Below are positions 1 through 64,000 of a stretch of 64,000 bases of DNA, one piece after another (positions within the stretch are counted from its first letter, which is position 1; every line of letters begins with the position of its first letter). Origin of the DNA: Moorella sp. Hama-1 (GTDB lineage: Bacteria > Bacillota > DSM-521 > Neomoorellales > Neomoorellaceae); the NCBI RefSeq assembly GCF_023734095.1, contig NZ_AP024620.1, forward strand, positions 1,732,501 through 1,796,500. The letters are read 5' to 3'. The translations under genes and the position numbers were made by a program. The notes under the pieces are model-generated. The model made no database searches. It was not told the DNA's origin and saw only the letters and a program-made list of their open reading frames with translations.

Positions 1-916
1 CCCATTCATATTCGTCCCACAGGTGGACAAGGCTGGCGGCCAGGGCCGCCAGGCCCGGCTCATCATGAATGTACTGCAGACACATTAGATAGCTATCCCG
101 GTCGAGTCCCAGGCCTTCCTCCCTGGCCTGGGACCAGAAGTCTTCCACAGTGACGCCGTACCGCTCCAGGCGCGCCAGAAAGCTGCACTGGCGCCGGGGA
201 TTCAGGCCGGTCTGCTTTTCCAGGGCGATTTTTACGGCTTCCTTCACTGTCACGCCGATTAATTCCCCCAGTTTGGCATGCTTACCGGCGTCTACAAAAT
301 GGTGGTGATTTTCGCTATTGGCGATGGCAATGATATGGTCAGTACCCGAGCCGGTGGCAATCCCTCGGGAATAACGGCTGGGCGCCATAAGTTCCTGTAA
401 GGCGGCAGCTTTGGCTTCCGTAGCCGTAACTATGGAGCGCACCAGGGCCTGGGGAGACAGGTTGCCGTCTATCAACAGGATAATATTAATAGTGCCGGGG
501 ACAAAATCCCACTGCCCATCTATTTCGTAATAATTGGCCCTATCTCCGGCCCGTCCACCATTAACGTCGATTCCACCGGTGACAATAGCTGTGACTGCTA
601 ATTCACGAAACTTGTTGGTTTTGATAGCAGCGTTTTCCATCCTGGCGGCGGTAAGCAAACCGGCGGTATGACGGCAGGGCAGGTCGAGTTTGCCGGCCAG
701 ATACTCCAGGTACCCCTCCACGCTGCCTCCCGGAAGGTTGGCCGGATCATGCTGATCGGGCGGCAGGTGGTGGTTAAAGACCGCCTGCAAGTCTTCCCGG
801 TAGCCGCCGTTCACCCAGGCCGTGCTGACCACTCGGCGCGGCCCGGGAAAACTGACTATAAGGGTGTCATCCCGCCGATAAACTTTTTCCCCGCCTGACA
901 ATTCTTCAAGTAACAC
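1..916 (-). CDS. cbiZ: Adenosylcobinamide amidohydrolase (CbiZ family), 3' end beyond the window
   Basis: The gene reads leftward from a GTG at 916, preceded by a GGAAGGAG ribosome site, and stays open for 305 codons to the window edge. Central motifs such as NYYEIDGQWDF and ATGSGTDHIIAIA fit the CbiZ family. CbiZ hydrolyses the aminopropanol arm of adenosylcobinamide, giving adenosylcobyric acid so that imported corrinoids can be rebuilt. The ECF S component ends 53 bases upstream, making this the last visible gene of the riboswitch-controlled operon. That position fits a salvage step directly after uptake. The C-terminal part, after about residue 235, is an extension I do not recognise. Family call is firm; the true length is unknown. 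Confidence 0.88.
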   Translation of the reverse strand, partial: MLLEELSGGEKVYRRDDTLIVSFPGPRRVVSTAWVNGGYREDLQAVFNHHLPPDQHDPANLPGGSVEGYLEYLAGKLDLPCRHTAGLLTAARMENAAIKTNKFRELAVTAIVTGGIDVNGGRAGDRANYYEIDGQWDFVPGTINIILLIDGNLSPQALVRSIVTATEAKAAALQELMAPSRYSRGIATGSGTDHIIAIANSENHHHFVDAGKHAKLGELIGVTVKEAVKIALEKQTGLNPRRQCSFLARLERYGVTVEDFWSQAREEGLGLDRDSYLMCLQYIHDEPGLAALAASLVHLWDEYEW

Positions 917-969
917 TTTTATCTCCTTCCAGGCAATTTTATTTTGTGATGGACAAGCCACTGTAGTAC

Positions 970-1719
970 TTAATGAACACCAGTCATACTCGTTACCTTT
1001 TCATGGATGTTTGCCGGCAGTAATGTGACTGCCAGTTTGCGGCGATAACGTTGCAGTATCTTTACAAAGCTGGGGCCAAAAAACAGGTAAAAGGCGGCGT
1101 TGCCCAGGGCATGCAAGGTATCGAACCAGAAGCTGGCGGCATAGGCGGCTATAAAGGACTGCCAGTTCAAAGGATGGATAAAGGCCGTCCAAAACCATAG
1201 GTTCATAATCCAGCCAAAAAGGTAGCCCCAGAGAAAGCTAAATGCCGTCATCGCCTTGACACCGGCATGGGGTAAGATAAACTTCATCGCCCCTGCCGTG
1301 GTGCCGGCCAGGCCCCAAGCAAACATCTGCCAGGGCGTCCACGGGCCCTGACCCAGGAAAAAGTTAGATACCAGGGCCGCAGTAGATCCGACCATAAACC
1401 CGGCCCGCGATCCAAAAACGAAACCGGAAATAATCACCATAAAGGTGGTCGGCTGGATATTGGGCAAGCCAGCAAAGGGAACCCGGCCGACGGCGGCAAT
1501 GGTGCCCAGCATGGCGATGACGGCCACTTCCCGGGTAGAAACCCGGCCCTGTTCAAAGCCCCAGTACAGCAGGCCCAGGGCCATAATGATTATCACCGAA
1601 GCGAGCAACCCCCACCCCTGGCCCCAAAGCAGGGCGTTAAACTTAACACTGGCTAGCAGCAGGCCCAGGATCAGCGCCAGGGCCAGCGGAAACAGGATTT
1701 TCCGGCAGTAAGAGAGCAT
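970..1719 (-). CDS. ECF transporter substrate-binding S component, probably for corrinoids
   Basis: A 249-residue membrane protein with about six hydrophobic helices. Its middle (GTIAAVGRVPFAGLPNIQP, about residues 95-113) resembles S components of energy-coupling-factor importers. It starts at an ATG behind GGAGGATAAATT. Upstream on the same strand lie the fused ATPases and the T protein that would energise it. The downstream CbiZ and the upstream cobalamin riboswitch argue for a corrinoid substrate; this is inferred from context, not from binding residues. A degenerate copy of its C-terminus lies at 6696-6885, so the operon once held a second S component. Confidence 0.82.
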   Translation of the reverse strand: MLSYCRKILFPLALALILGLLLASVKFNALLWGQGWGLLASVIIIMALGLLYWGFEQGRVSTREVAVIAMLGTIAAVGRVPFAGLPNIQPTTFMVIISGFVFGSRAGFMVGSTAALVSNFFLGQGPWTPWQMFAWGLAGTTAGAMKFILPHAGVKAMTAFSFLWGYLFGWIMNLWFWTAFIHPLNWQSFIAAYAASFWFDTLHALGNAAFYLFFGPSFVKILQRYRRKLAVTLLPANIHEKVTSMTGVH

Positions 1720-1833
1720 GTAATTTATCCTCCATTAATTAGTCCTCAGGCATTTTGCTATCTGGCTTCGCCTGGAGCCTTTTGGCCGGTGCTGCCGTTA
1801 CCAGATGTTCCCCAGGAGCGCATCTTGCCAGGT

Positions 1834-3552
1834 TTAACCCGAAACCGCCTGCCTGGCCGGCTGTACAGGTGCCAGCCGGGCCAGGGCCTCCGGTAAGGTC
1901 AGGACGCCGTCCACATAGCCGCGGCACATCTTGCCAATCTGGGTGGAATAAAAGACCGACTCGCCCAAAACCTGGTGTTTGGGGCCATCGGCGACGACCC
2001 GGCCGGCAGCCATCACCAGCACCCGGGTGGCGTAGGCGGCCGCAAACTCCACGTCATGGGTGACCAGGACCACGCCGGCTCCCTCCTTGCCTAAGGCCGT
2101 CAGCAACGCTCCCAGTTCGTCTTTCAAGCGATAATCCATCCCCCGGGTGGGTTCGTCCAGCAGCAGGAGTGCGGGCCGGGTTACCAGGATGGAGGCCAGG
2201 GCAACCCGCTGGCGCTCGCCGCCGCTTAAGTCGCGGGGGTTTACCCGTCGGCAGGGTTCCAGGCCCAGCTTCGCCAGGAGTTCATCAACAACGCCGTCAT
2301 CGGGCAGGCCGAAATTATTTAGGGTAAACAGCAGTTCCTCCTCCACCGTATCCTGGAAAAGATAATCGTTGGGATTCTGGGAAAGGTAAGCAATCCTGCC
2401 GTCCCCTGGCCGGTCCCCGTTTTTACCCGGGTCGCGCCCTTTGACCAGCATCCGGCCTCTTCCAAGTTTTAACAGGCCGGCCATGGTTTTCAGGAGGGTG
2501 GATTTGCCGGCACCGTTGGCCCCCAAAACAGCCACCAGCTCACCGGCAGCAATTTGCATACTTACATCCTGCAGGGCTTCTTTGCCATTGGGATAAGCGA
2601 ACCATACTTTACTCATGGATAAAACCGGTTCCTTGGGATTTCCTTTTATCACCCGCTGCTTCCCGGACGCCGCCCCGCTTGTTTTCAGCCAAACCGGTTC
2701 ACCCGGGGTCTCTTGTATTATGTTAAAATTGGACCGCAGCAACCGGCGTCCTTCCTTGACGGTAACGGGAATTGAAGAAAATCCGGTGCCGGCAAAAAAG
2801 CGGGCCACGGGAGGAATAAAGGGAATTTCCTTGGGGGCCGCCCAACGGGCGAATTGCGCCGGCGTCCCCTCGTATATGATCTGACCGTCATCCATATACA
2901 CTAGCCGGTCGGCCAGGTGAAAACAGCGTTCCAGCCGTTGCTCGATTAGAATGATGGTCAGGCCCATTTCCTCGTTTAACCGTTTGGCGAGATTGAGAAA
3001 CTCCTCGGCCGCTACCGGGTCCAACTGGGAGGTGGGCTCGTCGCAAACCAGCACCCGCGGCTGCATGGCCAGCACGGCGGCCAGGGCCAGTTTTTGCTTC
3101 TGCCCGCCGGAGAGTTGCGCGGTAAATTCTTGTTTCACCTCCGTCAAGTCGAGAAAATGCAAGACTTCGGCCACCCTCCGGGACATCTCCGCCGGGGTCA
3201 GACCCAAATTTTCCAGGCCGAAGGCGATCTCAGCCTCAACACTGGTCATCACCAGCTGCTTTTCCGGGTCCTGGAAAACTATCCCCACTTCCCGGGCCAG
3301 TTGCCGCCGGTCTATCTCCCTTATATCCCGCCCTTGAAAATAAACCCGACCGCCAAAGCGACCGCCGTAAAAGTCCGGTATCAGGCCGGCCAGCACCCGG
3401 GCCAGGGTCGATTTGCCCGAGCCCGACCCGCCGATTACCAGCAAAAACTCCCCTTCATCGATGCGCAAATTGAAATCCTTTAAGGCCGGCCTTTCCCTAT
3501 CCGGGTAGTAGTAGATCAGATTCTCGCTTTGAAATAAAGACACCGCCGCCAC
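1834..3552 (-). CDS. ECF transporter, fused double ATP-binding protein (A-A')
   Basis: This 572-residue protein carries two ABC ATPase domains in tandem. The first (about 1-280) has Walker A GGSGSGKST and signature LSGGQKQ. The second (about 310-550) has GANGAGKST and LSGGERQ. Separate EcfA and EcfA' subunits are more usual, so this is the fused form. It powers the neighbouring T and S proteins. The GTG start at 3552 overlaps the end of the T-component gene by 37 bases, which suggests translational coupling. A 114-base gap to the S gene holds nothing recognisable. Confidence 0.9.
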   Translation of the reverse strand: MAAVSLFQSENLIYYYPDRERPALKDFNLRIDEGEFLLVIGGSGSGKSTLARVLAGLIPDFYGGRFGGRVYFQGRDIREIDRRQLAREVGIVFQDPEKQLVMTSVEAEIAFGLENLGLTPAEMSRRVAEVLHFLDLTEVKQEFTAQLSGGQKQKLALAAVLAMQPRVLVCDEPTSQLDPVAAEEFLNLAKRLNEEMGLTIILIEQRLERCFHLADRLVYMDDGQIIYEGTPAQFARWAAPKEIPFIPPVARFFAGTGFSSIPVTVKEGRRLLRSNFNIIQETPGEPVWLKTSGAASGKQRVIKGNPKEPVLSMSKVWFAYPNGKEALQDVSMQIAAGELVAVLGANGAGKSTLLKTMAGLLKLGRGRMLVKGRDPGKNGDRPGDGRIAYLSQNPNDYLFQDTVEEELLFTLNNFGLPDDGVVDELLAKLGLEPCRRVNPRDLSGGERQRVALASILVTRPALLLLDEPTRGMDYRLKDELGALLTALGKEGAGVVLVTHDVEFAAAYATRVLVMAAGRVVADGPKHQVLGESVFYSTQIGKMCRGYVDGVLTLPEALARLAPVQPARQAVSG

Positions 3553-4448
3553 CCCCAGCTCATGAACACTGGTACGGACAAAGCCAGAAGCATAATGATT
3601 AAAAGAATAATGGTCATCCGGCTATTAAGCAAATAACTCAACTGTGGATAATAAATAAAGGTGCTTGCTCCGGTAAGCTGACCATAAAACGCCACTACCA
3701 GAGCCAGGATGCTCCCTCCCAGGCAGAGGCTGTCCCGCGGCCGCCAGGTATCGCGCCGGTAACAGGTGCGCCGGCCGCTGCCGAAGGCCCGCGCCTGCAT
3801 GGCTTCGGCTATTTCCAGGGAGTCTTCCAGGGAAGACAGGAGGAGAATGTTAATCAGGCTGGCATATTTAGGCAGCCTTTCTTTTAAGGTCCCGGCGTTA
3901 AAATCGACGCCCCGCATCACCTGAACTTCCCGGATGTTCTCCAGTTGCCGCATCATGGCCGGGAACATCCTGGTAGCCAGGGACAGGACCAGGGCCGACC
4001 GGGAGGCCAACCGCGCCAGGAGGCTTAAAGCCTTGTCCGGGTGGATGATGAGATTATAAAGGCAAAAAACGCTGATGATGGTTAACAGCCGCACACTCAT
4101 GGCCGCGCCGTAACAGATGGCTTCCAGGGAGACAGTCGAGGGGCCGAAAACCGGCAGGCGCGGCCCCCACCAGATAATGGTCTCTCCGGCATGGACCACT
4201 AAGGGGTTAATGATGATCACCAGCACCATCATTCCTAAGCTGAGGCGGAAATAGACTTCCCACGTCGCCATCCCCTGGGCGGCGATGATGGCCAGGACAA
4301 CGACCAGCAGTAATCCCAGGAGGTACAGGGGGTTGGTGAAGATGAGGGCCAGCACCAGGAGAACGCCCAGATAAGTTAGGGCTGCCGCCGGGTGCAGGCT
4401 CTGCAAAAAAAGGCCTTTCTCCTGGTAGAAAAATTGCTCAAACATCAC
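3516..4448 (-). CDS. ECF transporter transmembrane T component
   Basis: A 310-residue integral membrane protein of the EcfT/CbiQ type. It has an N-terminal hydrophobic block (about 20-110) and the coupling motif ARAFGSGRRT near residues 218-227, which in this family contacts the ATPase grooves. The last third holds two more membrane segments. It lies between the barrel protein gene (end 4488) and the fused ATPase gene, overlapping the latter. It joins the S component to the ATPases. Confidence 0.9.
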   Translation of the reverse strand: MMFEQFFYQEKGLFLQSLHPAAALTYLGVLLVLALIFTNPLYLLGLLLVVVLAIIAAQGMATWEVYFRLSLGMMVLVIIINPLVVHAGETIIWWGPRLPVFGPSTVSLEAICYGAAMSVRLLTIISVFCLYNLIIHPDKALSLLARLASRSALVLSLATRMFPAMMRQLENIREVQVMRGVDFNAGTLKERLPKYASLINILLLSSLEDSLEIAEAMQARAFGSGRRTCYRRDTWRPRDSLCLGGSILALVVAFYGQLTGASTFIYYPQLSYLLNSRMTIILLIIMLLALSVPVFMSWGWRRCLYFKARI

Positions 4449-4487
4449 GAGCGTAGTCCTCCAATGAGATGCGGGATGTGGGAGAAC

Positions 4488-5879
4488 TCAATTGATCACA
4501 TTGACTGTTTGGGAGGTTGCCTCCCAGTTCACCTGGAAGCCAAAGGCTTCCGCTACAAAGCGGGCCGGGAGGTAGGTGCGGCCATTCCTCAGCAGGGGAG
4601 CTACCCCTATCGACTTGGCCCGGCCGTTGATATAGCCGTTGGTATCCCCAATAATCAGGGTAACCGTGACGCCACCCATGGTTAATTTAACCGTCGCTGT
4701 TTTCTCGTCCCAACTAATGCCGTTATCTGTCATGCCCAGGGCATAGGCCAGGTAACGCACGGGCACATAGGTGCGGTCATTTTCTATAAAGGGTGCCGCG
4801 TCCATCTCTTTTACCTGCTGCTTGCCACTGCTAACAACTGTATAACTTCTGTCGCCGACTATGAAACAGGCTTCTCTTTTAGCTGCCATGGGTTCGGGGG
4901 AAGTCAGGAATGGTTTACTTTTTTCCTTTAACCGTTCAAAAAAAGTCTGGTTATAAAAGACAGTCGTTAAAGCCATCAGGGACTGGTAGGTGGCCATTTC
5001 ATTGCTGCCCGTCCCGGCGATATGGGCAAAGGAACCGTCAGGTAACTGGAAGCGAAGCAGGGCGGTTAAAATATCGCCCCTTGCTTTATTAAAACTCTCC
5101 TGCAGGGGGTCAAGGCCAACTGCAGTTAGACCTTCAATAACCATATGGCAGCTTTCCGGGTTTTCCGCCCCCCAGGAGGCAAAACTACCATTTTCTTTCT
5201 GGACCTTTGCCAGGTACGCCACTGCCTTCTGGACAACCGGGCTGTCATTCGGCTCGCCTAAAGCGCCCAGGGCCATCAAGGCCATACCGGTAGAATCCAC
5301 ATCGGGCGTATCTTTATTGGTGGCATCCCAGTAAAAGGAGCCGTCGGCGTGCTGCCTGGCCACGAGCCAGTTTAATGCTTTGCTCTTATAGGGAATGTCA
5401 GCGCCGGCGGCGTACAAGGCTAAAATGGCCCAGATGTGGGCATTAAGTAAATCTTCACCACCCTGCAGGATATTATCAGCAAACTTGCCACTGAAGAGTT
5501 GGGCCTCCTGGATCTTTTTTACCAGGTTCTGGCCCTGGAAATCATAGGGGTTCCCCCCGGCAGCTAGAACGGCCAGGACCAGGGTGGCATAATCATTCAT
5601 TTCCCCGGACTGGGTAGCTGCAGCCAGCATTTTTTCACAGGCCTGGTTGACCTGCGTGCTTTTTAAATCCCTTCCGGCTACTGCCAGGGCCATATAACTC
5701 CAGGGAGATAAAATACCTGCGGCCTTCTCCTTATTTAATAAATAATCGGCAGCATTGTTTAATGGTTGCCTGGCCCTGTCCCTACCAGCAAGCGCCCAGG
5801 CGGGTGTGACGGCGCTAGCGCTAAATAAAAATAAAAGAAAAATCGGTAGTACCAAACTGGAAATCCTATGCTTTAACAT
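4488..5879 (-). CDS. Secreted alpha/alpha-barrel protein with copper-amine-oxidase-N-like tail; predicted corrinoid-capture component
   Basis: The 463-residue product has a signal peptide (1-30) and then a prenyltransferase/squalene-cyclase-like alpha-alpha barrel (about 35-325). The barrel shows repeats around ADGSFYWD, ENGSFASWG and PDGSFAHIAG. A copper amine oxidase N-terminal-like domain follows (about 335-463, with TYVPVRYLA and TYLPARFVA); despite its name this is usually a surface module. The mammalian transcobalamin/intrinsic factor N-terminal domain has the same barrel fold. Here the barrel sits next to a gene for the transcobalamin-like C-terminal domain, inside a B12-riboswitch operon. 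Corrinoid binding is inference; domain assignment is firmer. Confidence 0.75.
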   Translation of the reverse strand: MLKHRISSLVLPIFLLFLFSASAVTPAWALAGRDRARQPLNNAADYLLNKEKAAGILSPWSYMALAVAGRDLKSTQVNQACEKMLAAATQSGEMNDYATLVLAVLAAGGNPYDFQGQNLVKKIQEAQLFSGKFADNILQGGEDLLNAHIWAILALYAAGADIPYKSKALNWLVARQHADGSFYWDATNKDTPDVDSTGMALMALGALGEPNDSPVVQKAVAYLAKVQKENGSFASWGAENPESCHMVIEGLTAVGLDPLQESFNKARGDILTALLRFQLPDGSFAHIAGTGSNEMATYQSLMALTTVFYNQTFFERLKEKSKPFLTSPEPMAAKREACFIVGDRSYTVVSSGKQQVKEMDAAPFIENDRTYVPVRYLAYALGMTDNGISWDEKTATVKLTMGGVTVTLIIGDTNGYINGRAKSIGVAPLLRNGRTYLPARFVAEAFGFQVNWEATSQTVNVIN

Positions 5880-5905
5880 ATCTTCGCCCCCCTATTGGAT
5901 AAAAA

Positions 5906-6682
5906 TTAAGGTGCAGCCGCTTTTAAGCCCTCCCAGGTAGGACCGGGATTATTCATGCTTTCGCTATACCACCAGATAATCTTATCCCCGGGGCTAACAT
6001 CTTTCTCGCTGGCTGCAACCAACGGGGTCTCATTATTAACTTTATACATCCAGCCGCACATGCCTTTATTGGCCTGGCCGGCGATGCTCTGGACAAAATT
6101 ACCGTACACCGGGCTCATGCTGTATTTCAGGCCGGTGGCATCCAGGGCGCCCAGGGCGGTCAGCCCCCATTTATTGTTTTTATTAACGGTTACCGCAGCG
6201 GGGCCGAAAAGGATCTGGCCCTTCATGCCGATGACAGCAATCCCCACCTGGCAGCCCTCAAAGGCAGGGGGAGCGGAGGGAGACGGAACGTTATTTTTGT
6301 TCCCGGCCGGGCTACCGTTACTACCGGACCCGTCCGGTGGAGCAGCACCAGCATTAACCTGGCCGCTGGCTTTGGATGGCGTAGTGGTAACCCCCTGGGA
6401 ATTAGCCGGAGCAGCTTCCTTTCCCCCGGTTGTTCCACCGTTATCACCTGCGTTCTTCCCCATTGCCGCCGGCGTTGGGATTTCCGGGACTTGACCGCCG
6501 GTATTTTCTGGAGCGTTGCCGGCAGCGGGATTCCCCCCCGGCGAAGGGACCTGGCTTTGGGTGAGGGCCGTATCAGGGGCGGCCGGGCTGGTGCTGGCAG
6601 TTTTCTGCCGCCAAACTGCCGGACCGATTAAAGCTGCCATAATTACCAGGGCCGCCACCAGGTACACTATTCTCTTCGGCAT
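5906..6682 (-). CDS. Membrane-anchored DUF4430 (transcobalamin-like C-terminal domain) protein
   Basis: The 258-residue protein has an N-terminal signal anchor (about 5-25), a long Ala/Pro/Gly/Asn-rich linker (26-140) and a DUF4430 domain (about 145-255). Marker motifs are WGLTALGALDATGL, SIAGQANKGMCGWMYKVN and GDKIIWWYSES. DUF4430 corresponds to the beta-domain that closes over cobalamin in human transcobalamin. Bacterial copies are often found in corrinoid or ECF contexts. The barrel partner is encoded 26 bases downstream, so barrel and beta-domain are split over two proteins here but joined in one at 6977-9808. Confidence 0.8.
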   Translation of the reverse strand: MPKRIVYLVAALVIMAALIGPAVWRQKTASTSPAAPDTALTQSQVPSPGGNPAAGNAPENTGGQVPEIPTPAAMGKNAGDNGGTTGGKEAAPANSQGVTTTPSKASGQVNAGAAPPDGSGSNGSPAGNKNNVPSPSAPPAFEGCQVGIAVIGMKGQILFGPAAVTVNKNNKWGLTALGALDATGLKYSMSPVYGNFVQSIAGQANKGMCGWMYKVNNETPLVAASEKDVSPGDKIIWWYSESMNNPGPTWEGLKAAAP

Positions 6683-6695
6683 TTAACATCCCTCG

Positions 6696-6885
6696 CTATG
6701 CCCGTAAGGTCAGGTTTTGCTCTTCGATAAATTCTACCGGTAAAACATAGAGCTTCCGGTGAAACGGCGCAGTATTTTTTAATACGCCAGGACCTAACAG
6801 CCAGAAAGATAGGCCGTTACCCACGGCGCGGCAGGTATCAAAGGCAAAGCTGGCTGCATAAGCGGCCGGTCCGTACCTCCTACAA
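6696..6885 (-). pseudogene. C-terminal remnant of an ECF S component
   Basis: Read on the minus strand, this stretch encodes AAYAASFAFDTCRAVGNG and then LLGPGVLKN, ending at a TAG. It matches the C-terminus of the 970-1719 S component (AAYAASFWFDTLHALGN). No start codon or upstream part of the gene remains. It lies between the SLH-DUF4430 gene and the DUF4430 gene, so the ancestral operon probably had a second S component. Confidence 0.75.
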
Positions 6886-6921
6886 CCTTCTTGTTGCCCG
6901 CCTGAGAATTACAGCACTGGC

Positions 6922-6960
6922 GGGGAGCACCGTAGACACGCCGGTGCTCCCCACTTTTTT
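6922..6960 (+). terminator. Strong hairpin with T-tract on the plus strand
   Basis: The arms GGGGAGCACCG and CGGTGCTCCCC are perfectly complementary and are followed by TTTTTT on the plus strand. No plus-strand gene needs it. On the minus strand it sits just after the SLH gene stop but lacks a T-run, so it may instead be an mRNA-stabilising or attenuating hairpin inside the operon. Confidence 0.6.
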
Positions 6961-6976
6961 AATCACCCTTTAACGT

Positions 6977-9808
6977 CTATTCAGCTACCAACGTCCTGTA
7001 GACCATCACCGCGCATTCGGCCCGGCTGGCGGCAGCCCCCGGCCGGAAGGTACCGTCTTCGAAGCCTTTAACTAACCCATGGGCGGCAGCCACGGCCACG
7101 CTGTTCCTGGCCCAGGCGGAAACACTGTCGCTATCCTTAAAGGCTGGCTTTTCCTTAGTTGCCGGTAGGTTCATGGCCCGGACCAGCATCGCCGCCACTT
7201 CTTCGCGGGCAATGGTCCTGTCCGGGCGGAAGGTGCCGTCCTCGTACCCTTTGACCACGCCGTTGCCGGCGGCGGCAGTTACCGCCCCGGCGTACCAGGC
7301 ATCACCTTTTACGTCCTTAAAGGGGTTCTTAGCCCCCTGCTTCGCCTCCAGGCCCAGGGCCTTGACCAGCAAGCTGGCAAACTCCGCCCTGGTCACCGCC
7401 CTGTCCGGCTCGAAGTGGCTGCCGTCCACCCCGGCCACAATACCGGCCCCGGCCAGGGTTTCAATGGTATCCTGGGCCCAGCCGCAAGAAGCTGGTGTTA
7501 CGTCTACGAAGCACTTCCTGGCCTCCCGGACAAAAACGGCGTAGTCGGAGAAGTGGTTTACCCGGGCCAGGATCAAGCCTTTCGACACGTCGAACACGGC
7601 CGGGATAGCCAGCCACTGACTCTTAGTTTTATCGTACCAGGCCAGGGCCAGGTTCTCCGGTTTGGTCAGGGGCGGCAGGGCGACCTTCAGAGTTATGGTC
7701 ACCGGGACGGCAAAGGTGGTGCCGTCGGGGCCAAAGTTGTACGCTGCCGAAATGGGCCGGTAACCTGCCGGCGGCGGGGCCGGGGCGTTACTACCGCCGC
7801 TATTGCCAGCAGTTCCCGCAAAGTCAACCTTCTTAACGGTTATCTCTACGTCCTGCGTCAGGGCCCCACCCGGTATGGCCAGGGCCACTTCTTCTTTGTT
7901 ATCAGTTATAGTTGCACCTGCTGCGGCCGTAACCTTCTGGGCCAGGTCGATTTTATTTTGTTCGAGATCCTTTTTTAGAGCCGCCATTACTTTCCGGCCC
8001 AGGGGCTGGTCGCTGCCTACAACGGCCACAGCCTTATTTACTTCCTTTAATACCCCAAGCTGGTCCGCATTTGACTTCAGGTCCAGCAACTGGGCGATTT
8101 TTTCCACCGCCTCCAGGGCGGCATCAGAAGCCTGCAAAGTACCGGGCAGTTTTTTATTCTGCTCCTGGAGGCTGGCCGGTGTAGCTTCTACCGGCGTAAC
8201 GGACGTACTACCTTTAACCAGGCTCTCCCAGGTCGGGCCTGGGGAACTCCAGTCCGTACTGTACCACCAGATAATCTCGTCGCCGTCCTGGATCGTTTTT
8301 TGGGCAGCACCCACCATGGGCACGCTGCCGTTAACCTTGTACATCCAGCCGTTCATGCCGCTATTGGCCTGGCCGGCGATGCTTTTAACAAAGCCGTTGT
8401 CGTCAACATAACTGAGGCCGGTGGCGTCCAGGGCCCCCAGGGCCGTCAGGCCCCACCTGCCGTTTTTGCTTATCATGACAGGACCGGGGCCATAGAGCAA
8501 CTCGCCGTTCATACCCACCACGGCCATATCGACAGTGCAGTAGTTACGCTCTGGCGCCGATGGTGCAGGTGCGGCAACATTGAGACTGGCCGTCGCCGTC
8601 AGGCCGCCGTAAGTGGCTGTAACCACCGTCTGCCCGGCCTTCAGGGCGGTGACCAGGCCATAGACGCTGTCAGAAACACTGGCAATGCCGGTATCACCCA
8701 CGGACCAGGCGGCCTCGTTGGTCACGTCGCTGCTAGTGCCATTCATATAGCATAAAATAGCTCGATACTGCTGCTGGCCATTAAGAGTAATGCTGGCCGT
8801 AGCCGGTGTTATCTTGAGCCCCGGTAAGGCCGATGTACCGGTCTGGCCATCCAGGACCAAATATGTGTAAAGGGCTTCCGTGGCATCCAGGACATTTTTC
8901 GTAGTGCCAAAACTGCCATCGTTATTGCGGGCTTTATCTTTCATGTAATCCAGGGGGGTTAAACCCCCCGTACTTTTCCAGGTAGCAGGGTCCAGGTTCA
9001 ACCTTTTTAAGGTGATAATAACTTCTGCCGTATCCACCACGGGATCGTCCGGCCAGGGTTGGGTATTTCTATAGACACTACCGTCATCCTGCAGCCATTG
9101 TTTCAGGTATTGCAGGCCGTTATTAATGGCCGCCTGGATCTGCTGGTCGCTGGCGGCCCCAGGTAAATAGGTCAAAGCTCGGATAGCCTGGCAGGTCGTC
9201 ATAAAGTCCGGGTAAAAAGTATTACCATAGGTACTGCCCCAGGCGCCTAAATTAGCGCCGCTCGCAGTGCACTGGTTGCCCAGAAGATACTCCCGGGCGT
9301 AAGCAAAATTGACCACGCTGAACTCACCGGCCAAGCCCAAGGCAACGAAGGCCGGCATATCGCTATAGACATTATTGTCAAAACCCTGGGGTCCCTGTTT
9401 GTTAGCCAGTATGCCGGCTAATTGGGCCGCCTGGTCATTATAACCCCACCCTTTAATCGCCAGGAGTTCGTTAGCAACAGCTTTAGCTGCTTTTGAGGAA
9501 GGATTATTTAAGGTATCATAAACGGCATCAAGTACCGTTTGCTTTAAAGACTTACCATTATAAACCCAGGACGAGGATGAAGGATCTTCTCCCGCCAGGG
9601 TAAGGACATAGGCGTCATAAGCGTCCAGGGGTGTACCAGTGGTGTAGGCCTGCTTGTTAAATTGAACCGCGCTGGTAGCGAGGTCGCTATAAGTTCCCGC
9701 CGTCGCCCTTGCCGTACCAGGGGCGGTGAAAGAGGCCGCCAAGCTTAAAAGCAAGCCAAGGATTAAGGCCAGGGAAAGGAAACGCTTAGAGAAGCTATTC
9801 CGGAACAT
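6977..9808 (-). CDS. S-layer-anchored barrel + Big2 + DUF4430 + ZU5-like + 3x SLH protein; predicted surface corrinoid receptor
   Basis: I place the start at the ATG at 9808 (MFRNSFSKRF), because the signal peptide begins there; an upstream TTG at 9832 is in frame. The order of the mature protein (943 residues) is: alpha/alpha barrel (about 40-325), Big2-like Ig domain (about 335-415), DUF4430 (about 425-535, with WGLTALGALDATGL and GDEIIWWYST), helical segment, ZU5-like beta-domain (about 640-765), then three SLH repeats that bind cell-wall polymer. Barrel plus DUF4430 in one chain copies the two-domain plan of transcobalamin and intrinsic factor. It is the first gene after the cobalamin riboswitch. 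Ligand binding is inferred. Confidence 0.8.
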   Translation of the reverse strand: MFRNSFSKRFLSLALILGLLLSLAASFTAPGTARATAGTYSDLATSAVQFNKQAYTTGTPLDAYDAYVLTLAGEDPSSSSWVYNGKSLKQTVLDAVYDTLNNPSSKAAKAVANELLAIKGWGYNDQAAQLAGILANKQGPQGFDNNVYSDMPAFVALGLAGEFSVVNFAYAREYLLGNQCTASGANLGAWGSTYGNTFYPDFMTTCQAIRALTYLPGAASDQQIQAAINNGLQYLKQWLQDDGSVYRNTQPWPDDPVVDTAEVIITLKRLNLDPATWKSTGGLTPLDYMKDKARNNDGSFGTTKNVLDATEALYTYLVLDGQTGTSALPGLKITPATASITLNGQQQYRAILCYMNGTSSDVTNEAAWSVGDTGIASVSDSVYGLVTALKAGQTVVTATYGGLTATASLNVAAPAPSAPERNYCTVDMAVVGMNGELLYGPGPVMISKNGRWGLTALGALDATGLSYVDDNGFVKSIAGQANSGMNGWMYKVNGSVPMVGAAQKTIQDGDEIIWWYSTDWSSPGPTWESLVKGSTSVTPVEATPASLQEQNKKLPGTLQASDAALEAVEKIAQLLDLKSNADQLGVLKEVNKAVAVVGSDQPLGRKVMAALKKDLEQNKIDLAQKVTAAAGATITDNKEEVALAIPGGALTQDVEITVKKVDFAGTAGNSGGSNAPAPPPAGYRPISAAYNFGPDGTTFAVPVTITLKVALPPLTKPENLALAWYDKTKSQWLAIPAVFDVSKGLILARVNHFSDYAVFVREARKCFVDVTPASCGWAQDTIETLAGAGIVAGVDGSHFEPDRAVTRAEFASLLVKALGLEAKQGAKNPFKDVKGDAWYAGAVTAAAGNGVVKGYEDGTFRPDRTIAREEVAAMLVRAMNLPATKEKPAFKDSDSVSAWARNSVAVAAAHGLVKGFEDGTFRPGAAASRAECAVMVYRTLVAE

Positions 9809-10094
9809 TATTCCATCCCAACCTTTCGTCAATTGATTGTGTTGTGCTGCTTCTGACGGGATCTGCCTTATGTACGAAGCGCACCTTATGGTTGTACCCT
9901 TTTGTTAGCCACCATCAAAAAACGGCCACATCCTAACACCTCCCAGCAATACTCCCCGGGTGGGTTAGAATAGGCCGTCCAGGAACTGGTCCCGGTGCAT
10001 CGCAGGCTCCCAGTTACTTTGCCCTTTGGAAGCCCCTTGCCGGACCGGCTGGCAGCATTTAAGCCTGGCCCCTCGGGGCCAGACGCCTATCCTT

Positions 10095-10132
10095 ATAAAA
10101 TTAAACCCCTGCTCCAAATAGAACAAGGGGCG
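10095..10132 (-). terminator. Terminator downstream of the cobalamin riboswitch
   Basis: On the minus strand, arms CCCCTTGTTC and GGAGCAGGGG enclose a short loop and are followed by TTTAATTTT. It lies about 40 bases after the aptamer and before the SLH gene, which fits transcription attenuation by B12. Confidence 0.65.
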
Positions 10133-10172
10133 TGCCCATTCCCCATCCTGCGTAGGGAGCATTAGCTCGATA

Positions 10173-10396
10173 GCAAGCACCCGGTATCCTGGCTCGAGTT
10201 CACCGCTCCCCCACGCCTTCCCAGTCCGGCACCCAGCTCCTTTTACTGCACCACCCCGGGTACTTTTCCACTAAAAGGAATTTACCCGTAGCGGCAGAGA
10301 TCTTGCTGCGTGCCGGGCCAGTGGCCCGCTGTGGGGTCGCTCCCCCTTACAGTGGCGCGACCGCGCCGGCTTTAACCGGCTTCCCTTGATGCCTGC
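10173..10396 (-). promoter_or_regulatory. Cobalamin riboswitch
   Basis: On the minus strand the conserved cores are visible: GGGAAGCCGGTTAAAGCCGG, then CGCGCCACTGTAAGGGGGAG, and the B12 box GAGCCAGGATACCGG near the 3' end. The outer helix P1 pairs GCAGGCATC (10388-10396) with GGGTGCTTGC (10173-10182). The aptamer leads into the SLH-DUF4430 gene and so into the whole transport/CbiZ operon, which should be switched off when B12 is plentiful. Confidence 0.93.
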
Positions 10397-10442
10397 GTTA
10401 TTTTATTTTCGTTCAGCTAAGTAGGTTATTCTACATATTGTG

Positions 10443-10560
10443 CTAGAATCCTGCCAGGCAGGATTTATTTTTGATGGCAGCCCCCACCAAAACGTTACCT
10501 GCCAGAATATCTGCATCGGTCAGAATAGCTATTCTATCACCGGCGTACCCAGTATCCGTA
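10443..10560 (-). pseudogene. Remnant of a Cys-rich FeoB-associated mini-protein
   Basis: The minus strand encodes IAILTDADILAGNVLVGAA and then a TAG. It parallels IAILAGAGILAGSVLVRHL of the intact small gene at 26664-26816. The start codon and the Cys-rich tail are gone. Confidence 0.55.
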
Positions 10561-10663
10561 TATTTTTTCCAAAGTGCCCATTATATAGCATGGAAAAAAT
10601 CTTATCCCATTTAAGCATACTGCCAACCAAGAATACTCAAGAATTTAACAACGGAAAAAGCAA

Positions 10664-10690
10664 GCAGGGCGGTACTAAGTACCGCCCTGC
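10664..10690. terminator. Bidirectional terminator after the exported small protein
   Basis: Perfect 12-bp arms GCAGGGCGGTAC and GTACCGCCCTGC are flanked by T-rich tracts on both strands. It would end the minus-strand gene at 10731. Confidence 0.75.
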
Positions 10691-10730
10691 TCCTTTTTGC
10701 TACTTGCTGTATACTCCTGTATGTTCCTGC

Positions 10731-11129
10731 TTACTCCACACCATTGAACTGATGGTCAACATTGGCTCCCTGGGGGTCACTGTGACCGCCACCAGGCAAA
10801 TTCTCGTTGGCCTCTTCCTTGGCCTTTACTTCTTTGCCCTCAGCCGCTTCGGCAGCGGTACCCTTTTCTGTATCCGTTCCTTTATTATCTTGGAGTTGTG
10901 AACCCTGTTGCACCTGTAAATTGTCCTTGTCGACGGTCCCGGCAACTTTTTCCTCCGGCTCTTGGGCCGGCTGGGCCTGGGCAGGTTGCGCCTGGGCCGG
11001 CTGGACTACCGCCGGTGGCGGAGTGGCGGCTGCCGCTCTGGCTGCCTGGCTGTAAGCCGTGCTGATACCGATCATTGAACCGAGCAGCATGACACTTGTT
11101 CCTACTGAGGCCAGCAACTTCTTGTTCAT
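10731..11129 (-). CDS. Small exported low-complexity protein, unknown function
   Basis: The 132-residue product has a clear signal peptide (MNKKLLASVGTSVMLLGSMI, cleaved near residue 33). A Pro/Ala/Gln repeat (QPAQAQPAQAQPAQ) follows, and then an acidic, Lys/Glu-rich tail without cysteines. It starts at an ATG behind GGGG and ends before a strong terminator, so it is probably a single-gene unit. I do not recognise the family; similar short acidic secreted proteins of unknown role occur in Firmicutes. It could be a wall-associated or intrinsically disordered protein. Confidence 0.6.
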   Translation of the reverse strand: MNKKLLASVGTSVMLLGSMIGISTAYSQAARAAAATPPPAVVQPAQAQPAQAQPAQEPEEKVAGTVDKDNLQVQQGSQLQDNKGTDTEKGTAAEAAEGKEVKAKEEANENLPGGGHSDPQGANVDHQFNGVE

Positions 11130-11270
11130 CGAACATTACCCCTTTCCGGGCTGGATTTTATCGGGTTTATCGCCCGACAAGGGTATAATAAGCCGCCACA
11201 ATTAAAGGGGCATTAAGGCTCGATTAGACTTTTCTAATGCTGGCCTTTCCTGCTCATTTTATCCACTGCA

Positions 11271-11443
11271 GGCGGTATCCTTTCCATTTGTTCCCTTTCC
11301 AGAGACTTGGCAAAAGATTCCACCGGGGGACGAGTAACGGTATTAAGCTAGATCTTCTCCGCATCCCCTTTTTATTAGCTCAACTTACCCCTACCAAAAA
11401 TGCGCCTGGACATACCTGCAATCCAATCCCAGTGCAAGTTATG
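11271..11443 (-). pseudogene. Mosaic remnant: COG0731-type radical SAM fragment joined to DUF4405 fragment
   Basis: Bases 11271-11360 match the interior of the radical SAM gene near 20365-20450. Bases 11369-11443 match the C-terminal part of DUF4405 (21051-21125). Both are in minus orientation, truncated at each side, and abut within about 10 bases. The gap 11130-11270 holds nothing else recognisable. Confidence 0.65.
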
Positions 11444-11516
11444 ATATTTTTCTGTCAAGGCACTAGTTAAAGATTTGAGATGTACGCTGTTAATCAGGGC
11501 GTGAGCCACAATCCTG

Positions 11517-11717
11517 TCAAAGTACGCTTATGGCCTGGTGAGGGCAAAAAAGGGTGCACCGGAAACATCCCAGGCAGCTATTGGTATCAACGGATGGCGG
11601 GACAAATGGTCGGCCTTGTTCCAGCGCCCTCCAGGTACAGGAAGAAGTCGCCGCACATACACCGCTTTCACACCGCTCTGGCCGGCACTTATCTCGATCA
11701 ATGTTTACTACTGCCAT
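11517..11717 (-). CDS. Small ferredoxin-like 4Fe-4S protein
   Basis: I choose the ATG at 11717 (MAVVNIDRDKC) because GGAGGTGG lies 6 bases upstream. The 66-residue product has two cysteine groups: C-x4-C-x4-C-x5-C near the N-terminus, and CLGCFRCTLFCP (CX2CX2CX3CP), a classical 4Fe-4S motif, near the C-terminus. The plus-strand protein at 63360-63569 is a close paralogue. Both sit with a CooC-like ATPase and an FAD reductase, so it likely carries electrons between them or to a shared metalloprotein target. Here remnant DNA separates it from the ATPase gene. Confidence 0.75.
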   Translation of the reverse strand: MAVVNIDRDKCRPERCESGVCAATSSCTWRALEQGRPFVPPSVDTNSCLGCFRCTLFCPHQAISVL

Positions 11718-11734
11718 TGGGGCCACCTCCATTA

Positions 11735-11905
11735 AAACAGGCCAACATTGTTGCTAGCGCCTCTACTTCTTCTCTGTACATCTCTGCCGCCAGGGACTCC
11801 CCTAACATATTGACCTGCGAGATTTCCTTTGCTTTTTTAGCCAGATCGCCAAAGATCAGGGCTATTGCCGCTTGCCGGGTGCAAAGCCGGCCGGTTTAAA
11901 GATCG
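11735..11905 (-). pseudogene. Mosaic remnant: FeoB fragment joined to CooC-like ATPase C-terminus
   Basis: The minus strand first shows PIFKPAGF, as in FeoB at about 15045, which becomes frameshifted. It then shows QVNMLGESLAAEMYREEVEAL, shortened here to its core NMLGESLA, which copies the ATPase C-terminus (NMLGETLA) encoded just upstream. The two pieces join near 11836. It lies between the intact ATPase gene and the ferredoxin gene. Confidence 0.7.
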
Positions 11906-11950
11906 GTTCTGCCTGGCCCTACCTGGTAGTATGGGTATGGGCTGTTCACT

Positions 11951-12727
11951 TTAATTAATGCCATTGAAGCCACCCAAACTTATTGCTAATGCCTCCATTT
12001 CTTCCCTGCATGTGTCAATCGCCAGTGTTTCTCCTAACATATTAGCCTGCCAAATATCTTTAATAAAGGGTATGGTACCCACCACGACCATCCCCCTAGC
12101 GGCCAGTTCCTGGCGCAAATAAGCCGAAGCAGCAGCATCGACTTTGTTTAAAACAACAATAAATTTTTTATTTAGATCCGCACATAGTTTTTGGGCTTTC
12201 GCAGCAAGTAACAACGCCTCCTGGGAAGGATCGACAACTATCACTACCCGATCTGCTCCTTGCGGTACCCCCCGGCCGAAATGCTCTACCCCAGCCTCGG
12301 TATCTACCAATACCCATTCGTCCTGGCCCACTGTAAGCTCCTTTAAAAAAGAACGTGCCACAGCCCCCATAGGGCAAGCACAACCCTCCAGGCTGCGCTC
12401 AATCTTGCCAATGCGCAGGTAACGGGCAGGCCACTGGCCGCCCAAACATTCATCTGGCAGGCTATCAATTGTTAAGTTATCGACAAATACTTTTTTCTTT
12501 TCATCAGCGGACGCCAGCAGCTTTTCCTTTACTGCCGACTTGCCTCCCAGACAGCCCATTAAAGTCAATGCCGGCGGTTCCTGGCCCAGCATCTTGCAAA
12601 GACCGAGATTTGATTCATCGGTATCCACAACAAGGACCTTTCCCCGGTCACCCAGCACCCGAGCCAGTAGCGTAACCAATGTACTCTTGCCACTACCGCC
12701 CCGTCCAGTGATAAGTATTTTGGGCAT
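11951..12727 (-). CDS. CooC-like P-loop ATPase with CXC motif
   Basis: The ATG at 12727 (MPKILITGRGG) has AGGAGG at good spacing, so I prefer it to the longer reading from 12778. The 258-residue protein has a deviant Walker A, GRGGSGKST, as in the MinD/CooC/NifH-like ATPases. It also has EGCACPMGA near residue 125, a CXC pair like the metal-binding pair of the CooC nickel-insertion ATPase. VLVDTEAGVEHFGRG is the switch region. It follows the FAD reductase gene and is a paralogue of 62573-63334. A role in metallocofactor loading is plausible; its target is unknown. Confidence 0.8.
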   Translation of the reverse strand: MPKILITGRGGSGKSTLVTLLARVLGDRGKVLVVDTDESNLGLCKMLGQEPPALTLMGCLGGKSAVKEKLLASADEKKKVFVDNLTIDSLPDECLGGQWPARYLRIGKIERSLEGCACPMGAVARSFLKELTVGQDEWVLVDTEAGVEHFGRGVPQGADRVVIVVDPSQEALLLAAKAQKLCADLNKKFIVVLNKVDAAASAYLRQELAARGMVVVGTIPFIKDIWQANMLGETLAIDTCREEMEALAISLGGFNGIN

Positions 12728-12782
12728 AATAACCAGCCTCCTATTGCCTCTCTCACAACCAAATGCGCTAGGGCGCAAGGCT

Positions 12783-14126
12783 TTACTTGAGTTTACGTAC
12801 TATTTCCTCAGCAGCCATAACAATTGCGTTGTTAGCGGGGTAAAAAGATTGGTAAGGTTGGGCGGCATAGCTTAATGTAGCCAGTTCGCTAGCTTTGGCC
12901 ATTTTCTGCATAGCAAAAGTAATAACGTCCACCCGTTCAACCACAGCCTCACCGCCTATCACCTGCCCACCGATTATGCGCTTGGACCCTTTATCAGCAA
13001 TCAGCTTAATCTTTACTTTTTTAGCTCCTGGTATAATAGGAAATCTGGTCGTGGTCTCCCCGTAGCCGGTTATAGGAGTATAACCATTCTCTGTTGCTGC
13101 TCTCTCAGTAAAACCTGTTCCCCCGATACGGAGATTGTATATTTTGGTAGCCGCACCGTTATAAAAACCCGCATACTCAACATTTTCTCCCAGAATGCGC
13201 CAGGCCGCAACCTTGCCCATAGGCACGGCATTGGTAGCCAGTTTGCCTTCTATAACCTTACCGGTAAGGGCGCTTTTATATTCTACGCAATCCCCGGCAG
13301 CATAAACTCCCGAAAGATTGGTTTCCATACCGGCGTTGACCAAAATACCATTGCGGCCCAGGGCCAACCCTGTGTCACGAAAAAGGTAGATATCGGCTTT
13401 CATGCCCACGCAAAAAACAACCAGGCCATCCTCCATGCCAAAACTGATGCGTTCGCCATTTGCCATGGCCACTTCTCTGACGCCTTCATTTCCTTCCAGA
13501 GCAACCACTCTATTGTTCAAATATAAAATTATACCGTGTTCCTGCAGCATTTTTTGCGCCTCGGCCACCATTTCCTGATCAACCAAAGCTGGCAAAATGT
13601 GGTCCTGCATATCCACGAGGTGTACTTCAACGCCCCGGGCCTTAAGAGCTTGGGCCAGCTCGATGCCTATAGCCCCGGCACCAACGACGACAACTTTGTT
13701 GAGGCCACTTTCTACAGCCTCCATAATGGCTGATAGATCTCCTTCAGTCTTAAAAGTCATGACGCCCTGCAATTGGCTTCCTGCAATGTTAGGCAAAATC
13801 GGCCGCGCCCCAGTTGCTATGAGCAGTTTTTGGTAGCAATACTTGTTCCCCGAAGCGGTGGTAATTTCCCTGGCCTTAAAATTCACCTCGATTACCTTAT
13901 CGCGAATTAAATCTACTCCATTGTCCGTCACTAACGTATCTGCTTTAAAAGTCTTTTCCAACACAATTTCACCCTCAATTACGTAGGGCATAGCGCAGTA
14001 AATCATACTATGGGGCTCGGGCCTGATAAGGGCAACCCTTAATCCCGAGGTTGCCTGGCCAAAAACCCGTGTGGCGCTGATGCCCGCAGGACCTCCACCG
14101 ATAATAATTACGTCATATTTGTTCAT
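12783..14126 (-). CDS. FAD-dependent pyridine nucleotide-disulfide oxidoreductase (CoA-disulfide/persulfide reductase-like)
   Basis: This 447-residue flavoprotein begins with the FAD-binding motif GGGPAGISA. It has a single redox cysteine in IYCAMPY (near residue 45, the position used by CoA-disulfide reductase and NADH oxidase), an NAD-binding motif VVGAGAIGIELAQ, and a C-terminal dimerisation domain. The ATG at 14126 follows AGGAGGATATGTTTTT. It heads a minus-strand cassette with the CooC-like ATPase and the ferredoxin. The partial gene at 63604 is its close paralogue. Its electron acceptor cannot be read from sequence. Confidence 0.85.
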   Translation of the reverse strand: MNKYDVIIIGGGPAGISATRVFGQATSGLRVALIRPEPHSMIYCAMPYVIEGEIVLEKTFKADTLVTDNGVDLIRDKVIEVNFKAREITTASGNKYCYQKLLIATGARPILPNIAGSQLQGVMTFKTEGDLSAIMEAVESGLNKVVVVGAGAIGIELAQALKARGVEVHLVDMQDHILPALVDQEMVAEAQKMLQEHGIILYLNNRVVALEGNEGVREVAMANGERISFGMEDGLVVFCVGMKADIYLFRDTGLALGRNGILVNAGMETNLSGVYAAGDCVEYKSALTGKVIEGKLATNAVPMGKVAAWRILGENVEYAGFYNGAATKIYNLRIGGTGFTERAATENGYTPITGYGETTTRFPIIPGAKKVKIKLIADKGSKRIIGGQVIGGEAVVERVDVITFAMQKMAKASELATLSYAAQPYQSFYPANNAIVMAAEEIVRKLK

Positions 14127-14259
14127 AAAAACATATCCTCCTACAATTTTAAATAAAATTATAACCTTATTTGCTTTGTTTTACGCATTTAACTTGGTAA
14201 ACATCTGCCCTAAATAAATTTTAGCGTAACGAAAGTTAAAATTTCGCCTCCATTTCCGT

Positions 14260-14303
14260 GAAAATAAAATCAGGAGCAAAAGCTTTTCCGCCATGTCTTC
14301 CTG
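14260..14303 (-). pseudogene. Short DUF4405 fragment in the leader
   Basis: GAAAATAAAATCAGGAGCAA and the bases after it match the interior of DUF4405 at 21191-21235. It lies between the promoter at 14317 and the FAD reductase gene, so it is probably carried in that transcript's leader. The rest of 14127-14259 holds nothing I can name. Confidence 0.5.
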
Positions 14304-14316
14304 CCAGCCTACATCT

Positions 14317-14345
14317 AGTATAAATCTATAAAGAACATACGTCAA
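14317..14345 (-). promoter_or_regulatory. Promoter with CATATG-type operator (copy a)
   Basis: On the minus strand: -35 TTGACG (14340-14345), 17-base spacer beginning TATGTTC, -10 TATACT (14317-14322). It would drive the FAD reductase/ATPase/ferredoxin cassette. The same arrangement recurs at eight other places in the window. Confidence 0.75.
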
Positions 14346-14438
14346 TATTGCGTTGCAAAAAAGCCCCTCCCATGAAAAAATAGGGGACACCGACGGTAAA
14401 ATTACCCTTGCTGAAGAAAATCCTGATAAACTGGTAAA

Positions 14439-14666
14439 TTAGCTTCTGAGCTTAAGCACGGCATCCTCGGCCGCATTCGTAACTTGATAGGCAATAGGCG
14501 AAGCGGTAAGGGCCGGCTGGGTCCCGACCTGCATGGTTTCCAGTTCGTCAGCCAGCATCTTATGCTGCACGGTAGCCGCCAGCAGGTTGATCAATTCTCC
14601 CACTGCAGCGCCGCCGTAGGCCTGCCCGCCTACAATAACCCCGGTTAATATTAAACACTTCATCAT
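14439..14666 (-). pseudogene. C-terminal fragment of CoA-disulfide-reductase-like enzyme
   Basis: The 75-codon open frame reads GVIVGGQAYGGAAVGEL through to AEDAVLKLRS, almost the same as the last 70 residues of the enzyme at 21535-22878. The FAD and NAD domains are missing. The first codons (MMKCLILT) are unrelated sequence, so it is a detached piece and unlikely to work. Confidence 0.8.
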
Positions 14667-14712
14667 TTTCCGTCACCTTTAGCCGCACGCTCAAACATTC
14701 CGTGTGCTCGTT

Positions 14713-16764
14713 TTAACCAAGCCCGAGGAGCTTACCTGCCTGGAAAACCAGCACCGCCATCACCCAGCCCAGTACCAGGCTATACCCGACAGCAAAGGCG
14801 GTCCAGCCCCAGGAGTTGGTCTCGCGGCGGATGGCGCCGATGGCCGCCACGCAGGGAATGTAGATGAGGGTCATGACCATAAAAGCGTACGCTGAAAGGG
14901 GCGTCCAGGATTGAGCAATGGCTGCGGTCAAGCCGCTCTCCTCTACCCCGTAGAGGACCCCCAAAGTACCGACGACCACCTCTTTAGCCAGGATGCCAAA
15001 GAGCAGGGCTACTGCCGCTTGCCAGGTGCCAAAGCCGGCCGGTTTAAAGATCGGAGCCAGTATAGTTCCCAGTCTTCCGATCAGGCTCTCCTGGCTGGCG
15101 TATTCAACCCCCAGGGGTAAGTTGGAAAGCACCCAGATTAGCACCACGGCAGCGACAATAACGGTACCGGCCTTGCGAACAAAGGAACTCCCCCGCTCCC
15201 ACATGTGGATTAAGGTACCCTTAAGGGTCGGTACCCGGTAAGGCGGCAGTTCCATGACAAACGGGGCTGTTTCCCCTTTAAAAAGGAAGGTCTTAAATAT
15301 TTTGCCCATGATAATGGCCAGAACTATGCCTAAAAGGTACAGGGAAAAGATTACCCAGCCCTGGTTGGCTGTAAAGAAGGCGCCGGTAAAAAGGACGTAG
15401 ACCGGCAGGCGCGCCGTGCAGGACATCAAAGGATTGATCAAAATAGTAATCATACGATCCTTGCGGCTTTCCAGGGTGCGGGTGGCCATAATGCCCGGCA
15501 CGTTGCAGCCAAAGCCAATTAAAAGCGGGACAAAGGATTTGCCGTGCAGGCCCAGGGTATGCATCAGCCGATCCATAATATAGGCGGCCCGGGCCATGTA
15601 ACCGCTATCTTCCAGGAGAGAGATAGCCAGAAAGAGCAAGAAGATGGGAGGGATAAACACCAGTACTGAACCCAGACCGCCGATTATCCCATCAGCTATA
15701 AAGGAAGTCAGGAGTCCCGGGGCACCCAGGGCCGCCAGCCAGCCGGTAACAAGGCCGGTTAAGCCCGCAAAGGCGGTTTCTACCCCGCCAATCATGGGTT
15801 CCCCCAGCTTGAAGGTAAATTGAAAGACAGCCCTCATAGCCAGGATAAAAATGGGCAATCCCAGGTATCTATTGGTAACTATGCTGTCAATCTTATCAGA
15901 TACAGTAAGCCTTTCCTCCAGGGTCTGACGCCTGGTGACGGCTTCTCTTACCAGGCCGTTGATAAAACCATAGCGGCGATCGGCAATAATGGCTTCTACT
16001 TCTTCGCCTAAAACTGCACCTAAATGCTTGTTGCTTTTAGCGGCCTGTTCCAGCACCTGCCTGGCTCCACTCTGTTGTAACTCTGTCTGAAGGCGCGCAT
16101 CGTCTTCCAGGAGTTTTATCGCCAGCCACCTGGCGGGGTATTTTGCAGAAAGATTGGGGTCGAACTTGATAATTTGTTCTAATTTATTGATCTCAGCTTC
16201 AATTTCCGGGCCATAATTCATTAGCAGGGGTTGCGGAGGCGTTTCCCGGGCTTTACTGGCAGCCATAGCCACGAGTTCTTTTATACCCTCGCTACGTGTG
16301 GCTACGGTCGGCACCACCGGCACTCCTAGAGCTTGAGCCAGGCGGGGGATATTGATTTCGATCTTGCGTGCCCGGGCCTCATCAACCATATTTAAGGCGA
16401 CGACGATGTTAGCCCCCATCTCCAACAACTGGATAGTCAAGTATAAGTTGCGTTCCAGGTTGGAGGCGTCGACGACATTGATAACAGCCTCAGGTTTATC
16501 AAAGAGGATAAAATTGCGGGCGATAAGCTCGTCCTCGCTGTAAGCACCAAGGCTATAAGTCCCAGGCAAATCTACAATATTGTAAGTTTCTCCTTGATAA
16601 ATAAGCTTACCTTCTTTTTTCTCCACCGTTACGCCCGGCCAGTTGCCGACATGCTGGCGGGCACCGGTCAAGTCGTTAAAAATACTGGTCTTACCTGAAT
16701 TGGGATTACCGACTAAGGCAATAATCTCTTCCCTTTCAGGTTTAGCCATTGCTGCTACCACCAT
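14713..16764 (-). CDS. feoB: Ferrous iron transport protein B
   Basis: A 683-residue FeoB. The N-terminal G domain has G1 GNPNSGKT, G3 DLPGTYSLG and G4 NMVDEA. A helical spacer follows (about 165-270), then the membrane core with Gate sequence [17 protein letters not shown]. The start at 16764 has GGAGGGGGG upstream. It imports Fe(II) under anoxic conditions with FeoA and is encoded last in the regulator-FeoA-FeoB operon. An internal fragment of this gene is found at 11836-11905. Confidence 0.95.
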
Positions 16765-16930
16765 GGGCCCCCCTCCTTAATATCTAAGTTTAAGCGAAAA
16801 TGTTAGTCATCCCTAACATTAAGCCAATAAAACGGCATCCTCAAATATAATCCCTGGCTATCCCCCCGGGAGAACGTTCTCTAGCATCCTCCCGCTACAC
16901 TGGTATTACTACCGGATTCCCCTATTGCCC

Positions 16931-17182
16931 TTAACCTGCTTCTTCGACCATAATCTTATGGGCCATACCCCGCCCGATTGCCAGGCGGCCACCCCCCGAA
17001 CTGTTCCCTAAAGATACGATTACGGGGCCAAAGTTATCATTGCGGATAACCCTAATGGTTGTCCCGCGTACCAGGCCTAAATCCGTTAGGCGGCGGCGCA
17101 GGCTCAGGCCCCCGGCGACTTCTCTAATTACTGCCTCCCGACCTATATCTAAAAATTCCAAGGGTAATAACCCGCTGCTCAT
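16931..17182 (-). CDS. feoA: Ferrous iron transport protein A
   Basis: An 83-residue SH3-like FeoA domain protein, with LRRRLTDLGLVRGTTIRV typical of the family. I start it at the ATG at 17182 because AGAGGTG sits 8 bases upstream; the longer reading from 17221 overlaps the regulator gene. It assists FeoB. About 165 bases separate it from feoB. Confidence 0.88.
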   Translation of the reverse strand: MSSGLLPLEFLDIGREAVIREVAGGLSLRRRLTDLGLVRGTTIRVIRNDNFGPVIVSLGNSSGGGRLAIGRGMAHKIMVEEAG

Positions 17183-17201
17183 AGCCGGACACCTCTTAAC
17201 A

Positions 17202-17891
17202 TTATTTAAGATGCTCAACAAAAATTGCTGCTGCTTCTTTTTTGCGCAAGCTCAGGTGATAACCCTTAACTTTTACTTCTATGGGATCACCTAAAGGAGC
17301 TACTCCTTCAACAGCTACTTCCGTGCCGGGAACTACACCCATATCCAGCAACCGGCGACGGATTTCTCCGTTTGCAGCAATCCGGATTACCCTGCCGCGG
17401 GCGCCTTTCTCCAGCTCGCTTAAAGACCGAATGTTGATGGCTTCCTTAATCTCCATTGTAACAGCCTCCTTTCCTTCACTTGTTCCCCCGACCTCCTTAT
17501 GTCTGGTGCCAGTTTCCTTTTCCAGGTACTCGATCAACCTGGCTAAAGTCAGCGGGCTGACTACATGTTCAATCAGGCAGGCATCCTTTGAGGCCGTTTT
17601 AGCGTCGACGCCCAGGATTTCCACCAGGAACCGGTACAAGACCTGATGCCGGCGCCGAATTTTAGCCGCCTCCTTTTTACCTGCCGGCGTAAGTTCAATG
17701 GGCCCGTACCTTTCTTGCTTGATCAGTTTCAGGTTAGCCAGGGTATGCATAGCCTGGCTGACGCTAGCCTTGGCAATACCCAGCCTGGCTGCAATATCGG
17801 TAACTCTAACAACGTCTTCTTGTTCATATAGTTCCAGGATGGCTTCCAGGTAGTCCTGCATGGCATACGATATAGCCGGGGTGCTGGTCAA
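17202..17891 (-). CDS. DtxR/MntR-family metal-dependent regulator with C-terminal FeoA (SH3) domain
   Basis: The 229-residue protein has a winged helix (about 10-65, DIAARLGIAKASVSQAMHTL), a metal-binding dimerisation domain (about 66-135, with DACLIEHVVS) and a FeoA-like SH3 domain (about 150-229). It begins at TTG 17891 behind GGAGAAGG. As first gene of the feo operon it probably senses Fe(II) or Mn(II) and represses its own operon through the box at 17953. A truncated copy of its promoter and first codons lies at 27003-27145. Confidence 0.88.
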   Translation of the reverse strand: MTSTPAISYAMQDYLEAILELYEQEDVVRVTDIAARLGIAKASVSQAMHTLANLKLIKQERYGPIELTPAGKKEAAKIRRRHQVLYRFLVEILGVDAKTASKDACLIEHVVSPLTLARLIEYLEKETGTRHKEVGGTSEGKEAVTMEIKEAINIRSLSELEKGARGRVIRIAANGEIRRRLLDMGVVPGTEVAVEGVAPLGDPIEVKVKGYHLSLRKKEAAAIFVEHLK

Positions 17892-17952
17892 ATTACCGCC
17901 TTCTCCAGGAAAGTAAATGTTAGGGTTGCTTAATTTGAGGGTTATGCGAGAT

Positions 17953-18007
17953 TGATATTCATTCTCATTGTGTAATTAAAAATATCACATCGCTAAATCC
18001 CTGTCAA
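17953..18007 (-). promoter_or_regulatory. feo promoter with Fur/DtxR-like box
   Basis: Minus strand: -35 TTGACA (18002-18007), 17-base spacer, -10 TATTTT (17979-17984). The start region carries a 7-1-7 box; on the plus strand it reads TGATATTCATTCTCA (17953-17967), two mismatches from TGATAATNATTATCA. Either the local DtxR-type regulator or Fur could bind. Confidence 0.75.
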
Positions 18008-18066
18008 GCCCTTTTTTCAACTTGCATCCGTATATTTTTTTAGGACATAAAATCTCTGCAACATTA

Positions 18067-18090
18067 AAGAGAGGGGGCTACCCCTCTCTT
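18067..18090 (-). terminator. Hairpin downstream of the DUF364 gene
   Basis: Arms AAGAGAGGGG and CCCCTCTCTT with a four-base loop. It ends minus-strand transcription from 18211 before the feo promoter; the T-run after it is weak. Confidence 0.55.
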
Positions 18091-18112
18091 CCGTCAATCC
18101 TAGCTAATCGAT

Positions 18113-18206
18113 ACCATAATGTGCATCACTTCTATCCAGAGGCGGCCCCGGAACATGCCTGCGAAATCTTGTAACCCTTCGATAACTGTTCTAAACTAAT
18201 CTGACC
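18113..18206 (-). pseudogene. Radical SAM (COG0731-type) gene fragment
   Basis: About 90 bases match 20510-20598 inside the intact radical SAM gene, including the stretch encoding the MFRGRLWIEVMLV region. It directly follows the DUF364 stop. Confidence 0.75.
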
Positions 18207-18210
18207 GCTT

Positions 18211-18948
18211 CTATTTCAACCCCTTTTTCGCCATGGTAAGCAACCTTACGCCGCGCCCGTGCAACTGCTTGAATACCACGCCCTCAGAAACAAACCTGAG
18301 AACCACTTCCGGCTCCAGCACCCGCGTCCCGGAAATCAGGTCCACGCCGTAGTCAAACCACAGGGGTGTAAGGGGTGTTGTCGGGCCAAGCACCATTACC
18401 AGGCTGTCTTTCCGGCAGAGCTTCAGAAGGCTTTCCATAGTACCGTTAATAAGGGCGGTGCCGGTTATGGCCACCACGTCGGCCCGCGGAAGGATATTCT
18501 CGGCCTCGCCAGCCGGCAAATCGTCGCTCCGCGGCCTTCTCTCCAGGACCCACAGCTTTGCGACCGCCTGCCGCAGACGAGCCGTAAATGGGAAATGGCC
18601 CACCACAACCACCCTTTTCCCCGCGCCCTTTTCTACCAGTAGATCGCCGGCGTTGAGATCCTGACACCGTTCCATGTCCACTTCTATAAGGGAATTAATA
18701 CTGGCTAGCCCAATGGTGGCTTCCAGGAGACTTGCCGAGGTAGCATAGCGGCAAAGTTCGCGGGCACTTCTACCTGTCAAAGAGCCTGCTTCGCCTACGG
18801 GAAAACAGTTTTCATGTTCATGATTAAAAGTTGTCGAGGCCAGGCCGCAGTAACGGCTCCACACGCCGGTCCAAAAAGGACCAATTCGTACTTCCTTTAC
18901 AGCCTCATCGCCGGATAGGCTGGTAATAATAGCGTCAATAAGGCTCAT
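18211..18948 (-). CDS. DUF4213/DUF364 putative metal-chelation protein
   Basis: A 245-residue protein with an N-terminal DUF4213-like part (SRYCGLAST near 33-41) and a Rossmann-like DUF364 part (VVVVGHFPF, then ADVVAITGTALINGTM). DUF364 has been described as a putative heavy-metal chelation domain; its chemistry is not established. The ATG at 18948 has GGAGGCAAATGT. It is close to 59958-60695 and related to 36163-37008 and 40172-40900. Genes of this family in the window sit beside metal importers or the COG0731-type radical SAM gene. Confidence 0.82.
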   Translation of the reverse strand: MSLIDAIITSLSGDEAVKEVRIGPFWTGVWSRYCGLASTTFNHEHENCFPVGEAGSLTGRSARELCRYATSASLLEATIGLASINSLIEVDMERCQDLNAGDLLVEKGAGKRVVVVGHFPFTARLRQAVAKLWVLERRPRSDDLPAGEAENILPRADVVAITGTALINGTMESLLKLCRKDSLVMVLGPTTPLTPLWFDYGVDLISGTRVLEPEVVLRFVSEGVVFKQLHGRGVRLLTMAKKGLK

Positions 18949-18972
18949 ACATTTGCCTCCTTGAATGTAATG

Positions 18973-19063
18973 CTACAAGCCAAAGAGCTTATAGCAGTTA
19001 GTGCATGGCAGGGGCGGCAAGGGTACTTCCGGGTTATCCAGGCGAAAAGGTTTAGTGAGGTCC
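18973..19063 (-). pseudogene. C-terminal fragment of a SPASM radical SAM gene
   Basis: The minus strand reads LDNPEVPLPPLPCTNCYKLF and then a stop, matching the C-terminus of the protein at 52920-54008. It directly follows the zinc-ribbon ORF and overlaps its end. Confidence 0.75.
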
Positions 19064-19195
19064 AGGCGGTAACGGCGTCGAGAATATCCTTACTAATCTC
19101 GTACTGCCGCAGTTAGGACAGCTATCAGCATCCTCCCGCTTGTTAAAAGTACTTATTGCCCCGCAATCGCTGTATTTGAATTCAAATTCCGGCAT
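19052..19195 (-). CDS. Small FmdB-like zinc-ribbon protein, probably truncated
   Basis: A 47-residue frame from ATG 19195: MPEFEFKYSDCGAISTF, then CPNCGSTRLVRIF. One conserved cysteine pair (CPNC) is kept, while the first reads YSDCG with one cysteine replaced. This resembles the FmdB family of putative regulatory zinc ribbons. The last residues (TPLPPGPH) come from reading out of frame into the radical SAM fragment, so the natural end is lost. The promoter at 19222 lies just upstream. Its first seven codons recur at 54321-54344. Confidence 0.5.
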   Translation of the reverse strand: MPEFEFKYSDCGAISTFNKREDADSCPNCGSTRLVRIFSTPLPPGPH

Positions 19196-19221
19196 TTACT
19201 ATTACCCCCCAGCCTACTTCG

Positions 19222-19250
19222 AGTATAAATCTATAAAGAACATACGTCAA
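19222..19250 (-). promoter_or_regulatory. Promoter with CATATG-type operator (copy b)
   Basis: Minus strand: TTGACG (19245-19250), 17-base spacer, TATACT (19222-19227). It reads into the zinc-ribbon ORF and then DUF364. Confidence 0.75.
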
Positions 19251-19263
19251 TATTGCATTATAC

Positions 19264-19298
19264 AAAAGCCCCCCTGCCAAAAAAAGGGGGGGCTTTTT
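19264..19298. terminator. Terminator between the 19297 gene and promoter b
   Basis: Arms AAAAGCCCCCC and GGGGGGCTTTTT around a short loop, with T-runs on both strands. Confidence 0.8.
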
Positions 19299-19548
19299 AC
19301 CCTCTAATCATTCTTGCCCCACACTGGGGGCAGATTGTGTCGGTACAGGGCCTCCCCAGTTGGTGCGGTACCTGCATCCCACATTGAGGACAAACGCAAT
19401 TCCCGGCCGCGGAAACCTGGCCCTTCCCTCCAGCTGGCGTGATGCCTTGGTCACTACCTCTGCCTCCTCCCATTCTTCTTCTCCCTCTGCCGCCACCTGT
19501 ACCCCTTCCCCATCCGCTCTCCATTCCTGCATTCCAACCGCCTGGCAT
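19297..19548 (-). CDS. Gly/Arg-rich small protein with C-terminal zinc ribbon
   Basis: An 83-residue product. The N-terminal half is Gly/Arg/Met-rich (GRGTGGGRGRRRMGGGRG), like the DUF5320 family often found near Mrp/NifX-type proteins. The C-terminal half holds CPQCGMQ and CPQCGARM, a four-cysteine zinc ribbon. It follows the MOSC gene by 18 bases and ends at a terminator. Function is unknown; metal or Fe-S handling is a guess from similar proteins. Confidence 0.6.
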   Translation of the reverse strand: MPGGWNAGMESGWGRGTGGGRGRRRMGGGRGSDQGITPAGGKGQVSAAGNCVCPQCGMQVPHQLGRPCTDTICPQCGARMIRG

Positions 19549-19566
19549 ATTTATTCCCCTTTCGTT

Positions 19567-20007
19567 TTAAGTTAACGCAATTATGGTCACCCAGTCACCT
19601 GTTTTTACCCAGCCGCTTTTTATCACCCGGCAATAAATACCTTCGGTCTTCAAAGGCGCCGACCCTGGAAAAAAGAGGCTTGAAGGTTCATCTTCCTGCT
19701 TACCGATTTGGGTAACCTCAACTATTGCTTCTCCTACTAAAAGTCTAGCCCCTACCCCAACTCCCTCTAAATTAATGCCCTGGACGGTAATATTTTCGGC
19801 AAAATCACCCGGTTGAAAGGGAAGGCCTAAGGCCCCGGCCAGTTCTTCAGCCCTTTCAGCCATAAAAACGCTCACCTGCCGGCTTGTCCCCGCATGAACA
19901 TCACCTTGCAAACCGTAATCGGCAATCAAATAACCGGAACCAACATTGGTTTTCTTCATTCCTCTCCGGGTGCTTAGATTAACACCGATAACTTTGCCTG
20001 TCGACAT
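19567..20007 (-). CDS. MOSC-domain protein
   Basis: A 146-residue stand-alone MOSC domain (marker segments GDVHAGTSR, PGDFAENITVQG, and EGIYCRVIKSG with the conserved cysteine). MOSC domains occur in molybdenum-cofactor sulfurase C-termini and in Moco-binding enzymes, where they handle sulfur or Moco. The gene lies between a radical SAM gene and the small zinc-ribbon gene. A second copy is at 54477-54911 and a truncated one at 51051-51338. Confidence 0.85.
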   Translation of the reverse strand: MSTGKVIGVNLSTRRGMKKTNVGSGYLIADYGLQGDVHAGTSRQVSVFMAERAEELAGALGLPFQPGDFAENITVQGINLEGVGVGARLLVGEAIVEVTQIGKQEDEPSSLFFPGSAPLKTEGIYCRVIKSGWVKTGDWVTIIALT

Positions 20008-20096
20008 TTTCTATGCCTCTCTCCGGATTTTGGTCTATCTGCTTCCTTAACCCATTCCTCTAAGAAAAATTGCCAGGCCTGCCCATAGGCACCTGT

Positions 20097-21038
20097 CTAA
20101 CGGCGACCAGTTTGGAGCCGGTAATAAACCTCTTCCTTGTAAACCGCTTGGATAAGGCCAGCTTCTACCAACCGTCCAATATATTTTGTAACCTCAGCCT
20201 TGTGTAAGCCAGTTAAAAAGGCAATTTCCTCTAAGGTACACGGGCGCCGTCCCAGAAGGGTCACAATCTCCCTTTCGATATCCTGCTGGCTCCCGTACCC
20301 ATACACCTTACCGGCAAAATGGCCAATAATCTCTGTCCTATTACCCATCCGGGCAGCTATTCTTTCCATTTGCTCCCGTTCCAGAGGCCTGGCAAAAGCC
20401 TCCGCCGGGGGGCGACTAACGGTATTAAGCTGGATCTTCTCTGCCGGCAGATCTTTTAAAACGGCAGTAAGGGCAGTAATCTCTTCTTCCCCATCATTGA
20501 GCCCGCGGACCAGCATCACTTCTATCCAGAGGCGGCCCCGGAACATGCCTGCGAAATCTTGCAACCCTTCGATAACCTGTTCTAAACTAATCTGACCGCA
20601 GGGCCGGTTGACCCGCTCAAATGCCGGAACTGTAGCCGCATCGAGGGAAGGTATCACCACATCTGCCGCCGCTAACTCTTCCCGTATATTCTGATCATAG
20701 AGGAGTGAACCATTGGTCAACACGGCCACCGGTATGGACGTTATTTTTTTTAAACCCCGGATTACCCGGCCGAGCCCTGCATTAAGGGTGGGCTCACCGG
20801 AGCCAGAAACTGTTACATAGTCCGGCCGGGGATTTCCTTTAAGTTTTGTCTCTACTTCCTGTAGCACAGGCGCTACCGGTACATATTCCTTCCGCTGGAC
20901 GGTATGTAATGTGGTTCGGCCCAACTGGCAGTAAATGCAATCATAGCTACAGGTTTTAAAGGGAACAAGGTCGACACCCAGGGACCACCCCAGCCGCCGT
21001 GACGGGACAGGTCCAAAAACGTAACTCGTTTTCTCCAC
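20097..21038 (-). CDS. Radical SAM protein, COG0731-type, with C-terminal winged-helix-like segment
   Basis: The 313-residue enzyme begins FGPVPSRRLGWSLGVDLVPF, then has CSYDCIYCQLG, the CX3CX2C site of the SAM-binding 4Fe-4S cluster. GSGEPTL is the glycine-rich SAM site. The last 70 residues (RRPCTLEEIAFLTGLHKAEV) look like a winged helix. The substrate is unknown. It lies between DUF4405 and MOSC, behind promoter c. The paralogue at 59027-59956 is coupled to DUF364 instead. The GTG start at 21038 is uncertain because the ribosome site abuts it. Confidence 0.82.
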   Translation of the reverse strand: MEKTSYVFGPVPSRRLGWSLGVDLVPFKTCSYDCIYCQLGRTTLHTVQRKEYVPVAPVLQEVETKLKGNPRPDYVTVSGSGEPTLNAGLGRVIRGLKKITSIPVAVLTNGSLLYDQNIREELAAADVVIPSLDAATVPAFERVNRPCGQISLEQVIEGLQDFAGMFRGRLWIEVMLVRGLNDGEEEITALTAVLKDLPAEKIQLNTVSRPPAEAFARPLEREQMERIAARMGNRTEIIGHFAGKVYGYGSQQDIEREIVTLLGRRPCTLEEIAFLTGLHKAEVTKYIGRLVEAGLIQAVYKEEVYYRLQTGRR

Positions 21039-21050
21039 CTCCCCTTTATT

Positions 21051-21335
21051 TTAGCGCAACTTATCCCTGCCGCCGAAAACACGCCTGGTCATACCTGCAA
21101 TCCAGTCCCAGTGCAAGTAAAGATGAACTAAAACCAGGACCACCGTCACTATCGCCAGCCAGCGGTGTATTTCTCCCCATCCCTGGCGGCTGAAAATAAA
21201 ACCAGGAGCAAAAACTTGTCTGCCATATCTCCCCGCCGGAAGAATTAACCAGGGGATAAAACCAGAAAGGGCTAAGCCCAGGGCACTCAAGAAAAGGGCT
21301 AAATCGACAAAATAATTAACTTTCCATTTATACAA
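21051..21335 (-). CDS. DUF4405 small membrane protein (cytochrome b-like)
   Basis: A 94-residue protein with two to three membrane helices and conserved histidines in the second half (GWGEIHRWLA, VLVHLYLHWDW). DUF4405 is related to cytochrome b561-like haem-binding proteins, so haem or quinone contact is possible. The start is a TTG behind GGAAGG. It begins the operon that continues with the radical SAM and MOSC genes. Paralogues are at 25097 and 46611. Confidence 0.75.
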   Translation of the reverse strand: MYKWKVNYFVDLALFLSALGLALSGFIPWLILPAGRYGRQVFAPGFIFSRQGWGEIHRWLAIVTVVLVLVHLYLHWDWIAGMTRRVFGGRDKLR

Positions 21336-21412
21336 TTACATACCTTCCTTCCCGGACCACATTCTAAATTCAGGATGGCATATACTTTGCTATATCATCC
21401 CCACCTGCTTCA

Positions 21413-21441
21413 AGTATAAATCTATAAAGAACATATGTCAA
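21413..21441 (-). promoter_or_regulatory. Promoter with CATATG-type operator (copy c)
   Basis: Minus strand: TTGACA (21436-21441), 17-base spacer starting TATGTTC, TATACT (21413-21418). It drives DUF4405, radical SAM, MOSC and the zinc-ribbon gene. Confidence 0.78.
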
Positions 21442-21452
21442 TATTGTGTTAC

Positions 21453-21482
21453 AAAAAGCCCCCCTGCCAAAAAAGGGGGGCT
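21453..21482. terminator. Terminator of the CoA-disulfide-reductase-like gene
   Basis: Arms AGCCCCCC and GGGGGGCT separated by TGCCAAAAAA; on the minus strand a TTTTTG tract follows. Confidence 0.7.
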
Positions 21483-21534
21483 ACCGGGAACATTAAAATT
21501 ATGCTCCCTTAAGGAAAGGCTGATAGGCTGGTAA

Positions 21535-22878
21535 TTAGCTTCTTAACTTTAGCACGGCATCTTCGGCGGCATTGGTTACCTGATAGGCAATAGGCGAAGC
21601 AGTAAGGGCCGGGTGGGTCCCCACCTGCATGGTTTCCAGTTCGTCCGCCCGCATCTTATGCTGCACGGCAGCCGCCAGCAGGTTGGTCAGTTCCCCCACG
21701 GCAGCGCCGCCATAAGCCTGGCCGCCTACAATAACGCCGGTATCTATAGTAAAGATCAGTTTTACGCCCAGCTCTCTGGCCCCCGGCATACTCCCCGGAT
21801 GCCGGTCAGGCGCCTTCGCGTTACCTGTTACGACCTCTATACCTGCTTCCCGGGCCGCCCTTTCCGTCAGGCCTACCGACCCCAGGGCCAGGTCGCCGAC
21901 AATCGTTGAAAATACTCCTACTGCCGCCCCCCTGGCCCGCCTGAGGCCGAACAGGTTGGCTCCGGCTACCCGGGCTTCATGGGTAGCTACCGAAGCCAAT
22001 TTGATGAGCGACGGCCCGTGACCGAAAAACGAGCTTTTTTCGGCGCAATCGCCAATGGCGAAGATACTGGCGTCACTGGTGCGCATATAATCATCAACCC
22101 AGATACCGAAACGGTTGTCAACTTTCAGTCCCGCCTTTTGGGCCAGTTCAATATTGGGTGCCACGCCGATACCAAAGATAACTACGTCGGCAGGCAGGAT
22201 TTCGCCATTGGAAAGTCTAACTTGCTCTACTTTGCCGTCACCCAGAAATTCTTCTACTTTAGTCCCGGTGATAATGTTTATCCCCTGAGAACGCAGCTTT
22301 TCCTCCGCCAGGGCGCAGATCTCATCATCAAATGCCAGGGCCAGGCAATGGGGTAAAAGTTCAATGATGGTAACATTCAGTTCTCGCCCTTTCCGGCATT
22401 CATCGGCTAACTCAACCCCTATGAACCCGCCACCGACGATAACCAAATTTCTCGCTTTGTCCAGGGCGCTTTTTAGTTGTTCAAGATAGGCCACATCTTT
22501 TTTGACTACGAAAACGCCTTCCAGGCCGGCACCCTTTACCGGGGGGACAACAGGAGACGAACCTGTAGCCAGGATGAGTTTATCATAGATGAGGCTGCCA
22601 GAGTTCAACAAAGAGGCAGCCTTACTGTGCCGGTCAATTTCTGTAACTTCATCAATGACCAGTTCAATACCATTATTATCGAGCATGCTCTCAGGGATTA
22701 GATTCTTTTCGGGACTCCCGACAGTACCAAAAATATAAGGAATACCGCACGGTATCAAAACCTTTTCTTCCTTACGTACCAGGGTAACCTTTTTGTCCTT
22801 AAAATACCTTTTGGCAGTAATGGCTGCCGTAAGACCCGCCGCACTCCCGCCGATAACCAATACATCCGTTTGCTTCAA
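21535..22878 (-). CDS. CoA-disulfide/persulfide reductase-like flavoprotein
   Basis: A 447-residue FAD/NAD(P) enzyme: FAD motif GGSAAGLTAAI, redox cysteine in LIPCGIPYIFG (near residue 44), NAD motif VIVGGGFIGVELA, second FAD motif FAIGDCAE, and a dimerisation domain. It belongs with CoA-disulfide reductase, NADH oxidase and persulfide reductase and lacks a fused rhodanese. The TTG start has AAAGGGG upstream. Its own promoter (23000-23029) now abuts an insertion sequence. A fragment of its C-terminus is at 14439. Confidence 0.85.
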   Translation of the reverse strand: MKQTDVLVIGGSAAGLTAAITAKRYFKDKKVTLVRKEEKVLIPCGIPYIFGTVGSPEKNLIPESMLDNNGIELVIDEVTEIDRHSKAASLLNSGSLIYDKLILATGSSPVVPPVKGAGLEGVFVVKKDVAYLEQLKSALDKARNLVIVGGGFIGVELADECRKGRELNVTIIELLPHCLALAFDDEICALAEEKLRSQGINIITGTKVEEFLGDGKVEQVRLSNGEILPADVVIFGIGVAPNIELAQKAGLKVDNRFGIWVDDYMRTSDASIFAIGDCAEKSSFFGHGPSLIKLASVATHEARVAGANLFGLRRARGAAVGVFSTIVGDLALGSVGLTERAAREAGIEVVTGNAKAPDRHPGSMPGARELGVKLIFTIDTGVIVGGQAYGGAAVGELTNLLAAAVQHKMRADELETMQVGTHPALTASPIAYQVTNAAEDAVLKLRS

Positions 22879-22953
22879 ACCAGCCGCCCCTTTCCATGTG
22901 TTTTGTGGGTTTTAGAACTTAAGATACTAAAGGGAGTCTCGCTACGTAAGCGG

Positions 22954-22987
22954 ACACCCCCTCCCCCCACCCCGGGGGAGGGGGTGT
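22954..22987. repeat. Perfect 14-bp inverted repeat, very G/C rich
   Basis: ACACCCCCTCCCCC and GGGGGAGGGGGTGT flank a six-base loop. It lies right at the predicted 5' end of the transcript from 23000. It may be a leader hairpin; the G-rich strand could also form a quadruplex. Confidence 0.7.
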
Positions 22988-22999
22988 TATCTAGTTCCC

Positions 23000-23029
23000 A
23001 TTCTAACGGCTATCCCAAGTTTTTGTCAA
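23000..23029 (-). promoter_or_regulatory. Promoter of the CoA-disulfide-reductase-like gene
   Basis: Minus strand: -35 TTGACA (23024-23029), 18-base spacer, -10 TAGAAT (23000-23005). The IS target duplication starts at 23029, so the IS sits directly upstream of the -35 box. Confidence 0.72.
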
Positions 23030-23046
23030 GTGTTCTTTATTGCCTT
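23029..23046. repeat. Left target-site duplication of the IS (18 bp)
   Basis: AGTGTTCTTTATTGCCTT, identical to 24487-24504. Confidence 0.85.
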
Positions 23047-24486
23047 GTCACCGGACAGTGATATTGTCACCCTATAAGCGGACAGCGATAATGTCACTAT
23101 GAGGGGAGAAATCTTTTTGAGTGCCAAAGAGTCGCGTAGGGTGTTTGTAATCGAGCAAGCCGTTAAAGGCAAAATCACTAACCGGCAAGCTGCTGAGGTT
23201 CTGGACTTAAGTGAACGCCAGGTCATCCGCTTGAAGGAGAGGATGGAGGCTGAAGGTGTTGCGGGCCTGGCTCATAAAAACAGAGGTCGGACGCCCAAGA
23301 AGGCTGCGCCTAAAGAAACTAGAGAAAAGGTGGTCATGTTGGCCCGGGGCCCTCTTCGTGATGCTAGCTGCCAGCAGGTAGCTGAGCTCCTGGAGGAGTT
23401 CTATGGTATAACCCTTTCTGCTAAGACTGTTGGCCGGATCCTGAAGGGGGCTGGTATTCCTTTGGCCCATACCCACAGGTCGCCCAAACGCCAGAAATCG
23501 CGTGACCGTTTACCCCAGGCGGGCCTGCTTTCTCAGGTCGACGCCAGCCCTTTTGCTTGGCTGGAGGATCGCGGCCCGGAACTTTCTTTGCACGGTTCCA
23601 TTGACGATGCTACCAGCAAGGTTCAAGGGTTACATTTTGAACTTCATGAGTGCCTCCACGGCTACTTGCAGCTGCTGTTACAACTGGTGCAAAACTTTGG
23701 GGTACCTAGAAGTTTATACAGCGACCGTCACACTATTTTCTTTTCACCTAAGGAGGACAGGCTCTCGATCGAGGAGGAACTGGCTGGCCAGACTGCTCCT
23801 TTAACGCAATTTGGCCGGGCCCTTACCGAGCTGGGGATCAATCATATACCCGCTCGTTCCCCCCAGGCTAAAGGGCGCGTGGAGCGCCTCTGGGGCACTC
23901 TGCAGGGCCGCCTGATGATTGAACTCCGCCTGGCTGGTATCTCTACCCTGGAGGCGGCCAACGCCTTCCTGCCGGGCTTTATCGAGAGGTTTAACCGGCG
24001 TTTCGCCGTTACCCCAGCCAACCCGGAACCGGCTTATGCTCCTTGCCCGGCGCCGGCTAGGTTAAAGCAAATCCTATCATTGCGCCAGGAACGCAAGGCG
24101 TCCCGCGGTTCTTCTATCTCCTACCTGGGTCATACCTACCAGTTACTGGATACCGGAAATACTGTCGTTCCTTTGCGCCCAAGGGCTACAGTAGAGGTGC
24201 TGACTCATCTGGATGGTTCTTTCAGCGCCCTTTACGGCGGTAATTGCTACGCACTGCAGGAGTTTACCCAGCCGCCCAAGGTGATAGCTGAAGGCCCTAA
24301 AAAAGCTCCGGCCAGTAAGGCTCATAAGCCTGCTCCGGATCATCCCTGGCGTCGGATGCCTATCAACCAGACTAAAAAAGCAGCGCCTTTACCCAATGAT
24401 AATCCCTTGCCTGTTAGTCAAGGGGGGTGACATTTTCGTTGTCTCCTTAAGGCGTTTTTATAGTGACATTTTCATTGTCCCTTGAC
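23047..24486 (+). mobile_element. Complete insertion sequence, 1440 bp, IS1202/ISNCY-like
   Basis: The left end begins GTCACCGGACAGTGATATTG. The right end, read inward, begins GTCAAGGGACAATGAAAATG, giving imperfect terminal repeats of about 24 bp. Each end contains a second, internal copy of the GGACA-type motif (for example GGACAGCGATAATGTCAC at 23081-23098), probably transposase sites. One transposase gene fills the element. The identical 18-bp target duplications show recent insertion. Long duplications of this size fit the IS1202-like elements. Confidence 0.88.
23099..24430 (+). CDS. IS transposase (DDE, ISNCY/IS1202-like)
   Basis: A 443-residue transposase. An N-terminal helix-turn-helix (about 20-60, ITNRQAAEVLDLSERQVIRL) binds DNA. 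The integrase-like core follows: QVDASPFAWLE carries the first aspartate, YSDRHTIF the second, and QAKGRVERLWGTLQ the glutamate. It starts at ATG 23099 immediately inside the left terminal repeats. The frame is intact, so the element may still be active. Confidence 0.88.
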   Translation: MRGEIFLSAKESRRVFVIEQAVKGKITNRQAAEVLDLSERQVIRLKERMEAEGVAGLAHKNRGRTPKKAAPKETREKVVMLARGPLRDASCQQVAELLEEFYGITLSAKTVGRILKGAGIPLAHTHRSPKRQKSRDRLPQAGLLSQVDASPFAWLEDRGPELSLHGSIDDATSKVQGLHFELHECLHGYLQLLLQLVQNFGVPRSLYSDRHTIFFSPKEDRLSIEEELAGQTAPLTQFGRALTELGINHIPARSPQAKGRVERLWGTLQGRLMIELRLAGISTLEAANAFLPGFIERFNRRFAVTPANPEPAYAPCPAPARLKQILSLRQERKASRGSSISYLGHTYQLLDTGNTVVPLRPRATVEVLTHLDGSFSALYGGNCYALQEFTQPPKVIAEGPKKAPASKAHKPAPDHPWRRMPINQTKKAAPLPNDNPLPVSQGG

Positions 24487-24504
24487 AGTGTTCTTTATTG
24501 CCTT
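24487..24504. repeat. Right target-site duplication of the IS (18 bp)
   Basis: Identical to 23029-23046. Confidence 0.85.
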
Positions 24505-24525
24505 TTATCATCATTATCATCATTG
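24505..24525. promoter_or_regulatory. Fur-like box separated from its promoter by the IS
   Basis: TTATCATCATTATCATCATTG contains two overlapping near-matches to the Fur half-site ATTATCA. Before the IS arrived it stood just upstream of the promoter at 23000-23029; it is now 1.5 kb away. Confidence 0.45.
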
Positions 24526-24531
24526 CAAAAT

Positions 24532-24560
24532 AAAAAAGACCTGATTACTGCTTTCAGGCC
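24532..24560 (-). terminator. Terminator of the CstR-like gene
   Basis: Minus strand GGCCTGA and TCAGGTC arms followed by TTTTTTATTTT, 45 bases after the stop codon at 24605. Confidence 0.75.
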
Positions 24561-24604
24561 TTTCCCGTCTTTCCGCTGTCTAAAAAACCCTTCCAAGAGT
24601 GGAC

Positions 24605-24871
24605 CTACTTTAAAAACTGGCATAAAAGTTTAACCAGTTCCCGAGCACTGGAACCAGTGCCCTCTTTTTCTTGGGGAAACTTATCCAGGCAATCATCCGC
24701 GTAAATTACTAGTACCATTTCCGTAATTTTATACACAGCTGAGCGAATGGCTGCGAGTTGGTGCAACACGGTAGGGCAAGCTTCTCCCCTCTCTACCATG
24801 CGCACCAGTCCGGCCACATGCCCCTGGACAATCTGCAAACGTTTTACTATCTCTTCACGAGTATCATCCAT
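24605..24871 (-). CDS. CsoR/CstR-family (DUF156) sulfur- or metal-sensing repressor
   Basis: An 88-residue all-helical repressor. Two cysteines, C32 (GEACPTV) and C61 (ADDCLD), are 29 residues apart as in this family. The histidine that CsoR uses four residues before the second cysteine is a tyrosine here (Y57). That pattern suits the persulfide sensor CstR better than copper-binding CsoR. The nearby disulfide-reductase-like flavoprotein and TauE exporter fit sulfur control. It is a single-gene unit with its own terminator. The 225 bases upstream (24872-25096) hold no clear gene. Confidence 0.8.
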   Translation of the reverse strand: MDDTREEIVKRLQIVQGHVAGLVRMVERGEACPTVLHQLAAIRSAVYKITEMVLVIYADDCLDKFPQEKEGTGSSARELVKLLCQFLK

Positions 24872-25096
24872 AAGAAACTAAAACCCTCCCCTTACACCAT
24901 TTTCTCCTGTCTGACAATTCCCTGAACCTAAACATCTAGCACCGGTAAAGAGTCCATAAGCCATACTTTTATCCCTTATGTATTATATCATGGCCAGTGA
25001 GATTGGGAAATTGAAACCCTGAAAAGTTGACCCGCGAATTGGAAGCCATGCTAAAACGCCAGCTGGTCAAAAAAGTTCCTTAAGGTTAATTAGCGT

Positions 25097-25372
25097 TCAA
25101 TTAGGGGCTTCTGGTATGCAGCCATAGCTCGTGATGTGGGACCCTTCAAAAACCATTCTTGTCATCTTAGCAATCCAGCGCCCGTGAAGAAGTATATGAA
25201 CTGTTGCCATTCCCAAAGTAAATAATGCCGCCAACCGGTGAACTCCCCTCCAGCCGTGGCGGGTAAAAAATATTGGCCGAAATGGCCAAAGGGATAGACC
25301 GGATAAAGCAAGACTGCTAAACGCCAGCAAAAGTCCCATGTCCACGGCATAGTTAAGCTTAGACTTATTCAT
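25097..25372 (-). CDS. DUF4405 small membrane protein
   Basis: A 91-residue paralogue of 21051-21335: two membrane helices, with GWRGVHRLAAL and TVHILLHGRWI keeping the histidines. The ATG at 25372 has AAGGAG upstream. It stands alone between the CstR-like gene and HD-GYP. The 236 bases upstream (25373-25609) contain AT-rich sequence but no promoter I can name. Confidence 0.72.
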   Translation of the reverse strand: MNKSKLNYAVDMGLLLAFSSLALSGLSLWPFRPIFFTRHGWRGVHRLAALFTLGMATVHILLHGRWIAKMTRMVFEGSHITSYGCIPEAPN

Positions 25373-25609
25373 CTTTTAGCTCTCCTTGATGGCAATTTTA
25401 GAAACCCCATATGCACCCATATTTAGTATGACTATTTCTTGGAGTATATATGTTGGCAAGTAGGCTTTGCATAGCTGCATTAATAGGGCTATGCCGGTTA
25501 TGACCCACCCCCTCTACCTAGGGTTAAAAAACCTTTTATAGATTGGTCCTGGTCTATCAGATGGTCTCAATAAATCCGGAGCCATCCTTGCTCTGCAAAA
25601 TGTTCCCGC

Positions 25610-26230
25610 CTATCCAGCCTTTTTCGCCGACCACCTTTTTTCCCACACGGGCCACAATGTCTCCGCTACCTCCACCAACACCGCATCGAACTGTATGGCT
25701 TTGTTGGCCACAACTTCTTCCCAGGACTGTTGCCAGGTAAAAGCTGGGCGATAGGGCCGTTTGGAGGTCATGGCATCAATGGCATCGCAAAGGGCAATAA
25801 TACGTGAGCCTAAAGGGATGGCTTCTCCTTTTAAGCCTTCGGGGTAACCCTTGCCGTCCCAGCGCTCGTGGTGGTGAAGAACTAATAGAGCTATTGATCT
25901 TAACCGCCGCGATTTTTTTAAGATATTATAACCTATTTCCGGGTGGCGCTGGATAACCGCCCATTCGTGGGGCAAAAGCCGACCCGGCTTGCGCAAGATC
26001 TGGTCCGGTACCCCAATTTTACCAATGTCGTGCAAATGGGCGGCCATATGTATATGCTCCAGCCACGCACCCTTTAAACCGATTTCCCTGGCTAAATCCA
26101 ATGACATATCAGCAACTCGTTCCGAGTGAGCCTCACTATAAGGATCCCTGGCTTCCAATGCGGCCGTTAAACATTCAATAATATCATGGTAGACCCCATG
26201 CAGGTTACTCCCATGTATCCACGGGAACAT
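25610..26230 (-). CDS. HD-GYP domain phosphodiesterase
   Basis: The 206-residue protein is essentially one HD-GYP domain. It has HSERVADMS, HLHDIGKIGVPD (the HD pair) and HHERWDGKGYPEGLKG (the GYP motif). Family members hydrolyse cyclic di-GMP, binding two or three metal ions. No sensor or receiver domain is attached. It follows the DUF2325 gene by 30 bases and is probably co-transcribed with it. Confidence 0.88.
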   Translation of the reverse strand: MFPWIHGSNLHGVYHDIIECLTAALEARDPYSEAHSERVADMSLDLAREIGLKGAWLEHIHMAAHLHDIGKIGVPDQILRKPGRLLPHEWAVIQRHPEIGYNILKKSRRLRSIALLVLHHHERWDGKGYPEGLKGEAIPLGSRIIALCDAIDAMTSKRPYRPAFTWQQSWEEVVANKAIQFDAVLVEVAETLWPVWEKRWSAKKAG

Positions 26231-26260
26231 CCATCTCCCCCCCTCCCAGGTCCTATATTT

Positions 26261-26545
26261 TTAGCCAGTTTTAAAGGCCTCCCAGGTTTTAGCTATATTC
26301 GACCAGGACCGCCGGGCAAAAATTGTTTTCACCCCTTTTTTCTGGGCATCTTTTTTGATCTTTAAAGCCAGCCCATGATTCACATAGTCAATAAATACGA
26401 GTATGGCATCTATCTCCCGTGGCAAATTGACAGCAATATGGCCCATTTTTCGCCCGCTTAAATGTTCGATTTCAGTAAACCCAAGGCTTTTGAGGTTGTT
26501 TGGTATATTGCCCAAACGGTCACCGCCAACGATTAAAATAGACAT
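26261..26545 (-). CDS. DUF2325 protein
   Basis: A 94-residue single-domain protein with MSILIVGGDRLGNIPNNL and a lysine-rich end, typical of DUF2325. This small alpha/beta fold often neighbours iron or metal genes and has no proven function. A Fur-like box lies 20 bases upstream of the start, so it is probably iron-controlled with the HD-GYP gene. Confidence 0.75.
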   Translation of the reverse strand: MSILIVGGDRLGNIPNNLKSLGFTEIEHLSGRKMGHIAVNLPREIDAILVFIDYVNHGLALKIKKDAQKKGVKTIFARRSWSNIAKTWEAFKTG

Positions 26546-26564
26546 AAAGGATATATCCCCCTAT

Positions 26565-26583
26565 AATGAAAACCATTATCAAT
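26565..26583. promoter_or_regulatory. Fur-like box upstream of DUF2325
   Basis: AATGAAAACCATTATCAAT, a 7-1-7 near-palindrome close to the Fur consensus. Confidence 0.6.
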
Positions 26584-26663
26584 GCCCGGGCAAAAAAATT
26601 ATTGTTCCCCGATAGAGAAACTCCCGGTAACGCAAGAGCTTCTCTATCGAGGTTTAAACCGTT

Positions 26664-26816
26664 TTAGGATCGCTTTACAGATTTACCTTCCTGGCAACCG
26701 CCCTGGCAAGCTTGCCCGCAGCCAGGGCAGCCTGTACTCCTGGCAGCCCCCAGCAGATGGCGCACCAGCACGCTACCTGCTAGAATACCAGCTCCGGCTA
26801 GAATGGCTATCTCCAT
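26664..26816 (-). CDS. FeoB-associated Cys-rich membrane mini-protein
   Basis: A 50-residue product from ATG 26816. One membrane helix (AILAGAGILAGSVLVRHLL) is followed by GCPGCGQACQGGCQEG, a C-x2-C-x3-C-x3-C cluster. This matches the small FeoB-associated Cys-rich membrane proteins. It is transcribed toward DUF2325 and may be driven by the copied iron-responsive promoter at 27117-27145. A decayed copy is at 10443. Its metal-binding role is inferred. Confidence 0.72.
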   Translation of the reverse strand: MEIAILAGAGILAGSVLVRHLLGAARSTGCPGCGQACQGGCQEGKSVKRS

Positions 26817-26939
26817 CGCTTGAAGCCTCGTATAAAATGAAATTAACCCACATGAGAACTACAAAAACCTCATAACTAATACCCTCTGTAAACCCTTGAG
26901 CTTTGCTAATAACCTGCCTGGTACTTTGGCCATGTTATG

Positions 26940-27002
26940 GTAACTCACAACCCTGAGTATCGGGAGTATTTCAACCGCAAGTTCAAGGAATCTACTCGCC
27001 CA
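26940..27002 (+). pseudogene. Possible transposase fragment
   Basis: The plus strand reads VTHNPEYREYFNRKFKEST, resembling the Asn-Pro segment of IS110-type transposases. It is cut off at the copied promoter region at 27003. Confidence 0.3.
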
Positions 27003-27145
27003 CGATGGCTTCCAGGTAGTCCTGCATGGCATACGAAATAGCCGGGGTGCTGGTCAAATTACCGCCTTCTCAACTTGCGGGTTATATGAGATTGAAATTC
27101 ATTATCATTTACGTAAAAAATACCATGCTTATCGACCCCTGTCAA
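27003..27145 (-). promoter_or_regulatory. Copied feo-type promoter, Fur/DtxR box and first codons of the DtxR gene
   Basis: The sequence repeats 17840-18007. Minus strand: -35 TTGACA (27140-27145), 17-base spacer, -10 TATTTT (27117-27122), then the box (plus-strand TGAAATTCATTATCA, 27093-27107) and the opening codons for TSTPAISYAMQDYLEA, after which the gene is missing. The promoter looks usable and points at the Cys-rich mini-protein gene. Confidence 0.75.
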
Positions 27146-27186
27146 GCCTTTTTTCAACTTGCATCCGTATATTTTTTTATCAGTAG

Positions 27187-27783
27187 TTAAACCTTAACCC
27201 CCAGCGCCAGGTAATAATCCGCTCCCCCGTTAACCTCGATATTTACCAGTCCCGCAGCTGCCAGCAGGGTTACCATTTCCGTATTGGACGGGATCTGGTC
27301 CCCGGCCACAACGCCCCCAATGGAACAATGCAGATGATTTATGGTCTCCCGGGCCGCCGTATGGCAGATAATCACCCGCCCGCCCGGTTTGGTCACCCGG
27401 GCCATCTCTTTTAGCGCCTCTAATTTCTGGGGAAAATGGGGAAAGGCTGAGTTACAGATAACCTCCTCAAAGGTAGCCGCCGGAAAGGGAATCCCTATAA
27501 CGTCGGCGCAAATAAACTCCACATTGGCGGGGAAGCCTTTACTTTGCGCCTGTTTAAGCATGCTCTCGGCTATATCCAGGGCCACCACCCGGCCGGCAGG
27601 ACCTACGGCCGCCAGCAAATAGGGAATGAGAATACCCGTGCCGCAACCTACATCTAATACAGTGCCGCCCGGCGCCAGGTTCAACCCTTTAATGATTGCT
27701 TCCAGTTTGGCCCGCTCTTCCGGCGTGGCCAGGCTGTCCCAGATAGCCGCCTTGCTGTTGAAATACTCACGATGGGTAAACAA
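27187..27783 (-). CDS. Class I SAM-dependent methyltransferase
   Basis: A 198-residue methyltransferase with motif I VLDVGCGTGILIPYL, motif II around VVALDIAES, and FICADVIGIPF. It starts at TTG 27783 behind GGAGGATAG. It is the last gene after the Znu-type permease and may modify the imported ligand or a regulator; the substrate is unknown. Confidence 0.8.
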   Translation of the reverse strand: MFTHREYFNSKAAIWDSLATPEERAKLEAIIKGLNLAPGGTVLDVGCGTGILIPYLLAAVGPAGRVVALDIAESMLKQAQSKGFPANVEFICADVIGIPFPAATFEEVICNSAFPHFPQKLEALKEMARVTKPGGRVIICHTAARETINHLHCSIGGVVAGDQIPSNTEMVTLLAAAGLVNIEVNGGADYYLALGVKV

Positions 27784-27865
27784 TCGCGTTCTATCCTCCT
27801 GTAATAATTCATTTTCGCAGATGAAGGTTCATCCTTTCGCGGTTTGCCATCGGCTGCGACCTTTG

Positions 27866-28693
27866 TCAGCACGCATCTTCATGCCACTGCTTCACTTTGC
27901 GTTTCGGGGAGAAAATAGTTGCCAGGACAAAAATGACGGCCGAGGCCAGGACTATGGCCGCCCCGCTGGGAACGTCAAGGAGATAAGAAATACCCAATCC
28001 GGCCCAGCAGGAAAGAACGCCGAAAAAGGCTGCCAGGAAAAACATCTTTTTCAAGCTATAGGTGAGCTGGTAAGCCGCGGCGGCCGGGTTTAAGATCAGG
28101 TTAAAGATCAGCAAGCCGCCAATGCTGCGTAAAGAAGCTGTCACTGTTGCCCCGGTAAGGAAGAGAATGCTGTAAAAGATGAAGTCGGCCGGTATACCTA
28201 CCGCCCGGGCCATCTCGCGGTGGAAGATAACCGCCTGGATCTCCTTAAAGAATAGAGCGGTCAGCCCGGTAATTGCGGCAGCTACCACTGCCAGAAGCCG
28301 GATATCGCTCCCGGTGACGGTCAAGATACTGCCCCAGAGAAGTTCCAAAGCCTGGGTTTTAGGACCGGGCAACAGGCCCATGAAGAGAAAAGCCAGTCCC
28401 ATGGTAACGGAAAAAAGGATACCAATGGGGGTATCAAGGTTAAATTCCCCCCGGTCGGCCAGGGGCCCGATGACAGCCGCTCCCGTCAGGCTGAAAAGAA
28501 TGGCACCCCCCAAGGGCGCAAATCCCAGCCAGGTGGCAAAAAGGGCGCCGGCAAAGGCGGCGTGGGAAAGGGAGACTCCGATAAAGGAAAGGTGCATGGT
28601 GACAACAAAAACCCCGATCATGGAGCAGGTTGCACCGGCCAGCAACCCGGCCAAAAGGGCGTCCTGCATGAACCTGTAGCTCAAGATTGACAT
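27866..28693 (-). CDS. Metal ABC transporter permease (ZnuB/MntB type)
   Basis: A 275-residue permease with about eight hydrophobic segments and the family core SLSHAAFAGALFATW (about 38-52). It forms the channel with the ATPase encoded at 28743 and the binding protein at 29482. Confidence 0.88.
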   Translation of the reverse strand: MSILSYRFMQDALLAGLLAGATCSMIGVFVVTMHLSFIGVSLSHAAFAGALFATWLGFAPLGGAILFSLTGAAVIGPLADRGEFNLDTPIGILFSVTMGLAFLFMGLLPGPKTQALELLWGSILTVTGSDIRLLAVVAAAITGLTALFFKEIQAVIFHREMARAVGIPADFIFYSILFLTGATVTASLRSIGGLLIFNLILNPAAAAYQLTYSLKKMFFLAAFFGVLSCWAGLGISYLLDVPSGAAIVLASAVIFVLATIFSPKRKVKQWHEDAC

Positions 28694-28742
28694 TTTATGC
28701 TCCTCGCTAACCCTTATGCCAGGATATGATCTTACCTTGCCC

Positions 28743-29468
28743 TTAGAAAAGTAGTTCCAGCACCTTTTCCTGGAGGAGGGCCGCCGGCGTTCCTGTTTGC
28801 CAGATGCGTCCCTCTTTCATGAGTACCAGGCGGTCGCACAGGCCGTCCAGCCCCGCCAGGGAATGGGTGACCATTAAAGTAGTTAATTGCCGTTCCCTGT
28901 GGATACGCTGGACCAGAGCCAATATTTGCTGCTGACCCTTCCGGTCCAGGGATGCTGTGGGTTCATCCAGCAGGAGAATCTCTGGTTCCTGGGCCAGGGC
29001 GCGGGCGATGGCCACCCGCTGCTGTTCGCCCCCGGAAAGGTGCCCGATGGGCCGTCCGGCCAGGTGAGCCATACCTACCCACTGCAAAAGGTCGTCTACC
29101 CTTCGCCAGTCCCGGGGGCCGGGCCGGCGGAAAAACCCCAGCCGGCCGTAGCGGCCCATCATAACTACTTCCCTGGCTGTCACCGGCATCCGGGGATCAA
29201 TGGCCGGCAACTGAGGTACATAGCCAATCCTGCTCCGCAGGGCTGCCGGGCAACCGTGCGCCATGTCGCGCCCTAGAACCCAAACCTCCCCCTGGAGCAG
29301 GTGCCCCAGGCCGTTGATCAGCGTGAGGAGCGTCGTTTTCCCGGCGCCGTTGGGGCCGATAATCCCTATCAGTTCCCCTTCCCTGATTTCCAGGGACACG
29401 CCCCGCAGGGCCACATCCTCGCGGTAGGATACGACGGCGTTTTTAATGCCAATAATCACCGCTGCCAT
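28743..29468 (-). CDS. Metal ABC transporter ATP-binding protein (ZnuC type)
   Basis: A 241-residue ATPase with Walker A GPNGAGKT, signature LSGGEQQRVAIARAL and Walker B ILLLDEPTASLD. It lies between the binding-protein and permease genes with gaps of 13 and 49 bases. Confidence 0.9.
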   Translation of the reverse strand: MAAVIIGIKNAVVSYREDVALRGVSLEIREGELIGIIGPNGAGKTTLLTLINGLGHLLQGEVWVLGRDMAHGCPAALRSRIGYVPQLPAIDPRMPVTAREVVMMGRYGRLGFFRRPGPRDWRRVDDLLQWVGMAHLAGRPIGHLSGGEQQRVAIARALAQEPEILLLDEPTASLDRKGQQQILALVQRIHRERQLTTLMVTHSLAGLDGLCDRLVLMKEGRIWQTGTPAALLQEKVLELLF

Positions 29469-29481
29469 AGACCCGTTTCCC

Positions 29482-30348
29482 CTATTTGGGAAGAGCCACC
29501 AGGAGCAATTCTACGTTCTTTTGCAAAGCCTGCTCCCATTTATCGGTCCCTGGCAGGCCACCGGGGAAATTGGAGAGGGTGACCCGGGGGACTCCCAACT
29601 CTTTAGCAATGCCCGCGCCGGCCTCCGGCCCGCTCTGGAGGTTATCAACAATTAACTTCACTCCTGCCTGGCGGCCCTTGTCGACCAGTTCCCGTACCCG
29701 CTGCGGTGTAAGTTCTTCGGGACGGCCGTAAGTGCCGGCTACCTGCAAACCGGCCCAGCGGAGAAAACCCTCCTGCTGGTTGGAGCAGAGAACCTTAACC
29801 TTCCCTGCCCCTGCTGCCTGCAAGCGGACCTGCATTTCCTGCCCTACTTTGGCCGTCTGGTCACCTGCTTTTTGGGCGTTGGTCTGGTAATACTCTTTAT
29901 TTGCCGGGTCTTTCTCCCCGAGGATGCCGGCCACAGTTTGCAAGGCCTGCTGCCAGACCGGCGGCGCCAGCCAGTTGCCCTTTATCGCTACGGGTACTAC
30001 TTCTAGGTTGGGATTTTTGGCCGAGGCCACCAATTCTTTGGTAAAAAGCTGGCCCTGCCAGTCATGCATCAGAAAAACCCTGGCCTGGCCGAGCATGGCC
30101 ACGTCCGAAGGCTTGATGTCAAAGTGACCCGGGCAGGAGGCCGGTGGGATAATATTCTTTACCTCCACCCTGTCCCCACCTACTTCCCGGACGGCCGTCA
30201 TTAACAGGGAAGTCCCGGTTACTACCTTCAGCTTGCTCCCCGGCTCCTTGGCACTACAACCTGTAACAATAAATAGCGCCAGGATCAATAAAACGATACC
30301 GGTCACCATTAAACGGCCCCTGGATTTTCTGGTTTTTAAAGAAAACAT
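29482..30348 (-). CDS. Metal-binding lipoprotein of a ZnuABC/MntABC-type importer, atypical site
   Basis: I start at ATG 30348 (MFSLKTRKS) because GGGAGG precedes it and a lipoprotein signal follows (FIVTGCSAKE, lipidated Cys near 29). The 288-residue protein has the cluster-9 fold, but the usual PHxYEP loop reads SCPGHFDIKPSD and the second site LMHDWQ. No His-rich loop is present. The metal might therefore differ from Zn or Mn. The gene is preceded by a terminator-like hairpin. Confidence 0.8.
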   Translation of the reverse strand: MFSLKTRKSRGRLMVTGIVLLILALFIVTGCSAKEPGSKLKVVTGTSLLMTAVREVGGDRVEVKNIIPPASCPGHFDIKPSDVAMLGQARVFLMHDWQGQLFTKELVASAKNPNLEVVPVAIKGNWLAPPVWQQALQTVAGILGEKDPANKEYYQTNAQKAGDQTAKVGQEMQVRLQAAGAGKVKVLCSNQQEGFLRWAGLQVAGTYGRPEELTPQRVRELVDKGRQAGVKLIVDNLQSGPEAGAGIAKELGVPRVTLSNFPGGLPGTDKWEQALQKNVELLLVALPK

Positions 30349-30420
30349 TACATCTACCTCCCGGCTTTTTAAATCTTGTTCTGGTCTTTTCTGGCCCGGA
30401 GCTTTTCCTGGCAAATAAAA

Positions 30421-30463
30421 AACCATGGATGCAGCTCCGCGCCGGCGCAGAACCTCCATGGTT
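30421..30463 (-). terminator. Terminator or attenuator in the leader of the metal importer
   Basis: Minus strand arms AACCATGG and CCATGGTT close a longer GC-rich stem and are followed by TTTTTTATTT. It lies 70 bases before the start codon, so it could be controlled by the upstream leader. Confidence 0.65.
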
Positions 30464-30700
30464 CTTTTTCCCAAATTAAGGTTTCGAACCCTACCCTGGC
30501 TTCATGCCAGGTAATTTCCCACTTTGTTATATTCGGCATGGGTTCAAAAATTCCTCTTACCTTACCCATAAATTTTCTAATCCCCAGCTCCCACCCACTT
30601 TCCTACCCATTACATCAGTGCTACCAGTTTATAATATCCCCCGACGAGGCGGTTTCTGGTGCCTGGACAGGAACCAAACTCTATCGTAATAATTAACCCT
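30464..30700 (-). other. Structured leader of unknown class
   Basis: About 240 gene-free bases. Pairs such as CCTGGCATGAAGCCAGG and GGTTCCTG/CAGAAACC can form on the minus strand ahead of the terminator. I could not match it to a riboswitch class. Confidence 0.35.
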
Positions 30701-30727
30701 CACTAGCCGACCATTAATGGCCCCCAA

Positions 30728-32536
30728 CTATCTCCACATCCATTTGCTACTAGGTTTTCCAAAAGAGCGATTAAGGTCGGATATACTAAAATCTGTCGCA
30801 TAAAATTTCTGATAAAACTCTTCTGCTTCGGCAAAAACATCAAAATTAAATATTTCGGGATGAAGAATATTGGCCATATACATCAAACCCAATATCCACC
30901 TGGGACTACCGAAATCCCAACCCGGGGCCGGGTAATTATATATTCTTTTATTCCTTACTGCTTCGACGTCCACACCGGCCGCGCAACAATCGACATAAAA
31001 ATCTTCAACAGGAGCAGATATAAATGCTGAGATAAATATGATTTGCGGGTTGAGGGCATTTAGTTTTTCAACTGAAATTTTCATGCCCGGCCTGCCGCTG
31101 CCTTCTATTTCTTTATTAATGCTAATTCCACCCGCCGCTTCAACCAATTGATTTTCAAAACGTTCCCCTTTAATGCAAAAAAGTGGTTTGCCCATGGCGT
31201 AATATACACGGGGTTTATTGCTGGTAAAACGTAAACCTTTTGTAATCAAAGAAACTCTTTCTTCCAGGTAGGATGCCAGTTCTTCAGCTTTGTTCTCTAG
31301 CCGGATTACCCTGCCGAAATATCTGATTGTTTGCATGTACGTTTGCAGGTTTTGCAGGTCACGATGTAGTTGCGACAACATATTATTACAAAGTACCTCT
31401 TCCCAAACTTGCAATACTTTCTTTTTATCGCTAACACCCATGGTAATTAATATTGCTTCCATCATTTCTAAAGCCCTGGTAAAAGGGTACCCCCCCTGAA
31501 AATCACCTTCCTGGTACTTTGTTTTTGCTAACGTTCCCCTAATACTTTTTAATTCTTGCCCACACCCAGGACATGTATTTCCCTTGATTGAACCCGTATC
31601 TGCCAATCTCAGTTTGGCCCCCATTGGCCCGTAAAAATCCCGCTTATAGATGATTTCCCCGCAGCCGGGACAAAAGGTATTAAGATAATCGGTGCCGGGA
31701 GAATTGAAAAGGTATATATAACTAAGATGTTTTTTCAAGCGCTGGTAAAGTTTTTCTGCCTCCCGTATTGAGGGCTCCAATAAAGGATTGGCATTTTCCA
31801 GCGGTATAAATCGCATTATATGGAGGGGTATATCCTTGGATATTTGAGCTATATGCCGGGCGAGACTTAAAATTTCTTCTTCATTATGTCGTTGATAGAT
31901 ACACGAGATCTCAACATGAATACCGCTTTCAAAAAGTTTTTTAATGTTTCGCAAAACCGGCTTGACCGTGCTGCCGCCACAGCCACGATAAGCCTGGTCA
32001 GACAGGCCTTTAACACCGACATTGATAAAATCCAAATCACTAATTATTTGAGCTAATGAGGTTTCAGTAAAATAAGCGTTCGTAGAACAACCTACCAGCA
32101 GGCCGCAGCTTTTGGCAGCTCCGGCGACTTTAATAAAGGTTGGCAATGAAGCCAGGGGATCGTTCATCAGAAAAGCAATTCCTATACAATCGTTTTTTAT
32201 TGCTTCGCTCACTACTTCTTCCGGCGATAGTTTACGTAAGGCTCTGCTGGCAGGATCCATTTCTTTAGCAATGACTGTTGAAACACACCCATTGCAATTA
32301 AAATTGCACCCTGCCGTGCTAATCTGGAGGAACTTCCCTCCGGGATAAAAATGCAACATGGGCATTGTTTCTATCGAAATCGGACAAACAACAAGATAGT
32401 TATCGGGATAAAGTTCCGTTATTTCTTGCCCGTTATTTTTATAAAGGCCGCACGCCCCTGTTTTGCCTTCTGGAATTACGCAAGCTCTTTCGCAAATACT
32501 ACACTTCATAAATCTTACTTCCATATTGTTATCCAT
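30728..32536 (-). CDS. Radical SAM enzyme fused to an ABC substrate-binding-protein-like domain (copy 1)
   Basis: A 602-residue cytoplasmic protein without signal peptide. The N-terminus (about 9-35, MKCSICERACVIPEGKTGAC) is the Cys-rich lead of PflA/AmmeMemoRadiSam-type enzymes. AGCNFNCNGC (about 78-87) is the SAM cluster, CX3CX2C. A four-Cys zinc ribbon follows (about 284-325, two CPGC knuckles). From about residue 430 to the end it resembles BtuF/FecB-type binding proteins (VYYAMGKPLF, LVEAAGG, MYMANILHPEIFNFD). That end resembles the C-terminus of the exported binding protein encoded at 33205. It is the last gene of a Moco-type-riboswitch operon. Substrate unknown. Confidence 0.78.
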   Translation of the reverse strand: MDNNMEVRFMKCSICERACVIPEGKTGACGLYKNNGQEITELYPDNYLVVCPISIETMPMLHFYPGGKFLQISTAGCNFNCNGCVSTVIAKEMDPASRALRKLSPEEVVSEAIKNDCIGIAFLMNDPLASLPTFIKVAGAAKSCGLLVGCSTNAYFTETSLAQIISDLDFINVGVKGLSDQAYRGCGGSTVKPVLRNIKKLFESGIHVEISCIYQRHNEEEILSLARHIAQISKDIPLHIMRFIPLENANPLLEPSIREAEKLYQRLKKHLSYIYLFNSPGTDYLNTFCPGCGEIIYKRDFYGPMGAKLRLADTGSIKGNTCPGCGQELKSIRGTLAKTKYQEGDFQGGYPFTRALEMMEAILITMGVSDKKKVLQVWEEVLCNNMLSQLHRDLQNLQTYMQTIRYFGRVIRLENKAEELASYLEERVSLITKGLRFTSNKPRVYYAMGKPLFCIKGERFENQLVEAAGGISINKEIEGSGRPGMKISVEKLNALNPQIIFISAFISAPVEDFYVDCCAAGVDVEAVRNKRIYNYPAPGWDFGSPRWILGLMYMANILHPEIFNFDVFAEAEEFYQKFYATDFSISDLNRSFGKPSSKWMWR

Positions 32537-33129
32537 AATCCGGCTTCACCCCTGTTTATTTCAAATTTAGAGATTCCCGCTGCCCCCAATGTCTTTGCAA
32601 AAGTTTCCACAGCATTTTCACCAATATTTTTGTTAATTCTTTCCTGCCAGTTTCTCTCTTTTTGCCCCATCCTGGCATCAATTAACTTTTTTAGTTCAGC
32701 ATTACCAAAGCCTCCGCCAATAAAGGCTGCGCCTTTGGGAGCTAGCACCCTGTATATTTCTTGAAACGCCTTTTGCTGATTTTCCCAAAAAAATATTGAA
32801 CCTCTACTTATTACAAGATCCACCGATTGATCTTTTAACGGGATTTCGTGGACATCACCAAGCAACGTTCTGGCTCTTTTTTGCAAACCATGACCGGCGA
32901 TATTTCGTGTCGCTATTTCCAGCATTTCAGGAGACTTGTCAAATAAATATATAAACAACTCTGTAATACCAGCCAGGGCAATCCCCAGATAACCGCCACC
33001 GCAGCCGATATCCAGGCATGTCCCTCTAGTTATGCCCGTTTTTTGTTTTATTTGTTCCGCAATGACAGGATAAATTGGAGCAAATACCTCCCGGGCGACC
33101 CTATCAAATTCTTCGACATTAATTTCCAT
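32515..33129 (-). CDS. Class I SAM-dependent methyltransferase (copy 1)
   Basis: A 204-residue methyltransferase with CLDIGCGGGYLGIALAG (motif I), YLFDKSPEML, and VISRGSIFFWEN. I choose ATG 33129 (MEINVEEFDR) since GCGAGGG precedes it and the paralogue at 50615 starts at the same place. Its end overlaps the radical SAM-SBP gene by 22 bases, and this pair is kept together in both copies. Confidence 0.85.
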   Translation of the reverse strand: MEINVEEFDRVAREVFAPIYPVIAEQIKQKTGITRGTCLDIGCGGGYLGIALAGITELFIYLFDKSPEMLEIATRNIAGHGLQKRARTLLGDVHEIPLKDQSVDLVISRGSIFFWENQQKAFQEIYRVLAPKGAAFIGGGFGNAELKKLIDARMGQKERNWQERINKNIGENAVETFAKTLGAAGISKFEINRGEAGLWITIWK

Positions 33130-33204
33130 TTTATGCCCTCGCTTTCCATATAACAACGTCATGTTCCGGCCGGAAACCTGAGAGACCGGTAAACCGCCCT
33201 ATCT

Positions 33205-34332
33205 TTATTTTCCCCTTGCCTCGGCCAGGAGGATTCCCGCTTCCTGCTCGGATAAGTTATAATGGTAGAACCCGGCATAAAAATCCTTGACCGTTGCCAC
33301 CAGGTCATAATTAAAGACATCCGGGTAAAGAAGGTTGGCCAGCCACTTCACCCCGATGATGCGGTTGACAGAGGGCGGCCGGTCGAACCAGTTGAAGGGC
33401 CCGTGAGGGACCTGGTAGACGCGGTGGTTTTTCACAGCTCTAAGGTTCTGCCATTTAGGGTCTTGCAGGATAGTTTCGTAGGCGCCTCCCTGGGCTACGT
33501 TCCAGGAGAGAATCACATCGGGATCCCAGGATAGCACCTGTTCCAGGGAAACGGAGCTCATCCCCATGCCCCCCGGGCCGCGCTGGGGTGGAATGGCCGC
33601 CACATTGATGCCGCCGACAAAGTCCAGTACCTGGGTATGCTGGGAAGTAGCGGGATCCGTTTGCAGGCCGTTGGACCCTTCGGCGTAGTAAACCCGTACC
33701 TTCCTATCCGGCGGTATTGCCTTAACTTTAGCGGCAACCTCATTGATAGTGTCCCGGCAATAAGCCGCCAGTTCCTGTGCCCGCCGTTTATCTCCCAGCA
33801 GGTCGCCCATGAATTCATAGGCTTGATCCAGTTTCGTGAGTTCGCCGTCAACCATAACCACCGGTATCTGCAACTGCTTCTGGATCTGTTCAGCCTGGGA
33901 AAGAGCCGTGTTGTCCATGTAGCCCATGGAAACGATGACCTGAGGGTGGATTTTTAAGATCTCCTCGATATTGGCCGTGTTTTTAGCATACCAGCCCCCC
34001 AGGTTAGGCAATTTCTGGTACTCGGGCAGGATAAACTTTCTCTCTACTTCGTTTAAATCATTATTCCACCCCGCCAGTTTCTCCGGCGCCAGGGTATAAA
34101 CCATGATGCTCCCCACCGGGTTGGTGGCGAAGACCTTGTTGACTTGGGTTGGAACGGTGACCTGGCGACCGGCCATATCGACTATAGTCCTGTTAGCTGC
34201 TGCTTGACCGGCAGGAGCCTGGCCGGTTGCTTTCTGGCCACTCCCTTGCGAGCCGCAACCCGCCAGGGTGGCAGTCAAGATCAGGATGGCCAGGAGCAAA
34301 CTGACCCATTTACAGGTAAAACGTTTCAACAT
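33205..34332 (-). CDS. BtuF/MolA-type ABC substrate-binding lipoprotein
   Basis: A 375-residue lipoprotein (signal and lipobox ATLAGCGSQ, Cys near 26) of the iron-complex/cobalamin/molybdate class III fold. The ligand loops include DMAGRQVTVP and VYYAEGSNGLQ. The binding protein MolA of Haemophilus belongs to this class and takes molybdate/tungstate. The Moco-type riboswitch upstream supports such a cargo or its chelate. A remnant of its C-terminus is at 50686-50805. Confidence 0.85.
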   Translation of the reverse strand: MLKRFTCKWVSLLLAILILTATLAGCGSQGSGQKATGQAPAGQAAANRTIVDMAGRQVTVPTQVNKVFATNPVGSIMVYTLAPEKLAGWNNDLNEVERKFILPEYQKLPNLGGWYAKNTANIEEILKIHPQVIVSMGYMDNTALSQAEQIQKQLQIPVVMVDGELTKLDQAYEFMGDLLGDKRRAQELAAYCRDTINEVAAKVKAIPPDRKVRVYYAEGSNGLQTDPATSQHTQVLDFVGGINVAAIPPQRGPGGMGMSSVSLEQVLSWDPDVILSWNVAQGGAYETILQDPKWQNLRAVKNHRVYQVPHGPFNWFDRPPSVNRIIGVKWLANLLYPDVFNYDLVATVKDFYAGFYHYNLSEQEAGILLAEARGK

Positions 34333-34365
34333 GATTTTACCCTCCCGTTAATTTTTTTGTAACAT

Positions 34366-35154
34366 TCATTTGCTCACCGGAACGCATACCCGTGTCTCAC
34401 TGCAACCCGGTATTTCGGCCCGGATTATTTTTACATCTACGCCGTACAGGCTTTTCAGGTTCTCTTCGGTCACCGTCTCCTCAGACCGGCCCAGGCTGTA
34501 GACCTGACCCTTCTTCAGAAGCATTGCCTTACTGGCATACAGAAGGGCATGGTCCGGAAAATGCGAGGCCATGATAATGGCCAGGCCGGTATGAGCCAGC
34601 CTCTTAATGTGGCTCAGGACCATGACCTGGTTGCCAAAATCCAGACTGGAAGTGGGTTCATCCATAATTAAAACTTGAGGCTGCTGGGCTAGAGCGCGGG
34701 CGATAAGTACCAGTTGCCTCTCGCCGCCGCTAATCTCGGTATAAACCCGGTCCTGGAGGTGGGAGATATTTAAAGCAGCCATGGCCTCTTGAACGATTTC
34801 CTTATCTTCCGGCGATGGCGCGGCAAAAATTCCCAGGTGGGCCGTCCGGCCCATGAGGACCACGTCCAGGACTTTAAAGGGGAAGGGTGGGGTATGGGCC
34901 TGGGGGATATAACCCATGACCCTGGCTATCCGGGCCTGTGGCCAGCCGCAGATATTTTCACCGCCGAGGAGGATCTCTCCCGCCTGGGGTTTTATCAAGC
35001 CCAGGATAGTTTTGAAAAGAGTCGTCTTCCCCGAACCGTTAGGCCCCAGCAGGCACATTATTTCCCCGGACTCTACCTCCATAGATACCCCGCGGACGAT
35101 TGCCCGGCCCCAGTAGCCACAGGTCACACCTTTAAGCGCCAGCTTCATGACCAT
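34366..35154 (-). CDS. BtuD/MolC-type ABC ATP-binding protein
   Basis: A 262-residue ATPase: Walker A GPNGSGKTT, signature ISGGERQLVLIARAL, Walker B VLIMDEPTSSLD. It overlaps the permease gene by 10 bases and energises it. Confidence 0.9.
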   Translation of the reverse strand: MVMKLALKGVTCGYWGRAIVRGVSMEVESGEIMCLLGPNGSGKTTLFKTILGLIKPQAGEILLGGENICGWPQARIARVMGYIPQAHTPPFPFKVLDVVLMGRTAHLGIFAAPSPEDKEIVQEAMAALNISHLQDRVYTEISGGERQLVLIARALAQQPQVLIMDEPTSSLDFGNQVMVLSHIKRLAHTGLAIIMASHFPDHALLYASKAMLLKKGQVYSLGRSEETVTEENLKSLYGVDVKIIRAEIPGCSETRVCVPVSK

Positions 35155-36197
35155 CCCCTCCGGGTATGCTGTAACAAATACAGGAAAAAGGGGGCGCCAA
35201 TCAAAGCAGTGAGGATACCCAAGGGGATTTCCACCGTTGCCAGCACCCGCGCCAGGTCGTCGACCAACAGCAGGTAGGCGCTGCCCATCAGGATGGTGGC
35301 CGGCAATAAAACCTTATAATTGGGCCCTACCACCATGCGGGCCAAGTGGGGAACCAGCAACCCCACCCACCCAATCATACCGCTGATGGAGACGCAGGCT
35401 GTGGTCATCAGGGTGGAGCACAGGATGACAATCAACCTTAACCTGGCGGTTTCCAGGCCCAGGGCCCGGGCTTCCTCTTCCCCCAGGGAGAGGACGTTAA
35501 GGCGCCAGCGCAGGAGGTAGAGGGGTATTATTCCCAGCAGCACAGGCACCAGGGCCGCATAAACGTCGCGTGGAGAAATAGACGCCAGGCTGCCCATGAG
35601 CCAGAAGGTAATGGCTGGTAATTTATCATATGGGTCGGCCAGGTACTTGATTAAGGAAGTACCGGCAGAAAACAGGGTACCGGTGAGGATACCGGCCAGG
35701 ACCAGAACCAGGGCAGGGTCGTGGCGGATCCTGCTGCTTAAGGCGTAAGCCAGAAATACGGCCAGGAGGCCGAAGAGAAAGGCGCTGACCTGGATGCCGA
35801 TTACCCCCAGGGAGAAATAGATGGCCAGGGCGGCGCCGAAACCGGCGCCGGCCGAGGCCCCCAGGATGTCCGGTGAGACCAGGGGGTTTTTAAACATCCC
35901 CTGGTAAGCGGCGCCGGCGGTCGCCAGGGAGGCCCCGACCAGCATGGCAGCGATAATGCGCGGCAGGCGCACCTGGAAGACTACTGTTTCCACAGTGGCC
36001 GGCCAGGTGGTTTCGATGGGAAATACCTTTGCCGCCAGGATGGTTAGGAGTTGCCCGGGGGATATGGCATAACGGCCCAGAGGAAAAGAGAGCAGGAATA
36101 CCAGGAGCGGCAGGGCCGGCAAAGCGATTTCTCTCCAGCGGTACCCCCTGGCCAGGGGTATATCAGGCGAAGTTTTCCTGGCCAGCGCCAATCGCAA
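35145..36197 (-). CDS. BtuC/MolB-type ABC permease
   Basis: A 350-residue permease with about ten membrane helices and the family core LPRIIAAMLVGASLATAGAA (about 87-106). It overlaps the DUF364 gene by 35 bases and the ATPase gene by 10, so the operon is tightly coupled. Confidence 0.9.
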   Translation of the reverse strand: MRLALARKTSPDIPLARGYRWREIALPALPLLVFLLSFPLGRYAISPGQLLTILAAKVFPIETTWPATVETVVFQVRLPRIIAAMLVGASLATAGAAYQGMFKNPLVSPDILGASAGAGFGAALAIYFSLGVIGIQVSAFLFGLLAVFLAYALSSRIRHDPALVLVLAGILTGTLFSAGTSLIKYLADPYDKLPAITFWLMGSLASISPRDVYAALVPVLLGIIPLYLLRWRLNVLSLGEEEARALGLETARLRLIVILCSTLMTTACVSISGMIGWVGLLVPHLARMVVGPNYKVLLPATILMGSAYLLLVDDLARVLATVEIPLGILTALIGAPFFLYLLQHTRRGWS

Positions 36198-37008
36198 TAA
36201 ACCTCCCCCCCATTGTTACCTGAACGGCCTGTTCCCGGCTCTGCCTGCTCCTCGCTACAGCAAGCCCTTCATCCCGGCTCACCTGAACCATACGGCCGCC
36301 GCCCTTGAATATCTCCAGGCAGCCGCCTTCCTGCACCACCCGCCGTATCAACTCCGGTTCCACAACCACGGTCCCCGCCAGGGTATCAACACCATAATGA
36401 AACAACACAGAAGTCAGCGGGGTGCTGGGGCCCACCAGGATCACCCGCGCCCGGCGGCTGAGCTCCACGAGGCGGGGGAAGGTTTTATTGATCAGGGTGG
36501 TAGCAGTTATAAAGACATAATCCTGCTCCGGGAGGATATACTCACAGGCAGGGTCGGGTAAATCGCCCTCGCGGGGTCGGCGTTCTAAAATCGTGAGTTT
36601 ACAGTTGCGCGCCAAGGGGTCCAGGTCGGGAAAATGTCCGATAACAGTTACCTTTTTACCCCGCACCTGTTCCTGAAAGCAGGTAAAGGCGCTCACCTGG
36701 GGCTGGCTGCTTAAAGGCTGGCCGCAAAGGCTTTCCACCTGTTCCGGCGTGTTTAATACTGAATTTACGGCTGCCAGGCCCAGGGCGGCTTCAAAATTAT
36801 TCCAGGACTTGATGCGCATCGCCAGTTCCCGCACGGGCATGCCTTTTATTTTCCCGGCCAGCTTGATGCGCGGATGGCCCTCCAGGGGCGTCATCACCAG
36901 GCCGGTAGCCCGGGAACGGACCAGGACCCAGTTAAGGCCGACAATGCAATCCTCTACCTCCAGATCCGGCGGCACCCCCGCGATTAACTCATCATAGACT
37001 TCCCACAT
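36163..37008 (-). CDS. DUF4213/DUF364 putative metal-chelation protein
   Basis: A 281-residue member of the family of 18211-18948, with VTVIGHFPD, YVFITATTLINKTF and GPSTPLTSVLFHYGVDTLAG. A tail of about 45 residues is extra. It is the first gene behind the Moco-type riboswitch and overlaps the permease gene, so it is bound to the import operon. Its role, perhaps in holding or presenting the metal complex, is inference. Confidence 0.82.
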   Translation of the reverse strand: MWEVYDELIAGVPPDLEVEDCIVGLNWVLVRSRATGLVMTPLEGHPRIKLAGKIKGMPVRELAMRIKSWNNFEAALGLAAVNSVLNTPEQVESLCGQPLSSQPQVSAFTCFQEQVRGKKVTVIGHFPDLDPLARNCKLTILERRPREGDLPDPACEYILPEQDYVFITATTLINKTFPRLVELSRRARVILVGPSTPLTSVLFHYGVDTLAGTVVVEPELIRRVVQEGGCLEIFKGGGRMVQVSRDEGLAVARSRQSREQAVQVTMGGRFIAIGAGQENFA

Positions 37009-37057
37009 AGCTTTGCCTCCTTATCCTGGCTCTGCCATCTAGCACCACCTAAAACTA

Positions 37058-37084
37058 AAGCCCCACCTGCAGGAAGGTGGGGCT
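37058..37084 (-). terminator. Riboswitch terminator 1
   Basis: Minus strand AGCCCCACCT and AGGTGGGGCT followed by TTAGTTTT, between aptamer 1 and the DUF364 gene. Confidence 0.8.
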
Positions 37085-37127
37085 AATAAAAGCCAGAATC
37101 AGCCATTCATCAGCCACCTCCTTATAC

Positions 37128-37232
37128 ACGAACCTGGGAAGGCATACCAGTTTCCCGGTATACCCCGTGGGCCTCTCAGCCCAGGCCGGTCACCATAGAT
37201 CGCTCCTTAGGTTAGTCCGGCTCGGAGATGCT
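37128..37232 (-). promoter_or_regulatory. Moco/Tuco-type riboswitch 1
   Basis: Minus strand: CATCTCCGAGCCGG, then CCTAAGGAGCGATCTATGG (an 11-nt GAAA-tetraloop receptor split as CCTAAG/TATGG), CCCACGGGGTATACC with a GAAA-type loop, and GCCTTCCCAGG. This is the layout of the molybdenum-cofactor RNA. Two more copies in the window precede Mo-type transport or the radical SAM-SBP genes. Class call rests on remembered consensus. Confidence 0.78.
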
Positions 37233-37441
37233 CAATATTTTATTTTATGTCCTTAAGTCTAATTAACCATATTCAACATGCACTCTAAAACTCCTGCCTG
37301 TCGGCATTAAATTCTTATTCCCCCGCGTCCCCGTTTGAAGTAGTGGATCTATGATAAGGTTGCCCGCCTCTGCGGCTGGCCGTTGCCTAAAAAATAGAAA
37401 AGCCCCTTTGCCAGGGAAAATACGCGCTTATCCAGCAGCAT

Positions 37442-38506
37442 TCATGGGGGAAAAACATTGATGGCAGCCGGCGGGATGGAGCAGTAAACCGCGCTGCCCG
37501 GCGCTAAGGAATAGCCCTTATCTTCCCTGGTAACAACCAGGGCGACGAGCCTTTCGCCGGCATCGATTATCACCCTGGCCAGTAAACCCCGGGGATAAAC
37601 AGCGAGCACCTTTCCCGGCAGGCAGTTGCCGGAGTGCGGCAAACTGTTCACCAGGATATGCTCCGGCCGGATGGAAAAACCCGCCCGGCCGGTTAAATCC
37701 GTCTCTACTTGCAGAAGCGCCTCCCCCAGGGAGACGTATTTCCGGCCATCGCGCAGGAAAATCTCGCTGTGATAAATATTCTCCGCCCCGACAAAGCGAG
37801 CTACCGCTGCCGACCGCGGCCGGGTAAAGATCTCCTCCGGTGAGCCTACCTGGAGCAAGCTGCCTCCCATGATGACGCCGATACGGTTGCCCAGGTATAA
37901 GGCTTCTTCAAAATCGTGGGTTACATGAATTATCAGGGTGCCGGTAAGCTGGTGCAGGCGCTTTAGCTCCTGCTGGAGCATCTCTTTTGTACAGGGATCC
38001 AGGGCAGATAACGGTTCATCCAACAAAAGAACCTCGGGTTTCATTATGAGTGCCCGGGCCAGGGCAACCCGCTGCTGCTCGCCGCCGCTTAAGGTATAAG
38101 GAAAACGCGGGAGAAGACGATCGATGCCCAACAAAGCCACAACGGCATCTAATTCTCTTTCCATCTGACCGGGAGGCAGCTTTTTATTTTTCAGCCCAAA
38201 GACAATGTTTTCCCTGACGTTTAAATGGGGAAACAAGGCATAATCCTGGTAAACAAAACCGAAGCGCCTTTTTTCCGGAGGCCAGGCGGTAATATTTTTT
38301 CCCCCCAGCCATATCTCGCCGGCATCCGGAGCATGCATGCCGGCAATAACCTCTAAGAGGACTGTTTTACCGGCACCCGTGGGCCCCAGGATCACGAAGT
38401 ACTCTCCCGGGAAAAATTCCAGGGAGATGTCCCGGAGTTGAAACTCGCCTATCCTTTTGACTATCCCGGAGAGCCGCAGGGAACACCCGGGCAACCGTTC
38501 TTTCAC
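37442..38506 (-). CDS. modC: Molybdate ABC transporter ATP-binding protein
   Basis: A 354-residue ATPase: Walker A GPTGAGKT, signature LSGGEQQRVALARAL, Walker B VLLLDEPLSALD. A C-terminal TOBE-like oxyanion-binding region (about 235-354) is typical of ModC/WtpC. Its start overlaps the permease gene by 4 bases. The 190 bases between it and the 37232 riboswitch contain no gene. Confidence 0.85.
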   Translation of the reverse strand: MKERLPGCSLRLSGIVKRIGEFQLRDISLEFFPGEYFVILGPTGAGKTVLLEVIAGMHAPDAGEIWLGGKNITAWPPEKRRFGFVYQDYALFPHLNVRENIVFGLKNKKLPPGQMERELDAVVALLGIDRLLPRFPYTLSGGEQQRVALARALIMKPEVLLLDEPLSALDPCTKEMLQQELKRLHQLTGTLIIHVTHDFEEALYLGNRIGVIMGGSLLQVGSPEEIFTRPRSAAVARFVGAENIYHSEIFLRDGRKYVSLGEALLQVETDLTGRAGFSIRPEHILVNSLPHSGNCLPGKVLAVYPRGLLARVIIDAGERLVALVVTREDKGYSLAPGSAVYCSIPPAAINVFPP

Positions 38507-39345
38507 AGGCCCGGCACCCGCTCGTACAATTTTACGCCTGCCCGTTCAAATACGGCCAGGGAGAATAAAGCGATCAGGATCAGAATGGCCGCCGAAGCCA
38601 TCAGGGCCTCCATGTCTCCCGTAGCCATATTTAAATAAATAGAGATGGGCAGGGTTTCCGTCTTGAACCTGGTGGCGCCGGCCAGCATAAGCACCGCCCC
38701 AAATTCCCCCAGGGCCTTACCCCAGGTAAGAACCAGGCCGGCAAGGATGTTATTACGTATTAATGGTAACGTCACCTTCAGAAAAGCCCGGGCCGGAGGA
38801 CAGCCCAGGGTCCTCGCTACATATTCCAGGCGGATATCAACGGCTTCGATAGCAGCCTTCAAGACGGTAACTAGGGAAGGAAGATTGACAAAAAATTGGG
38901 CCAAGATGATCCCCGGCACGGTAAATACAAAACGCAGGCCCATCCTGCCCAGGGTTTCGCCAAAGGGCGTAGTCCCAAATAGCAGGAGCAGGCAAACGCC
39001 GGAAACAACAGGTGGCAAGGTCAAAGGTATTCTGAGAAAATTGGCCGCTAAACCCTGCCCCGGCAGGCGGTAGCGGGCCAAGGTATAAGCTACCGGCACA
39101 GCCACCAGCAGGCAGGCGGCTGTCGAGATAACGGAGGTCAAGAGGCTGAGCCTGATGGCGAAGACCAGTTCCGGCGTCTTTAGGGATAGAGGTATATAAG
39201 GCAAGCCTCTTACCAGCACGGTGCCTACGGCAGCTAAAATAAATAGCAGCACCAGGAAAGTTACCAGCACATTAAAGGTTTTAAACAACCTCGAACCCAA
39301 GTTTTCCCGTCTCCCCTCTACTGGGATACCGGCTTGTATCCCCAT
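38503..39345 (-). CDS. modB: Molybdate/tungstate ABC transporter permease
   Basis: A 280-residue permease with six helices and the EAA loop DIRLEYVARTLGCPPARAFLKV shortened to its core EYVARTLGCPPARAF near 175-189. It overlaps the modA and modC neighbours. Confidence 0.88.
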   Translation of the reverse strand: MGIQAGIPVEGRRENLGSRLFKTFNVLVTFLVLLFILAAVGTVLVRGLPYIPLSLKTPELVFAIRLSLLTSVISTAACLLVAVPVAYTLARYRLPGQGLAANFLRIPLTLPPVVSGVCLLLLFGTTPFGETLGRMGLRFVFTVPGIILAQFFVNLPSLVTVLKAAIEAVDIRLEYVARTLGCPPARAFLKVTLPLIRNNILAGLVLTWGKALGEFGAVLMLAGATRFKTETLPISIYLNMATGDMEALMASAAILILIALFSLAVFERAGVKLYERVPGL

Positions 39346-40145
39346 TTTTGCCAGATCTGGTAGGCCGCCGGCGAGGTGAAAAATTCAGCCAGCTGCCGGG
39401 CCGTCGCCTTTTCCTGTGAACAGCTCAGCACCGCCACCGGCACTGTTTTTACATAGTCCTTCAATTCAGGTACCGGTACCACCTCGAGCTTATCTTTAGC
39501 GCCCTGGTAATTTTCTTCCCAGATCACGGCAGCGTCGGCCTGCCTGGTGCTCAAATAGACCACCAGTTCGTTTGCCGTTGGCGTCCTGACTACCACATTT
39601 TTATTGACGGTCTCCAGAAGGCCGTGCTTCTGCAGGAGCTGGTCGGCCAGCTTGCCGATAGGGTTGGCCTGGGGGTCCCCCAGGGCTACTTTCACTCCCG
39701 GCCGCCCTAGATCGGCTAATCTGTGGATGCCGGCGGGGTTGCCCTTCGGCACCGCCAGCACCGGGATGTGGTAAACGACATTCTTTTCCCACGCTACCAG
39801 GTCTTTCTCTTTAACAGGTTTTAATTCCGCTATATCCCCCGGCAGGTAGACATCACCTTGCTTGCTCAACAAAATCTGGTTGTTAAGCTGGGCTGCGCCG
39901 CCAAAGGTATAAGTAAGCTTTAACCCGGTTTGGGCTTGAAAAGCGGCTCCAATTTCTTCAACGGGGTTTTTGAGGCCGGCGCCGCTATAAACGACAAGGG
40001 AGCGCCCGGCCGCGTTGCCCGCTTTATTATCCGTTCCTGCCCGGCCCTCCTGGTCCTGGCCTTTACCGCTACCGCAGCCGGCCAGCGCCAGCACCCCGAA
40101 CAAAAGTAAACCCAGTAATAGCGTGACAGATTTTGAAACCCTCAC
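39318..40145 (-). CDS. modA: Molybdate/tungstate-binding lipoprotein
   Basis: I choose the GTG at 40145 because GGAGGAAATAACA precedes it. The 275-residue protein has a lipobox (LALAGCGS, Cys near 24) and the ModA fold: LVVYSGAGLKNPVEEIG, GGAAQLNNQ, GDVYLPGD and AAVIWEENY. It delivers oxyanion to ModBC. The upstream DUF364-like gene ends inside its leader. Confidence 0.87.
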   Translation of the reverse strand: MRVSKSVTLLLGLLLFGVLALAGCGSGKGQDQEGRAGTDNKAGNAAGRSLVVYSGAGLKNPVEEIGAAFQAQTGLKLTYTFGGAAQLNNQILLSKQGDVYLPGDIAELKPVKEKDLVAWEKNVVYHIPVLAVPKGNPAGIHRLADLGRPGVKVALGDPQANPIGKLADQLLQKHGLLETVNKNVVVRTPTANELVVYLSTRQADAAVIWEENYQGAKDKLEVVPVPELKDYVKTVPVAVLSCSQEKATARQLAEFFTSPAAYQIWQKWGYKPVSQ

Positions 40146-40171
40146 TGTTATTTCCTCCCACACTCCAATTA

Positions 40172-40900
40172 TCAATGCCCAAAAGAACAATACTGCTCGT
40201 AGCCGGCCAGGCAGGCTATGCCGCTGATGGTTACCCCGTAAAAAATTACCGGCTTCCGGCCGACTATTGCCGCCAAAGTGTCATTTACCGCTGTAGTACC
40301 GGTAGCTAAAACCAGGTCGCTCCAGGCAATAATTTCTTCTGTATGCCGGGCATCTTCTATCATCACCCCGCCTTTGCGTTGCCCGACGTTATCTGGGTCC
40401 AGATCGGTTACCCGGATGGGGAAATGACCGGCCAGGCTGGCCACCATGGCCGGCTGCAGGCCGATAAAGGCAATGCGGGGGGTACCAAAACGCTCCCGGA
40501 CGTATTCTACCAGGCAGGCGGCGCACCGGCCCGGTTCTTGATCGCGGCAGTGAATGGTCTTATCTACCAGCTTCAGGTGCCGCATGACGGCATTCAAGGT
40601 GGCAATAAATATGGCCCGCTCGTAGTTGTTGCGTAACGGCAGGGCCAGAACTTCCTTCAGGGTGCCCTGGTAATTCCCCGGCATATCGGTGTAAGCTTGG
40701 CCGCAAGCTTCTTTAAAGTTAGCCTGGATCATAGTTTCTTTGCCCTTTAAAAGGGGAAAGTCCTGTCGTTCCGGCCGGCCAATGGCTTCCTCGGGGGTCA
40801 AGGGCCGGGCGCTGACCACCTGGATTTCTTCCTCCCCAGTAAGGTGGCTGACTTTTACCAGCCTGCCAAATTTCTCTCTGATACCTTCTAAGAACTGCAT
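40172..40900 (-). CDS. DUF364-like protein heading the molybdate operon
   Basis: A 242-residue Rossmann-like protein related to the DUF364 group: RIAFIGLQPAMV, WSDLVLATGTTAVNDTLAAI, VIFYGVTISGIACL. It also has a local cysteine set (HCRDQEPGRCAACL, near 125-138) not seen in the other members. It is the first gene after riboswitch 2 and is followed closely by modA, the same arrangement as the DUF364 gene at 36163. Confidence 0.65.
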   Translation of the reverse strand: MQFLEGIREKFGRLVKVSHLTGEEEIQVVSARPLTPEEAIGRPERQDFPLLKGKETMIQANFKEACGQAYTDMPGNYQGTLKEVLALPLRNNYERAIFIATLNAVMRHLKLVDKTIHCRDQEPGRCAACLVEYVRERFGTPRIAFIGLQPAMVASLAGHFPIRVTDLDPDNVGQRKGGVMIEDARHTEEIIAWSDLVLATGTTAVNDTLAAIVGRKPVIFYGVTISGIACLAGYEQYCSFGH

Positions 40901-40942
40901 TTAAAGCTGCCCCCTTTGCTGGCAAATCAGCAACAAATTAAA

Positions 40943-40970
40943 AACCCCGACTCCACGACGGAGCGGGGTT
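40943..40970 (-). terminator. Riboswitch terminator 2
   Basis: Minus strand AACCCCGCTCC and GGAGTCGGGGTT followed by TTT, between aptamer 2 and the DUF364-like gene. Confidence 0.8.
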
Positions 40971-41016
40971 TAAGCGAAAAAGCTGGAGCTTTCGCCTCTA
41001 GCCAACCCCCTCCTTT

Positions 41017-41120
41017 ACAAAACTTGGAAGGCATACCCGTTTCCCGGTATACCCCGTGGACCAGCGGTCCAGGCCAGCCTGCCATGGGTTGCTCCGTTAG
41101 GCTAGGTTGGCTCGGAGGAT
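41017..41120 (-). promoter_or_regulatory. Moco/Tuco-type riboswitch 2
   Basis: Same layout as at 37128-37232 but diverged: CTCCGAGCC, CACGGGGTATACCGGGAAAC, GGTATGCCTTCC. It lies upstream of modABC, which supports the class call. Confidence 0.8.
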
Positions 41121-41184
41121 ATAATATCCTGGCATATGTTCTTTTATTTATATTATTCGCTGTCAAAGGGCAGATTCCTGCTGG

Positions 41185-41937
41185 TTACAGCGGTACAACC
41201 ACCGAAACACCCTCCATCATGGCCACGGTGACCGGGACACCATAAACAGCGGCCAGGTTCGCCGGCGTCATGACCTCCAGCCCTCCGCAGGCGAAGATAG
41301 TGCTATTTTTCAAGAGCAAAAACTTATCGGCGAAACGCAAGGCCAGGTTAAGGTCGTGCATGACCACCACGGCCGCCAGGTTTTGTTCCCTGACGGCGTT
41401 TTGGACGGTGCGTAAAACCTCCAGCTGGTTTTTTAAGTCCAGGTTGCTGGTGGGTTCATCCAGGAGCAAGACTGCCGGCTCCTGGGCCAGGGCCCGGGCG
41501 ATAATCACCTTTTGCTGTTCCCCGCCGCTCAGTTCATCAAGATAACGTAATGAAAATTCCTCCAGGCCCAGGAGGCGTAAAACCCGGTGCACGATTTCCA
41601 GATCCGCAGGGGTGACATCCCATTTGATGTGGGGTTTCCGGCCTAAAAGCACGGCGTCAAAGACGGTAACCCGGCCGCTTTCGTAGCGCTGGGCCACGTA
41701 TCCTATCCGGCGGGCCACTTCTAACTGGTTGAGTTTCAAGATGTTCTCTCCGGCAATCAGGATCGTCCCCCGCCGGGGTTTCAGGATCTTATTCAGGCAT
41801 TTGAGGAGGGTGGATTTGCCCGCGCCGTTGTTGCCCAGGATGGCCAAAAACTCGCCCCGGGCGAGGGTAAATTCTATGTCCTGCAAAACAGCGTGGCTGT
41901 TGTAGCTGAATTCCACCCCGTCTACGGCCAGGATCAT
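41185..41937 (-). CDS. BtuD-type ABC ATP-binding protein, second system
   Basis: A 250-residue ATPase: GNNGAGKST, LSGGEQQKVIIARAL, VLLLDEPTSNLD. Its start overlaps the permease gene by 4 bases. Confidence 0.9.
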   Translation of the reverse strand: MILAVDGVEFSYNSHAVLQDIEFTLARGEFLAILGNNGAGKSTLLKCLNKILKPRRGTILIAGENILKLNQLEVARRIGYVAQRYESGRVTVFDAVLLGRKPHIKWDVTPADLEIVHRVLRLLGLEEFSLRYLDELSGGEQQKVIIARALAQEPAVLLLDEPTSNLDLKNQLEVLRTVQNAVREQNLAAVVVMHDLNLALRFADKFLLLKNSTIFACGGLEVMTPANLAAVYGVPVTVAMMEGVSVVVPL

Positions 41938-43007
41938 CGCCTGCTATACCCCCTGGAGAGAAGATAAAGGAAGAGAGGGGCGCCCATAAAGGAGGTAACG
42001 GCGCCCACCGGCAGGACCACCGGCTTCATAACAGTCCGGGCCAGGGTATCGGCGGCCAGGAGCAACAGCCCGCCCATGACACCGGCCGCCGGGATTAAAA
42101 AGCGGTGGTCGCCGCCGATGACCCGCCGCATCAGGTGGGGGCCGACCAGGCCGATAAAACCGATGATGCCCAGGAAAGCGACCAAAGCGGCGGTGATTAA
42201 AGAGGCGACGAACATCCCCGCCAGCCGGATACTTTCTACGCTGACGCCCAGCCCCTTCGCCGTTTCCGCGCCGCTGTCCAGGGCGTTGTAATTCCACCGG
42301 TTAGCCATAAAGTAGAGCAATCCGGCGCCGGTCACCGCAGCCATGACCCCCAGGTCGCGCCAGGAGGCTCTGCCGATATCGCCAAAGGTCCAGAAGACCA
42401 TGGCCGCTACCTGCACGTCGCTGGCGAAATACTGCAGGATGATGGTTCCGGCGGAAAAAAGGGAGCCCAGGGCCACCCCGGCCAGGACCATGGCTTCCGG
42501 TGATACCCCTTTATAGCGTGAGAGAAAGAGGATGACCAGGGTCGCCGCCAGGGCGCCCAGGAAAGCGAAGGAAGTCACCAGGTAAGGGTTGTTGATGAGC
42601 ACCGCGTCGGCGCCGGTACTGCTGGTGCTGCCCGCCCCCAGGGCCAGGATGGCCACGGCGGCGCCGAAGGCCGCCCCCTGGGAAACCCCCAGGGTAAAGG
42701 GCGAGGCCAGGGGGTTACGGAGGATATTTTGCATCACGCAGCCGGCTACGGCCAGGCCCGACCCGGCGGTTAAGGCCGCCAGCACCCGGGGCAGCCGGAT
42801 ATTCCAAATAATCACCTGAGACCGGCCTTCTAACTGACCCAGGAGGGTCATCAGCACCTGGCCCGGGGTCAGCTCGGCTGAACCGGCGTTAATAGCGTAA
42901 ACGCCAAGTAAAACGCTCAACAGGGTCAGGAGGCCAATGATCAGGACTTTCCTGCGGGTATATCTCTGGTAGCTTTGTGCTATATCGAGCATCGCTGCCT
43001 GGCGCAT
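41934..43007 (-). CDS. BtuC-type ABC permease, second system
   Basis: A 357-residue permease with LPRVLAALTAGSGLAVAGCV and about ten helices. The 227 bases upstream, before the binding-protein gene, hold a short hairpin (GTGGCGGAGCGCCAC) and purine-rich DNA only. Confidence 0.9.
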   Translation of the reverse strand: MRQAAMLDIAQSYQRYTRRKVLIIGLLTLLSVLLGVYAINAGSAELTPGQVLMTLLGQLEGRSQVIIWNIRLPRVLAALTAGSGLAVAGCVMQNILRNPLASPFTLGVSQGAAFGAAVAILALGAGSTSSTGADAVLINNPYLVTSFAFLGALAATLVILFLSRYKGVSPEAMVLAGVALGSLFSAGTIILQYFASDVQVAAMVFWTFGDIGRASWRDLGVMAAVTGAGLLYFMANRWNYNALDSGAETAKGLGVSVESIRLAGMFVASLITAALVAFLGIIGFIGLVGPHLMRRVIGGDHRFLIPAAGVMGGLLLLAADTLARTVMKPVVLPVGAVTSFMGAPLFLYLLSRGYSRR

Positions 43008-43234
43008 AATGGTTATCTCCCTGAAGAGGATGTGTGAGGTGGGAGGTGAGAGGTGGGAGGCTTGTCGAAACTGGCTGGGCCAGTTTCATTAAAGCTGGGC
43101 CATTTCTCATTTCTCCCGTTCGATGGTGGCGGAGCGCCACCATGAATGGCTCCCAGAAAATATGGTTCTACCAGGGTTGATTGCCTCTTTCCCTAGAACG
43201 TAGGAGGCGGGGAGGCTCGTAACCAGCGGTATTT

Positions 43235-44341
43235 TTAAGGCTTAAGCAGGTCCAGCTTCTTAAATCCGCCGTAGGCTCCGGCTACCTGGGCATATAAAGG
43301 CCGGCCTAAAAGGAACTGGTAGATGGCGTCGGCTTTTTGCGCTGGATCGATGTCCCTAAAACTCTCAGGAAAGATCACTTTACCAGCGTAATAGGCGTCG
43401 GCCAGGGCGGTATCGATGTTGGTAGTGTAGTTGTTGTAGGGTATCTGGCCGTAAACCTGGCCTTTACGAAAGGCGCTGAGGGACTGGTAGAATTGGGGGT
43501 TCTTTCGGTAATCTTCCTGTACCAGGCTAAAACCGCCCTCGTCGATAAAGATGATGTCGGGGTCCCAGGTTAAGAGTTTTTCCTTGTCGATCATGACGCT
43601 GCCCGTCTTACCCGTCTCGTCCACTACGTTCCGGGCGTTGACGGCGGTAAAGGGTGGGTACCCGGCCTGGGTGCTCTCGATGCCGTGGGCTCCCTTCATG
43701 CCCAGGGCGCCCACGTAAACCCGGGGCTTCTTATCCGCCGGCATATCTTTAGTCCGCCCCTTTAGGTCCTGTTGGCAATCTTGGAGGAACTTGACCACTT
43801 CCCCGGCCCGCCCTTCGTTGCCGGTGATCTGGCCAATCAACTGCAGCGATTTATAGACGTCCTCATCAAAGGTGGCCAGCTGGCCGTAACTCAGCACCAC
43901 CACCGGGATTTTCGTCCGGGCCTGGAGCTCATCGGCCTGGGAGCGGTCCACCAGGTAGGCCACAAAAATCACGTCGGGTTGAACGCTGATCAATTTTTCC
44001 GCGTCCGGGGTCGAGTTGGGCCCGCCCTGACCGATTACGGGCTTATCTTGCAATTCGGGGTGGGCTAAAATGTACGGCCGCGCGGCGGATTGTTGCTTTT
44101 CCAGGTTTTCGACGCCCACCACTTTGCCGGCACCGTTGACGTAACAGACCAGCCGCAGGGCGCCCGGGCCAATAGCTACAACCCTCTTGGCCGGGACGGG
44201 AACCTCCACCTCCCGGCCGGCCAGGTCGGTTATCTTCGTTCTGGGTGCCCCTGCTTCCGGCGCAGGGGCCTTAGGCCCGCAACCAGCCAGAAGAAATAAA
44301 ACCATCAATAGGGTTAGAGACAGATAAAATAACTTCTTCAA
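43235..44341 (-). CDS. BtuF-type ABC substrate-binding lipoprotein, second system
   Basis: A 368-residue lipoprotein (FLLAGCGPK, Cys near 21) of the class III fold, with DLAGREVEVPVPAKRVVAIG and WDPDIIFIDEGGF. Cargo could be an iron chelate, corrinoid or oxyanion; the FmdE gene just upstream hints at Mo/W. Confidence 0.85.
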   Translation of the reverse strand: MKKLFYLSLTLLMVLFLLAGCGPKAPAPEAGAPRTKITDLAGREVEVPVPAKRVVAIGPGALRLVCYVNGAGKVVGVENLEKQQSAARPYILAHPELQDKPVIGQGGPNSTPDAEKLISVQPDVIFVAYLVDRSQADELQARTKIPVVVLSYGQLATFDEDVYKSLQLIGQITGNEGRAGEVVKFLQDCQQDLKGRTKDMPADKKPRVYVGALGMKGAHGIESTQAGYPPFTAVNARNVVDETGKTGSVMIDKEKLLTWDPDIIFIDEGGFSLVQEDYRKNPQFYQSLSAFRKGQVYGQIPYNNYTTNIDTALADAYYAGKVIFPESFRDIDPAQKADAIYQFLLGRPLYAQVAGAYGGFKKLDLLKP

Positions 44342-44474
44342 CTCACTCGCCCTCCTTTCCCGATGTTACCATCTACAGTCGGCGGGGTAAAAACCTGCCG
44401 ATTCATCCTTCCCCCGGCGCTGGCACACCGGGAAACTCTCCATCCTTTCTTATAGGGGATATTTAATTCCCCGG

Positions 44475-44488
44475 GTTAACGCGTTAAC
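44475..44488. repeat. Perfect 14-bp palindrome
   Basis: GTTAACGCGTTAAC between FmdE and the binding-protein gene; possible operator. Confidence 0.4.
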
Positions 44489-44555
44489 GCGCTGGGCGGC
44501 ACCGCTGTTACCTCCTGATTAGTGCTTTCTCCCTCGCCACCCGCGTAAAGAAGGA

Positions 44556-45182
44556 TCAGGCAGGGGATATAACGCCCCAGCCGCGGCTGTATTGCTCCGC
44601 GCAGGGGATGCAAGCCAGGCGGCCTTCCCTGATCCTGGCCCGTACTTCCGCCACCGGTTCGCCGCAAAAGGCGCAGGTCACGGAATGAAAAAGGCGGGCC
44701 CGGGGTGGCAGGTCCAGCTCAACCTGCTCCACCTTAAATAATTCCCCTTCCGGCGCCGTCAGGATTTGTTGCCACCGTTGTTCCTGGCAGCGGCCATAGG
44801 CCTCCCTTTCCTCCGGTGTCGCCTGGCCGCTAAAGACCCTGGCCCGCAAGTTCTTGTACTCCTTGTCTTCCTGCCAGGCGCCGCCGTTGAAGGCCACCCG
44901 GACGGCAGCACCCGATTTCCTGTCGCCAAGGGTAAAGACATGCTTGCCATAATCCCGGTAGATGAGATTGCCTTTACCCAAAGTACAGCCGGTCAGGACC
45001 TGGATGGCATCCACGCCGCAGGCGTCGGTTTCGACGATAGCCACCAGTTCTTCATCACTAGCCCGGTCGCTCGTCAATTCTCGCAGGGCGATTTTAGCGG
45101 CCCGGTAACCGATAGCCAGGCCGGGACAGGTATGCCCATGAAAGGCCACCGCCCTTTTCCAATCATCTGGTAAGGAATTCAT
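44556..45182 (-). CDS. FmdE-family protein
   Basis: A 208-residue protein: FHGHTCPGLAIGYRAA (about 13-28), the family's Cys-containing site, and ETDACGVDAIQVLTGCTLG. A C-terminal zinc ribbon has CAFC and CIPC pairs. The family is named for a subunit of tungsten formylmethanofuran dehydrogenase and is common beside Mo/W transport genes. I use ATG 45182, with GGAGGAG upstream, rather than the longer reading from 45218. It heads the second BtuCDF-type operon. Confidence 0.85.
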   Translation of the reverse strand: MNSLPDDWKRAVAFHGHTCPGLAIGYRAAKIALRELTSDRASDEELVAIVETDACGVDAIQVLTGCTLGKGNLIYRDYGKHVFTLGDRKSGAAVRVAFNGGAWQEDKEYKNLRARVFSGQATPEEREAYGRCQEQRWQQILTAPEGELFKVEQVELDLPPRARLFHSVTCAFCGEPVAEVRARIREGRLACIPCAEQYSRGWGVISPA

Positions 45183-45212
45183 TTTTATCAACTCCTCCTG
45201 GAAATATAAAAT

Positions 45213-45259
45213 AACCACGCCGGGTACCCCTGCGTGGGGTTTTAGTACCCTTCGTGGTT
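45213..45259 (-). terminator. Long hairpin in the FmdE leader
   Basis: Outer arms AACCACG and CGTGGTT enclose a GGGTAC-type inner stem; on the minus strand ATTTTAT follows. It could attenuate FmdE expression. No Moco-type aptamer is recognisable before it. Confidence 0.5.
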
Positions 45260-45356
45260 ACATCCACAACCTTCATGGCTGCCTTTACTTTATTCGCTAT
45301 GCAAACCCAAATTCCTGCTGGTTAATTAAAAATCACGATTACGACTACCGTTGCAG

Positions 45357-45391
45357 GGTAAAAAAATAGCCCCGGGATTTCCCCCGTGGGC
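45357..45391 (-). terminator. Terminator of the NifU-Fur operon
   Basis: Minus strand GCCCACGGG and CCCGGGGC, one bulge, followed by TATTTTTTT. Confidence 0.75.
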
Positions 45392-45450
45392 CAGGGCGGT
45401 CTTTTACCGCTAAAGGGTATTTAAGCGGAGGGATCCGCGGAGGCGGCTTA

Positions 45451-45870
45451 TTAACGGCAGGCGGGGCAATAACCAAAGAAAATCGTCGACGCATTGAGAA
45501 CCTGAAAACCCTTTTTTTCTATCTCCCCATCTGCTGCAGGCCTTTGCGCTTTATGAAACTCGTAAATACGGCCACACTTGAGGCAAACAAAGTGATTATG
45601 CGGAACTTTTTGGGTCTCATAGCGGGCCGTCCCATTCAGGGACGGTGCCTTTTGAATAAGGCCCATCTGAACGAAGAGATCTAATGAGCGGTAGACAGTG
45701 GCTACCCCTACCGTCGGGCAATACCTGCGGGCTACCTTGTAAATAGATTCTGCCGTGGGGTGTTCCCGGGATAATTCCAGGAAGGCTTGAAGTACCGCCT
45801 GGCGCTGGGGTGTTAAACGCCGATCGCTTTTGCGAAATTTCTCCTCGTCCAGAACTACCCCCGCAGACAT
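45451..45870 (-). CDS. Fur-family regulator
   Basis: A 139-residue winged-helix regulator: RLTPQRQAVLQAFLE, HPTAESIYKVARR, TVGVATVYRSLDLF, and metal motifs HNHFVCLKCGRIYEF and CPAC. It may be Fur, PerR or Zur; the residues seen do not decide. It starts 4 bases after the NifU stop, so it is coupled to an Fe-S assembly gene and iron sensing is likely. Confidence 0.88.
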   Translation of the reverse strand: MSAGVVLDEEKFRKSDRRLTPQRQAVLQAFLELSREHPTAESIYKVARRYCPTVGVATVYRSLDLFVQMGLIQKAPSLNGTARYETQKVPHNHFVCLKCGRIYEFHKAQRPAADGEIEKKGFQVLNASTIFFGYCPACR

Positions 45871-45873
45871 TTC

Positions 45874-46251
45874 CTATCCACCTGCCTTCAATCTGGCTTG
45901 ATAGTTACGAATGGCTTCATGCAGGGCGCTGGCGCCCAGGTTGGAGCAGTGCAGCTTAATTTCCGGTAAACCGCCGATGGCTGCCGCCACATCAGCATCA
46001 GTAATCTGCAAGCCTTCCGCCAGGGTTTTTCCTTTAGCTATTTCTGTAAGGATACTGCTGGTGGCTATAGCCGCCGGGCACCCGTGTACCTGAAACTTAA
46101 CGTCAATCAGACGGTTATCCTGAACTTTGATATAAACACACAAATAATCGCCGCAGCCAGGATCGCCCATAGTGCCCATACCATCCGCATCCTTAATGAT
46201 GCCTACATTACGCGGATTTAAAAAATGATCGAGAACCAGTTCCCCATACAT
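45874..46251 (-). CDS. NifU/IscU-type Fe-S scaffold
   Basis: A 125-residue scaffold with the three cysteines in DPGCGDYL, VHGCPAAIA and LHCSNLG, and HFLNPRNVG at the start. I place the start at ATG 46251 because the promoter's -10 box (46328) lies over the upstream candidate at 46329. It builds 4Fe-4S clusters for delivery to apoproteins. No cysteine desulfurase gene is in the window. Confidence 0.85.
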   Translation of the reverse strand: MYGELVLDHFLNPRNVGIIKDADGMGTMGDPGCGDYLCVYIKVQDNRLIDVKFQVHGCPAAIATSSILTEIAKGKTLAEGLQITDADVAAAIGGLPEIKLHCSNLGASALHEAIRNYQARLKAGG

Positions 46252-46327
46252 TAACACTTGCCCCCTAAACGTCCAGCTACGTAATGTATTAATCAGCCTT
46301 CCTGTTAATAAGCATCTGTTCAATATC

Positions 46328-46356
46328 ATTATAAACCTATTATGACCCTATGTCAA
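46328..46356 (-). promoter_or_regulatory. Consensus promoter of NifU-Fur
   Basis: Minus strand TTGACA (46351-46356), 17-base spacer, TATAAT (46328-46333). It lacks the full CATATG palindrome (TTGACATAGGG). Confidence 0.8.
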
Positions 46357-46462
46357 CAAATATTAAGTGCCCTACCCTGAAAATAACGCCGTTTACCATT
46401 TTCATCCTTCTGCTGGTGCCGCCCGGCGGCATGGGCGTCTACTCTTTTGGTATCCACAGCAT

Positions 46463-46612
46463 GCGTTTGACTTCTTCTCTTACTCCCGCACAAAAAGCCC
46501 GTCCCAACTTACGAAAACCCGCTCGCCGGGAAAACTCCATGATTTCTTCCAACCGTGTCCAGACGCCGTAGCCGGCAGCCTCAGTCCGGCTTTTGGTATT
46601 CATCCCTGGCTT
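46463..46612 (-). pseudogene. DUF1847 fragment
   Basis: The minus strand reads AAGYGVWTRLEEIMEFSRRA, as in the intact gene at 58189-58818, then diverges after about 45 residues. It is fused in frame to unrelated sequence at both ends. Confidence 0.75.
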
Positions 46613-46895
46613 AACGCAACTTATCCCTGCCGCCAAAAATACGCCTGGACATACCTGCAATCCAATCCCAGTGCAAGTAAAGATGAACTAAAACCAGGCC
46701 CACCGTCACTAGCGCCAGCAAACAGTGTATCTCTAGCCATCCCTGGCGGCTAAAAATAAAGCCGGGAGCAAAACCGCGCCGGCCATATCTCCCCGCTGGG
46801 ACTATTAACCAGGTGATAAAGCCTGAAAGGGCTAAACCCAGGGTACCCAAGAAAAGGGCTAAATCAGCAAAATAATTAACCCTCCATTTGTGCAA
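46611..46895 (-). CDS. DUF4405 small membrane protein
   Basis: A 94-residue paralogue of 21051-21335, over 80% alike by eye, with GWLEIHCLLAL (one histidine kept) and LVHLYLHWDW. It begins at TTG behind GGAGG. Next to it lies a DUF1847 fragment where the 21-kb copy has a radical SAM gene. Confidence 0.72.
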   Translation of the reverse strand: MHKWRVNYFADLALFLGTLGLALSGFITWLIVPAGRYGRRGFAPGFIFSRQGWLEIHCLLALVTVGLVLVHLYLHWDWIAGMSRRIFGGRDKLR

Positions 46896-47038
46896 CTCTA
46901 AGCCTCCATTTCTCGAATCCCGACATCGAACCCGACATTTGATACCCTAAAATCCTTACTGCAGGCATAGCCGTTACTACAAAATTTTTCCCCAACTGCC
47001 CGAACTATAAAAGCGATAATGCTGCCCAGATAGCCCCT

Positions 47039-47278
47039 CTATTGCAAGCCTTTTTTCACCATGGTAAGCAGCCTTACGCCGCGCCCGTGCAATTGCTGGA
47101 ATACCACGCCTGCCGGCGGTACCCGGACCGGGTCACGGTAGAACCATACCCGCCGCAAAAACCAGAGAAGGATAGTGATAATTATCGCTGCAAGAAGAAA
47201 TATCGTAAAGAGGATTAAACCAACAGGGTTCACAGGCGAGATTAGCGATATTGCAGGTAAAACAGGTAAAATTACCAT
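47039..47278 (-). pseudogene. Chimera: PS decarboxylase N-terminus joined to DUF364 C-terminus
   Basis: The first 58 codons (to RDPVRVPPA) equal the start of the decarboxylase at 55012-55782. The last 21 (QQLHGRGVRLLTMVKKGLQ) equal the end of DUF364 (60695 copy). The frame is open across the join at 47110. It keeps a membrane helix but no catalytic part. Confidence 0.8.
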
Positions 47279-47351
47279 CCTGACAACCCCTTCTTTATGC
47301 TTTAAGGCATTCCATCAAGATCAGGGCCAGAGACTTCGTTAATAATGACAT

Positions 47352-47381
47352 AAAAAGTCCCCGCGAATAAAAAGCGGGGGC
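47352..47381 (-). terminator. Terminator of PPOX copy 1
   Basis: Arms GTCCCCGC and GCGGGGGC with TTTTTATG after on the minus strand. The same hairpin occurs at 55856-55885 after copy 2. Confidence 0.8.
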
Positions 47382-47407
47382 AATAGTTCTTCTTACACCG
47401 TTAAAAA

Positions 47408-47809
47408 TTATAATTCTTTACCCAAGGTATCGCCAGGTTGGCAAATATAAACATTAGTAACTTCGACAAGCACAGCGGATTGGGGATGCAGTGCTGGCAT
47501 TGCCTGCTTGACCCAGGCCACCGCATCGTCGAAAACCTGACCTGAAGTATGGATAGTGGCTTTTCCTTTTATTTGGTAGGCCTGCTTATCTTCTAGATTC
47601 CAGGTGCATACGGCGATATAAGGATTGTTTTTAAGATTGTCTTTGGATTTCTCCATGAAATTATCCACGACTAAAAGATGATCGTCATCATACACTTTGA
47701 CAAAAGTCATCGGCACCACATTGGGTATTCCCTCTTTAGACGCAGTAGCTACCGGAAAAACTCCCTGCTTTGCGATTACATTTTTAATTTCCGTATTCAA
47801 TTTGGCCAT
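47408..47809 (-). CDS. Pyridoxamine 5'-phosphate oxidase-family protein (copy 1)
   Basis: A 133-residue split-barrel flavin-binding protein. GVFPVATAS, NVVPMTFV and NNPYIAVCTWN are typical of the PPOX group, which holds FMN, F420 or haem. Copy 2 at 55912-56313 differs by about one residue. It has its own consensus promoter and a structured leader. Enzymatic role unknown. Confidence 0.82.
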   Translation of the reverse strand: MAKLNTEIKNVIAKQGVFPVATASKEGIPNVVPMTFVKVYDDDHLLVVDNFMEKSKDNLKNNPYIAVCTWNLEDKQAYQIKGKATIHTSGQVFDDAVAWVKQAMPALHPQSAVLVEVTNVYICQPGDTLGKEL

Positions 47810-47848
47810 AATCGAAACCCCCTTTTCCTCAAAAAATAAATTTTACTT

Positions 47849-47980
47849 GTAACTACTTAGCCTACCTGGCCGGTCAGCCCGGCAGTGAAAGCATGGAAGG
47901 CCCATCTGGGTAGCGTGGTTGCGCCATACTGACAGTATGTAGCCCCGCAGAAGCTAATTACGACGGTAGCCTGAGTAGTT
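47849..47980. repeat. Inverted-repeat-bounded structured element, copy 1
   Basis: Ends read GTAACTACTTAGCCTACC and GGTAGCCTGAGTAGTT on the plus strand and can pair. It fills the 5' leader of the PPOX gene. A diverged relative is at 52789-52910 in the opposite orientation. Confidence 0.65.
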
Positions 47981-47993
47981 TTTTTACTTTAAA

Positions 47994-48022
47994 ATTATAC
48001 CCGTTAAAATAACATATGTCAA
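47994..48022 (-). promoter_or_regulatory. Consensus promoter with CATATG operator (copy f)
   Basis: Minus strand TTGACA (48017-48022), spacer TATGTTATTTTAACGGG, TATAAT (47994-47999). The region 48034-48213 beyond it holds no gene I can name. Confidence 0.82.
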
Positions 48023-48213
48023 ATATACTGACCCTTGTCCACCCTCACTAGGGCGGTTTTTACCGCCACTTCATGGACAGGCCATATTCCGCTCGCCGTA
48101 AATTTTCGTGACGGCCATTTTCGCGATTTTTAGGCTGTTTGCGTGGTAGCGGATAATTTTGTGGGTAACTGCCTCTGCAGTGCTTCTTTTAGGGACGAAA
48201 AGAATGAAACACT

Positions 48214-50022
48214 CTATTTCCACATCCATTTATTACTAGGTTTGCCAAAGGAGCGATTGAGATCGGATATGCTAAAATCCGTCGCATAAAATCTCTGATA
48301 AAACTCTTCTGCCGCGGCAAAAACATCAAAATTAAATATTTCGGGGTGAAGAATATTGGCCATATACATCAAACCCAATACCCACCTGGGACTCCCGAAA
48401 TCCCAACCCGGAGCCGGATGATTGTATATTCTTTTATTCCTTACCGCTTCGACGTCCACACCGGCCGCGCAACAATCGGCATAAAAATCTTCAACAGGAG
48501 CAGATATAAATGCTGAGATAAATATGATTTGCGGGTTGAGGGCATTCAGTTCCGCCGCTGAAATTTTCCTGCCCGGCCTGCCGCTGCCTTCTATTTCTTT
48601 ATTAACGCTAATTCCGCCTGCCGCTTCTACTAATTGATTCTCAAAACGTTCCCCTTTGATGCAAAAAAGCGGTTTGCCCATGGCGTAATATACCCGGGGT
48701 TTATTGCTGCTAAAACGCAAACCTGTTGCAACCAAAGAAACTCTTTCTTCCAGATAGGACGCCAATTCTTCAGCTCTGTCTTCGAGCCGGATTACCCTGC
48801 CGAAATATCTGATTGTTTGCATGTACGTTTGCAGGTTTTGGAGGTCACGATGTAGTTGCGACAGCATATTATTACAAAGTACCTCTTCCCAAACCTGTAA
48901 TACTTTCTTTTTATCGCTAACACCCATGGTAATTAATATTGCTTCCATCATTTCTAAAGCCCTGGTAAAAGGGTAACCCCCTTGAAAATCACCTTCCTGA
49001 AACTTCGTTTTTGCTAATATTCCTCTAATATTTTTTAATTCTTGCCCACACCCGGGACACGTATTTCCTCTGATTAAACCCGCATCTGCCAATCTCAGTT
49101 TGGCCCCCATTGGCCCATAAAAGTCCCGCTTATAGATGGTTTCCCCGCAATTAGGACAAAAGGTATTCAGATAATCGGTGCCGGGAGAATTGAAAAGGTA
49201 TATATAACTAAGATTTTTTTTCAAGCGCTGGTAAAGTTTTTCCGCCTCCCGTATTGAAGGCTCCAATTTAGGATCGGCATTTTCCAGCGGTATAAACCGC
49301 ATTATCTGCAGGGGTATATCCTTAGATATTTGAGCTATATGCCGGGCGAGACTTAAAATCTCTTCTTCATTATGGCGTTGATAGATACACGAGATCTCAA
49401 CATGAATACCACTTTCATAAAGCTTTTTTATGTTGCGTAAAACCGGCTCGACCGTGCTACCGCCACAGCCACGATAAGCCTGGTCAGACAAGCCTTTAAC
49501 ACCGACATTGATAAAATCCAAATCGCTAATTATTTGAGCTAATGATGTTTCAGTGAAATAGGCGTTCGTAGAACAACCTACCAACAAGCCGCGGCTTTTG
49601 GCAGCTCCGGCGACTTTAATAAAGGTTGGCAAGGAAGCCAGGGGATCGTTCATCAGAAAAGCAATTCCAATACAATCGTTTTTTATTGCTTCGCTCACTA
49701 CTTCTTCCGGCGCTAGTTTACGCAAGGCTCTGCTGGCAGGATCCATTTCTCTGGCGATGACCGTGGCAATGCACCCATTGCAATTAAAATTGCACCCTGC
49801 AGTGCTAATCTGGAGGAACTTACCTCCGGGATAAAAATGCAACATGGGCATTGTTTCGATCGAAATCGGACAAACAACGAGATAATTATTGGGATAAAGT
49901 TCCGTTATTTCTTGCCCGTTATTTTTATAAAGACCGCACGCCCCTGTTTTGCCTGCTGGAATCACGCAAGCTCTTTCGCAAATACTACACTTCATAAATC
50001 TTATTTCCATATTGTTATCCAT
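48214..50022 (-). CDS. Radical SAM enzyme fused to an SBP-like domain (copy 2)
   Basis: A 602-residue paralogue of 30728-32536 with the same length and all cysteines: CSICERAC, AGCNFNCNGC, and the ribbon CPNC...CPGC. Differences are mostly conservative and spread along the protein, so both copies look selected. It follows the methyltransferase copy and riboswitch 3, but no transporter genes. Confidence 0.78.
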   Translation of the reverse strand: MDNNMEIRFMKCSICERACVIPAGKTGACGLYKNNGQEITELYPNNYLVVCPISIETMPMLHFYPGGKFLQISTAGCNFNCNGCIATVIAREMDPASRALRKLAPEEVVSEAIKNDCIGIAFLMNDPLASLPTFIKVAGAAKSRGLLVGCSTNAYFTETSLAQIISDLDFINVGVKGLSDQAYRGCGGSTVEPVLRNIKKLYESGIHVEISCIYQRHNEEEILSLARHIAQISKDIPLQIMRFIPLENADPKLEPSIREAEKLYQRLKKNLSYIYLFNSPGTDYLNTFCPNCGETIYKRDFYGPMGAKLRLADAGLIRGNTCPGCGQELKNIRGILAKTKFQEGDFQGGYPFTRALEMMEAILITMGVSDKKKVLQVWEEVLCNNMLSQLHRDLQNLQTYMQTIRYFGRVIRLEDRAEELASYLEERVSLVATGLRFSSNKPRVYYAMGKPLFCIKGERFENQLVEAAGGISVNKEIEGSGRPGRKISAAELNALNPQIIFISAFISAPVEDFYADCCAAGVDVEAVRNKRIYNHPAPGWDFGSPRWVLGLMYMANILHPEIFNFDVFAAAEEFYQRFYATDFSISDLNRSFGKPSNKWMWK

Positions 50023-50615
50023 AATCCGGCTTCACCCCTGTTTATTTCAAATTTAGAGATTCCCGCTGCCCCCAATGTCTTTACAAAACTCTCCACAGCA
50101 TTCTCGCCAATATTTTTGTTAATTCTTTCCTGCCAGTTTCTATCTTTTTGCACCATCCTGGCATCAATTAACTTTTTTAGTTCGGCATTACCAAAGCCCC
50201 CGCCAATAAAGGCTGCGCCCTGGGGAGCGAGTACCCTGTATATTTCTTGAAACGCCTTTTGCTGATTTTCCCAAAAAAATATTGACCCTCTACTTATTAC
50301 AAGATCCACCGATTGATCTTTTAACGGGATTTCGTGGACATCACCAAGCAACGTTCTGGCTTTTTTTTGCAAACCATAACCGGCGATATTTCGTGTCGCT
50401 TTTTTCAGCATTTCAGGAGACTGATCAAATAAGTATATATACAATTCGGTAATACCAGCCAGGGCAATCCCCAGATAACCGCCACCGCAGCCGATATCCA
50501 GGCATCTCCCTCTAGTTATGCCTGTTTTTTGTTTTATTTGTTCCGCAATGACAGGATAAACCGGAGCAAATACCTCCCGGGCGACCCTATCAAATTCTTC
50601 GACATTAATCTCCAC
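50001..50615 (-). CDS. Class I SAM-dependent methyltransferase (copy 2)
   Basis: A 204-residue paralogue of 32515-33129 with CLDIGCGGGYLGIALAG. The start is GTG 50615 (VEINVEEFDR), behind GCGAGGGG. It overlaps the radical SAM-SBP gene by 22 bases, as copy 1 does, and is now the first gene after riboswitch 3. Confidence 0.85.
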   Translation of the reverse strand: MEINVEEFDRVAREVFAPVYPVIAEQIKQKTGITRGRCLDIGCGGGYLGIALAGITELYIYLFDQSPEMLKKATRNIAGYGLQKKARTLLGDVHEIPLKDQSVDLVISRGSIFFWENQQKAFQEIYRVLAPQGAAFIGGGFGNAELKKLIDARMVQKDRNWQERINKNIGENAVESFVKTLGAAGISKFEINRGEAGLWITIWK

Positions 50616-50685
50616 TTTAATCCCCTCGCTTTCCAATGTAGCAACGTCATGTTCCTTCCGGAAACCTGAGGGACGGGTAAACCCG

Positions 50686-50805
50686 CCCCTTCTCTATTCT
50701 CCCCTTACCCCGGCCAGGAGGATTTTCGCTTCCTAATCGGATAAGTTATAGTGGTAAAATCTGGCATAAAAATTTTTGACCGTTGCCAACAGGTCAAGAT
50801 TAAAA
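50686..50805 (-). pseudogene. C-terminal remnant of the BtuF/MolA-type binding protein
   Basis: The bases align with 33199-33316, including the codons for FYHYNLSE. The match then stops abruptly and the riboswitch 3 terminator begins, marking the join of an internal deletion. Confidence 0.8.
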
Positions 50806-50812
50806 AAACTAA

Positions 50813-50838
50813 AGCCCCACCTGTAGAAGGGTGGGGCT
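50813..50838 (-). terminator. Riboswitch terminator 3
   Basis: Minus strand AGCCCCACC and GGTGGGGCT with TTTAGTTTTTTT after. Confidence 0.8.
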
Positions 50839-50883
50839 AATAAAAGCTAGAATCAGCTCGTCATCAGCCACCTCCTTATACAC

Positions 50884-50984
50884 AAACCTGGGAAGGCATA
50901 CCCGTTTCCCGGTATACCCCGTGGGCCTCACAGCCCAGGCCGGCCACCATAGATCGCTCCTTAGGTTAATCCGGCTCGGAGATG
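50884..50984 (-). promoter_or_regulatory. Moco/Tuco-type riboswitch 3
   Basis: About 95% the same as 37128-37232, including CCTAAGGAGCGATCTATGG. It now controls the methyltransferase/radical SAM-SBP pair directly. Confidence 0.78.
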
Positions 50985-51050
50985 TCAATATTTTATTTTA
51001 TGCCCTTAAGTCTAATTAGACATATTCAACATACTCTCTAAAATTCCTGC

Positions 51051-51338
51051 CTATGAGCATAAAAATCCTATTCCTCCGTGTCCTCCGCTTAAGGTTATTC
51101 GGTCACCTTCTTTTACCCAGCCGCTCTTTATCACCCGGCAATAAATACCTTCCGTCCTTAAAGGTGCCGGCCCCGGAAAAAAGAGGCTCGAAGGTTCATC
51201 TTCCTGCTTGCCGATTTGCATAACCTCAACAATCTCAACAATTGCTTCTCCCACTGAAAGTCTAACCCCCACCATAACTCCTTCTAAATTAATGCCCTGA
51301 ACGGTAATGTTTTCGGCAAAATCACCAGGTTGCAATTG
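51051..51338 (-). pseudogene. MOSC gene lacking its N-terminal third
   Basis: Reads QPGDFAENITVQGINLEG to the end of the domain, including EGIYCRVIKSG. The first 60 or so residues are replaced by the end of the ArsR gene, which it overlaps. A short GGHGGIGFLCS tail is extra. Confidence 0.75.
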
Positions 51339-51630
51339 TATCATTAATGAGTTTCTCAACAATAATTTCTTCGACTAATTTCATCAACGTAATTATTCGG
51401 GGATCAGTAATACGATAAAATACCTGCAAACCCTTTTTGGTGGTATCAACGAGATCTTGCTTGCGTAAAATGGCCAAGTGCTGCGAAACATTAGGTTGTT
51501 CCAACTCAAGTTCATCTATTAATTCACATACGCATCGCTCACCATAGAACAAAAAATTTATTATTCTTACTCTCGTTGGATGGGCCAGGGCTTTAAAAAA
51601 CTCAGCCTTCATAAAATCAATGCCTTTCAT
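51322..51630 (-). CDS. ArsR/SmtB-family repressor
   Basis: A winged-helix regulator of 102 residues: FFKALAHPTRVRIINFL, then GERCVCELIDELELEQPNVSQ shortened to the core RCVCEL (the CXC metal or thiol site in helix 3), SQHLAILRKQDLV. I use the second ATG, 51630, because GGAGG is too close to the first. Its tail (KLINDTIATW) runs into the MOSC fragment and may be altered. It has a promoter at about 51650-51690 (TTGAGA, TATAAC). It is a candidate for the CATATG-box regulator. Confidence 0.82.
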   Translation of the reverse strand: MKGIDFMKAEFFKALAHPTRVRIINFLFYGERCVCELIDELELEQPNVSQHLAILRKQDLVDTTKKGLQVFYRITDPRIITLMKLVEEIIVEKLINDTIATW

Positions 51631-51701
51631 AAACATGCCTCCTTCCCAGTTATAAATTCTTATAATAGTATCTCAAGCCCCAGCCTCTATTTATCTATTT
51701 A

Positions 51702-51890
51702 TCAGGAAATATTAAACCTAGAATTTTCACCGAAAGTATTAGTTTGGGCAATTATAAATTTCACCAGCATTTTAAGATTGAACAACTCTGCCTTTATGGT
51801 CACGGCTCCCAGGCCTCGTTGACGCCCAAGGCGATGTCCGGCGACTTTACAATGCACAGATTTTATATCTAAAAAAATCAAGGTCCAATT
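51702..51890 (-). pseudogene. Transposase C-terminal remnant (IS1182-like)
   Basis: The minus strand reads AGHRLGRQRGLGAVTIKAEL and NLKMLVKFI, like the end of IS1182-type transposases. The rest is missing. Confidence 0.5.
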
Positions 51891-51912
51891 TGCGGGCCGT
51901 ACTTGGGGCTTT

Positions 51913-52701
51913 TTATATATGAATACCAAAGTAGATAAAGATATATTTAAGGGACACATATAAAAACATCAAACCGAAAAGAAGTTTTAAGGTGGTGGAG
52001 CTAAAGCGGGCTATCAGTTTGGCTCCGTAGATGGCGCCTATGACAGCGCCGATACCCAGCGTGACAGCGACCGGGATATTTACTGTATGCGCCACCAGTT
52101 TAAAAATAGAGCCTACCAGGGCCATCCAGATAAATGAAGCCATTGAAGTACCGACGGCTAATTTCATCGGCGCCTTAAATAGATACAGGTATGACGGCAC
52201 TAAAGCATAACCGCCGCCAAGGCCAATAATCCCCGTCAAAAAACCGATGATTGACCCCAAAATACTTTTTTGGGTGGGGCTACCGGGTATGTCCCGGGCC
52301 GATGGTAAATCTTGGGGGCTATTTAACGGTCGACGCTGCAAACCTTCATAAAGCATCCTTAACGAAACTATGATAAAAGCAATACCTATAATCAGATCGA
52401 TCAGATCGCCGTAGTTTTTTACATAATTAAAGACTACCGAACCTATTATTACACCCAGCACGCCGCTATAACCCGTAATCTTAGCAGTCTCTCCTTCTAC
52501 ATTACCCATCTTAATATGCTGAATCGCTCCAGAAGCAGCCGTAAAAACAACAGCCGTTAAAGTGGTTCCCACCGCAATCGCCGGATCAAAATGAAACCCG
52601 AAGCGAATCACCGGCATCATCAGGGCGCAACCTCCCGTTCCCAGGAGACCACCCATTATTCCCGCCAGGATACCGGTAATTAGATAAATTAAATATACCA
52701 T
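51913..52701 (-). CDS. TauE/SafE-family sulfite or sulfur-anion transporter
   Basis: A 262-residue protein with about eight helices in two repeats: GGLLGTGGCALMMPV (near 17-31) and GIIGLGGGYALVPSY (near 153-167), the family's paired glycine motifs. Members export sulfite or sulfonates or take up organosulfur. It has a consensus promoter with the CATATG operator, and the ArsR gene lies downstream. Confidence 0.87.
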   Translation of the reverse strand: MVYLIYLITGILAGIMGGLLGTGGCALMMPVIRFGFHFDPAIAVGTTLTAVVFTAASGAIQHIKMGNVEGETAKITGYSGVLGVIIGSVVFNYVKNYGDLIDLIIGIAFIIVSLRMLYEGLQRRPLNSPQDLPSARDIPGSPTQKSILGSIIGFLTGIIGLGGGYALVPSYLYLFKAPMKLAVGTSMASFIWMALVGSIFKLVAHTVNIPVAVTLGIGAVIGAIYGAKLIARFSSTTLKLLFGLMFLYVSLKYIFIYFGIHI

Positions 52702-52745
52702 TTTAACTCTTCCTTTCTTGGTTTTATATTTCCTTATCCGCTTAT

Positions 52746-52774
52746 ATTATATTCCACTAATGATCATATGTCAA
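52746..52774 (-). promoter_or_regulatory. Consensus promoter with CATATG operator (copy h)
   Basis: Minus strand TTGACA (52769-52774), spacer TATGATCATTAGTGGAA, TATAAT (52746-52751). Confidence 0.82.
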
Positions 52775-52788
52775 GAAAAAATAAGTAT

Positions 52789-52910
52789 AACTACTCAGGG
52801 CACCGCCTCTTTAAGCCTCTCCAGCGCAACATGCCGTCAACCTGGCTACCCGCCCGGGCCTGCCGGGCTTTAGCTGCAAGACTGACTGGCCAGTGAGGCT
52901 GAGTAGTTAC
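52789..52910. repeat. Inverted-repeat-bounded structured element, diverged copy
   Basis: Ends AACTACTCAGGG and GGCTGAGTAGTTAC pair. Interior blocks TGGCTACCC, GGGCCT and TGGCCAGT match the element at 47849 in reverse orientation. It sits between the radical SAM stop and the TauE promoter. Confidence 0.6.
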
Positions 52911-52919
52911 AGTATAGCG

Positions 52920-54008
52920 CTACAAACCAAAGAGCTTGTAGCAGTTAATGCACGGCAGGGGAGGCGCCGGTACTTCCGGGTTATCCAGGAGAAAAGGGTT
53001 GGTCAGGTCCAGGCGGTGACGGAAGGGCTGTTTAAATTCCCGGGCAGTTTTGTTTTTGATTACCCTGGTCAGACCTTCAGTAATGTTGCCATAATTAAAG
53101 GGGTTAAAGGACGCTTCCCCACGGCAAAAGTAACGTGATACCACACCTTTATAGGGCAGTCCCAGGTAAACACAGGGAGCTACTTCACCGTGGCTGTTGA
53201 TAAAAATATGTTTTAAGGGCCGGGCATCGCAGACCATGACATCGGGATTAAACTGCAAAGGATAGACTCTTAAAGGGAATCCCAGCCTCCGGGCCCGTTC
53301 TTCAGCGTCTTGGATGGCAAGAAGATATTCTTCAGAAATTACTTCTCCCGGGCAGGCAAAAACCCTTAAAGCCTCCATCTCCGGGGAAAGGGTAAAATCC
53401 AGGTTGGTGGCCACTACTTCATCGGCCCCGGCGCCGGCAGCCAGTTCCACAAAGGCCGCTAACTCCTGTATATTTCTTTTGGTCATCAGGTAAGAGCAGA
53501 GAATTTTGGGCAAAGGGCTACTTTGCTTTTGTTTGATATCTGCCAGACGGCTAATATTGGTCAGCAATCGTTTGAGGCTGGAGCCGGAACGTAACGCGGC
53601 GTGGGTAAGCGGGTTGCCCCCGGCTACCGAAAGGCCCAGAAGGTCACATCCCATTTCCACCAACCGCTCCAGGATAGCAGGTCCCAATAAAATGCCATTG
53701 GTAGTAAAACCTACCTGGCAGCCCTGTTCTTTAGCCAGCTGCATCATATCCAATAGCCGCGGGTGCAACAGGGGCTCGCCCCAGCCCTGGAAGTAGATCA
53801 AGCCTACCTGGCGCAGATAAGGGGCAATATAGCGCACGAAGAGTTCCCACGGGAAGTCGGCGCCATACCAGCCGTCCGGCAAAAGGGTGTGAGGACAAAA
53901 AAAACACTTCAGCTGGCAGCGGCTGGTGACCTCCAGCTGCAGCACCGGTATTCTCCGCCCTGATGGAAAAAGTCTCTGAAGAAAAGTTTTGATGTTTGGC
54001 CCTTTCAT
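52920..54008 (-). CDS. Radical SAM/SPASM protein
   Basis: A 362-residue enzyme: TSRCQLKCFFCPH (CX3CX2C near 31-38), GWGEPLLHP, and a C-terminal SPASM-like cysteine set (VAPCVYLG, YFCRGE, PCINCYKLFGL). Such enzymes modify peptides or small molecules and use extra Fe-S clusters. Fragments of its 3' end lie at 18973 and 60720, always beside DUF364 genes, so the families were once neighbours. Confidence 0.82.
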   Translation of the reverse strand: MKGPNIKTFLQRLFPSGRRIPVLQLEVTSRCQLKCFFCPHTLLPDGWYGADFPWELFVRYIAPYLRQVGLIYFQGWGEPLLHPRLLDMMQLAKEQGCQVGFTTNGILLGPAILERLVEMGCDLLGLSVAGGNPLTHAALRSGSSLKRLLTNISRLADIKQKQSSPLPKILCSYLMTKRNIQELAAFVELAAGAGADEVVATNLDFTLSPEMEALRVFACPGEVISEEYLLAIQDAEERARRLGFPLRVYPLQFNPDVMVCDARPLKHIFINSHGEVAPCVYLGLPYKGVVSRYFCRGEASFNPFNYGNITEGLTRVIKNKTAREFKQPFRHRLDLTNPFLLDNPEVPAPPLPCINCYKLFGL

Positions 54009-54068
54009 CAGGTATCATACCGCTTCTTTCTTAAATTATATGGGCCTGCAATTCCAGCCTAACATTAA

Positions 54069-54344
54069 TTAACGATCAAACCTGAAGACACGTCCTGCTT
54101 CATTGTAAATAAATTTATCACCCAGGGCCTGGTAAAGGTTGGCGCTGGCGCGAAAACCGGTGCAGTGGCAGACCACCAGGTATTGTAGATCAAAACGCGA
54201 TAGGGCCTTGATCGTCTCCGTTAGCCGTTCCGGGCCGGCGTCCTTTAAATGAGTGCTGCCGATGACGGCGCAGAGGCTACCGGCACCGGTAAGGTTCAGA
54301 GCGCGCTCCAGGGTGACTCACCATTTGAATTCAAATTCCGGCAT
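54069..54344 (-). pseudogene. Zinc-ribbon start joined to metallo-beta-lactamase-fold C-terminus
   Basis: Codons from ATG 54344 read MPEFEFKW and stop. From about 54313 another frame reads VIGSTHLKDAGPERL and LVVCHCTGFRASANLYQAL, the C-terminus of an MBL-fold hydrolase. Neither gene is complete. The rest of 54009-54476 holds a promoter and terminator. Confidence 0.7.
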
Positions 54345-54370
54345 TTACTATTCACCCCCAACCTGCTCCT

Positions 54371-54399
54371 AGTATAAAGCTATAAAGAACATAGGTCAA
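54371..54399 (-). promoter_or_regulatory. Promoter with CATATG-type operator (copy d)
   Basis: Minus strand TTGACC (54394-54399), 17-base spacer, TATACT (54371-54376). It reads into the fragment above and perhaps the SPASM gene. Confidence 0.7.
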
Positions 54400-54406
54400 T
54401 ATTGTA

Positions 54407-54437
54407 TTGCAAAAAGCCCCCTGCCAAAAAGGGGGCT
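54407..54437. terminator. Terminator after the MOSC gene
   Basis: Arms AGCCCCC and GGGGGCT around TGCCAAAAA, with T-tract on the minus strand. Confidence 0.7.
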
Positions 54438-54476
54438 ACTGTGAAAATTATAGTTTTTAGTTTACGTAATTTAAGT

Positions 54477-54911
54477 TTACGTAATTATGGTCACCCAATC
54501 ACCTATTTTTACCCAGCCGCTTTTTACCACCCGGCAATAAATACCTTCGGTCTTTAAAGGCGTCGGCTTTGGGAAAGAGGAGACTGATGGTTCATCATCC
54601 GGTTTCCCAATTTGCGTAACTTCAACAATTGCTTCTCCCACCAAAAACCTGACCCCAACTTTAATCCCTTCTAAATTAATGCCCTGGACGGTAATGTTTT
54701 CGGCAAAATCACCCGGTTGAAATGGAATGCCTAAAGTACCGGCCAATTTTTTAGCCCTCTCAACCATAAAAAAACTCACCTGACGGATAGTTCCCGCATG
54801 AGCATCCCCTTGCAAACCGTAATCAGCAATAAGGTAACCGGAACCAATATTAGTTTTCTTCATTCCTTTTTGGCGGCTGAGATTAACACCGATAACTTTA
54901 CCTGTTGCCAT
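54477..54911 (-). CDS. MOSC-domain protein (second copy)
   Basis: A 144-residue paralogue of 19567-20007 with GDAHAGTIR, PGDFAENITVQG and EGIYCRVVKSG. It lies downstream of the PS decarboxylase gene with a 100-base gap. A Moco- or sulfur-related role is inferred from the family. Confidence 0.85.
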   Translation of the reverse strand: MATGKVIGVNLSRQKGMKKTNIGSGYLIADYGLQGDAHAGTIRQVSFFMVERAKKLAGTLGIPFQPGDFAENITVQGINLEGIKVGVRFLVGEAIVEVTQIGKPDDEPSVSSFPKPTPLKTEGIYCRVVKSGWVKIGDWVTIIT

Positions 54912-55011
54912 TTTCTATACCCCGTTTCCGGATAAGTTCGCCGCCGCTAATCTCCGGGCCTATTGGTACCGCGGCCAGCGGCTGCCTCAAGCCTTTACGC
55001 AGGCGCTTTAG

Positions 55012-55782
55012 CTATTTCATCCCATTTGAGGGCTGGTAGCAGGCCACCACCGTCCTGGCGCCATATACCTGCTGTCCTACCCGGACAGTGAACTCAATTT
55101 CTTCACTAAATATAACCAGGTCCACCTGAGAACCACGCTCGATAAAAGATATCTTCTGACCCCGGTCGACTACCTGGCCGGGCTTGATAAAATTGTTGAT
55201 TTTGTTGACAAACCTGTCGGCTATCTCTACTACAGCTATCTTAATACCTTTACCATCCAAAAAGACGGTCAAACGTTCATTTATCAGGCGGTAGCGATGA
55301 GAAAAGAGATCCACCACCCGCCGGAAGTAGGTCAAGCGGATGTATTCCCAGAGGTCCACCATAGGCAAATTAACCTTGGCCTGGGTATGGACCATATCCA
55401 CCACCCTGGCGGTAATAGGAGCGTAGTTAAAGTGGACATCCAGGGGCGACATATAAATCCCTACGATCCAGCCCCGGTCGCCCCGGACCGGGGCTTTCAT
55501 TATTTCCCCGACAGGGATAACCTGGTCCAACTTTTCGGCCACTACCTCTCCGTTCAGGAAGGGTTTGATATATACCACCTTGCCGTCGGCCGGGGCCAGG
55601 ATAGTTCCTGCTTCTGCCGGCGGTACCCGGACCGGGTCACGGTAGAACCATACCCGCCGCAAAAACCAGAGAAGGATAGTGATAATTATCGCTGCAAGAA
55701 GAAATATCGTAAAGAGGATTAAACCAACAGGGTTTACAGGCGAGATTAGCGATATTGCAGGTAAAACAGGTAAAATTACCAT
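55012..55782 (-). CDS. psd: Phosphatidylserine decarboxylase
   Basis: A 256-residue enzyme with two N-terminal membrane helices (about 8-45), RDPVRVPPAEAGTILAPADG, SPLDVHFNYAPI with the catalytic histidine, and FIERGSQVDLV. The GS pair there is the self-cleavage site that makes the pyruvoyl group. It makes phosphatidylethanolamine from phosphatidylserine. Its first 58 codons are duplicated in the chimera at 47039. Confidence 0.88.
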   Translation of the reverse strand: MVILPVLPAISLISPVNPVGLILFTIFLLAAIIITILLWFLRRVWFYRDPVRVPPAEAGTILAPADGKVVYIKPFLNGEVVAEKLDQVIPVGEIMKAPVRGDRGWIVGIYMSPLDVHFNYAPITARVVDMVHTQAKVNLPMVDLWEYIRLTYFRRVVDLFSHRYRLINERLTVFLDGKGIKIAVVEIADRFVNKINNFIKPGQVVDRGQKISFIERGSQVDLVIFSEEIEFTVRVGQQVYGARTVVACYQPSNGMK

Positions 55783-55911
55783 CCTGACAACCCCTTCTTT
55801 ATGCTTTAAGGCATTCCATCAAGATCAGGGCCAGAGACTTCGTTAATAATGACATAAAAAGTCCCCGCGAATAAAAAGCGGGGGCAATAGTTCTTCTTAC
55901 ACCGTTAAAAA

Positions 55912-56313
55912 TTATAATTCTTTACCCAAGGTATCGCCAGGTTGGCAAATATAAACATTAGTAACTTCGACAAGCACAGCGGATTGGGGATGCAGTGCTG
56001 GCATTGCCTGCTTGACCCAGGCCACCGCATCGTCGAAAACCTGACCTGAAGTATGGATAGTGGCTTTTCCTTTTATTTGGTAGGCCTGCTTATCTTCTAG
56101 ATTCCAGGTGCATACGGCGATATAAGGATTGTTTTTAAGATTGTCTTTGGATTTCTCCATGAAATTATCCACGACTAAAAGATGATCGTCATCATACACT
56201 TTGACAAAAGTCATCGGCACCACATTGGGTATTCCAAGTTTAGACGCAGTAGCTACCGGAAAAACTCCCTGCTTTGCGATTACATTTTTAATTTCCGTAT
56301 TCAATTTGGCCAT
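55912..56313 (-). CDS. Pyridoxamine 5'-phosphate oxidase-family protein (copy 2)
   Basis: A 133-residue near-identical copy of 47408-47809 (ASKLGIP in place of ASKEGIP). Here it stands upstream of the complete PS decarboxylase gene, so this is probably the original position and the 47-kb copy the duplicate. Confidence 0.82.
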   Translation of the reverse strand: MAKLNTEIKNVIAKQGVFPVATASKLGIPNVVPMTFVKVYDDDHLLVVDNFMEKSKDNLKNNPYIAVCTWNLEDKQAYQIKGKATIHTSGQVFDDAVAWVKQAMPALHPQSAVLVEVTNVYICQPGDTLGKEL

Positions 56314-56352
56314 AATCGAAACCCCCTCTTCCTCAAAAAATAAATTTTACTT

Positions 56353-56484
56353 GTAACTACTTAGCCTACCTGGCCGGTCAGCCCGGCAGTGAAAGCATGG
56401 AAGGCCCATCTGGGTAGCGTGGTTGCGCCATACTGACAGTATGTAGCCCCGCAGAAGCTAATTACGACGGTAGCCCGAGTAGTT
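56353..56484. repeat. Inverted-repeat-bounded structured element, copy 2
   Basis: Same sequence as 47849-47980, in the leader of the second PPOX gene. Confidence 0.65.
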
Positions 56485-56497
56485 TTTTTACTTTAAA

Positions 56498-56526
56498 ATT
56501 ATACCCGTTAAAATAACATATGTCAA
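56498..56526 (-). promoter_or_regulatory. Consensus promoter with CATATG operator (copy g)
   Basis: Duplicate of 47994-48022: TTGACA, 17-base spacer, TATAAT. Bases 56538-56696 hold no recognisable gene. Confidence 0.82.
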
Positions 56527-56696
56527 ATATACTGACCACCACGATAGAGTCCAGCCATTGCACCCAACCCCCTGAGGTTTCTCGTTTTAGTTCTCTCAGG
56601 GATAATTGGTACTGGTGCCTTGAAGGGGCCTTTTCCCAAACATTTGCGTCCCCCAGCAAAACCTTCCCTCGACGGCCGCAAGAACGGCAACGCCAG

Positions 56697-57182
56697 CTAT
56701 AACGGCCTCTTATACTGCTCGGGCAGGGCTTGATACACGATAACCGCTATAACCCCTCCTGCCAGGGCCGTAAGCAATTGGGGGATCTGGAAAGCCTGCG
56801 CCAGCTTGGGGGGCAAAACCAGAATGAATTTCAGCGCTAACACGAAGACCCCATACTTGCATACCGCGGCAGTAATGACGCCGACCCAGGGGTTAAGCCT
56901 TGCCAGCAGGCCGAAGACTATCACCAGCGTAGCGTTGGCTGCCATTATGAACGGCGTTACGGGCTGGGCGAGCGGGGGCACGATGCCCCGCATGAGGGCG
57001 ATCCACGGCGTCAGGGCGCCTATGACGACCCCGCCCCCTATGCCTACGGTAAAAGTCGCTAAAAACAGCATCGCGTTTACCAGCGGGCCTGTCACCGGCT
57101 GCGGCAGGCCGGCCATCTGGACTGCGACCGTCAGCGCCAAAAGCAGGGCGGCCGTAGTCAGAAACCTGGTATTTCGCCACAT
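56697..57182 (-). CDS. ECF transporter S component, substrate unknown
   Basis: A 161-residue membrane protein with about five helices; LTVAVQMAGLPQPVTGPLVNA (shortened: VAVQMAGLPQPVTG) is typical of S components. The ATG at 57182 has GGAGGCGAGG. No A or T genes are near, so it would use a shared ECF module. The 350 bases upstream (57183-57532) contain short degenerate frames only, one ending HRSMLVFVHLPPG, which I cannot identify. Confidence 0.7.
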   Translation of the reverse strand: MWRNTRFLTTAALLLALTVAVQMAGLPQPVTGPLVNAMLFLATFTVGIGGGVVIGALTPWIALMRGIVPPLAQPVTPFIMAANATLVIVFGLLARLNPWVGVITAAVCKYGVFVLALKFILVLPPKLAQAFQIPQLLTALAGGVIAVIVYQALPEQYKRPL

Positions 57183-57532
57183 GACTTACCTCGCCTCCTC
57201 AGTTTTTCCAGCAGCGTCCCATTTCCTTCTGAACGCCTGCAGCAACGTTTCCACCTCATTCCTCCTGTAGCACTTCTACCCCGGGGGCAGGTGGACGAAG
57301 ACCAGCATGCTCCTGTGCCCCCAGTTCCACTGGATGCGGGTGGTGACTAGGTTGTCCTTCCAGGCATGGCCGGTTAATGTGAAAATCTACAATAAGCAGC
57401 TTTAAGCAGCTTGATGCTCGTTTTTATCGAGTGTCCAGCACTTCTCCCTCGTTTTCCCGCCAGAGCTGGACTACGGGCCTCACCTCTTCTATTAAACGGG
57501 CGCATACGTCGCTCATGAGTTCTTGCCGGGGT

Positions 57533-58017
57533 TCAACTTTTACACATAAAATCTATGTTGCTTACAGGATGCTCACCATAGACCACAATCAACCGCTTAT
57601 GTCCCTTCCCAACCAAAGCTTGGACCTCTTTCTCCAGCTGATCCCAGTTGAGTGTTTTGCCCTTAACCTGGGAATTAGAGTGCCGGAAACCGCAGTAAAG
57701 ACAATCATTAATACATGGACTCGAGATGTAAAGCGGCGCAAAGAGCACGATCCGGTTGCCGTAGATAGCCTGCTTAATCTCGCGTGCAACCGCGTACGTT
57801 TCCTGCCAGAGGTCTTCATTGGTGTTGTTAAGAAGCACGGCTGTTTCTTCCGGTGTCAGTCCCATCAAACTCCTGGCCTTCGCCAGGATCTCCCGTACTC
57901 GGGCTACAGGTGGGTTAGCTGTCCCCGCTAGCAGTGCTTCAATCATAGCATCATTGATAAAATCCCGCCTGGTTTCCCGTGCTTCGTGCTGTAAGATCTT
58001 CTCTAAACGTTGTAATT
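57533..58017 (-). pseudogene. HydG-type radical SAM fragment
   Basis: Reads FINDAMIEALL, then MGLTPEETAVLL, and PCINDCLYCGFRHSN with the CX3CX2C cluster of HydG ([FeFe]-hydrogenase maturase), then stops at VSNIDFMCKS. Only about 160 of some 470 residues remain, and no clear start is left. A perfect 11-bp inverted repeat (CGCTATTTGGT, 58029-58059) lies at its upstream edge. Confidence 0.75.
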
Positions 58018-58059
58018 TGCTCTGTTTTCGCTATTTGGTTTTACCCACACCAAATAGCG

Positions 58060-58110
58060 AGGAACCCTATTCTATTTCTTCCCTGCATGTGTCTATCGAC
58101 AGTATTTCCT
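58060..58110 (-). pseudogene. CooC-like ATPase C-terminal fragment
   Basis: About 45 bases (ATTTCTTCCCTGCATGTGTC onward) match 11993-12035 in the ATPase gene. Confidence 0.55.
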
Positions 58111-58188
58111 CCACACACCAATTCCCTCTTCCGCTATGACGACAAGCACCGGAGAAACGGCTGCCAATTGATAAGGGCCACAAAAATC

Positions 58189-58818
58189 TTACAAGCGATG
58201 ACTGCTTAATTTCTTTTGAAAATAGTGGCTTGCATAGACCGCACCCAAAGGATTATGCGCTAAAACACGATCTTTAGCCGCCAAAACTGTCACCGGAGCC
58301 TCAGAGTACTGGATAAATAAGGTATCATGCCCTACACACAGGCAGACAATTACGTTCAAATCGGTCCCGGCCGCATTTAAAAGCTTGGCCTGGCCTATGG
58401 GATTACACATGGGTTCATAAGAACCGGGGCGCACTTTTTCTTCGTTGGTAATACCCAATTCTTCTTTAGGCACCGACCCTGTTTTGCAGATAACCGAGTA
58501 GACCTCAAAGCCGTTACTTTGCAAAACGGCTGCAACGCGTTTAGCTTCTTCTCTTACGCCCGTACAAAAAGCCAGTCCTAACTTATGAAAACCTGCCCGC
58601 CGGGAAAACTCCATGATTTCTTCCAACCGTGTCCAGACGCCGTAGCCGGCAGCCTCTGTCCGAGCGGCGTTCAAGGCAATATTATTTATCTCCGGCTTTT
58701 GGTATTCAGCCCTGGCTTCCTGGTAAATGGATTCGTTGTCCTGCATGGGACAATTAGCCGGTAATCGCTCCAGTTCCCCCGTCCTACAGGCATAAACTCC
58801 ACATTGATCACAGCGCAT
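58189..58818 (-). CDS. DUF1847 metal-binding protein
   Basis: A 209-residue protein beginning MRCDQCGVYACRTGE, then LPANCPM and CNPIGQAKLLN and VCLCVGHD: the Cys pattern of DUF1847 (COG4887, putative metal-binding). The ATG at 58818 has AAGGAGG. It may be transcribed with the radical SAM and DUF364 genes upstream. Function unproven. Confidence 0.82.
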   Translation of the reverse strand: MRCDQCGVYACRTGELERLPANCPMQDNESIYQEARAEYQKPEINNIALNAARTEAAGYGVWTRLEEIMEFSRRAGFHKLGLAFCTGVREEAKRVAAVLQSNGFEVYSVICKTGSVPKEELGITNEEKVRPGSYEPMCNPIGQAKLLNAAGTDLNVIVCLCVGHDTLFIQYSEAPVTVLAAKDRVLAHNPLGAVYASHYFQKKLSSHRL

Positions 58819-58974
58819 TATTTAAAAGCCTCCTTACTATATCGATCAATTTCTGTAACTTCCGCAATCACCAACGTAACCTTCGGGATGAGATTTTTGC
58901 CGGCAATGGACAATTCCTTACCTGCGCACCAGCCGTAGTGATAACCCTCACCAGTTTTAAAAATTCACTGCAAA

Positions 58975-59026
58975 TTGTTGAGTGTAAATTTTAGTGGCCG
59001 CGTCGTTATAAAAACCAGCATACTGC
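58975..59026 (-). pseudogene. FAD reductase fragment
   Basis: About 45 bases encode AGFYNDAATKIYT, matching AGFYNGAATKIYN of the enzyme at 12783-14126. The preceding 58840-58880 resembles part of the 21535 enzyme. Confidence 0.55.
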
Positions 59027-59956
59027 CTAAGAGGCCGTTTTGAGCCTATAATAAACCTCTTCCTGGTAAACAGGCTGGATAAGGCCTCCGTCTACCAAAC
59101 GCCCAATATATTTTGTCACCTCAGTCTTGTGTAAGCCAGTTAAAGAAGCAATCTCCGTTAGGGTGCATGGCCGTCGGCTGAGAAGGGTCACAATCTCCTT
59201 TTCAATATCTTGCTGGCTCCCGTGCCCGTACACCTTCCCGGCAAAATGGCCAATTATCTCTGCTCTCTGCCCTAGCCGGGCAGCTATCCTCTCCATTTGC
59301 TCCTGTTCCAGGGGCCTGGCAAAAGCCTCCGCCGGGGGACGAGTAACAGTATTCAGCTGGATCTTCTCAACCGGTAAGTCTTTTAAAACTGCAGTCAGGG
59401 CAGTAATCTCTTCTTCCTTATCATTGAGCCCGCGGGCCAGCATTACCTCTATCCAAAGGCGGCCACGAAACATATTGGCAAAGTCTTGCAACCCTTCAAT
59501 AATCCGTTCCAAACCAAGCTGGCTACAGGGCCGGTTGATCTGCTCAAACGCCGGGATTGTAGCCGCATCCAGGGAAGGTATCACCAGATCCGCTGCTGCC
59601 AGATCTTCCCGTATATTTTGATCATATAGGAGTGATCCGTTGGTAAGTATGGCCACAGGTACGGACGTTAACCTCTTTAAGCCCTGGATTACCCGGCCGA
59701 GTCCTGCATTAAGGGTAGGCTCACCGGAGCCGGAAATTGTCACATAGTCGGGTTGGGGATTTTCCTTGAGTTTTGTCTCCACTTCTTGCAGCACATCCGC
59801 TACCGATACGTAATCCCTGCGCTGGATGGTGTGTACTGTTGTACGGCCTAACTGGCAGTAGATGCAATCATAGCTGCAGGTTTTAAAGGGCACAAGGTCG
59901 ACTCCCAGGGACCACCCCAGCCGCCGTGACGGGACAGGGCCAAAAACATGACTCAT
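59027..59956 (-). CDS. Radical SAM protein, COG0731-type (second copy)
   Basis: A 309-residue paralogue of 20097-21038: FGPVPSRRLGWSLGVDLVPF, CSYDCIYCQLG, GSGEPTL and the C-terminal winged-helix-like part. Its ATG (59956) lies 1 base after the DUF364 stop, so the two are translationally coupled. Confidence 0.84.
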   Translation of the reverse strand: MSHVFGPVPSRRLGWSLGVDLVPFKTCSYDCIYCQLGRTTVHTIQRRDYVSVADVLQEVETKLKENPQPDYVTISGSGEPTLNAGLGRVIQGLKRLTSVPVAILTNGSLLYDQNIREDLAAADLVIPSLDAATIPAFEQINRPCSQLGLERIIEGLQDFANMFRGRLWIEVMLARGLNDKEEEITALTAVLKDLPVEKIQLNTVTRPPAEAFARPLEQEQMERIAARLGQRAEIIGHFAGKVYGHGSQQDIEKEIVTLLSRRPCTLTEIASLTGLHKTEVTKYIGRLVDGGLIQPVYQEEVYYRLKTAS

Positions 59957-59957
59957 T

Positions 59958-60695
59958 CTATTGCAACCCCTTTTTCGCCATGGTGAGCAACCTTACGCCG
60001 CGCCCATGCAATTGCTTAAACACCACGCCTTCAGAAACAAGCCTGAGCACCACTTCCGGCTCCACCACCCGCGTCCCGGAAATCAGGTCCACCCCGTAGT
60101 CAAACCATAGAGGTGTAAGGGGCGTTGTCGGGCCGAGCACCATTACCAGGCTGTCTTTCCGGCAAAGCTCAAGGAGGGCCTCCATTGTACCGTTTATAAG
60201 AGCCGTGCCGGTTATGGCCACCACGTCGGCCCTGGGGATGACGATCCCTGCTGTATCAGCCGGGAGATCGCCGCTTTGCGGCCTTCTTTCCAACACCCAG
60301 AGTTCCCTTGCTACCCGCCGTAGCGCGGGAACAAAAGGAAAGTGCCCCACCACGGCAACCCGTTTCCCCGCCCCCCTTTCTATTAATAATTCCCCGGCGT
60401 TAATATCCTGGCATTGCTCCATATCCACCTCTAACAAAGAATTGATCGCCGCAAGCCCGACAGAGGCTTCCAGAAGGCTTGCCGAGGTGGCATAGCGGCA
60501 AAGCTCGCGGACGCTTTTACCTGCCAGAGAGCCCGCTTCGCCTACGGGAAAGCGGTCTTCATGTTCGTGGATAAAGGTTGTCGAAGCCAGGCCGCAGTAA
60601 CGGCTCCACACCCCCGTCCAGAACGGACCGATTCGTACATCCTTCACAATCTCATCGCCGGAAAGGCTGGCAATAATAGCGTCAATCAGGCTCAT
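59958..60695 (-). CDS. DUF4213/DUF364 putative metal-chelation protein
   Basis: A 245-residue close paralogue of 18211-18948 (VAVVGHFPF, ADVVAITGTALINGTM, GPTTPLTPLWFDYGVDL). It heads a two-gene unit with the radical SAM gene behind promoter e. The coupling argues that the two proteins act together. Confidence 0.82.
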   Translation of the reverse strand: MSLIDAIIASLSGDEIVKDVRIGPFWTGVWSRYCGLASTTFIHEHEDRFPVGEAGSLAGKSVRELCRYATSASLLEASVGLAAINSLLEVDMEQCQDINAGELLIERGAGKRVAVVGHFPFVPALRRVARELWVLERRPQSGDLPADTAGIVIPRADVVAITGTALINGTMEALLELCRKDSLVMVLGPTTPLTPLWFDYGVDLISGTRVVEPEVVLRLVSEGVVFKQLHGRGVRLLTMAKKGLQ

Positions 60696-60719
60696 CCATT
60701 TCCCCCCTTTCGTAAAATG

Positions 60720-60840
60720 CTATAAACCAAAATGTAGCAGTTGGTACACGGTGGGGGAGGCGCCGATACCTCCGGATTTATCCAGAAGAAAAGGGTTGGT
60801 CGGGTCCAGGCGGGCTCCGGCATTCGCTATTCATCGCCAG
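60720..60840 (-). pseudogene. SPASM radical SAM C-terminal and zinc-ribbon start fragments
   Basis: Bases resemble 18973-19195: a decayed NCYKLF region, then remains of the MPEF start at about 60820. Confidence 0.6.
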
Positions 60841-60845
60841 GTTCT

Positions 60846-60874
60846 AGTATAAACCCATAAAGGACATACGTCAA
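60846..60874 (-). promoter_or_regulatory. Promoter with CATATG-type operator (copy e)
   Basis: Minus strand TTGACG (60869-60874), 17-base spacer, TATACT... (60846-60851). Confidence 0.72.
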
Positions 60875-60920
60875 TATAACCGTGCAAAAAGCAGCGAGGG
60901 CTGCTCTGTGCAATTAAAAA

Positions 60921-61070
60921 CCCCAACCGCATACATAGTGGTTGGGGATAAACGCTAACCTGCTATTCACCTCCCCATAGCACGTGGTTCAATGGTGTAG
61001 TGCAAACGGGCAGGTCTCCTGACTTGAATATCCGGTGCTACAGGGGCTTGGCGGGTGTCGAAGCTTTGAA
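60921..61070 (-). promoter_or_regulatory. Truncated cobalamin riboswitch (3' part) with terminator
   Basis: Minus strand GTCAGGAGACCTGCCCG (61008-61024) is an excellent B12 box. A terminator CCCCAACC/GGTTGGGG with TTTTT follows (60921-60950). The conserved 5' core (CGCCACTG) is absent; that space is coding sequence of the neighbouring gene. Confidence 0.7.
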
Positions 61071-61469
61071 GATTGCATTAGCTTCGGTACTCCTGTTGGC
61101 CAGGCGGCGGCAGCGCCACCTGTTCTTTGTTATTTCTTCCCGGGGGATGGGCTCATCAATAAAATAGAGTTCCCAAAGCCGCAGGGTGGGTTCCGGTAAA
61201 CTCCGCAGGCCATAATAATCGTCCCGAAAGACCTCCTGGACTTTTTTATAGCCAAAATACTTAAAAAGCCCCAGCACCTGCTCCCATCTGCCCCGGGCAA
61301 GGACAGTTTTAATGATCAAAGGGGCGTGGTTCTCCAAATCCAGGGTACTAATATCATAGTTGCCAAATAGGTGCGTTAAGTCCTCCGGTAGTTTCATAAT
61401 TGTTGTGGCCTGGATATTCCTGATTTTAACCAGGAGAGGAAAAGCCACTCCCCCCTTCTTGCTCTTCAA
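61038..61469 (-). CDS. DUF6922-type partner of the AbiEii-like protein
   Basis: Up to 143 residues; the reading begins at a TTG (61469) inside the upstream gene, and a shorter form from ATG 61397 (MKLPEDLTHLFGNYD) is more likely. The fold region YDISTLDLENHAPLIIKTVL and WEQVLGLFKYFG is typical of DUF6922, usually paired with AbiEii nucleotidyltransferases. It would be the antitoxin-side partner; this is by analogy. Confidence 0.65.
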   Translation of the reverse strand: MKSKKGGVAFPLLVKIRNIQATTIMKLPEDLTHLFGNYDISTLDLENHAPLIIKTVLARGRWEQVLGLFKYFGYKKVQEVFRDDYYGLRSLPEPTLRLWELYFIDEPIPREEITKNRWRCRRLANRSTEANAIFKASTPAKPL

Positions 61470-62169
61470 CTGTTATCTGGCGCTTCAGGAAAAAACGAAC
61501 TTGATCACTGAAATAGCCATTTATTGTGTTAAGATCTGGCCGTGGTTCCAACACCATATTCAGAACAGCCTCTTTATCTTCTAGGTCCTCTGTATATACC
61601 AGTTGCTCTAAAAAAAGGCGGCTGCCAAAAAGGGGGTCACCATGCAGAACAAATTTTTTGTTGGCACCGGCAATAATTCCTTCCAGGGTTATTACACCCT
61701 GGGTTAATAAAAAATATAAATCAACATAGTCCCGAAAGGTCGCTCGTCGCCCCACAGCGTAAGCCTTCATCAAAGCTATTTCTTCCGGGGAGGCCAATCT
61801 TAACCCCTTCAGAATTGGGCTAATAATTTCTCCCTCGATAAGCTTAAATAACAAAGGAAAAGGGTACGTCAAGAACGTAACTTTGACTCCCTTTATCTCC
61901 CACATAGCCTGATCAACCTGTCGAGATACGAGTTGCAAGTCAGCAGTCAGAAAGGATTCCTTCAGTTGCCGATATAACTGGTTGAATTTGAGCTTTTCTT
62001 CGGTTCCTGATTGGAAAAAATCCAGGTCGAAGGAACGACGGTGCCATATTTGCAAAGATAGGCCCGTACCTCCGGCCAGGTAAAATTTCCGGCCAATTTT
62101 ACTTGCAGCCAATACTTCTAAAACCGCCTTTGTCCTGTCGCCCAAAATGTTTTCCCAGGCTGCAGCCAT
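61426..62169 (-). CDS. AbiEii/AbiGii-type nucleotidyltransferase (toxin-like)
   Basis: A 247-residue protein with YLAGGTGLSLQIWHRRSFDLD, shortened to GGTGLSLQ...SFDLDFF, the GG...DxD catalytic signature of the AbiEii family. Members act as toxins or abortive-infection factors by modifying RNA. GGAGTATTATC precedes ATG 62169. Confidence 0.82.
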   Translation of the reverse strand: MAAAWENILGDRTKAVLEVLAASKIGRKFYLAGGTGLSLQIWHRRSFDLDFFQSGTEEKLKFNQLYRQLKESFLTADLQLVSRQVDQAMWEIKGVKVTFLTYPFPLLFKLIEGEIISPILKGLRLASPEEIALMKAYAVGRRATFRDYVDLYFLLTQGVITLEGIIAGANKKFVLHGDPLFGSRLFLEQLVYTEDLEDKEAVLNMVLEPRPDLNTINGYFSDQVRFFLKRQITVEEQEGGSGFSSPG

Positions 62170-62487
62170 GATAATACTCCTATAAAAACCTTTTCCCAGT
62201 CTCCGTTACCTTATCCCTATTAACAGTTTACACCAAAAAGCAAAACGCCACAAGGTTAAATATTACTTAACTGTCCACCCTCTACCTTCCTCCTACCATC
62301 TCCGTACCCTCACCGTTTTATGGCCGTTTAGCACATTTAAAGACGCGATCTTAAATTTAAAAATATTGGCATCGATAACTTACGCTGGCCGCAATGTTAC
62401 GGCTTGGCCAGGAATTTTAGCTGCTGTGATTTAATATCCCAGGCTGCAGGTTTCAGATGCATTAACACTGGCCGCTTGAGAAAAATA
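62170..62487. other. Intergenic region between divergent units
   Basis: About 320 bases between the AbiEii-like gene (minus) and the plus-strand cassette. I see no gene, repeat or recognisable RNA. Confidence 0.5.
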
Positions 62488-62535
62488 TTGACAGCGAAGT
62501 ATTTGCCTATTAAAATAGTAATATGCAACATATGT
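62488..62535 (+). promoter_or_regulatory. Promoter and CATATG operator (copy i)
   Basis: Plus strand TTGACA (62488-62493), 17-base spacer, TAAAAT (62511-62516), then ACATATGT (62528-62535) just after the expected start. Confidence 0.75.
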
Positions 62536-62572
62536 CCAATTTACCAATACCACTATAGGAGAGGCTGTTATT

Positions 62573-63334
62573 ATGCCCAAAATACTTATTACCGGACGGG
62601 GCGGCTGTGGCAAAAGTACACTTGTTACTCTGTTAACCCGTAGTTTAAATAAACGTGGTAACGTCCTGGTGCTAGATGCAGATGAATCAAATCTCGGTAT
62701 CTGTAATATGCTGGGACTGCAGCCGCCGGAAATGACTTTAATGGGTGTATTGGGGGGCAGATCAAAGATTAAGGTAAAGCTTTTAAGTTCCCCGGATGAA
62801 GAGAAAAGAGTGTTCGTGGATAATTTGACAATCGATAAACTACCGGAGGAATGTCTAGGTGGAAGGTGGCCGGTTCGTTACCTGCGTATCGGCAAAATTG
62901 AACGTAGCCTGGAAGGGTGCGCTTGCCCAATGGGGGCTGTGGCCCGTACTTTACTAAAAGAGCTTACAGTAGGGCCGGATGAATGGGTATTAATAGATAC
63001 CGAAGCCGGCGTTGAACACTTCGGGCGGGGGGTACCGCAAGGGGTAGATCGGGTGATAATAGTGGTCGATCCTTCCCAGGAAGCGCTTTTGCTTGCAATA
63101 AAAGCTCGAAAACTATGTGCTGACCTGAATAAGGACTATAAGGTTGTCATAAATAAGGCCGATGCCGCTGCCGCGGCTTACCTGCGCCAGGAGCTCGCTG
63201 CCAGAGGAATGGCCGTGGCAGTAACTATACCTTTTTTAAATAAAATCCAGCAAGCCAACATGCTGGGGGAAGCTCTGACGGCAAATATGGGCGGGAATGA
63301 AGTGGAGGCGTTGGTGAAAATGCTGGAGGAATAA
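62573..63334 (+). CDS. CooC-like P-loop ATPase with CXC motif (second copy)
   Basis: A 253-residue paralogue of 11951-12727: GRGGCGKST, EGCACPMGAVA, LIDTEAGVEHFGRG. Here a cysteine replaces the first serine of the Walker loop. GGAGAGG precedes the ATG. First gene of the plus-strand cassette. Confidence 0.8.
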   Translation: MPKILITGRGGCGKSTLVTLLTRSLNKRGNVLVLDADESNLGICNMLGLQPPEMTLMGVLGGRSKIKVKLLSSPDEEKRVFVDNLTIDKLPEECLGGRWPVRYLRIGKIERSLEGCACPMGAVARTLLKELTVGPDEWVLIDTEAGVEHFGRGVPQGVDRVIIVVDPSQEALLLAIKARKLCADLNKDYKVVINKADAAAAAYLRQELAARGMAVAVTIPFLNKIQQANMLGEALTANMGGNEVEALVKMLEE

Positions 63335-63359
63335 AGAGGAATAGAATGGAGGGACGTCG

Positions 63360-63569
63360 ATGTTGGTAGTAAGTATCGTTCAAGATAAATGCCGGCCGGA
63401 TGAATGTGAAAACGGTGTATGCACGGCGGTTGCTTCCTGCGCCTGGAAGGCGCTGGAACAAAGCCGGCCGTTTACCAGGCCGACTATTAATAGCAATACC
63501 TGCCTTGGATGTTTTCACTGTACTCTTTTTTGCCGGCATGAGGCTCTAATTGTATCTCCTTCCCGGTGA
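63360..63569 (+). CDS. Small ferredoxin-like 4Fe-4S protein (second copy)
   Basis: A 69-residue protein with the same two Cys groups as 11517-11717: KCRPDECENGVCTAV...C and CLGCFHCTLFC. GGAGGG precedes the ATG; the ATPase stop is 26 bases upstream. Confidence 0.78.
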   Translation: MLVVSIVQDKCRPDECENGVCTAVASCAWKALEQSRPFTRPTINSNTCLGCFHCTLFCRHEALIVSPSR

Positions 63570-63603
63570 TAAAAATGATTAATGATTAGGGGGAATATTT
63601 TTG

Positions 63604-64000
63604 ATGATCAAATATGATGTGATCATTATCGGTGGCGGTCCTGCGGGCATCAGCGCTACAAGGGTTTTTGGCCAGGCAAACTCGGGATTAAGGGTTGCCC
63701 TTATTAGGCCCGAGCCCCACAGTATAATTTACTGCGCTATGCCCTATGTAATCGAGGGTGAAATCCTGCTGGAAAAGACTTTTAAAGCAGATGCCCTGGT
63801 GACGGATAATGGTGTAGATTTAATTCGCGATAAGGCAATCGCAGTGGATTTTAAGACCAGGGAAATTACTTGCGCTTCGGGTAATAAATATAGTTACCAA
63901 AAACTGCTTATAGCTACCGGAGCACAACCGATCCTGCCTGATATCAAGGGAAGAGAATTGCGGGGTGTCATAACTTTTAAGACTGAAGGTGACTTATCTG
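63604..64000 (+). CDS. FAD-dependent disulfide oxidoreductase, partial (5' part)
   Basis: 132 codons before the window edge: GGGPAGISATRVFGQ and MIYCAMPYVIEGEI with the redox cysteine. It is closely similar to 12783-14126 and completes the second cassette in the order ATPase, ferredoxin, reductase. Confidence 0.85.
   Translation, partial: MIKYDVIIIGGGPAGISATRVFGQANSGLRVALIRPEPHSIIYCAMPYVIEGEILLEKTFKADALVTDNGVDLIRDKAIAVDFKTREITCASGNKYSYQKLLIATGAQPILPDIKGRELRGVITFKTEGDLS

Follow-up and report, generated by a model that had tools for sequence, protein, structure and literature searches.

Why does a bacterial genome carry a second copy of a ferrous-iron uptake (feo) promoter, together with the first codons of the regulator gene dtxR, in front of genes among which neither the regulator nor feoB is found? 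The question is raised by a locus of Moorella sp. Hama-1, on the minus strand of the 64,000-nt stretch of DNA analysed here as a whole (the window), for which the original prediction held that a captured promoter may have placed the gene of a 50-residue Cys-rich membrane protein and the DUF2325 and HD-GYP genes behind it under iron control. On comparison with other feo loci of this genome and of its relatives, the locus looks like a known operon type in decay, and less like a case of other genes having newly acquired a promoter.

A second feo promoter region and the genes behind it

Blastn within the window aligned positions 27000-27179 (minus strand; copy B) with positions 17834-18042 (minus strand; promoter A) at 76.9% identity over 212 columns (E = 1.9e-43; 6.8e-42 in a genome-wide search). 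The duplication of a feo promoter, its box and the first dtxR codons had thus been recognized correctly, and its span is longer than the 27003-27145 originally claimed. Promoter A heads an intact dtxR-feoA-feoA-feoB operon (operon A, 14713-17891, minus strand), in which Pfam matches delimit a dtxR-feoA fusion (17202-17891), a further feoA (16931-17182) and feoB (14713-16764); a third promoter copy, C, lies about 8 kb past the window, at 1804762-1804903, in front of a second feo operon. The three promoters have in common TTGACA, a 17-bp spacer, TATTTT, a Fur-like box and a TTG start, with ribosome sites of the GAGAAGG or GAAGAGGG type. In copy B, the -35 hexamer TTGACA (27140-27145) and the -10 hexamer TATTTT (27117-27122) are separated by the 17-bp spacer and followed directly on the 3' side by the Fur-like box AATGATAATGAATTTCAATCTC (27088-27109, all minus strand; 15/19 to the Fur consensus on one strand), a Shine-Dalgarno-like GAGAAGG at 27071-27065 and the TTG start at 27057. 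Across ten promoters compared (A, B, C and seven from congeners), TTGACA is identical in all and TATTTT in nine, the sole exception being the TATCTT of congener G006. Between the methyltransferase gene upstream and the Cys-rich gene downstream (27187-26816), copy B gave the sole promoter-like match on the minus strand.

The regulator itself is absent from copy B, as had been stated: the frame opened by the TTG (26992-27057, minus strand) consists of 19 dtxR codons and two foreign codons and ends with a stop at 26992. This stub differs from the dtxR of operon A at 2 of 58 nt, and at E <= 0.01 the window contains no dtxR match besides these two. The dtxR homology stops at about 27000, and homology to congeners restarts at about 26821, five bases before the start codon of the Cys-rich gene. 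The intervening filler of about 180 bp (26822-26999, delimited by sequence comparison) stands in place of the rest of dtxR, feoA and feoB, for which the equivalent stretch in operon A, from 17834 to about 14667, measures about 3.2 kb. No second copy of the filler was found in the genome (next best match E = 0.0455, 23 bp), and nothing better than E = 3 was obtained against plasmids. A plus-strand frame in it (26913-27008) bears a weak likeness to the C-terminal region of an IS110-type transposase, with matches of the peptide in three congeners at E = 0.19-0.27 and 38-40% identity (38% over 21 residues for the match at E = 0.19); the match in G006, the only one for which the family was read, falls inside an IS110 transposase. 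A mobile-element scar would fit such a filler. Its sole Pfam match, SNRNP27, was sub-threshold (E = 0.095) and was taken as chance.

The order of genes behind copy B on the minus strand agrees with the prediction, being, by open reading frames and Pfam, the gene of the 50-residue Cys-rich protein (cys B, 26664-26816), a DUF2325 protein gene (26261-26545; PF10087, 55 bits against a cutoff of 33.6) and an HD-domain protein gene (25610-26230; PF13487, 140 bits; PF01966, 83 bits), whose HHERWDGKGYP stretch we take to fit the name HD-GYP. Homologues of cys B at E <= 0.01 occurred in five of 61 genomes, namely its own, as the operon C copy, and those of congeners G001, G003, G006 and G009. All of them, at 66-71% identity, sit directly 3' of feoB, and cys B itself has no feoB beside it. 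The profile PF12669 (FeoB_associated) gave 14.1 bits for cys B (E = 0.059), below the curated cutoff of 27 bits; no PF12669 match was reported for the five homologues, and no NCBIfam family for the Cys-rich protein or for DUF2325. The cysteine spacing in the translation, Cx2Cx3Cx3C, departs from the motif Cx3-5Cx2-3Cx6-8C given in PMC8749426. Because both the profile cutoff and the motif are missed, we class the predicted product as FeoB-associated by position and not by family; the label of a Feo mini-protein is strong by position, the five homologues lying directly 3' of feoB, and weak as a profile assignment.

Gene order of feo loci in relatives and in the same genome

In G001, G003, G006 and G009, the feo promoter is followed by feoA-feoA-feoB-cys-DUF2325-HD-GYP and then by a close homologue of the oxidoreductase gene that lies at 21535-22878 in the window; the first feoA is fused to dtxR in G006 only. 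The order feoB-cys-DUF2325-HD-GYP is thereby present in four of the six congeners with a close feo operon. In the other two, G002 and G005, HD-GYP lies directly 3' of feoB, no match to cys or DUF2325 was found in either genome, and feoB of G005 is broken by one internal stop. G004, G007, G008 and G010 gave no match to a close feoB; completeness is 84% for G007 and 58% for G008, and the G007 contig ends at the promoter and dtxR. G004 contains another decayed feo locus, in which the remains of dtxR, distributed across several frames, stand behind a partial feo promoter (L028, 6382-6864), with no feoB match in the 14 kb examined.

Outside the genus, neighbours were examined at nine of the 80 loci returned by an HD-GYP search, in which the best identity was 66%, so that congeners are not included and near relatives may be absent. 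In six of the nine, HD-GYP is preceded on its own strand by a FeoB-like match (30-65% identity), at a distance of 3.4 kb in a Clostridia metagenome-assembled genome (MAG; L054) and closer in the other five. Proteins matching PF12669 and PF10087 above cutoff are encoded between feoB and HD-GYP in this MAG and in Desulfosporosinus nitroreducens (L055), and in a Firmicutes MAG (L059) the interval between the FeoB-like gene and HD-GYP contains DUF2325 and a short Cys-rich ORF that has no Pfam match. At a further locus (L056), a DUF2325-like match precedes feoA; in G013, of the same family as Moorella, feoB has DUF2325 behind it, and the contig gave no match to cys or HD-GYP. In the Clostridia MAG, a Fur-family gene separates feoB from the Cys-rich ORF, behind which DUF2325 lies (L054, 2637-3636).

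Since the same order recurs in the congeners, in Desulfosporosinus and in the Clostridia MAG, the genes behind copy B would already have belonged to a feo locus and therefore represent its usual tail. This bears directly on promoter capture, according to which a feo promoter and the first dtxR codons were inserted upstream of cys-DUF2325-HD-GYP and newly brought them under iron control: with old feo neighbours downstream, such an insertion must have rebuilt a lost arrangement. The upstream side is kinder to capture, for the neighbours of copy B there are genes of a methyltransferase and a znuB-like protein, neither of which was found within the 3-4 kb preceding the feo promoters in G001, G003, G006 and G009, and with flanks unmatched in the four congener operons, synteny leaves room for the insertion of a promoter and stub.

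Within the genome, operon A is the product of what appears to be the opposite loss. It lacks cys, DUF2325 and HD-GYP behind feoB, and at the expected place of cys carries a fragment (14439-14645, minus strand) that matches the 3' end of the oxidoreductase gene at 21535-22878 (89.4% over 207 nt) and starts within a few bases of the cys point. An open frame of about 75 codons containing this fragment (14439-14666) begins at the expected cys start position and stands behind the ribosome site of the absent cys. Operon C has cys directly 3' of feoB and is without DUF2325, for which the genome gave one match, that of copy B; behind the HD-GYP gene of operon C, only short pieces resembling the oxidoreductase gene were found. 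A fourth, more decayed relic (10485-10568) joins a 15-mer from the region upstream of the promoter to a 48-bp match (77%) to the cys 5' end.

Because operon A ends and the genes of copy B begin within a few bases of one point before the cys start, a single rearrangement might have broken one ancestral operon between feoB and cys and duplicated a promoter in the process, so that copy A received promoter-dtxR-feoB and copy B everything from cys onwards. The oxidoreductase 3' end behind operon A weighs against this course of events: homology continues there (14265-14645 to 21365-21741, 82%), so that A looks like a separate long copy, and the spacers of promoters A and B differ much. We regard such a split as unlikely.

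The surroundings are repetitive in their own right. The window from 11276 to 63534 and beyond is a mosaic of dispersed duplicates, among them 30728-33315/48214-50804 (93%), 47110-48033/55614-56537 (99%) and 20110-21030/59037-59957 (84%), with an intergenic repeat of about 70-115 bp at 14304-14386, 19174-19290, 21386-21495, 54323-54450 and 60816-60890. It also contains three molybdenum/tungsten cofactor riboswitches (RF01055; 37102-37239, 40994-41129 and 50856-50993) and one cobalamin riboswitch (RF00174; 10162-10441), all on the minus strand.

Kinship of the promoters and candidate iron control

The elements of promoters A and B have diverged very unevenly. Of the 17 spacer positions, 10 differ, whereas the hexamers and box taken together have 2 differences in 34 (p = 7e-5; 0/12 hexamer and 2/22 box positions). 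Between B and G007, the corresponding values are 4 of 17 and 5 of 34, a contrast that is not significant (p = 0.34). Between the -35 hexamer and the start codon, B and G007 have 71/88 positions in common, and B and A 67/86; the slight edge of G007 stems from the part from spacer to box (23/30 versus 15/28), and from the box to the start B agrees better with A (46/52 versus 42/52). Upstream of the -35 hexamer, agreement is 48/61 with A and 24/33 with G007, and a 15-mer in this region is common to A and B, occurring at three sites in 79.5 kb (A, B and the relic at 10485-10568). The dtxR stub has hardly changed between A, B and G007, which differ in it at 2 or 3 of 58 nt.

The kinship of the promoters is thus mixed by segment; to judge from these alignments, A and B are of common ancestry, and B is no recent copy of A, given the difference at 10 of 17 spacer positions. 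A recent capture from operon A, considered as a candidate, was rejected on the same piecewise comparison. As the stub has remained near-identical while the spacer drifted, it probably belonged to an intact dtxR, and was constrained as such, during most of the period after A and B separated, and translation of the stub or gene conversion could also account for the likeness. Capture in general can draw on the clear homology of copy B to promoter A, on the stub and on the shared 15-mer. The spacer and the prior association of the same genes with a feo promoter in relatives nevertheless make it quite improbable, and this part of the original prediction finds little support.

Iron control is a separate matter from capture. 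In a graded scan of 79.5 kb with a 19-bp Fur consensus, the four best sites were a Fur-type palindrome upstream of DUF2325 (26562-26580; 16/19, the single best match) and the boxes of promoters A, B and C (15/19 each); the maximum in five random sequences of equal size, which served as the null, was 14/19. A genome-wide scan with a box pattern proved too loose (199 matches versus 118 for a control pattern) and was discarded. The genome has four Fur-family genes, one of them in the window (45490-45825). In five of the six congeners with a close feo operon, the box is present at 16/19 and the first gene matches the FeoA part only; since the box is kept where that gene has no more than the FeoA part, Fur seems the likelier reader, and a DtxR-specific box was rejected.

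Behind cys B, a hairpin resembling an intrinsic terminator (26652-26607, with a T-run at 26599-26593; 26593-26652, minus strand) was identified by folding and by scan. It has a 20-bp stem of -32 kcal/mol (z = -6.7) followed by AACAAUAAUUUUUUU, a stem-loop plus T-run, and is one of 5 scan matches versus 3.5 expected overall. Hairpins of different sequence lie between cys and DUF2325 in all four congeners that have both genes (-29.2 to -37.6 kcal/mol, z = -2.3 to -4.6), with T-rich tails that are weaker and farther off than in the window. No clear core promoter was predicted before DUF2325 on the minus strand in a scan of the window, and Rfam at the gathering threshold gave no match from promoter B to HD-GYP. 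Box-like sites precede DUF2325 in the four congeners at 13-14/19, and because these scores do not beat the null maximum, conservation of this box is suggestive only. Given the strong hairpin and T-run after cys and the box of its own in front of DUF2325, promoter B most likely serves cys alone, with DUF2325 and HD-GYP forming a separate unit, which again sits poorly with a capture that would have united all three genes under one promoter. In the collection of papers searched, nothing found for DUF2325, HD-GYP and FeoB together mentions DUF2325.

The intact hexamers, the Fur-like box and the lack of any other minus-strand promoter-like match in front of the gene make iron control of cys B by promoter B plausible; DUF2325 and HD-GYP, to which the prediction extended this control, would have no need of promoter B, being hairpin-separated and provided with their own Fur-type box. 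Promoter and stub might also be debris, with cys B silent or reached by read-through only, a condition compatible with a deletion. Read-through into the locus is possible from the methyltransferase and metal-ABC genes, which lie upstream on the same strand with no terminator-like site predicted on that strand from the methyltransferase gene to promoter B; furthermore, the relic at 10485-10568 exemplifies deeper decay, a leader of about 170 untranslated nt could favour Rho termination, and promoter-like matches are frequent in the region anyway (8 versus 4.3 expected, sd 2.1, over 24400-27300). Set against a dead promoter are the 12 intact hexamer positions of 12 and the retained box beside a spacer that has drifted from A. 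The cys B frame, too, is open, and compared with its five homologues over 40 codons it has pN of 0.18-0.19, below pS of 0.39-0.53 (Fisher p = 3e-4 to 0.03), so the ORF has been under purifying selection, part of which may predate the deletion. We hold a dead relic to be possible, if doubtful.

A probable internal deletion in a feo operon and its implications

Taken together, the locus is probably a feo operon with an internal deletion that kept the promoter and the last gene of the unit. The ancestor would have read promoter-dtxR-feoA-feoA-feoB-cys-[terminator]-DUF2325-HD-GYP. From this arrangement, to judge by the relatives and operon A, about 3.2 kb would have been lost, from dtxR codon 19 up to a point a few bases short of the cys start, and about 180 bp of unrelated sequence would have taken the place of the dtxR-feoB stretch. 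The old promoter, with hexamers and Fur-like box kept, now lies about 300 bp upstream of cys. At low iron, Fur would leave the box of promoter B, and RNA polymerase would make an mRNA of ~500 nt comprising the stub peptide, the filler and cys and ending at the hairpin behind cys; DUF2325 and HD-GYP would be transcribed apart, controlled from the Fur-type box in front of DUF2325. Operon A has no cys gene behind feoB, and its FeoB may be served in trans by the mini-protein. That cys B is now a stand-alone gene that responds to iron through its own promoter and works in trans with this FeoB is a tentative proposal, which we would not yet count as likely.

Parts of this arrangement are familiar. 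A small Cys-rich ORF downstream of feoB is described in PMC8749426 as predominant in Firmicutes and Bacteroidetes, and the locus shares with the Firmicutes feoAB operon treated there the presence of feoA, feoB and such an ORF in one locus, whereas copy B is without dtxR-feoA-feoA-feoB between promoter and mini-protein gene. The DtxR-FeoA fusion of operon A resembles PgMntR, a DtxR-family protein with C-terminal FeoA domains (PMC4805248), but has one such domain where PgMntR has two, and copy B keeps 19 codons. Feo components encoded apart are likewise a trait of Helicobacter pylori, whose feo genes are not known to be clustered; here, by contrast, it is the Cys-rich ORF that is parted from feoB, and the genome has fuller operons as well. 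The Feo system of H. pylori is the subject of PMC10353542.

Whether such Cys-rich ORFs are translated into functional peptides is put as an unanswered question in PMC8749426. An open cys B behind an intact feo promoter and without adjacent feoB is a natural test case, in which the expression of the mini-protein gene and the consequences of knocking it out are separable from those of feoB. The locus also illustrates how varied the losses of genes around cys have been within the genus, and the older neighbourhood in Clostridia sets an HD-GYP-type gene beside genes for ferrous-iron uptake. If the reading proposed here is true, this natural split of a feo operon would show that the disputed small ORF encodes a real, separately needed product.

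Follow-up and report, generated by a model that had tools for sequence, protein, structure and literature searches.

The Moco/tungsten-cofactor riboswitch has been described in 8 copies in Desulfitobacterium hafniense and in at least 15 in Syntrophomonas wolfei, with repressing action reported for the Moco riboswitch class and a P3 stem linked to Moco and not to the tungsten cofactor (Regulski et al. 2008, PMC2408646). Among importers, the closest described system is the type II MolBC-A system of H. influenzae, whose MolA protein binds molybdate and tungstate (PMC4031551). The window analysed here, a 64,000-nucleotide stretch of Moorella sp. Hama-1 DNA, encodes two related operons predicted to be under such a riboswitch (copies 1 and 2), and a third (copy 3) lies just outside it. 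These resemble the operons of PMC2408646 in their aptamer, terminator-type expression platform, and molybdate/tungstate transport and cofactor synthesis genes, but differ in that three arrangements of one operon occur in one genome together with a deletion scar that can be dated; neither “radical SAM” nor “methyltransferase” occurs in the main text of that paper. The permease, ATPase, and binding protein of copies 1 and 3 resemble those of MolBC-A (PMC4031551) in sequence. Unlike that system, the operon adds DUF364, a methyltransferase, and a radical-SAM fusion, and copy 2 is without any importer gene. The radical-SAM half of the fusion aligns over residues 10–329 with the AmmeMemoRadiSam family (TIGR04337), although its score of 130.8 bits falls below the curated cut-off of 220 and the fusion carries an extra MolA-like half domain. 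We consider it quite probable that copy 2 derives from a Moco-riboswitch operon comprising DUF364, a MolBCA-type importer, the methyltransferase, and the fusion, of whose genes it keeps only the enzyme pair, with the control and role proposed below included. As a genome-evolution event in a little-studied Moco-controlled system, it is well supported.

Comparison of copy 2 (48214–51095) with copy 1 (30728–37341) by BLASTN gave only two main collinear blocks, a leader block (51095–50805 in copy 2, 37341–37051 in copy 1; 89.4% identity) and an enzyme-pair block (50804–48214 and 33315–30728; 92.9% identity). The 3,735 bp that separate these blocks in copy 1 (33316–37050) have left no base in copy 2, where the 111-bp scar is all that remains of the importer genes. 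An earlier note, made from the letters of the window, had claimed the loss of about 3.7 kb carrying DUF364, the permease, the ATPase, and most of the binding protein, and the size of the gap, its collinear flanks, the scar, and the junction bear this out. That note had proposed aligning 30728–37340 with 48214–51090 and named similarity confined to the genes as the outcome that would contradict it; the alignment gave the two blocks instead. The upstream limit of homology between the copies is near 51095/37341, and the downstream limit is the radical-SAM stop codon. The features are as follows.

Copy 2, 50994..51095, minus strand: leader 5′ of the aptamer, common to copy 1 (89% block and four-copy alignment).
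Copy 2, 50856..50993, minus strand: predicted Moco riboswitch aptamer with P3 stem present (RF01055, 61.1 bits, model positions 1–135).
Copy 2, 50813..50838, minus strand: riboswitch terminator hairpin, then T-run (folding and sequence).
Copy 2, 50804..50805, minus strand: deletion junction, 3,735 bp missing relative to copy 1 (BLASTN and four-copy alignment).
Copy 2, 50694..50804, minus strand: scar, the final 111 bp of the binding-protein gene, with in-frame TAG and evolution at the synonymous rate (alignment).
Copy 2, 50001..50615, minus strand: class I SAM-dependent methyltransferase gene with GTG start (PF08241, 77.4 bits; start by alignment).
Copy 2, 48214..50022, minus strand: radical-SAM enzyme with the C-terminal half of a MolA-like binding protein (PF04055, 65.4 bits).
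Copy 1, 37102..37239, minus strand: predicted Moco riboswitch aptamer (RF01055, 65.6 bits).
Copy 1, 33316..37050, minus strand: segment missing from copy 2, comprising the leader end, DUF364, permease, ATPase, and binding-protein codons 1–339 of 375 (BLASTN).
Copy 1, 36163..37008, minus strand: DUF4213/DUF364 protein (PF04016, 138.3 bits; 3l5o, 5e-51).
Copy 1, 35145..36197, minus strand: FecCD-type permease, MolB-like (best solved match HI1471, 3.6e-80).
Copy 1, 34366..35154, minus strand: ABC ATPase, MolC-like (best solved match HI1470, 2.9e-44).
Copy 1, 33205..34332, minus strand: substrate-binding lipoprotein, MolA-like (HI1472, 3e-19; 4pag, 1.1e-53).
Copy 1, 32515..33129, minus strand: methyltransferase (alignment).
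Copy 1, 30728..32536, minus strand: radical-SAM/half-binding-protein fusion (open reading frame).

The junction sits within the terminator T-run, where the joined sequences share a short T-rich microhomology. The terminator sequence is GGGGCTTTAGTTTTTTTAATCTTGACC in copy 2 and GGGGCTTTAGTTTTAGG in copy 1, and the binding-protein gene sequence at the join is GATGTCTTTAATTATGACC in copy 1 and GATGTTTTTAATTATAACC in the congener G009. This microhomology fits an illegitimate deletion, which we infer as the mechanism. The cut had been placed where the terminator begins; in the direction of transcription it lies at the terminator's end. A C-terminal remnant of the binding protein, given before as 120 bases, is indeed present, but it measures 111 bp and is followed by 78 bp of spacer common to both copies. 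Within this scar a CAG codon has become TAG in frame, and the remnant cannot be functional. The 3.7-kb deletion runs from the terminator T-run to the 3′ end of the binding-protein gene, so that the switch, still intact, now precedes the enzyme genes by about 190 nt. A single deletion has here joined an undamaged riboswitch to new first genes, and the event can be dated.

Both aptamers are complete and score above the RF01055 gathering score of 36 (Rfam), and the P3 stem is fully paired (UGGGC/GCCCA) in each according to the Rfam alignment. By the P3 rule (PMC2408646), the copy 2 switch is a predicted Moco riboswitch of the Moco type; the genome holds 8 RF01055 riboswitches. When the leader was folded, an antiterminator using the P1 3′ strand reached −22.6 kcal/mol versus −18.5 kcal/mol for the competing terminator, and aptamer, antiterminator, and terminator are all retained in copy 2. 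Since the deletion left these three elements whole, the enzymes are now the first genes of a predicted Moco-repressed unit. When Moco is short, the copy 2 leader would form the antiterminator and the enzymes would be made, while plentiful Moco would hold P1, free the terminator, and stop transcription, in agreement with the repressing action described in PMC2408646; copy 2 would answer the same signal as the importer copies. The leader 5′ of the aptamer, the inner part of which also occurs in copy 3 and the G009 operon by four-copy alignment, probably holds the promoter. No match to the sigma-70 consensus was found on the minus strand of the copy 2 leader, and a promoter there is a prediction.

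The closest solved structures to the copy 1 permease and ATPase are HI1471 and HI1470 (MolB and MolC), with FhuB next for the permease at 5.2e-50. The binding protein matches HI1472 (MolA), which ranks behind two functionally unnamed binding proteins. The lost importer thus appears closest to the molybdate/tungstate importer MolBCA, with its substrate predicted.

Both enzyme reading frames of copy 2 are open, encoding 602 aa for the radical-SAM protein and 204 aa for the methyltransferase from its conserved GTG. Together with the complete RF01055 aptamer, this agrees with the view taken in the earlier note that copy 2 keeps its riboswitch, methyltransferase, and radical-SAM/binding-protein gene and that both enzyme pairs are intact. 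Membership of the radical-SAM superfamily is indicated by the PF04055 score, well above its cut-off of 29.5 bits, and by a CxxxCxxC motif whose cysteines C77, C81, and C84 are invariant. Residues of about 384–582 match only the C-terminal part of binding proteins, with 24% identity to the operon's own binding protein and a match to HI1472 as well. Against the full two-lobe PF01497 model the fused domain scores 19.7 bits, below the 27.5-bit cut-off, with only the C-terminal part aligning; nonetheless, Foldseek finds a binding-protein fold in it (4ovk, 2.3e-12; 3psa, 2.8e-09). The AlphaFold model of the fusion is of moderate quality (pLDDT 76, pTM 0.78). No signal peptide was apparent on inspection of its N-terminus, and therefore the fusion should be cytoplasmic. 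The half binding protein suggests that the radical-SAM enzyme may hold the imported compound.

Pairwise dN/dS between copies 1 and 2 was 0.129 for the radical-SAM gene (95% interval 0.086–0.187; dS 0.24) and 0.227 for the methyltransferase (dS 0.13). The earlier note had asked for this estimate, treating a value near 1 in copy 2 as evidence against it, and such a value did not occur. Pairwise dN/dS mixes both copies; changes were polarised with G009, a congener with one complete operon. In the enzymes, copy 2 carries 37 private nonsynonymous changes in 1,871 sites (0.020) and 70 private synonymous changes in 547 sites (0.128), while the scar has 12 in 96 sites (0.125; 95% interval 0.066–0.208). 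The scar has therefore changed at the enzyme synonymous rate, six times the nonsynonymous rate (Fisher p=1.9e-6), which places the deletion near the start of the copy-2 branch and, by the interval, certainly not in its last third. The scar test and the low nonsynonymous rate together demonstrate, at the level of sequence, that the deletion is old and that both copy 2 enzymes have since been kept by purifying selection without an importer in cis. Alignment of nine homologues gave 155 invariant columns, and copy 2 keeps 152 of them (exceptions S86A, I548V, and E570A). Copy 1 differs at two of the same columns, Q239H and H535Y, the latter replacing, in copy 1 and not in copy 2, an otherwise invariant histidine of the fused binding-protein domain (30728–32536).

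The scar test led us to reject copy 2 as a decaying leftover. It is highly improbable that the copy 2 enzymes are redundant with those of copy 1 and intact merely through recency: copy 1 does supply the same enzymes, and the scar and the reshuffled, fragment-rich surroundings of copy 2 could be taken as signs of decay, but scar divergence of 12.5%, like that of synonymous sites, against 2.0% at nonsynonymous sites, a copy-2 branch omega of 0.079–0.198, and the lack of any stop or frameshift in the enzyme genes argue otherwise. This clock may be blurred by recombination or gene conversion, as the branching order obtained from the methyltransferase gene differs from that of the radical-SAM gene. 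Some of the constraint seen in copy 2 could have come from copy 1 by conversion, but 70 synonymous changes found in copy 2 alone speak against extensive conversion.

A third, reciprocal copy containing the importer without the enzymes, which the earlier note had missed, is located about 66 kb away at G000:C1 1699976–1704936 (L044 4027–8864; −32525 to about −27566 relative to the window). Copy 3 encodes a Moco riboswitch (62 bits), DUF364, permease, ATPase, and binding protein, all with open reading frames, and its proteins are 75–91% identical to those of copy 1, with dN/dS of 0.15–0.19 for the importer genes. Neither the methyltransferase and radical-SAM genes nor remnants of them were found in copy 3, which has a clean join: after the binding-protein gene, the methyltransferase leader ACATGACGTTG runs straight into the stretch that lies downstream of the radical-SAM gene in copy 1, and on its downstream side copy 3 is flanked by sequence matching the znu region that follows copy 1. 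The enzyme pair has a GC content of 0.42 versus 0.55–0.60 for the importer genes. Given this and the absence of any enzyme relic, a later insertion of the pair in the copy-1 line explains the difference at least as well as a deletion in copy 3, which would look the same. Importer-only, importer-plus-enzymes, and enzymes-only forms thus share a chromosome, where they span about 84 kb of a region rich in diverged duplicated fragments. With the coding parts of this one Moco-controlled operon conserved in all three states, importer and enzymes can be kept apart from each other, which suggests that the enzymes do something worth keeping by itself in molybdenum/tungsten metabolism; these natural variants make the role of two uncharacterised enzymes testable.

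The origin of the copies was considered in relation to G009, a member of the same genus. Over 6.7 kb, copy 1 is 94.8% identical in DNA to the G009 operon, with dS of about 0.1, although rpoB dS between the two species is 1.04; the operon has therefore moved between species, either from one of the two to the other or from a third source. The radical-SAM gene tree places copy 2 outside copy 1 plus G009 in 2000/2000 bootstraps, so the split of copy 2 predates the transfer between copy 1 and G009. The methyltransferase tree does not give this order and short patches differ, which suggests recombination. The earlier statement that a whole operon was duplicated within this genome is consequently unproven, since separate acquisitions are possible; duplication here is plausible. 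A substantial possibility, falling short of probable, is that copies 1 and 2 are xenologues, two horizontal acquisitions at different times of which the older lost its importer. The G009 distances and the bootstrap result favour this, as do the lack of a full-length fusion in all nine other congeners (two incomplete) and an IS110 transposase near the G009 copy. However, the proximity of three copies in a region full of diverged internal duplications makes local duplication plausible, and transfer of copy 1 from this lineage to G009 would give the same distances. Copy 1 seemed to carry the tail of the MOSC gene that adjoins copy 2, which would have made the copy 2 site the ancestral one. This idea was rejected, because that MOSC gene has lost its N-terminal part and its final 12 codons extend beyond the MOSC domain and lie in the leader of the operon itself.

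The fusion is rare, being present in 5 of 398 sampled genomes of the phylum. With regard to the importer INDEPENDENCE, the pair usually lies beside MolBCA-type genes in relatives. Several features in relatives link the system to Mo/W: a Moco riboswitch precedes it in Syntrophomonas, in MAGs of Syntrophomonadaceae and Desulfosporosinus (one each), and in G013; MoeA is encoded inside the cluster in G035, and two AOR genes lie directly downstream of the G009 operon. In G204 (L095 6144–11840), the pair follows an NMT1/TauABC-type ABC system and adjoins an HTH-TOBE gene, and MolBCA is not beside it. The Desulfosporosinus MAG (L071 8650–11785) encodes a Moco riboswitch, then a BioB/HmdB-like radical-SAM gene, then the fusion gene, with no methyltransferase or importer between riboswitch and fusion; AOR, formate dehydrogenase, and two MoeA genes lie upstream. 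No MolBCA genes were detected near the distant homologue in L077 (42% identity). The pair is thus separable from the importer and not tied to one importer type.

It had been suggested that the enzymes work without a dedicated importer. This does not follow from copy 2, since copies 1 and 3 keep the importer, have a riboswitch of the same class, and could supply copy 2 in trans. That the pair functions independently of any such importer, for example on an internal cofactor intermediate, seems unlikely to us: copy 2 itself, the Desulfosporosinus and G204 arrangements, and the 97%-complete G015 assembly, in which no MolB-like permease was found at 1e-40, are consistent with it, but this genome has two MolBCA-type copies, MolB-like permeases are encoded elsewhere in G013 and G204, importer and pair occur together in most relatives, and the fused binding-protein half suggests a ligand shared with the importer. 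In the preferred reading, the copy 2 enzymes would act in the cytoplasm in Mo/W acquisition or cofactor assembly, using what the importers of copies 1 and 3 bring in, and copy 2 would add enzyme dosage or keep a distinct enzyme version. The fused half binding protein might hold an imported Mo/W compound for the radical-SAM domain, and the methyltransferase might act in the same series of steps. The open-access literature yielded nothing on this enzyme pair in Mo/W metabolism. ChuW-type anaerobic heme-processing radical-SAM enzymes are encoded with heme importers and offer an analogy only, that of an importer paired with a radical-SAM enzyme that processes an imported metal compound, although the ligand here is predicted to be Mo/W-related rather than heme. 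A bolder proposal, which we regard as unlikely, is that the fusion is a new kind of cytoplasmic processor, in which the lobe would capture an imported Mo/W complex and radical chemistry and the methyltransferase would modify or open it, as a module under Moco-riboswitch control maintained separately from the importer. If so, copy 2 would be a natural experiment separating the enzyme module from the importer.

The surroundings of copy 2 contain further duplicated and truncated genes. In the neighbouring MOSC gene (51051–51362) the N-terminal half is missing and the reading frame ends within the operon leader; the window has longer MOSC copies at 54477–54911 and about 19566–20028. A radical-SAM gene near copy 2 (52920–54008) resembles the tungsten-oxidoreductase maturase family TIGR04317, at 120 bits and below the cut-off of 380. 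A 924-bp segment occurs twice (47110–48033 and 55614–56537; 99.4% identity) and carries a pyridoxamine-oxidase-like gene and the 5′ part of a phosphatidylserine-decarboxylase-like gene that is intact at 55012–55782; the copy at 47110, which borders copy 2 on the downstream side, appears to have been inserted recently. A DUF364-like and radical-SAM gene pair is duplicated at 18211–21038 and 59027–60695 (80–84% DNA identity), and a CooC-like maturation ATPase is duplicated with neighbouring sequence in opposite orientation at 11988–14166 and 62561–63998 (75–83% identity). An FmdE-like gene is found both at 44534–45325 and at −1426 to −628 relative to the window, about 46 kb apart with 91% DNA identity, and a truncated HydG-like fragment of 137 aa (57533–57946) is probably a pseudogene.
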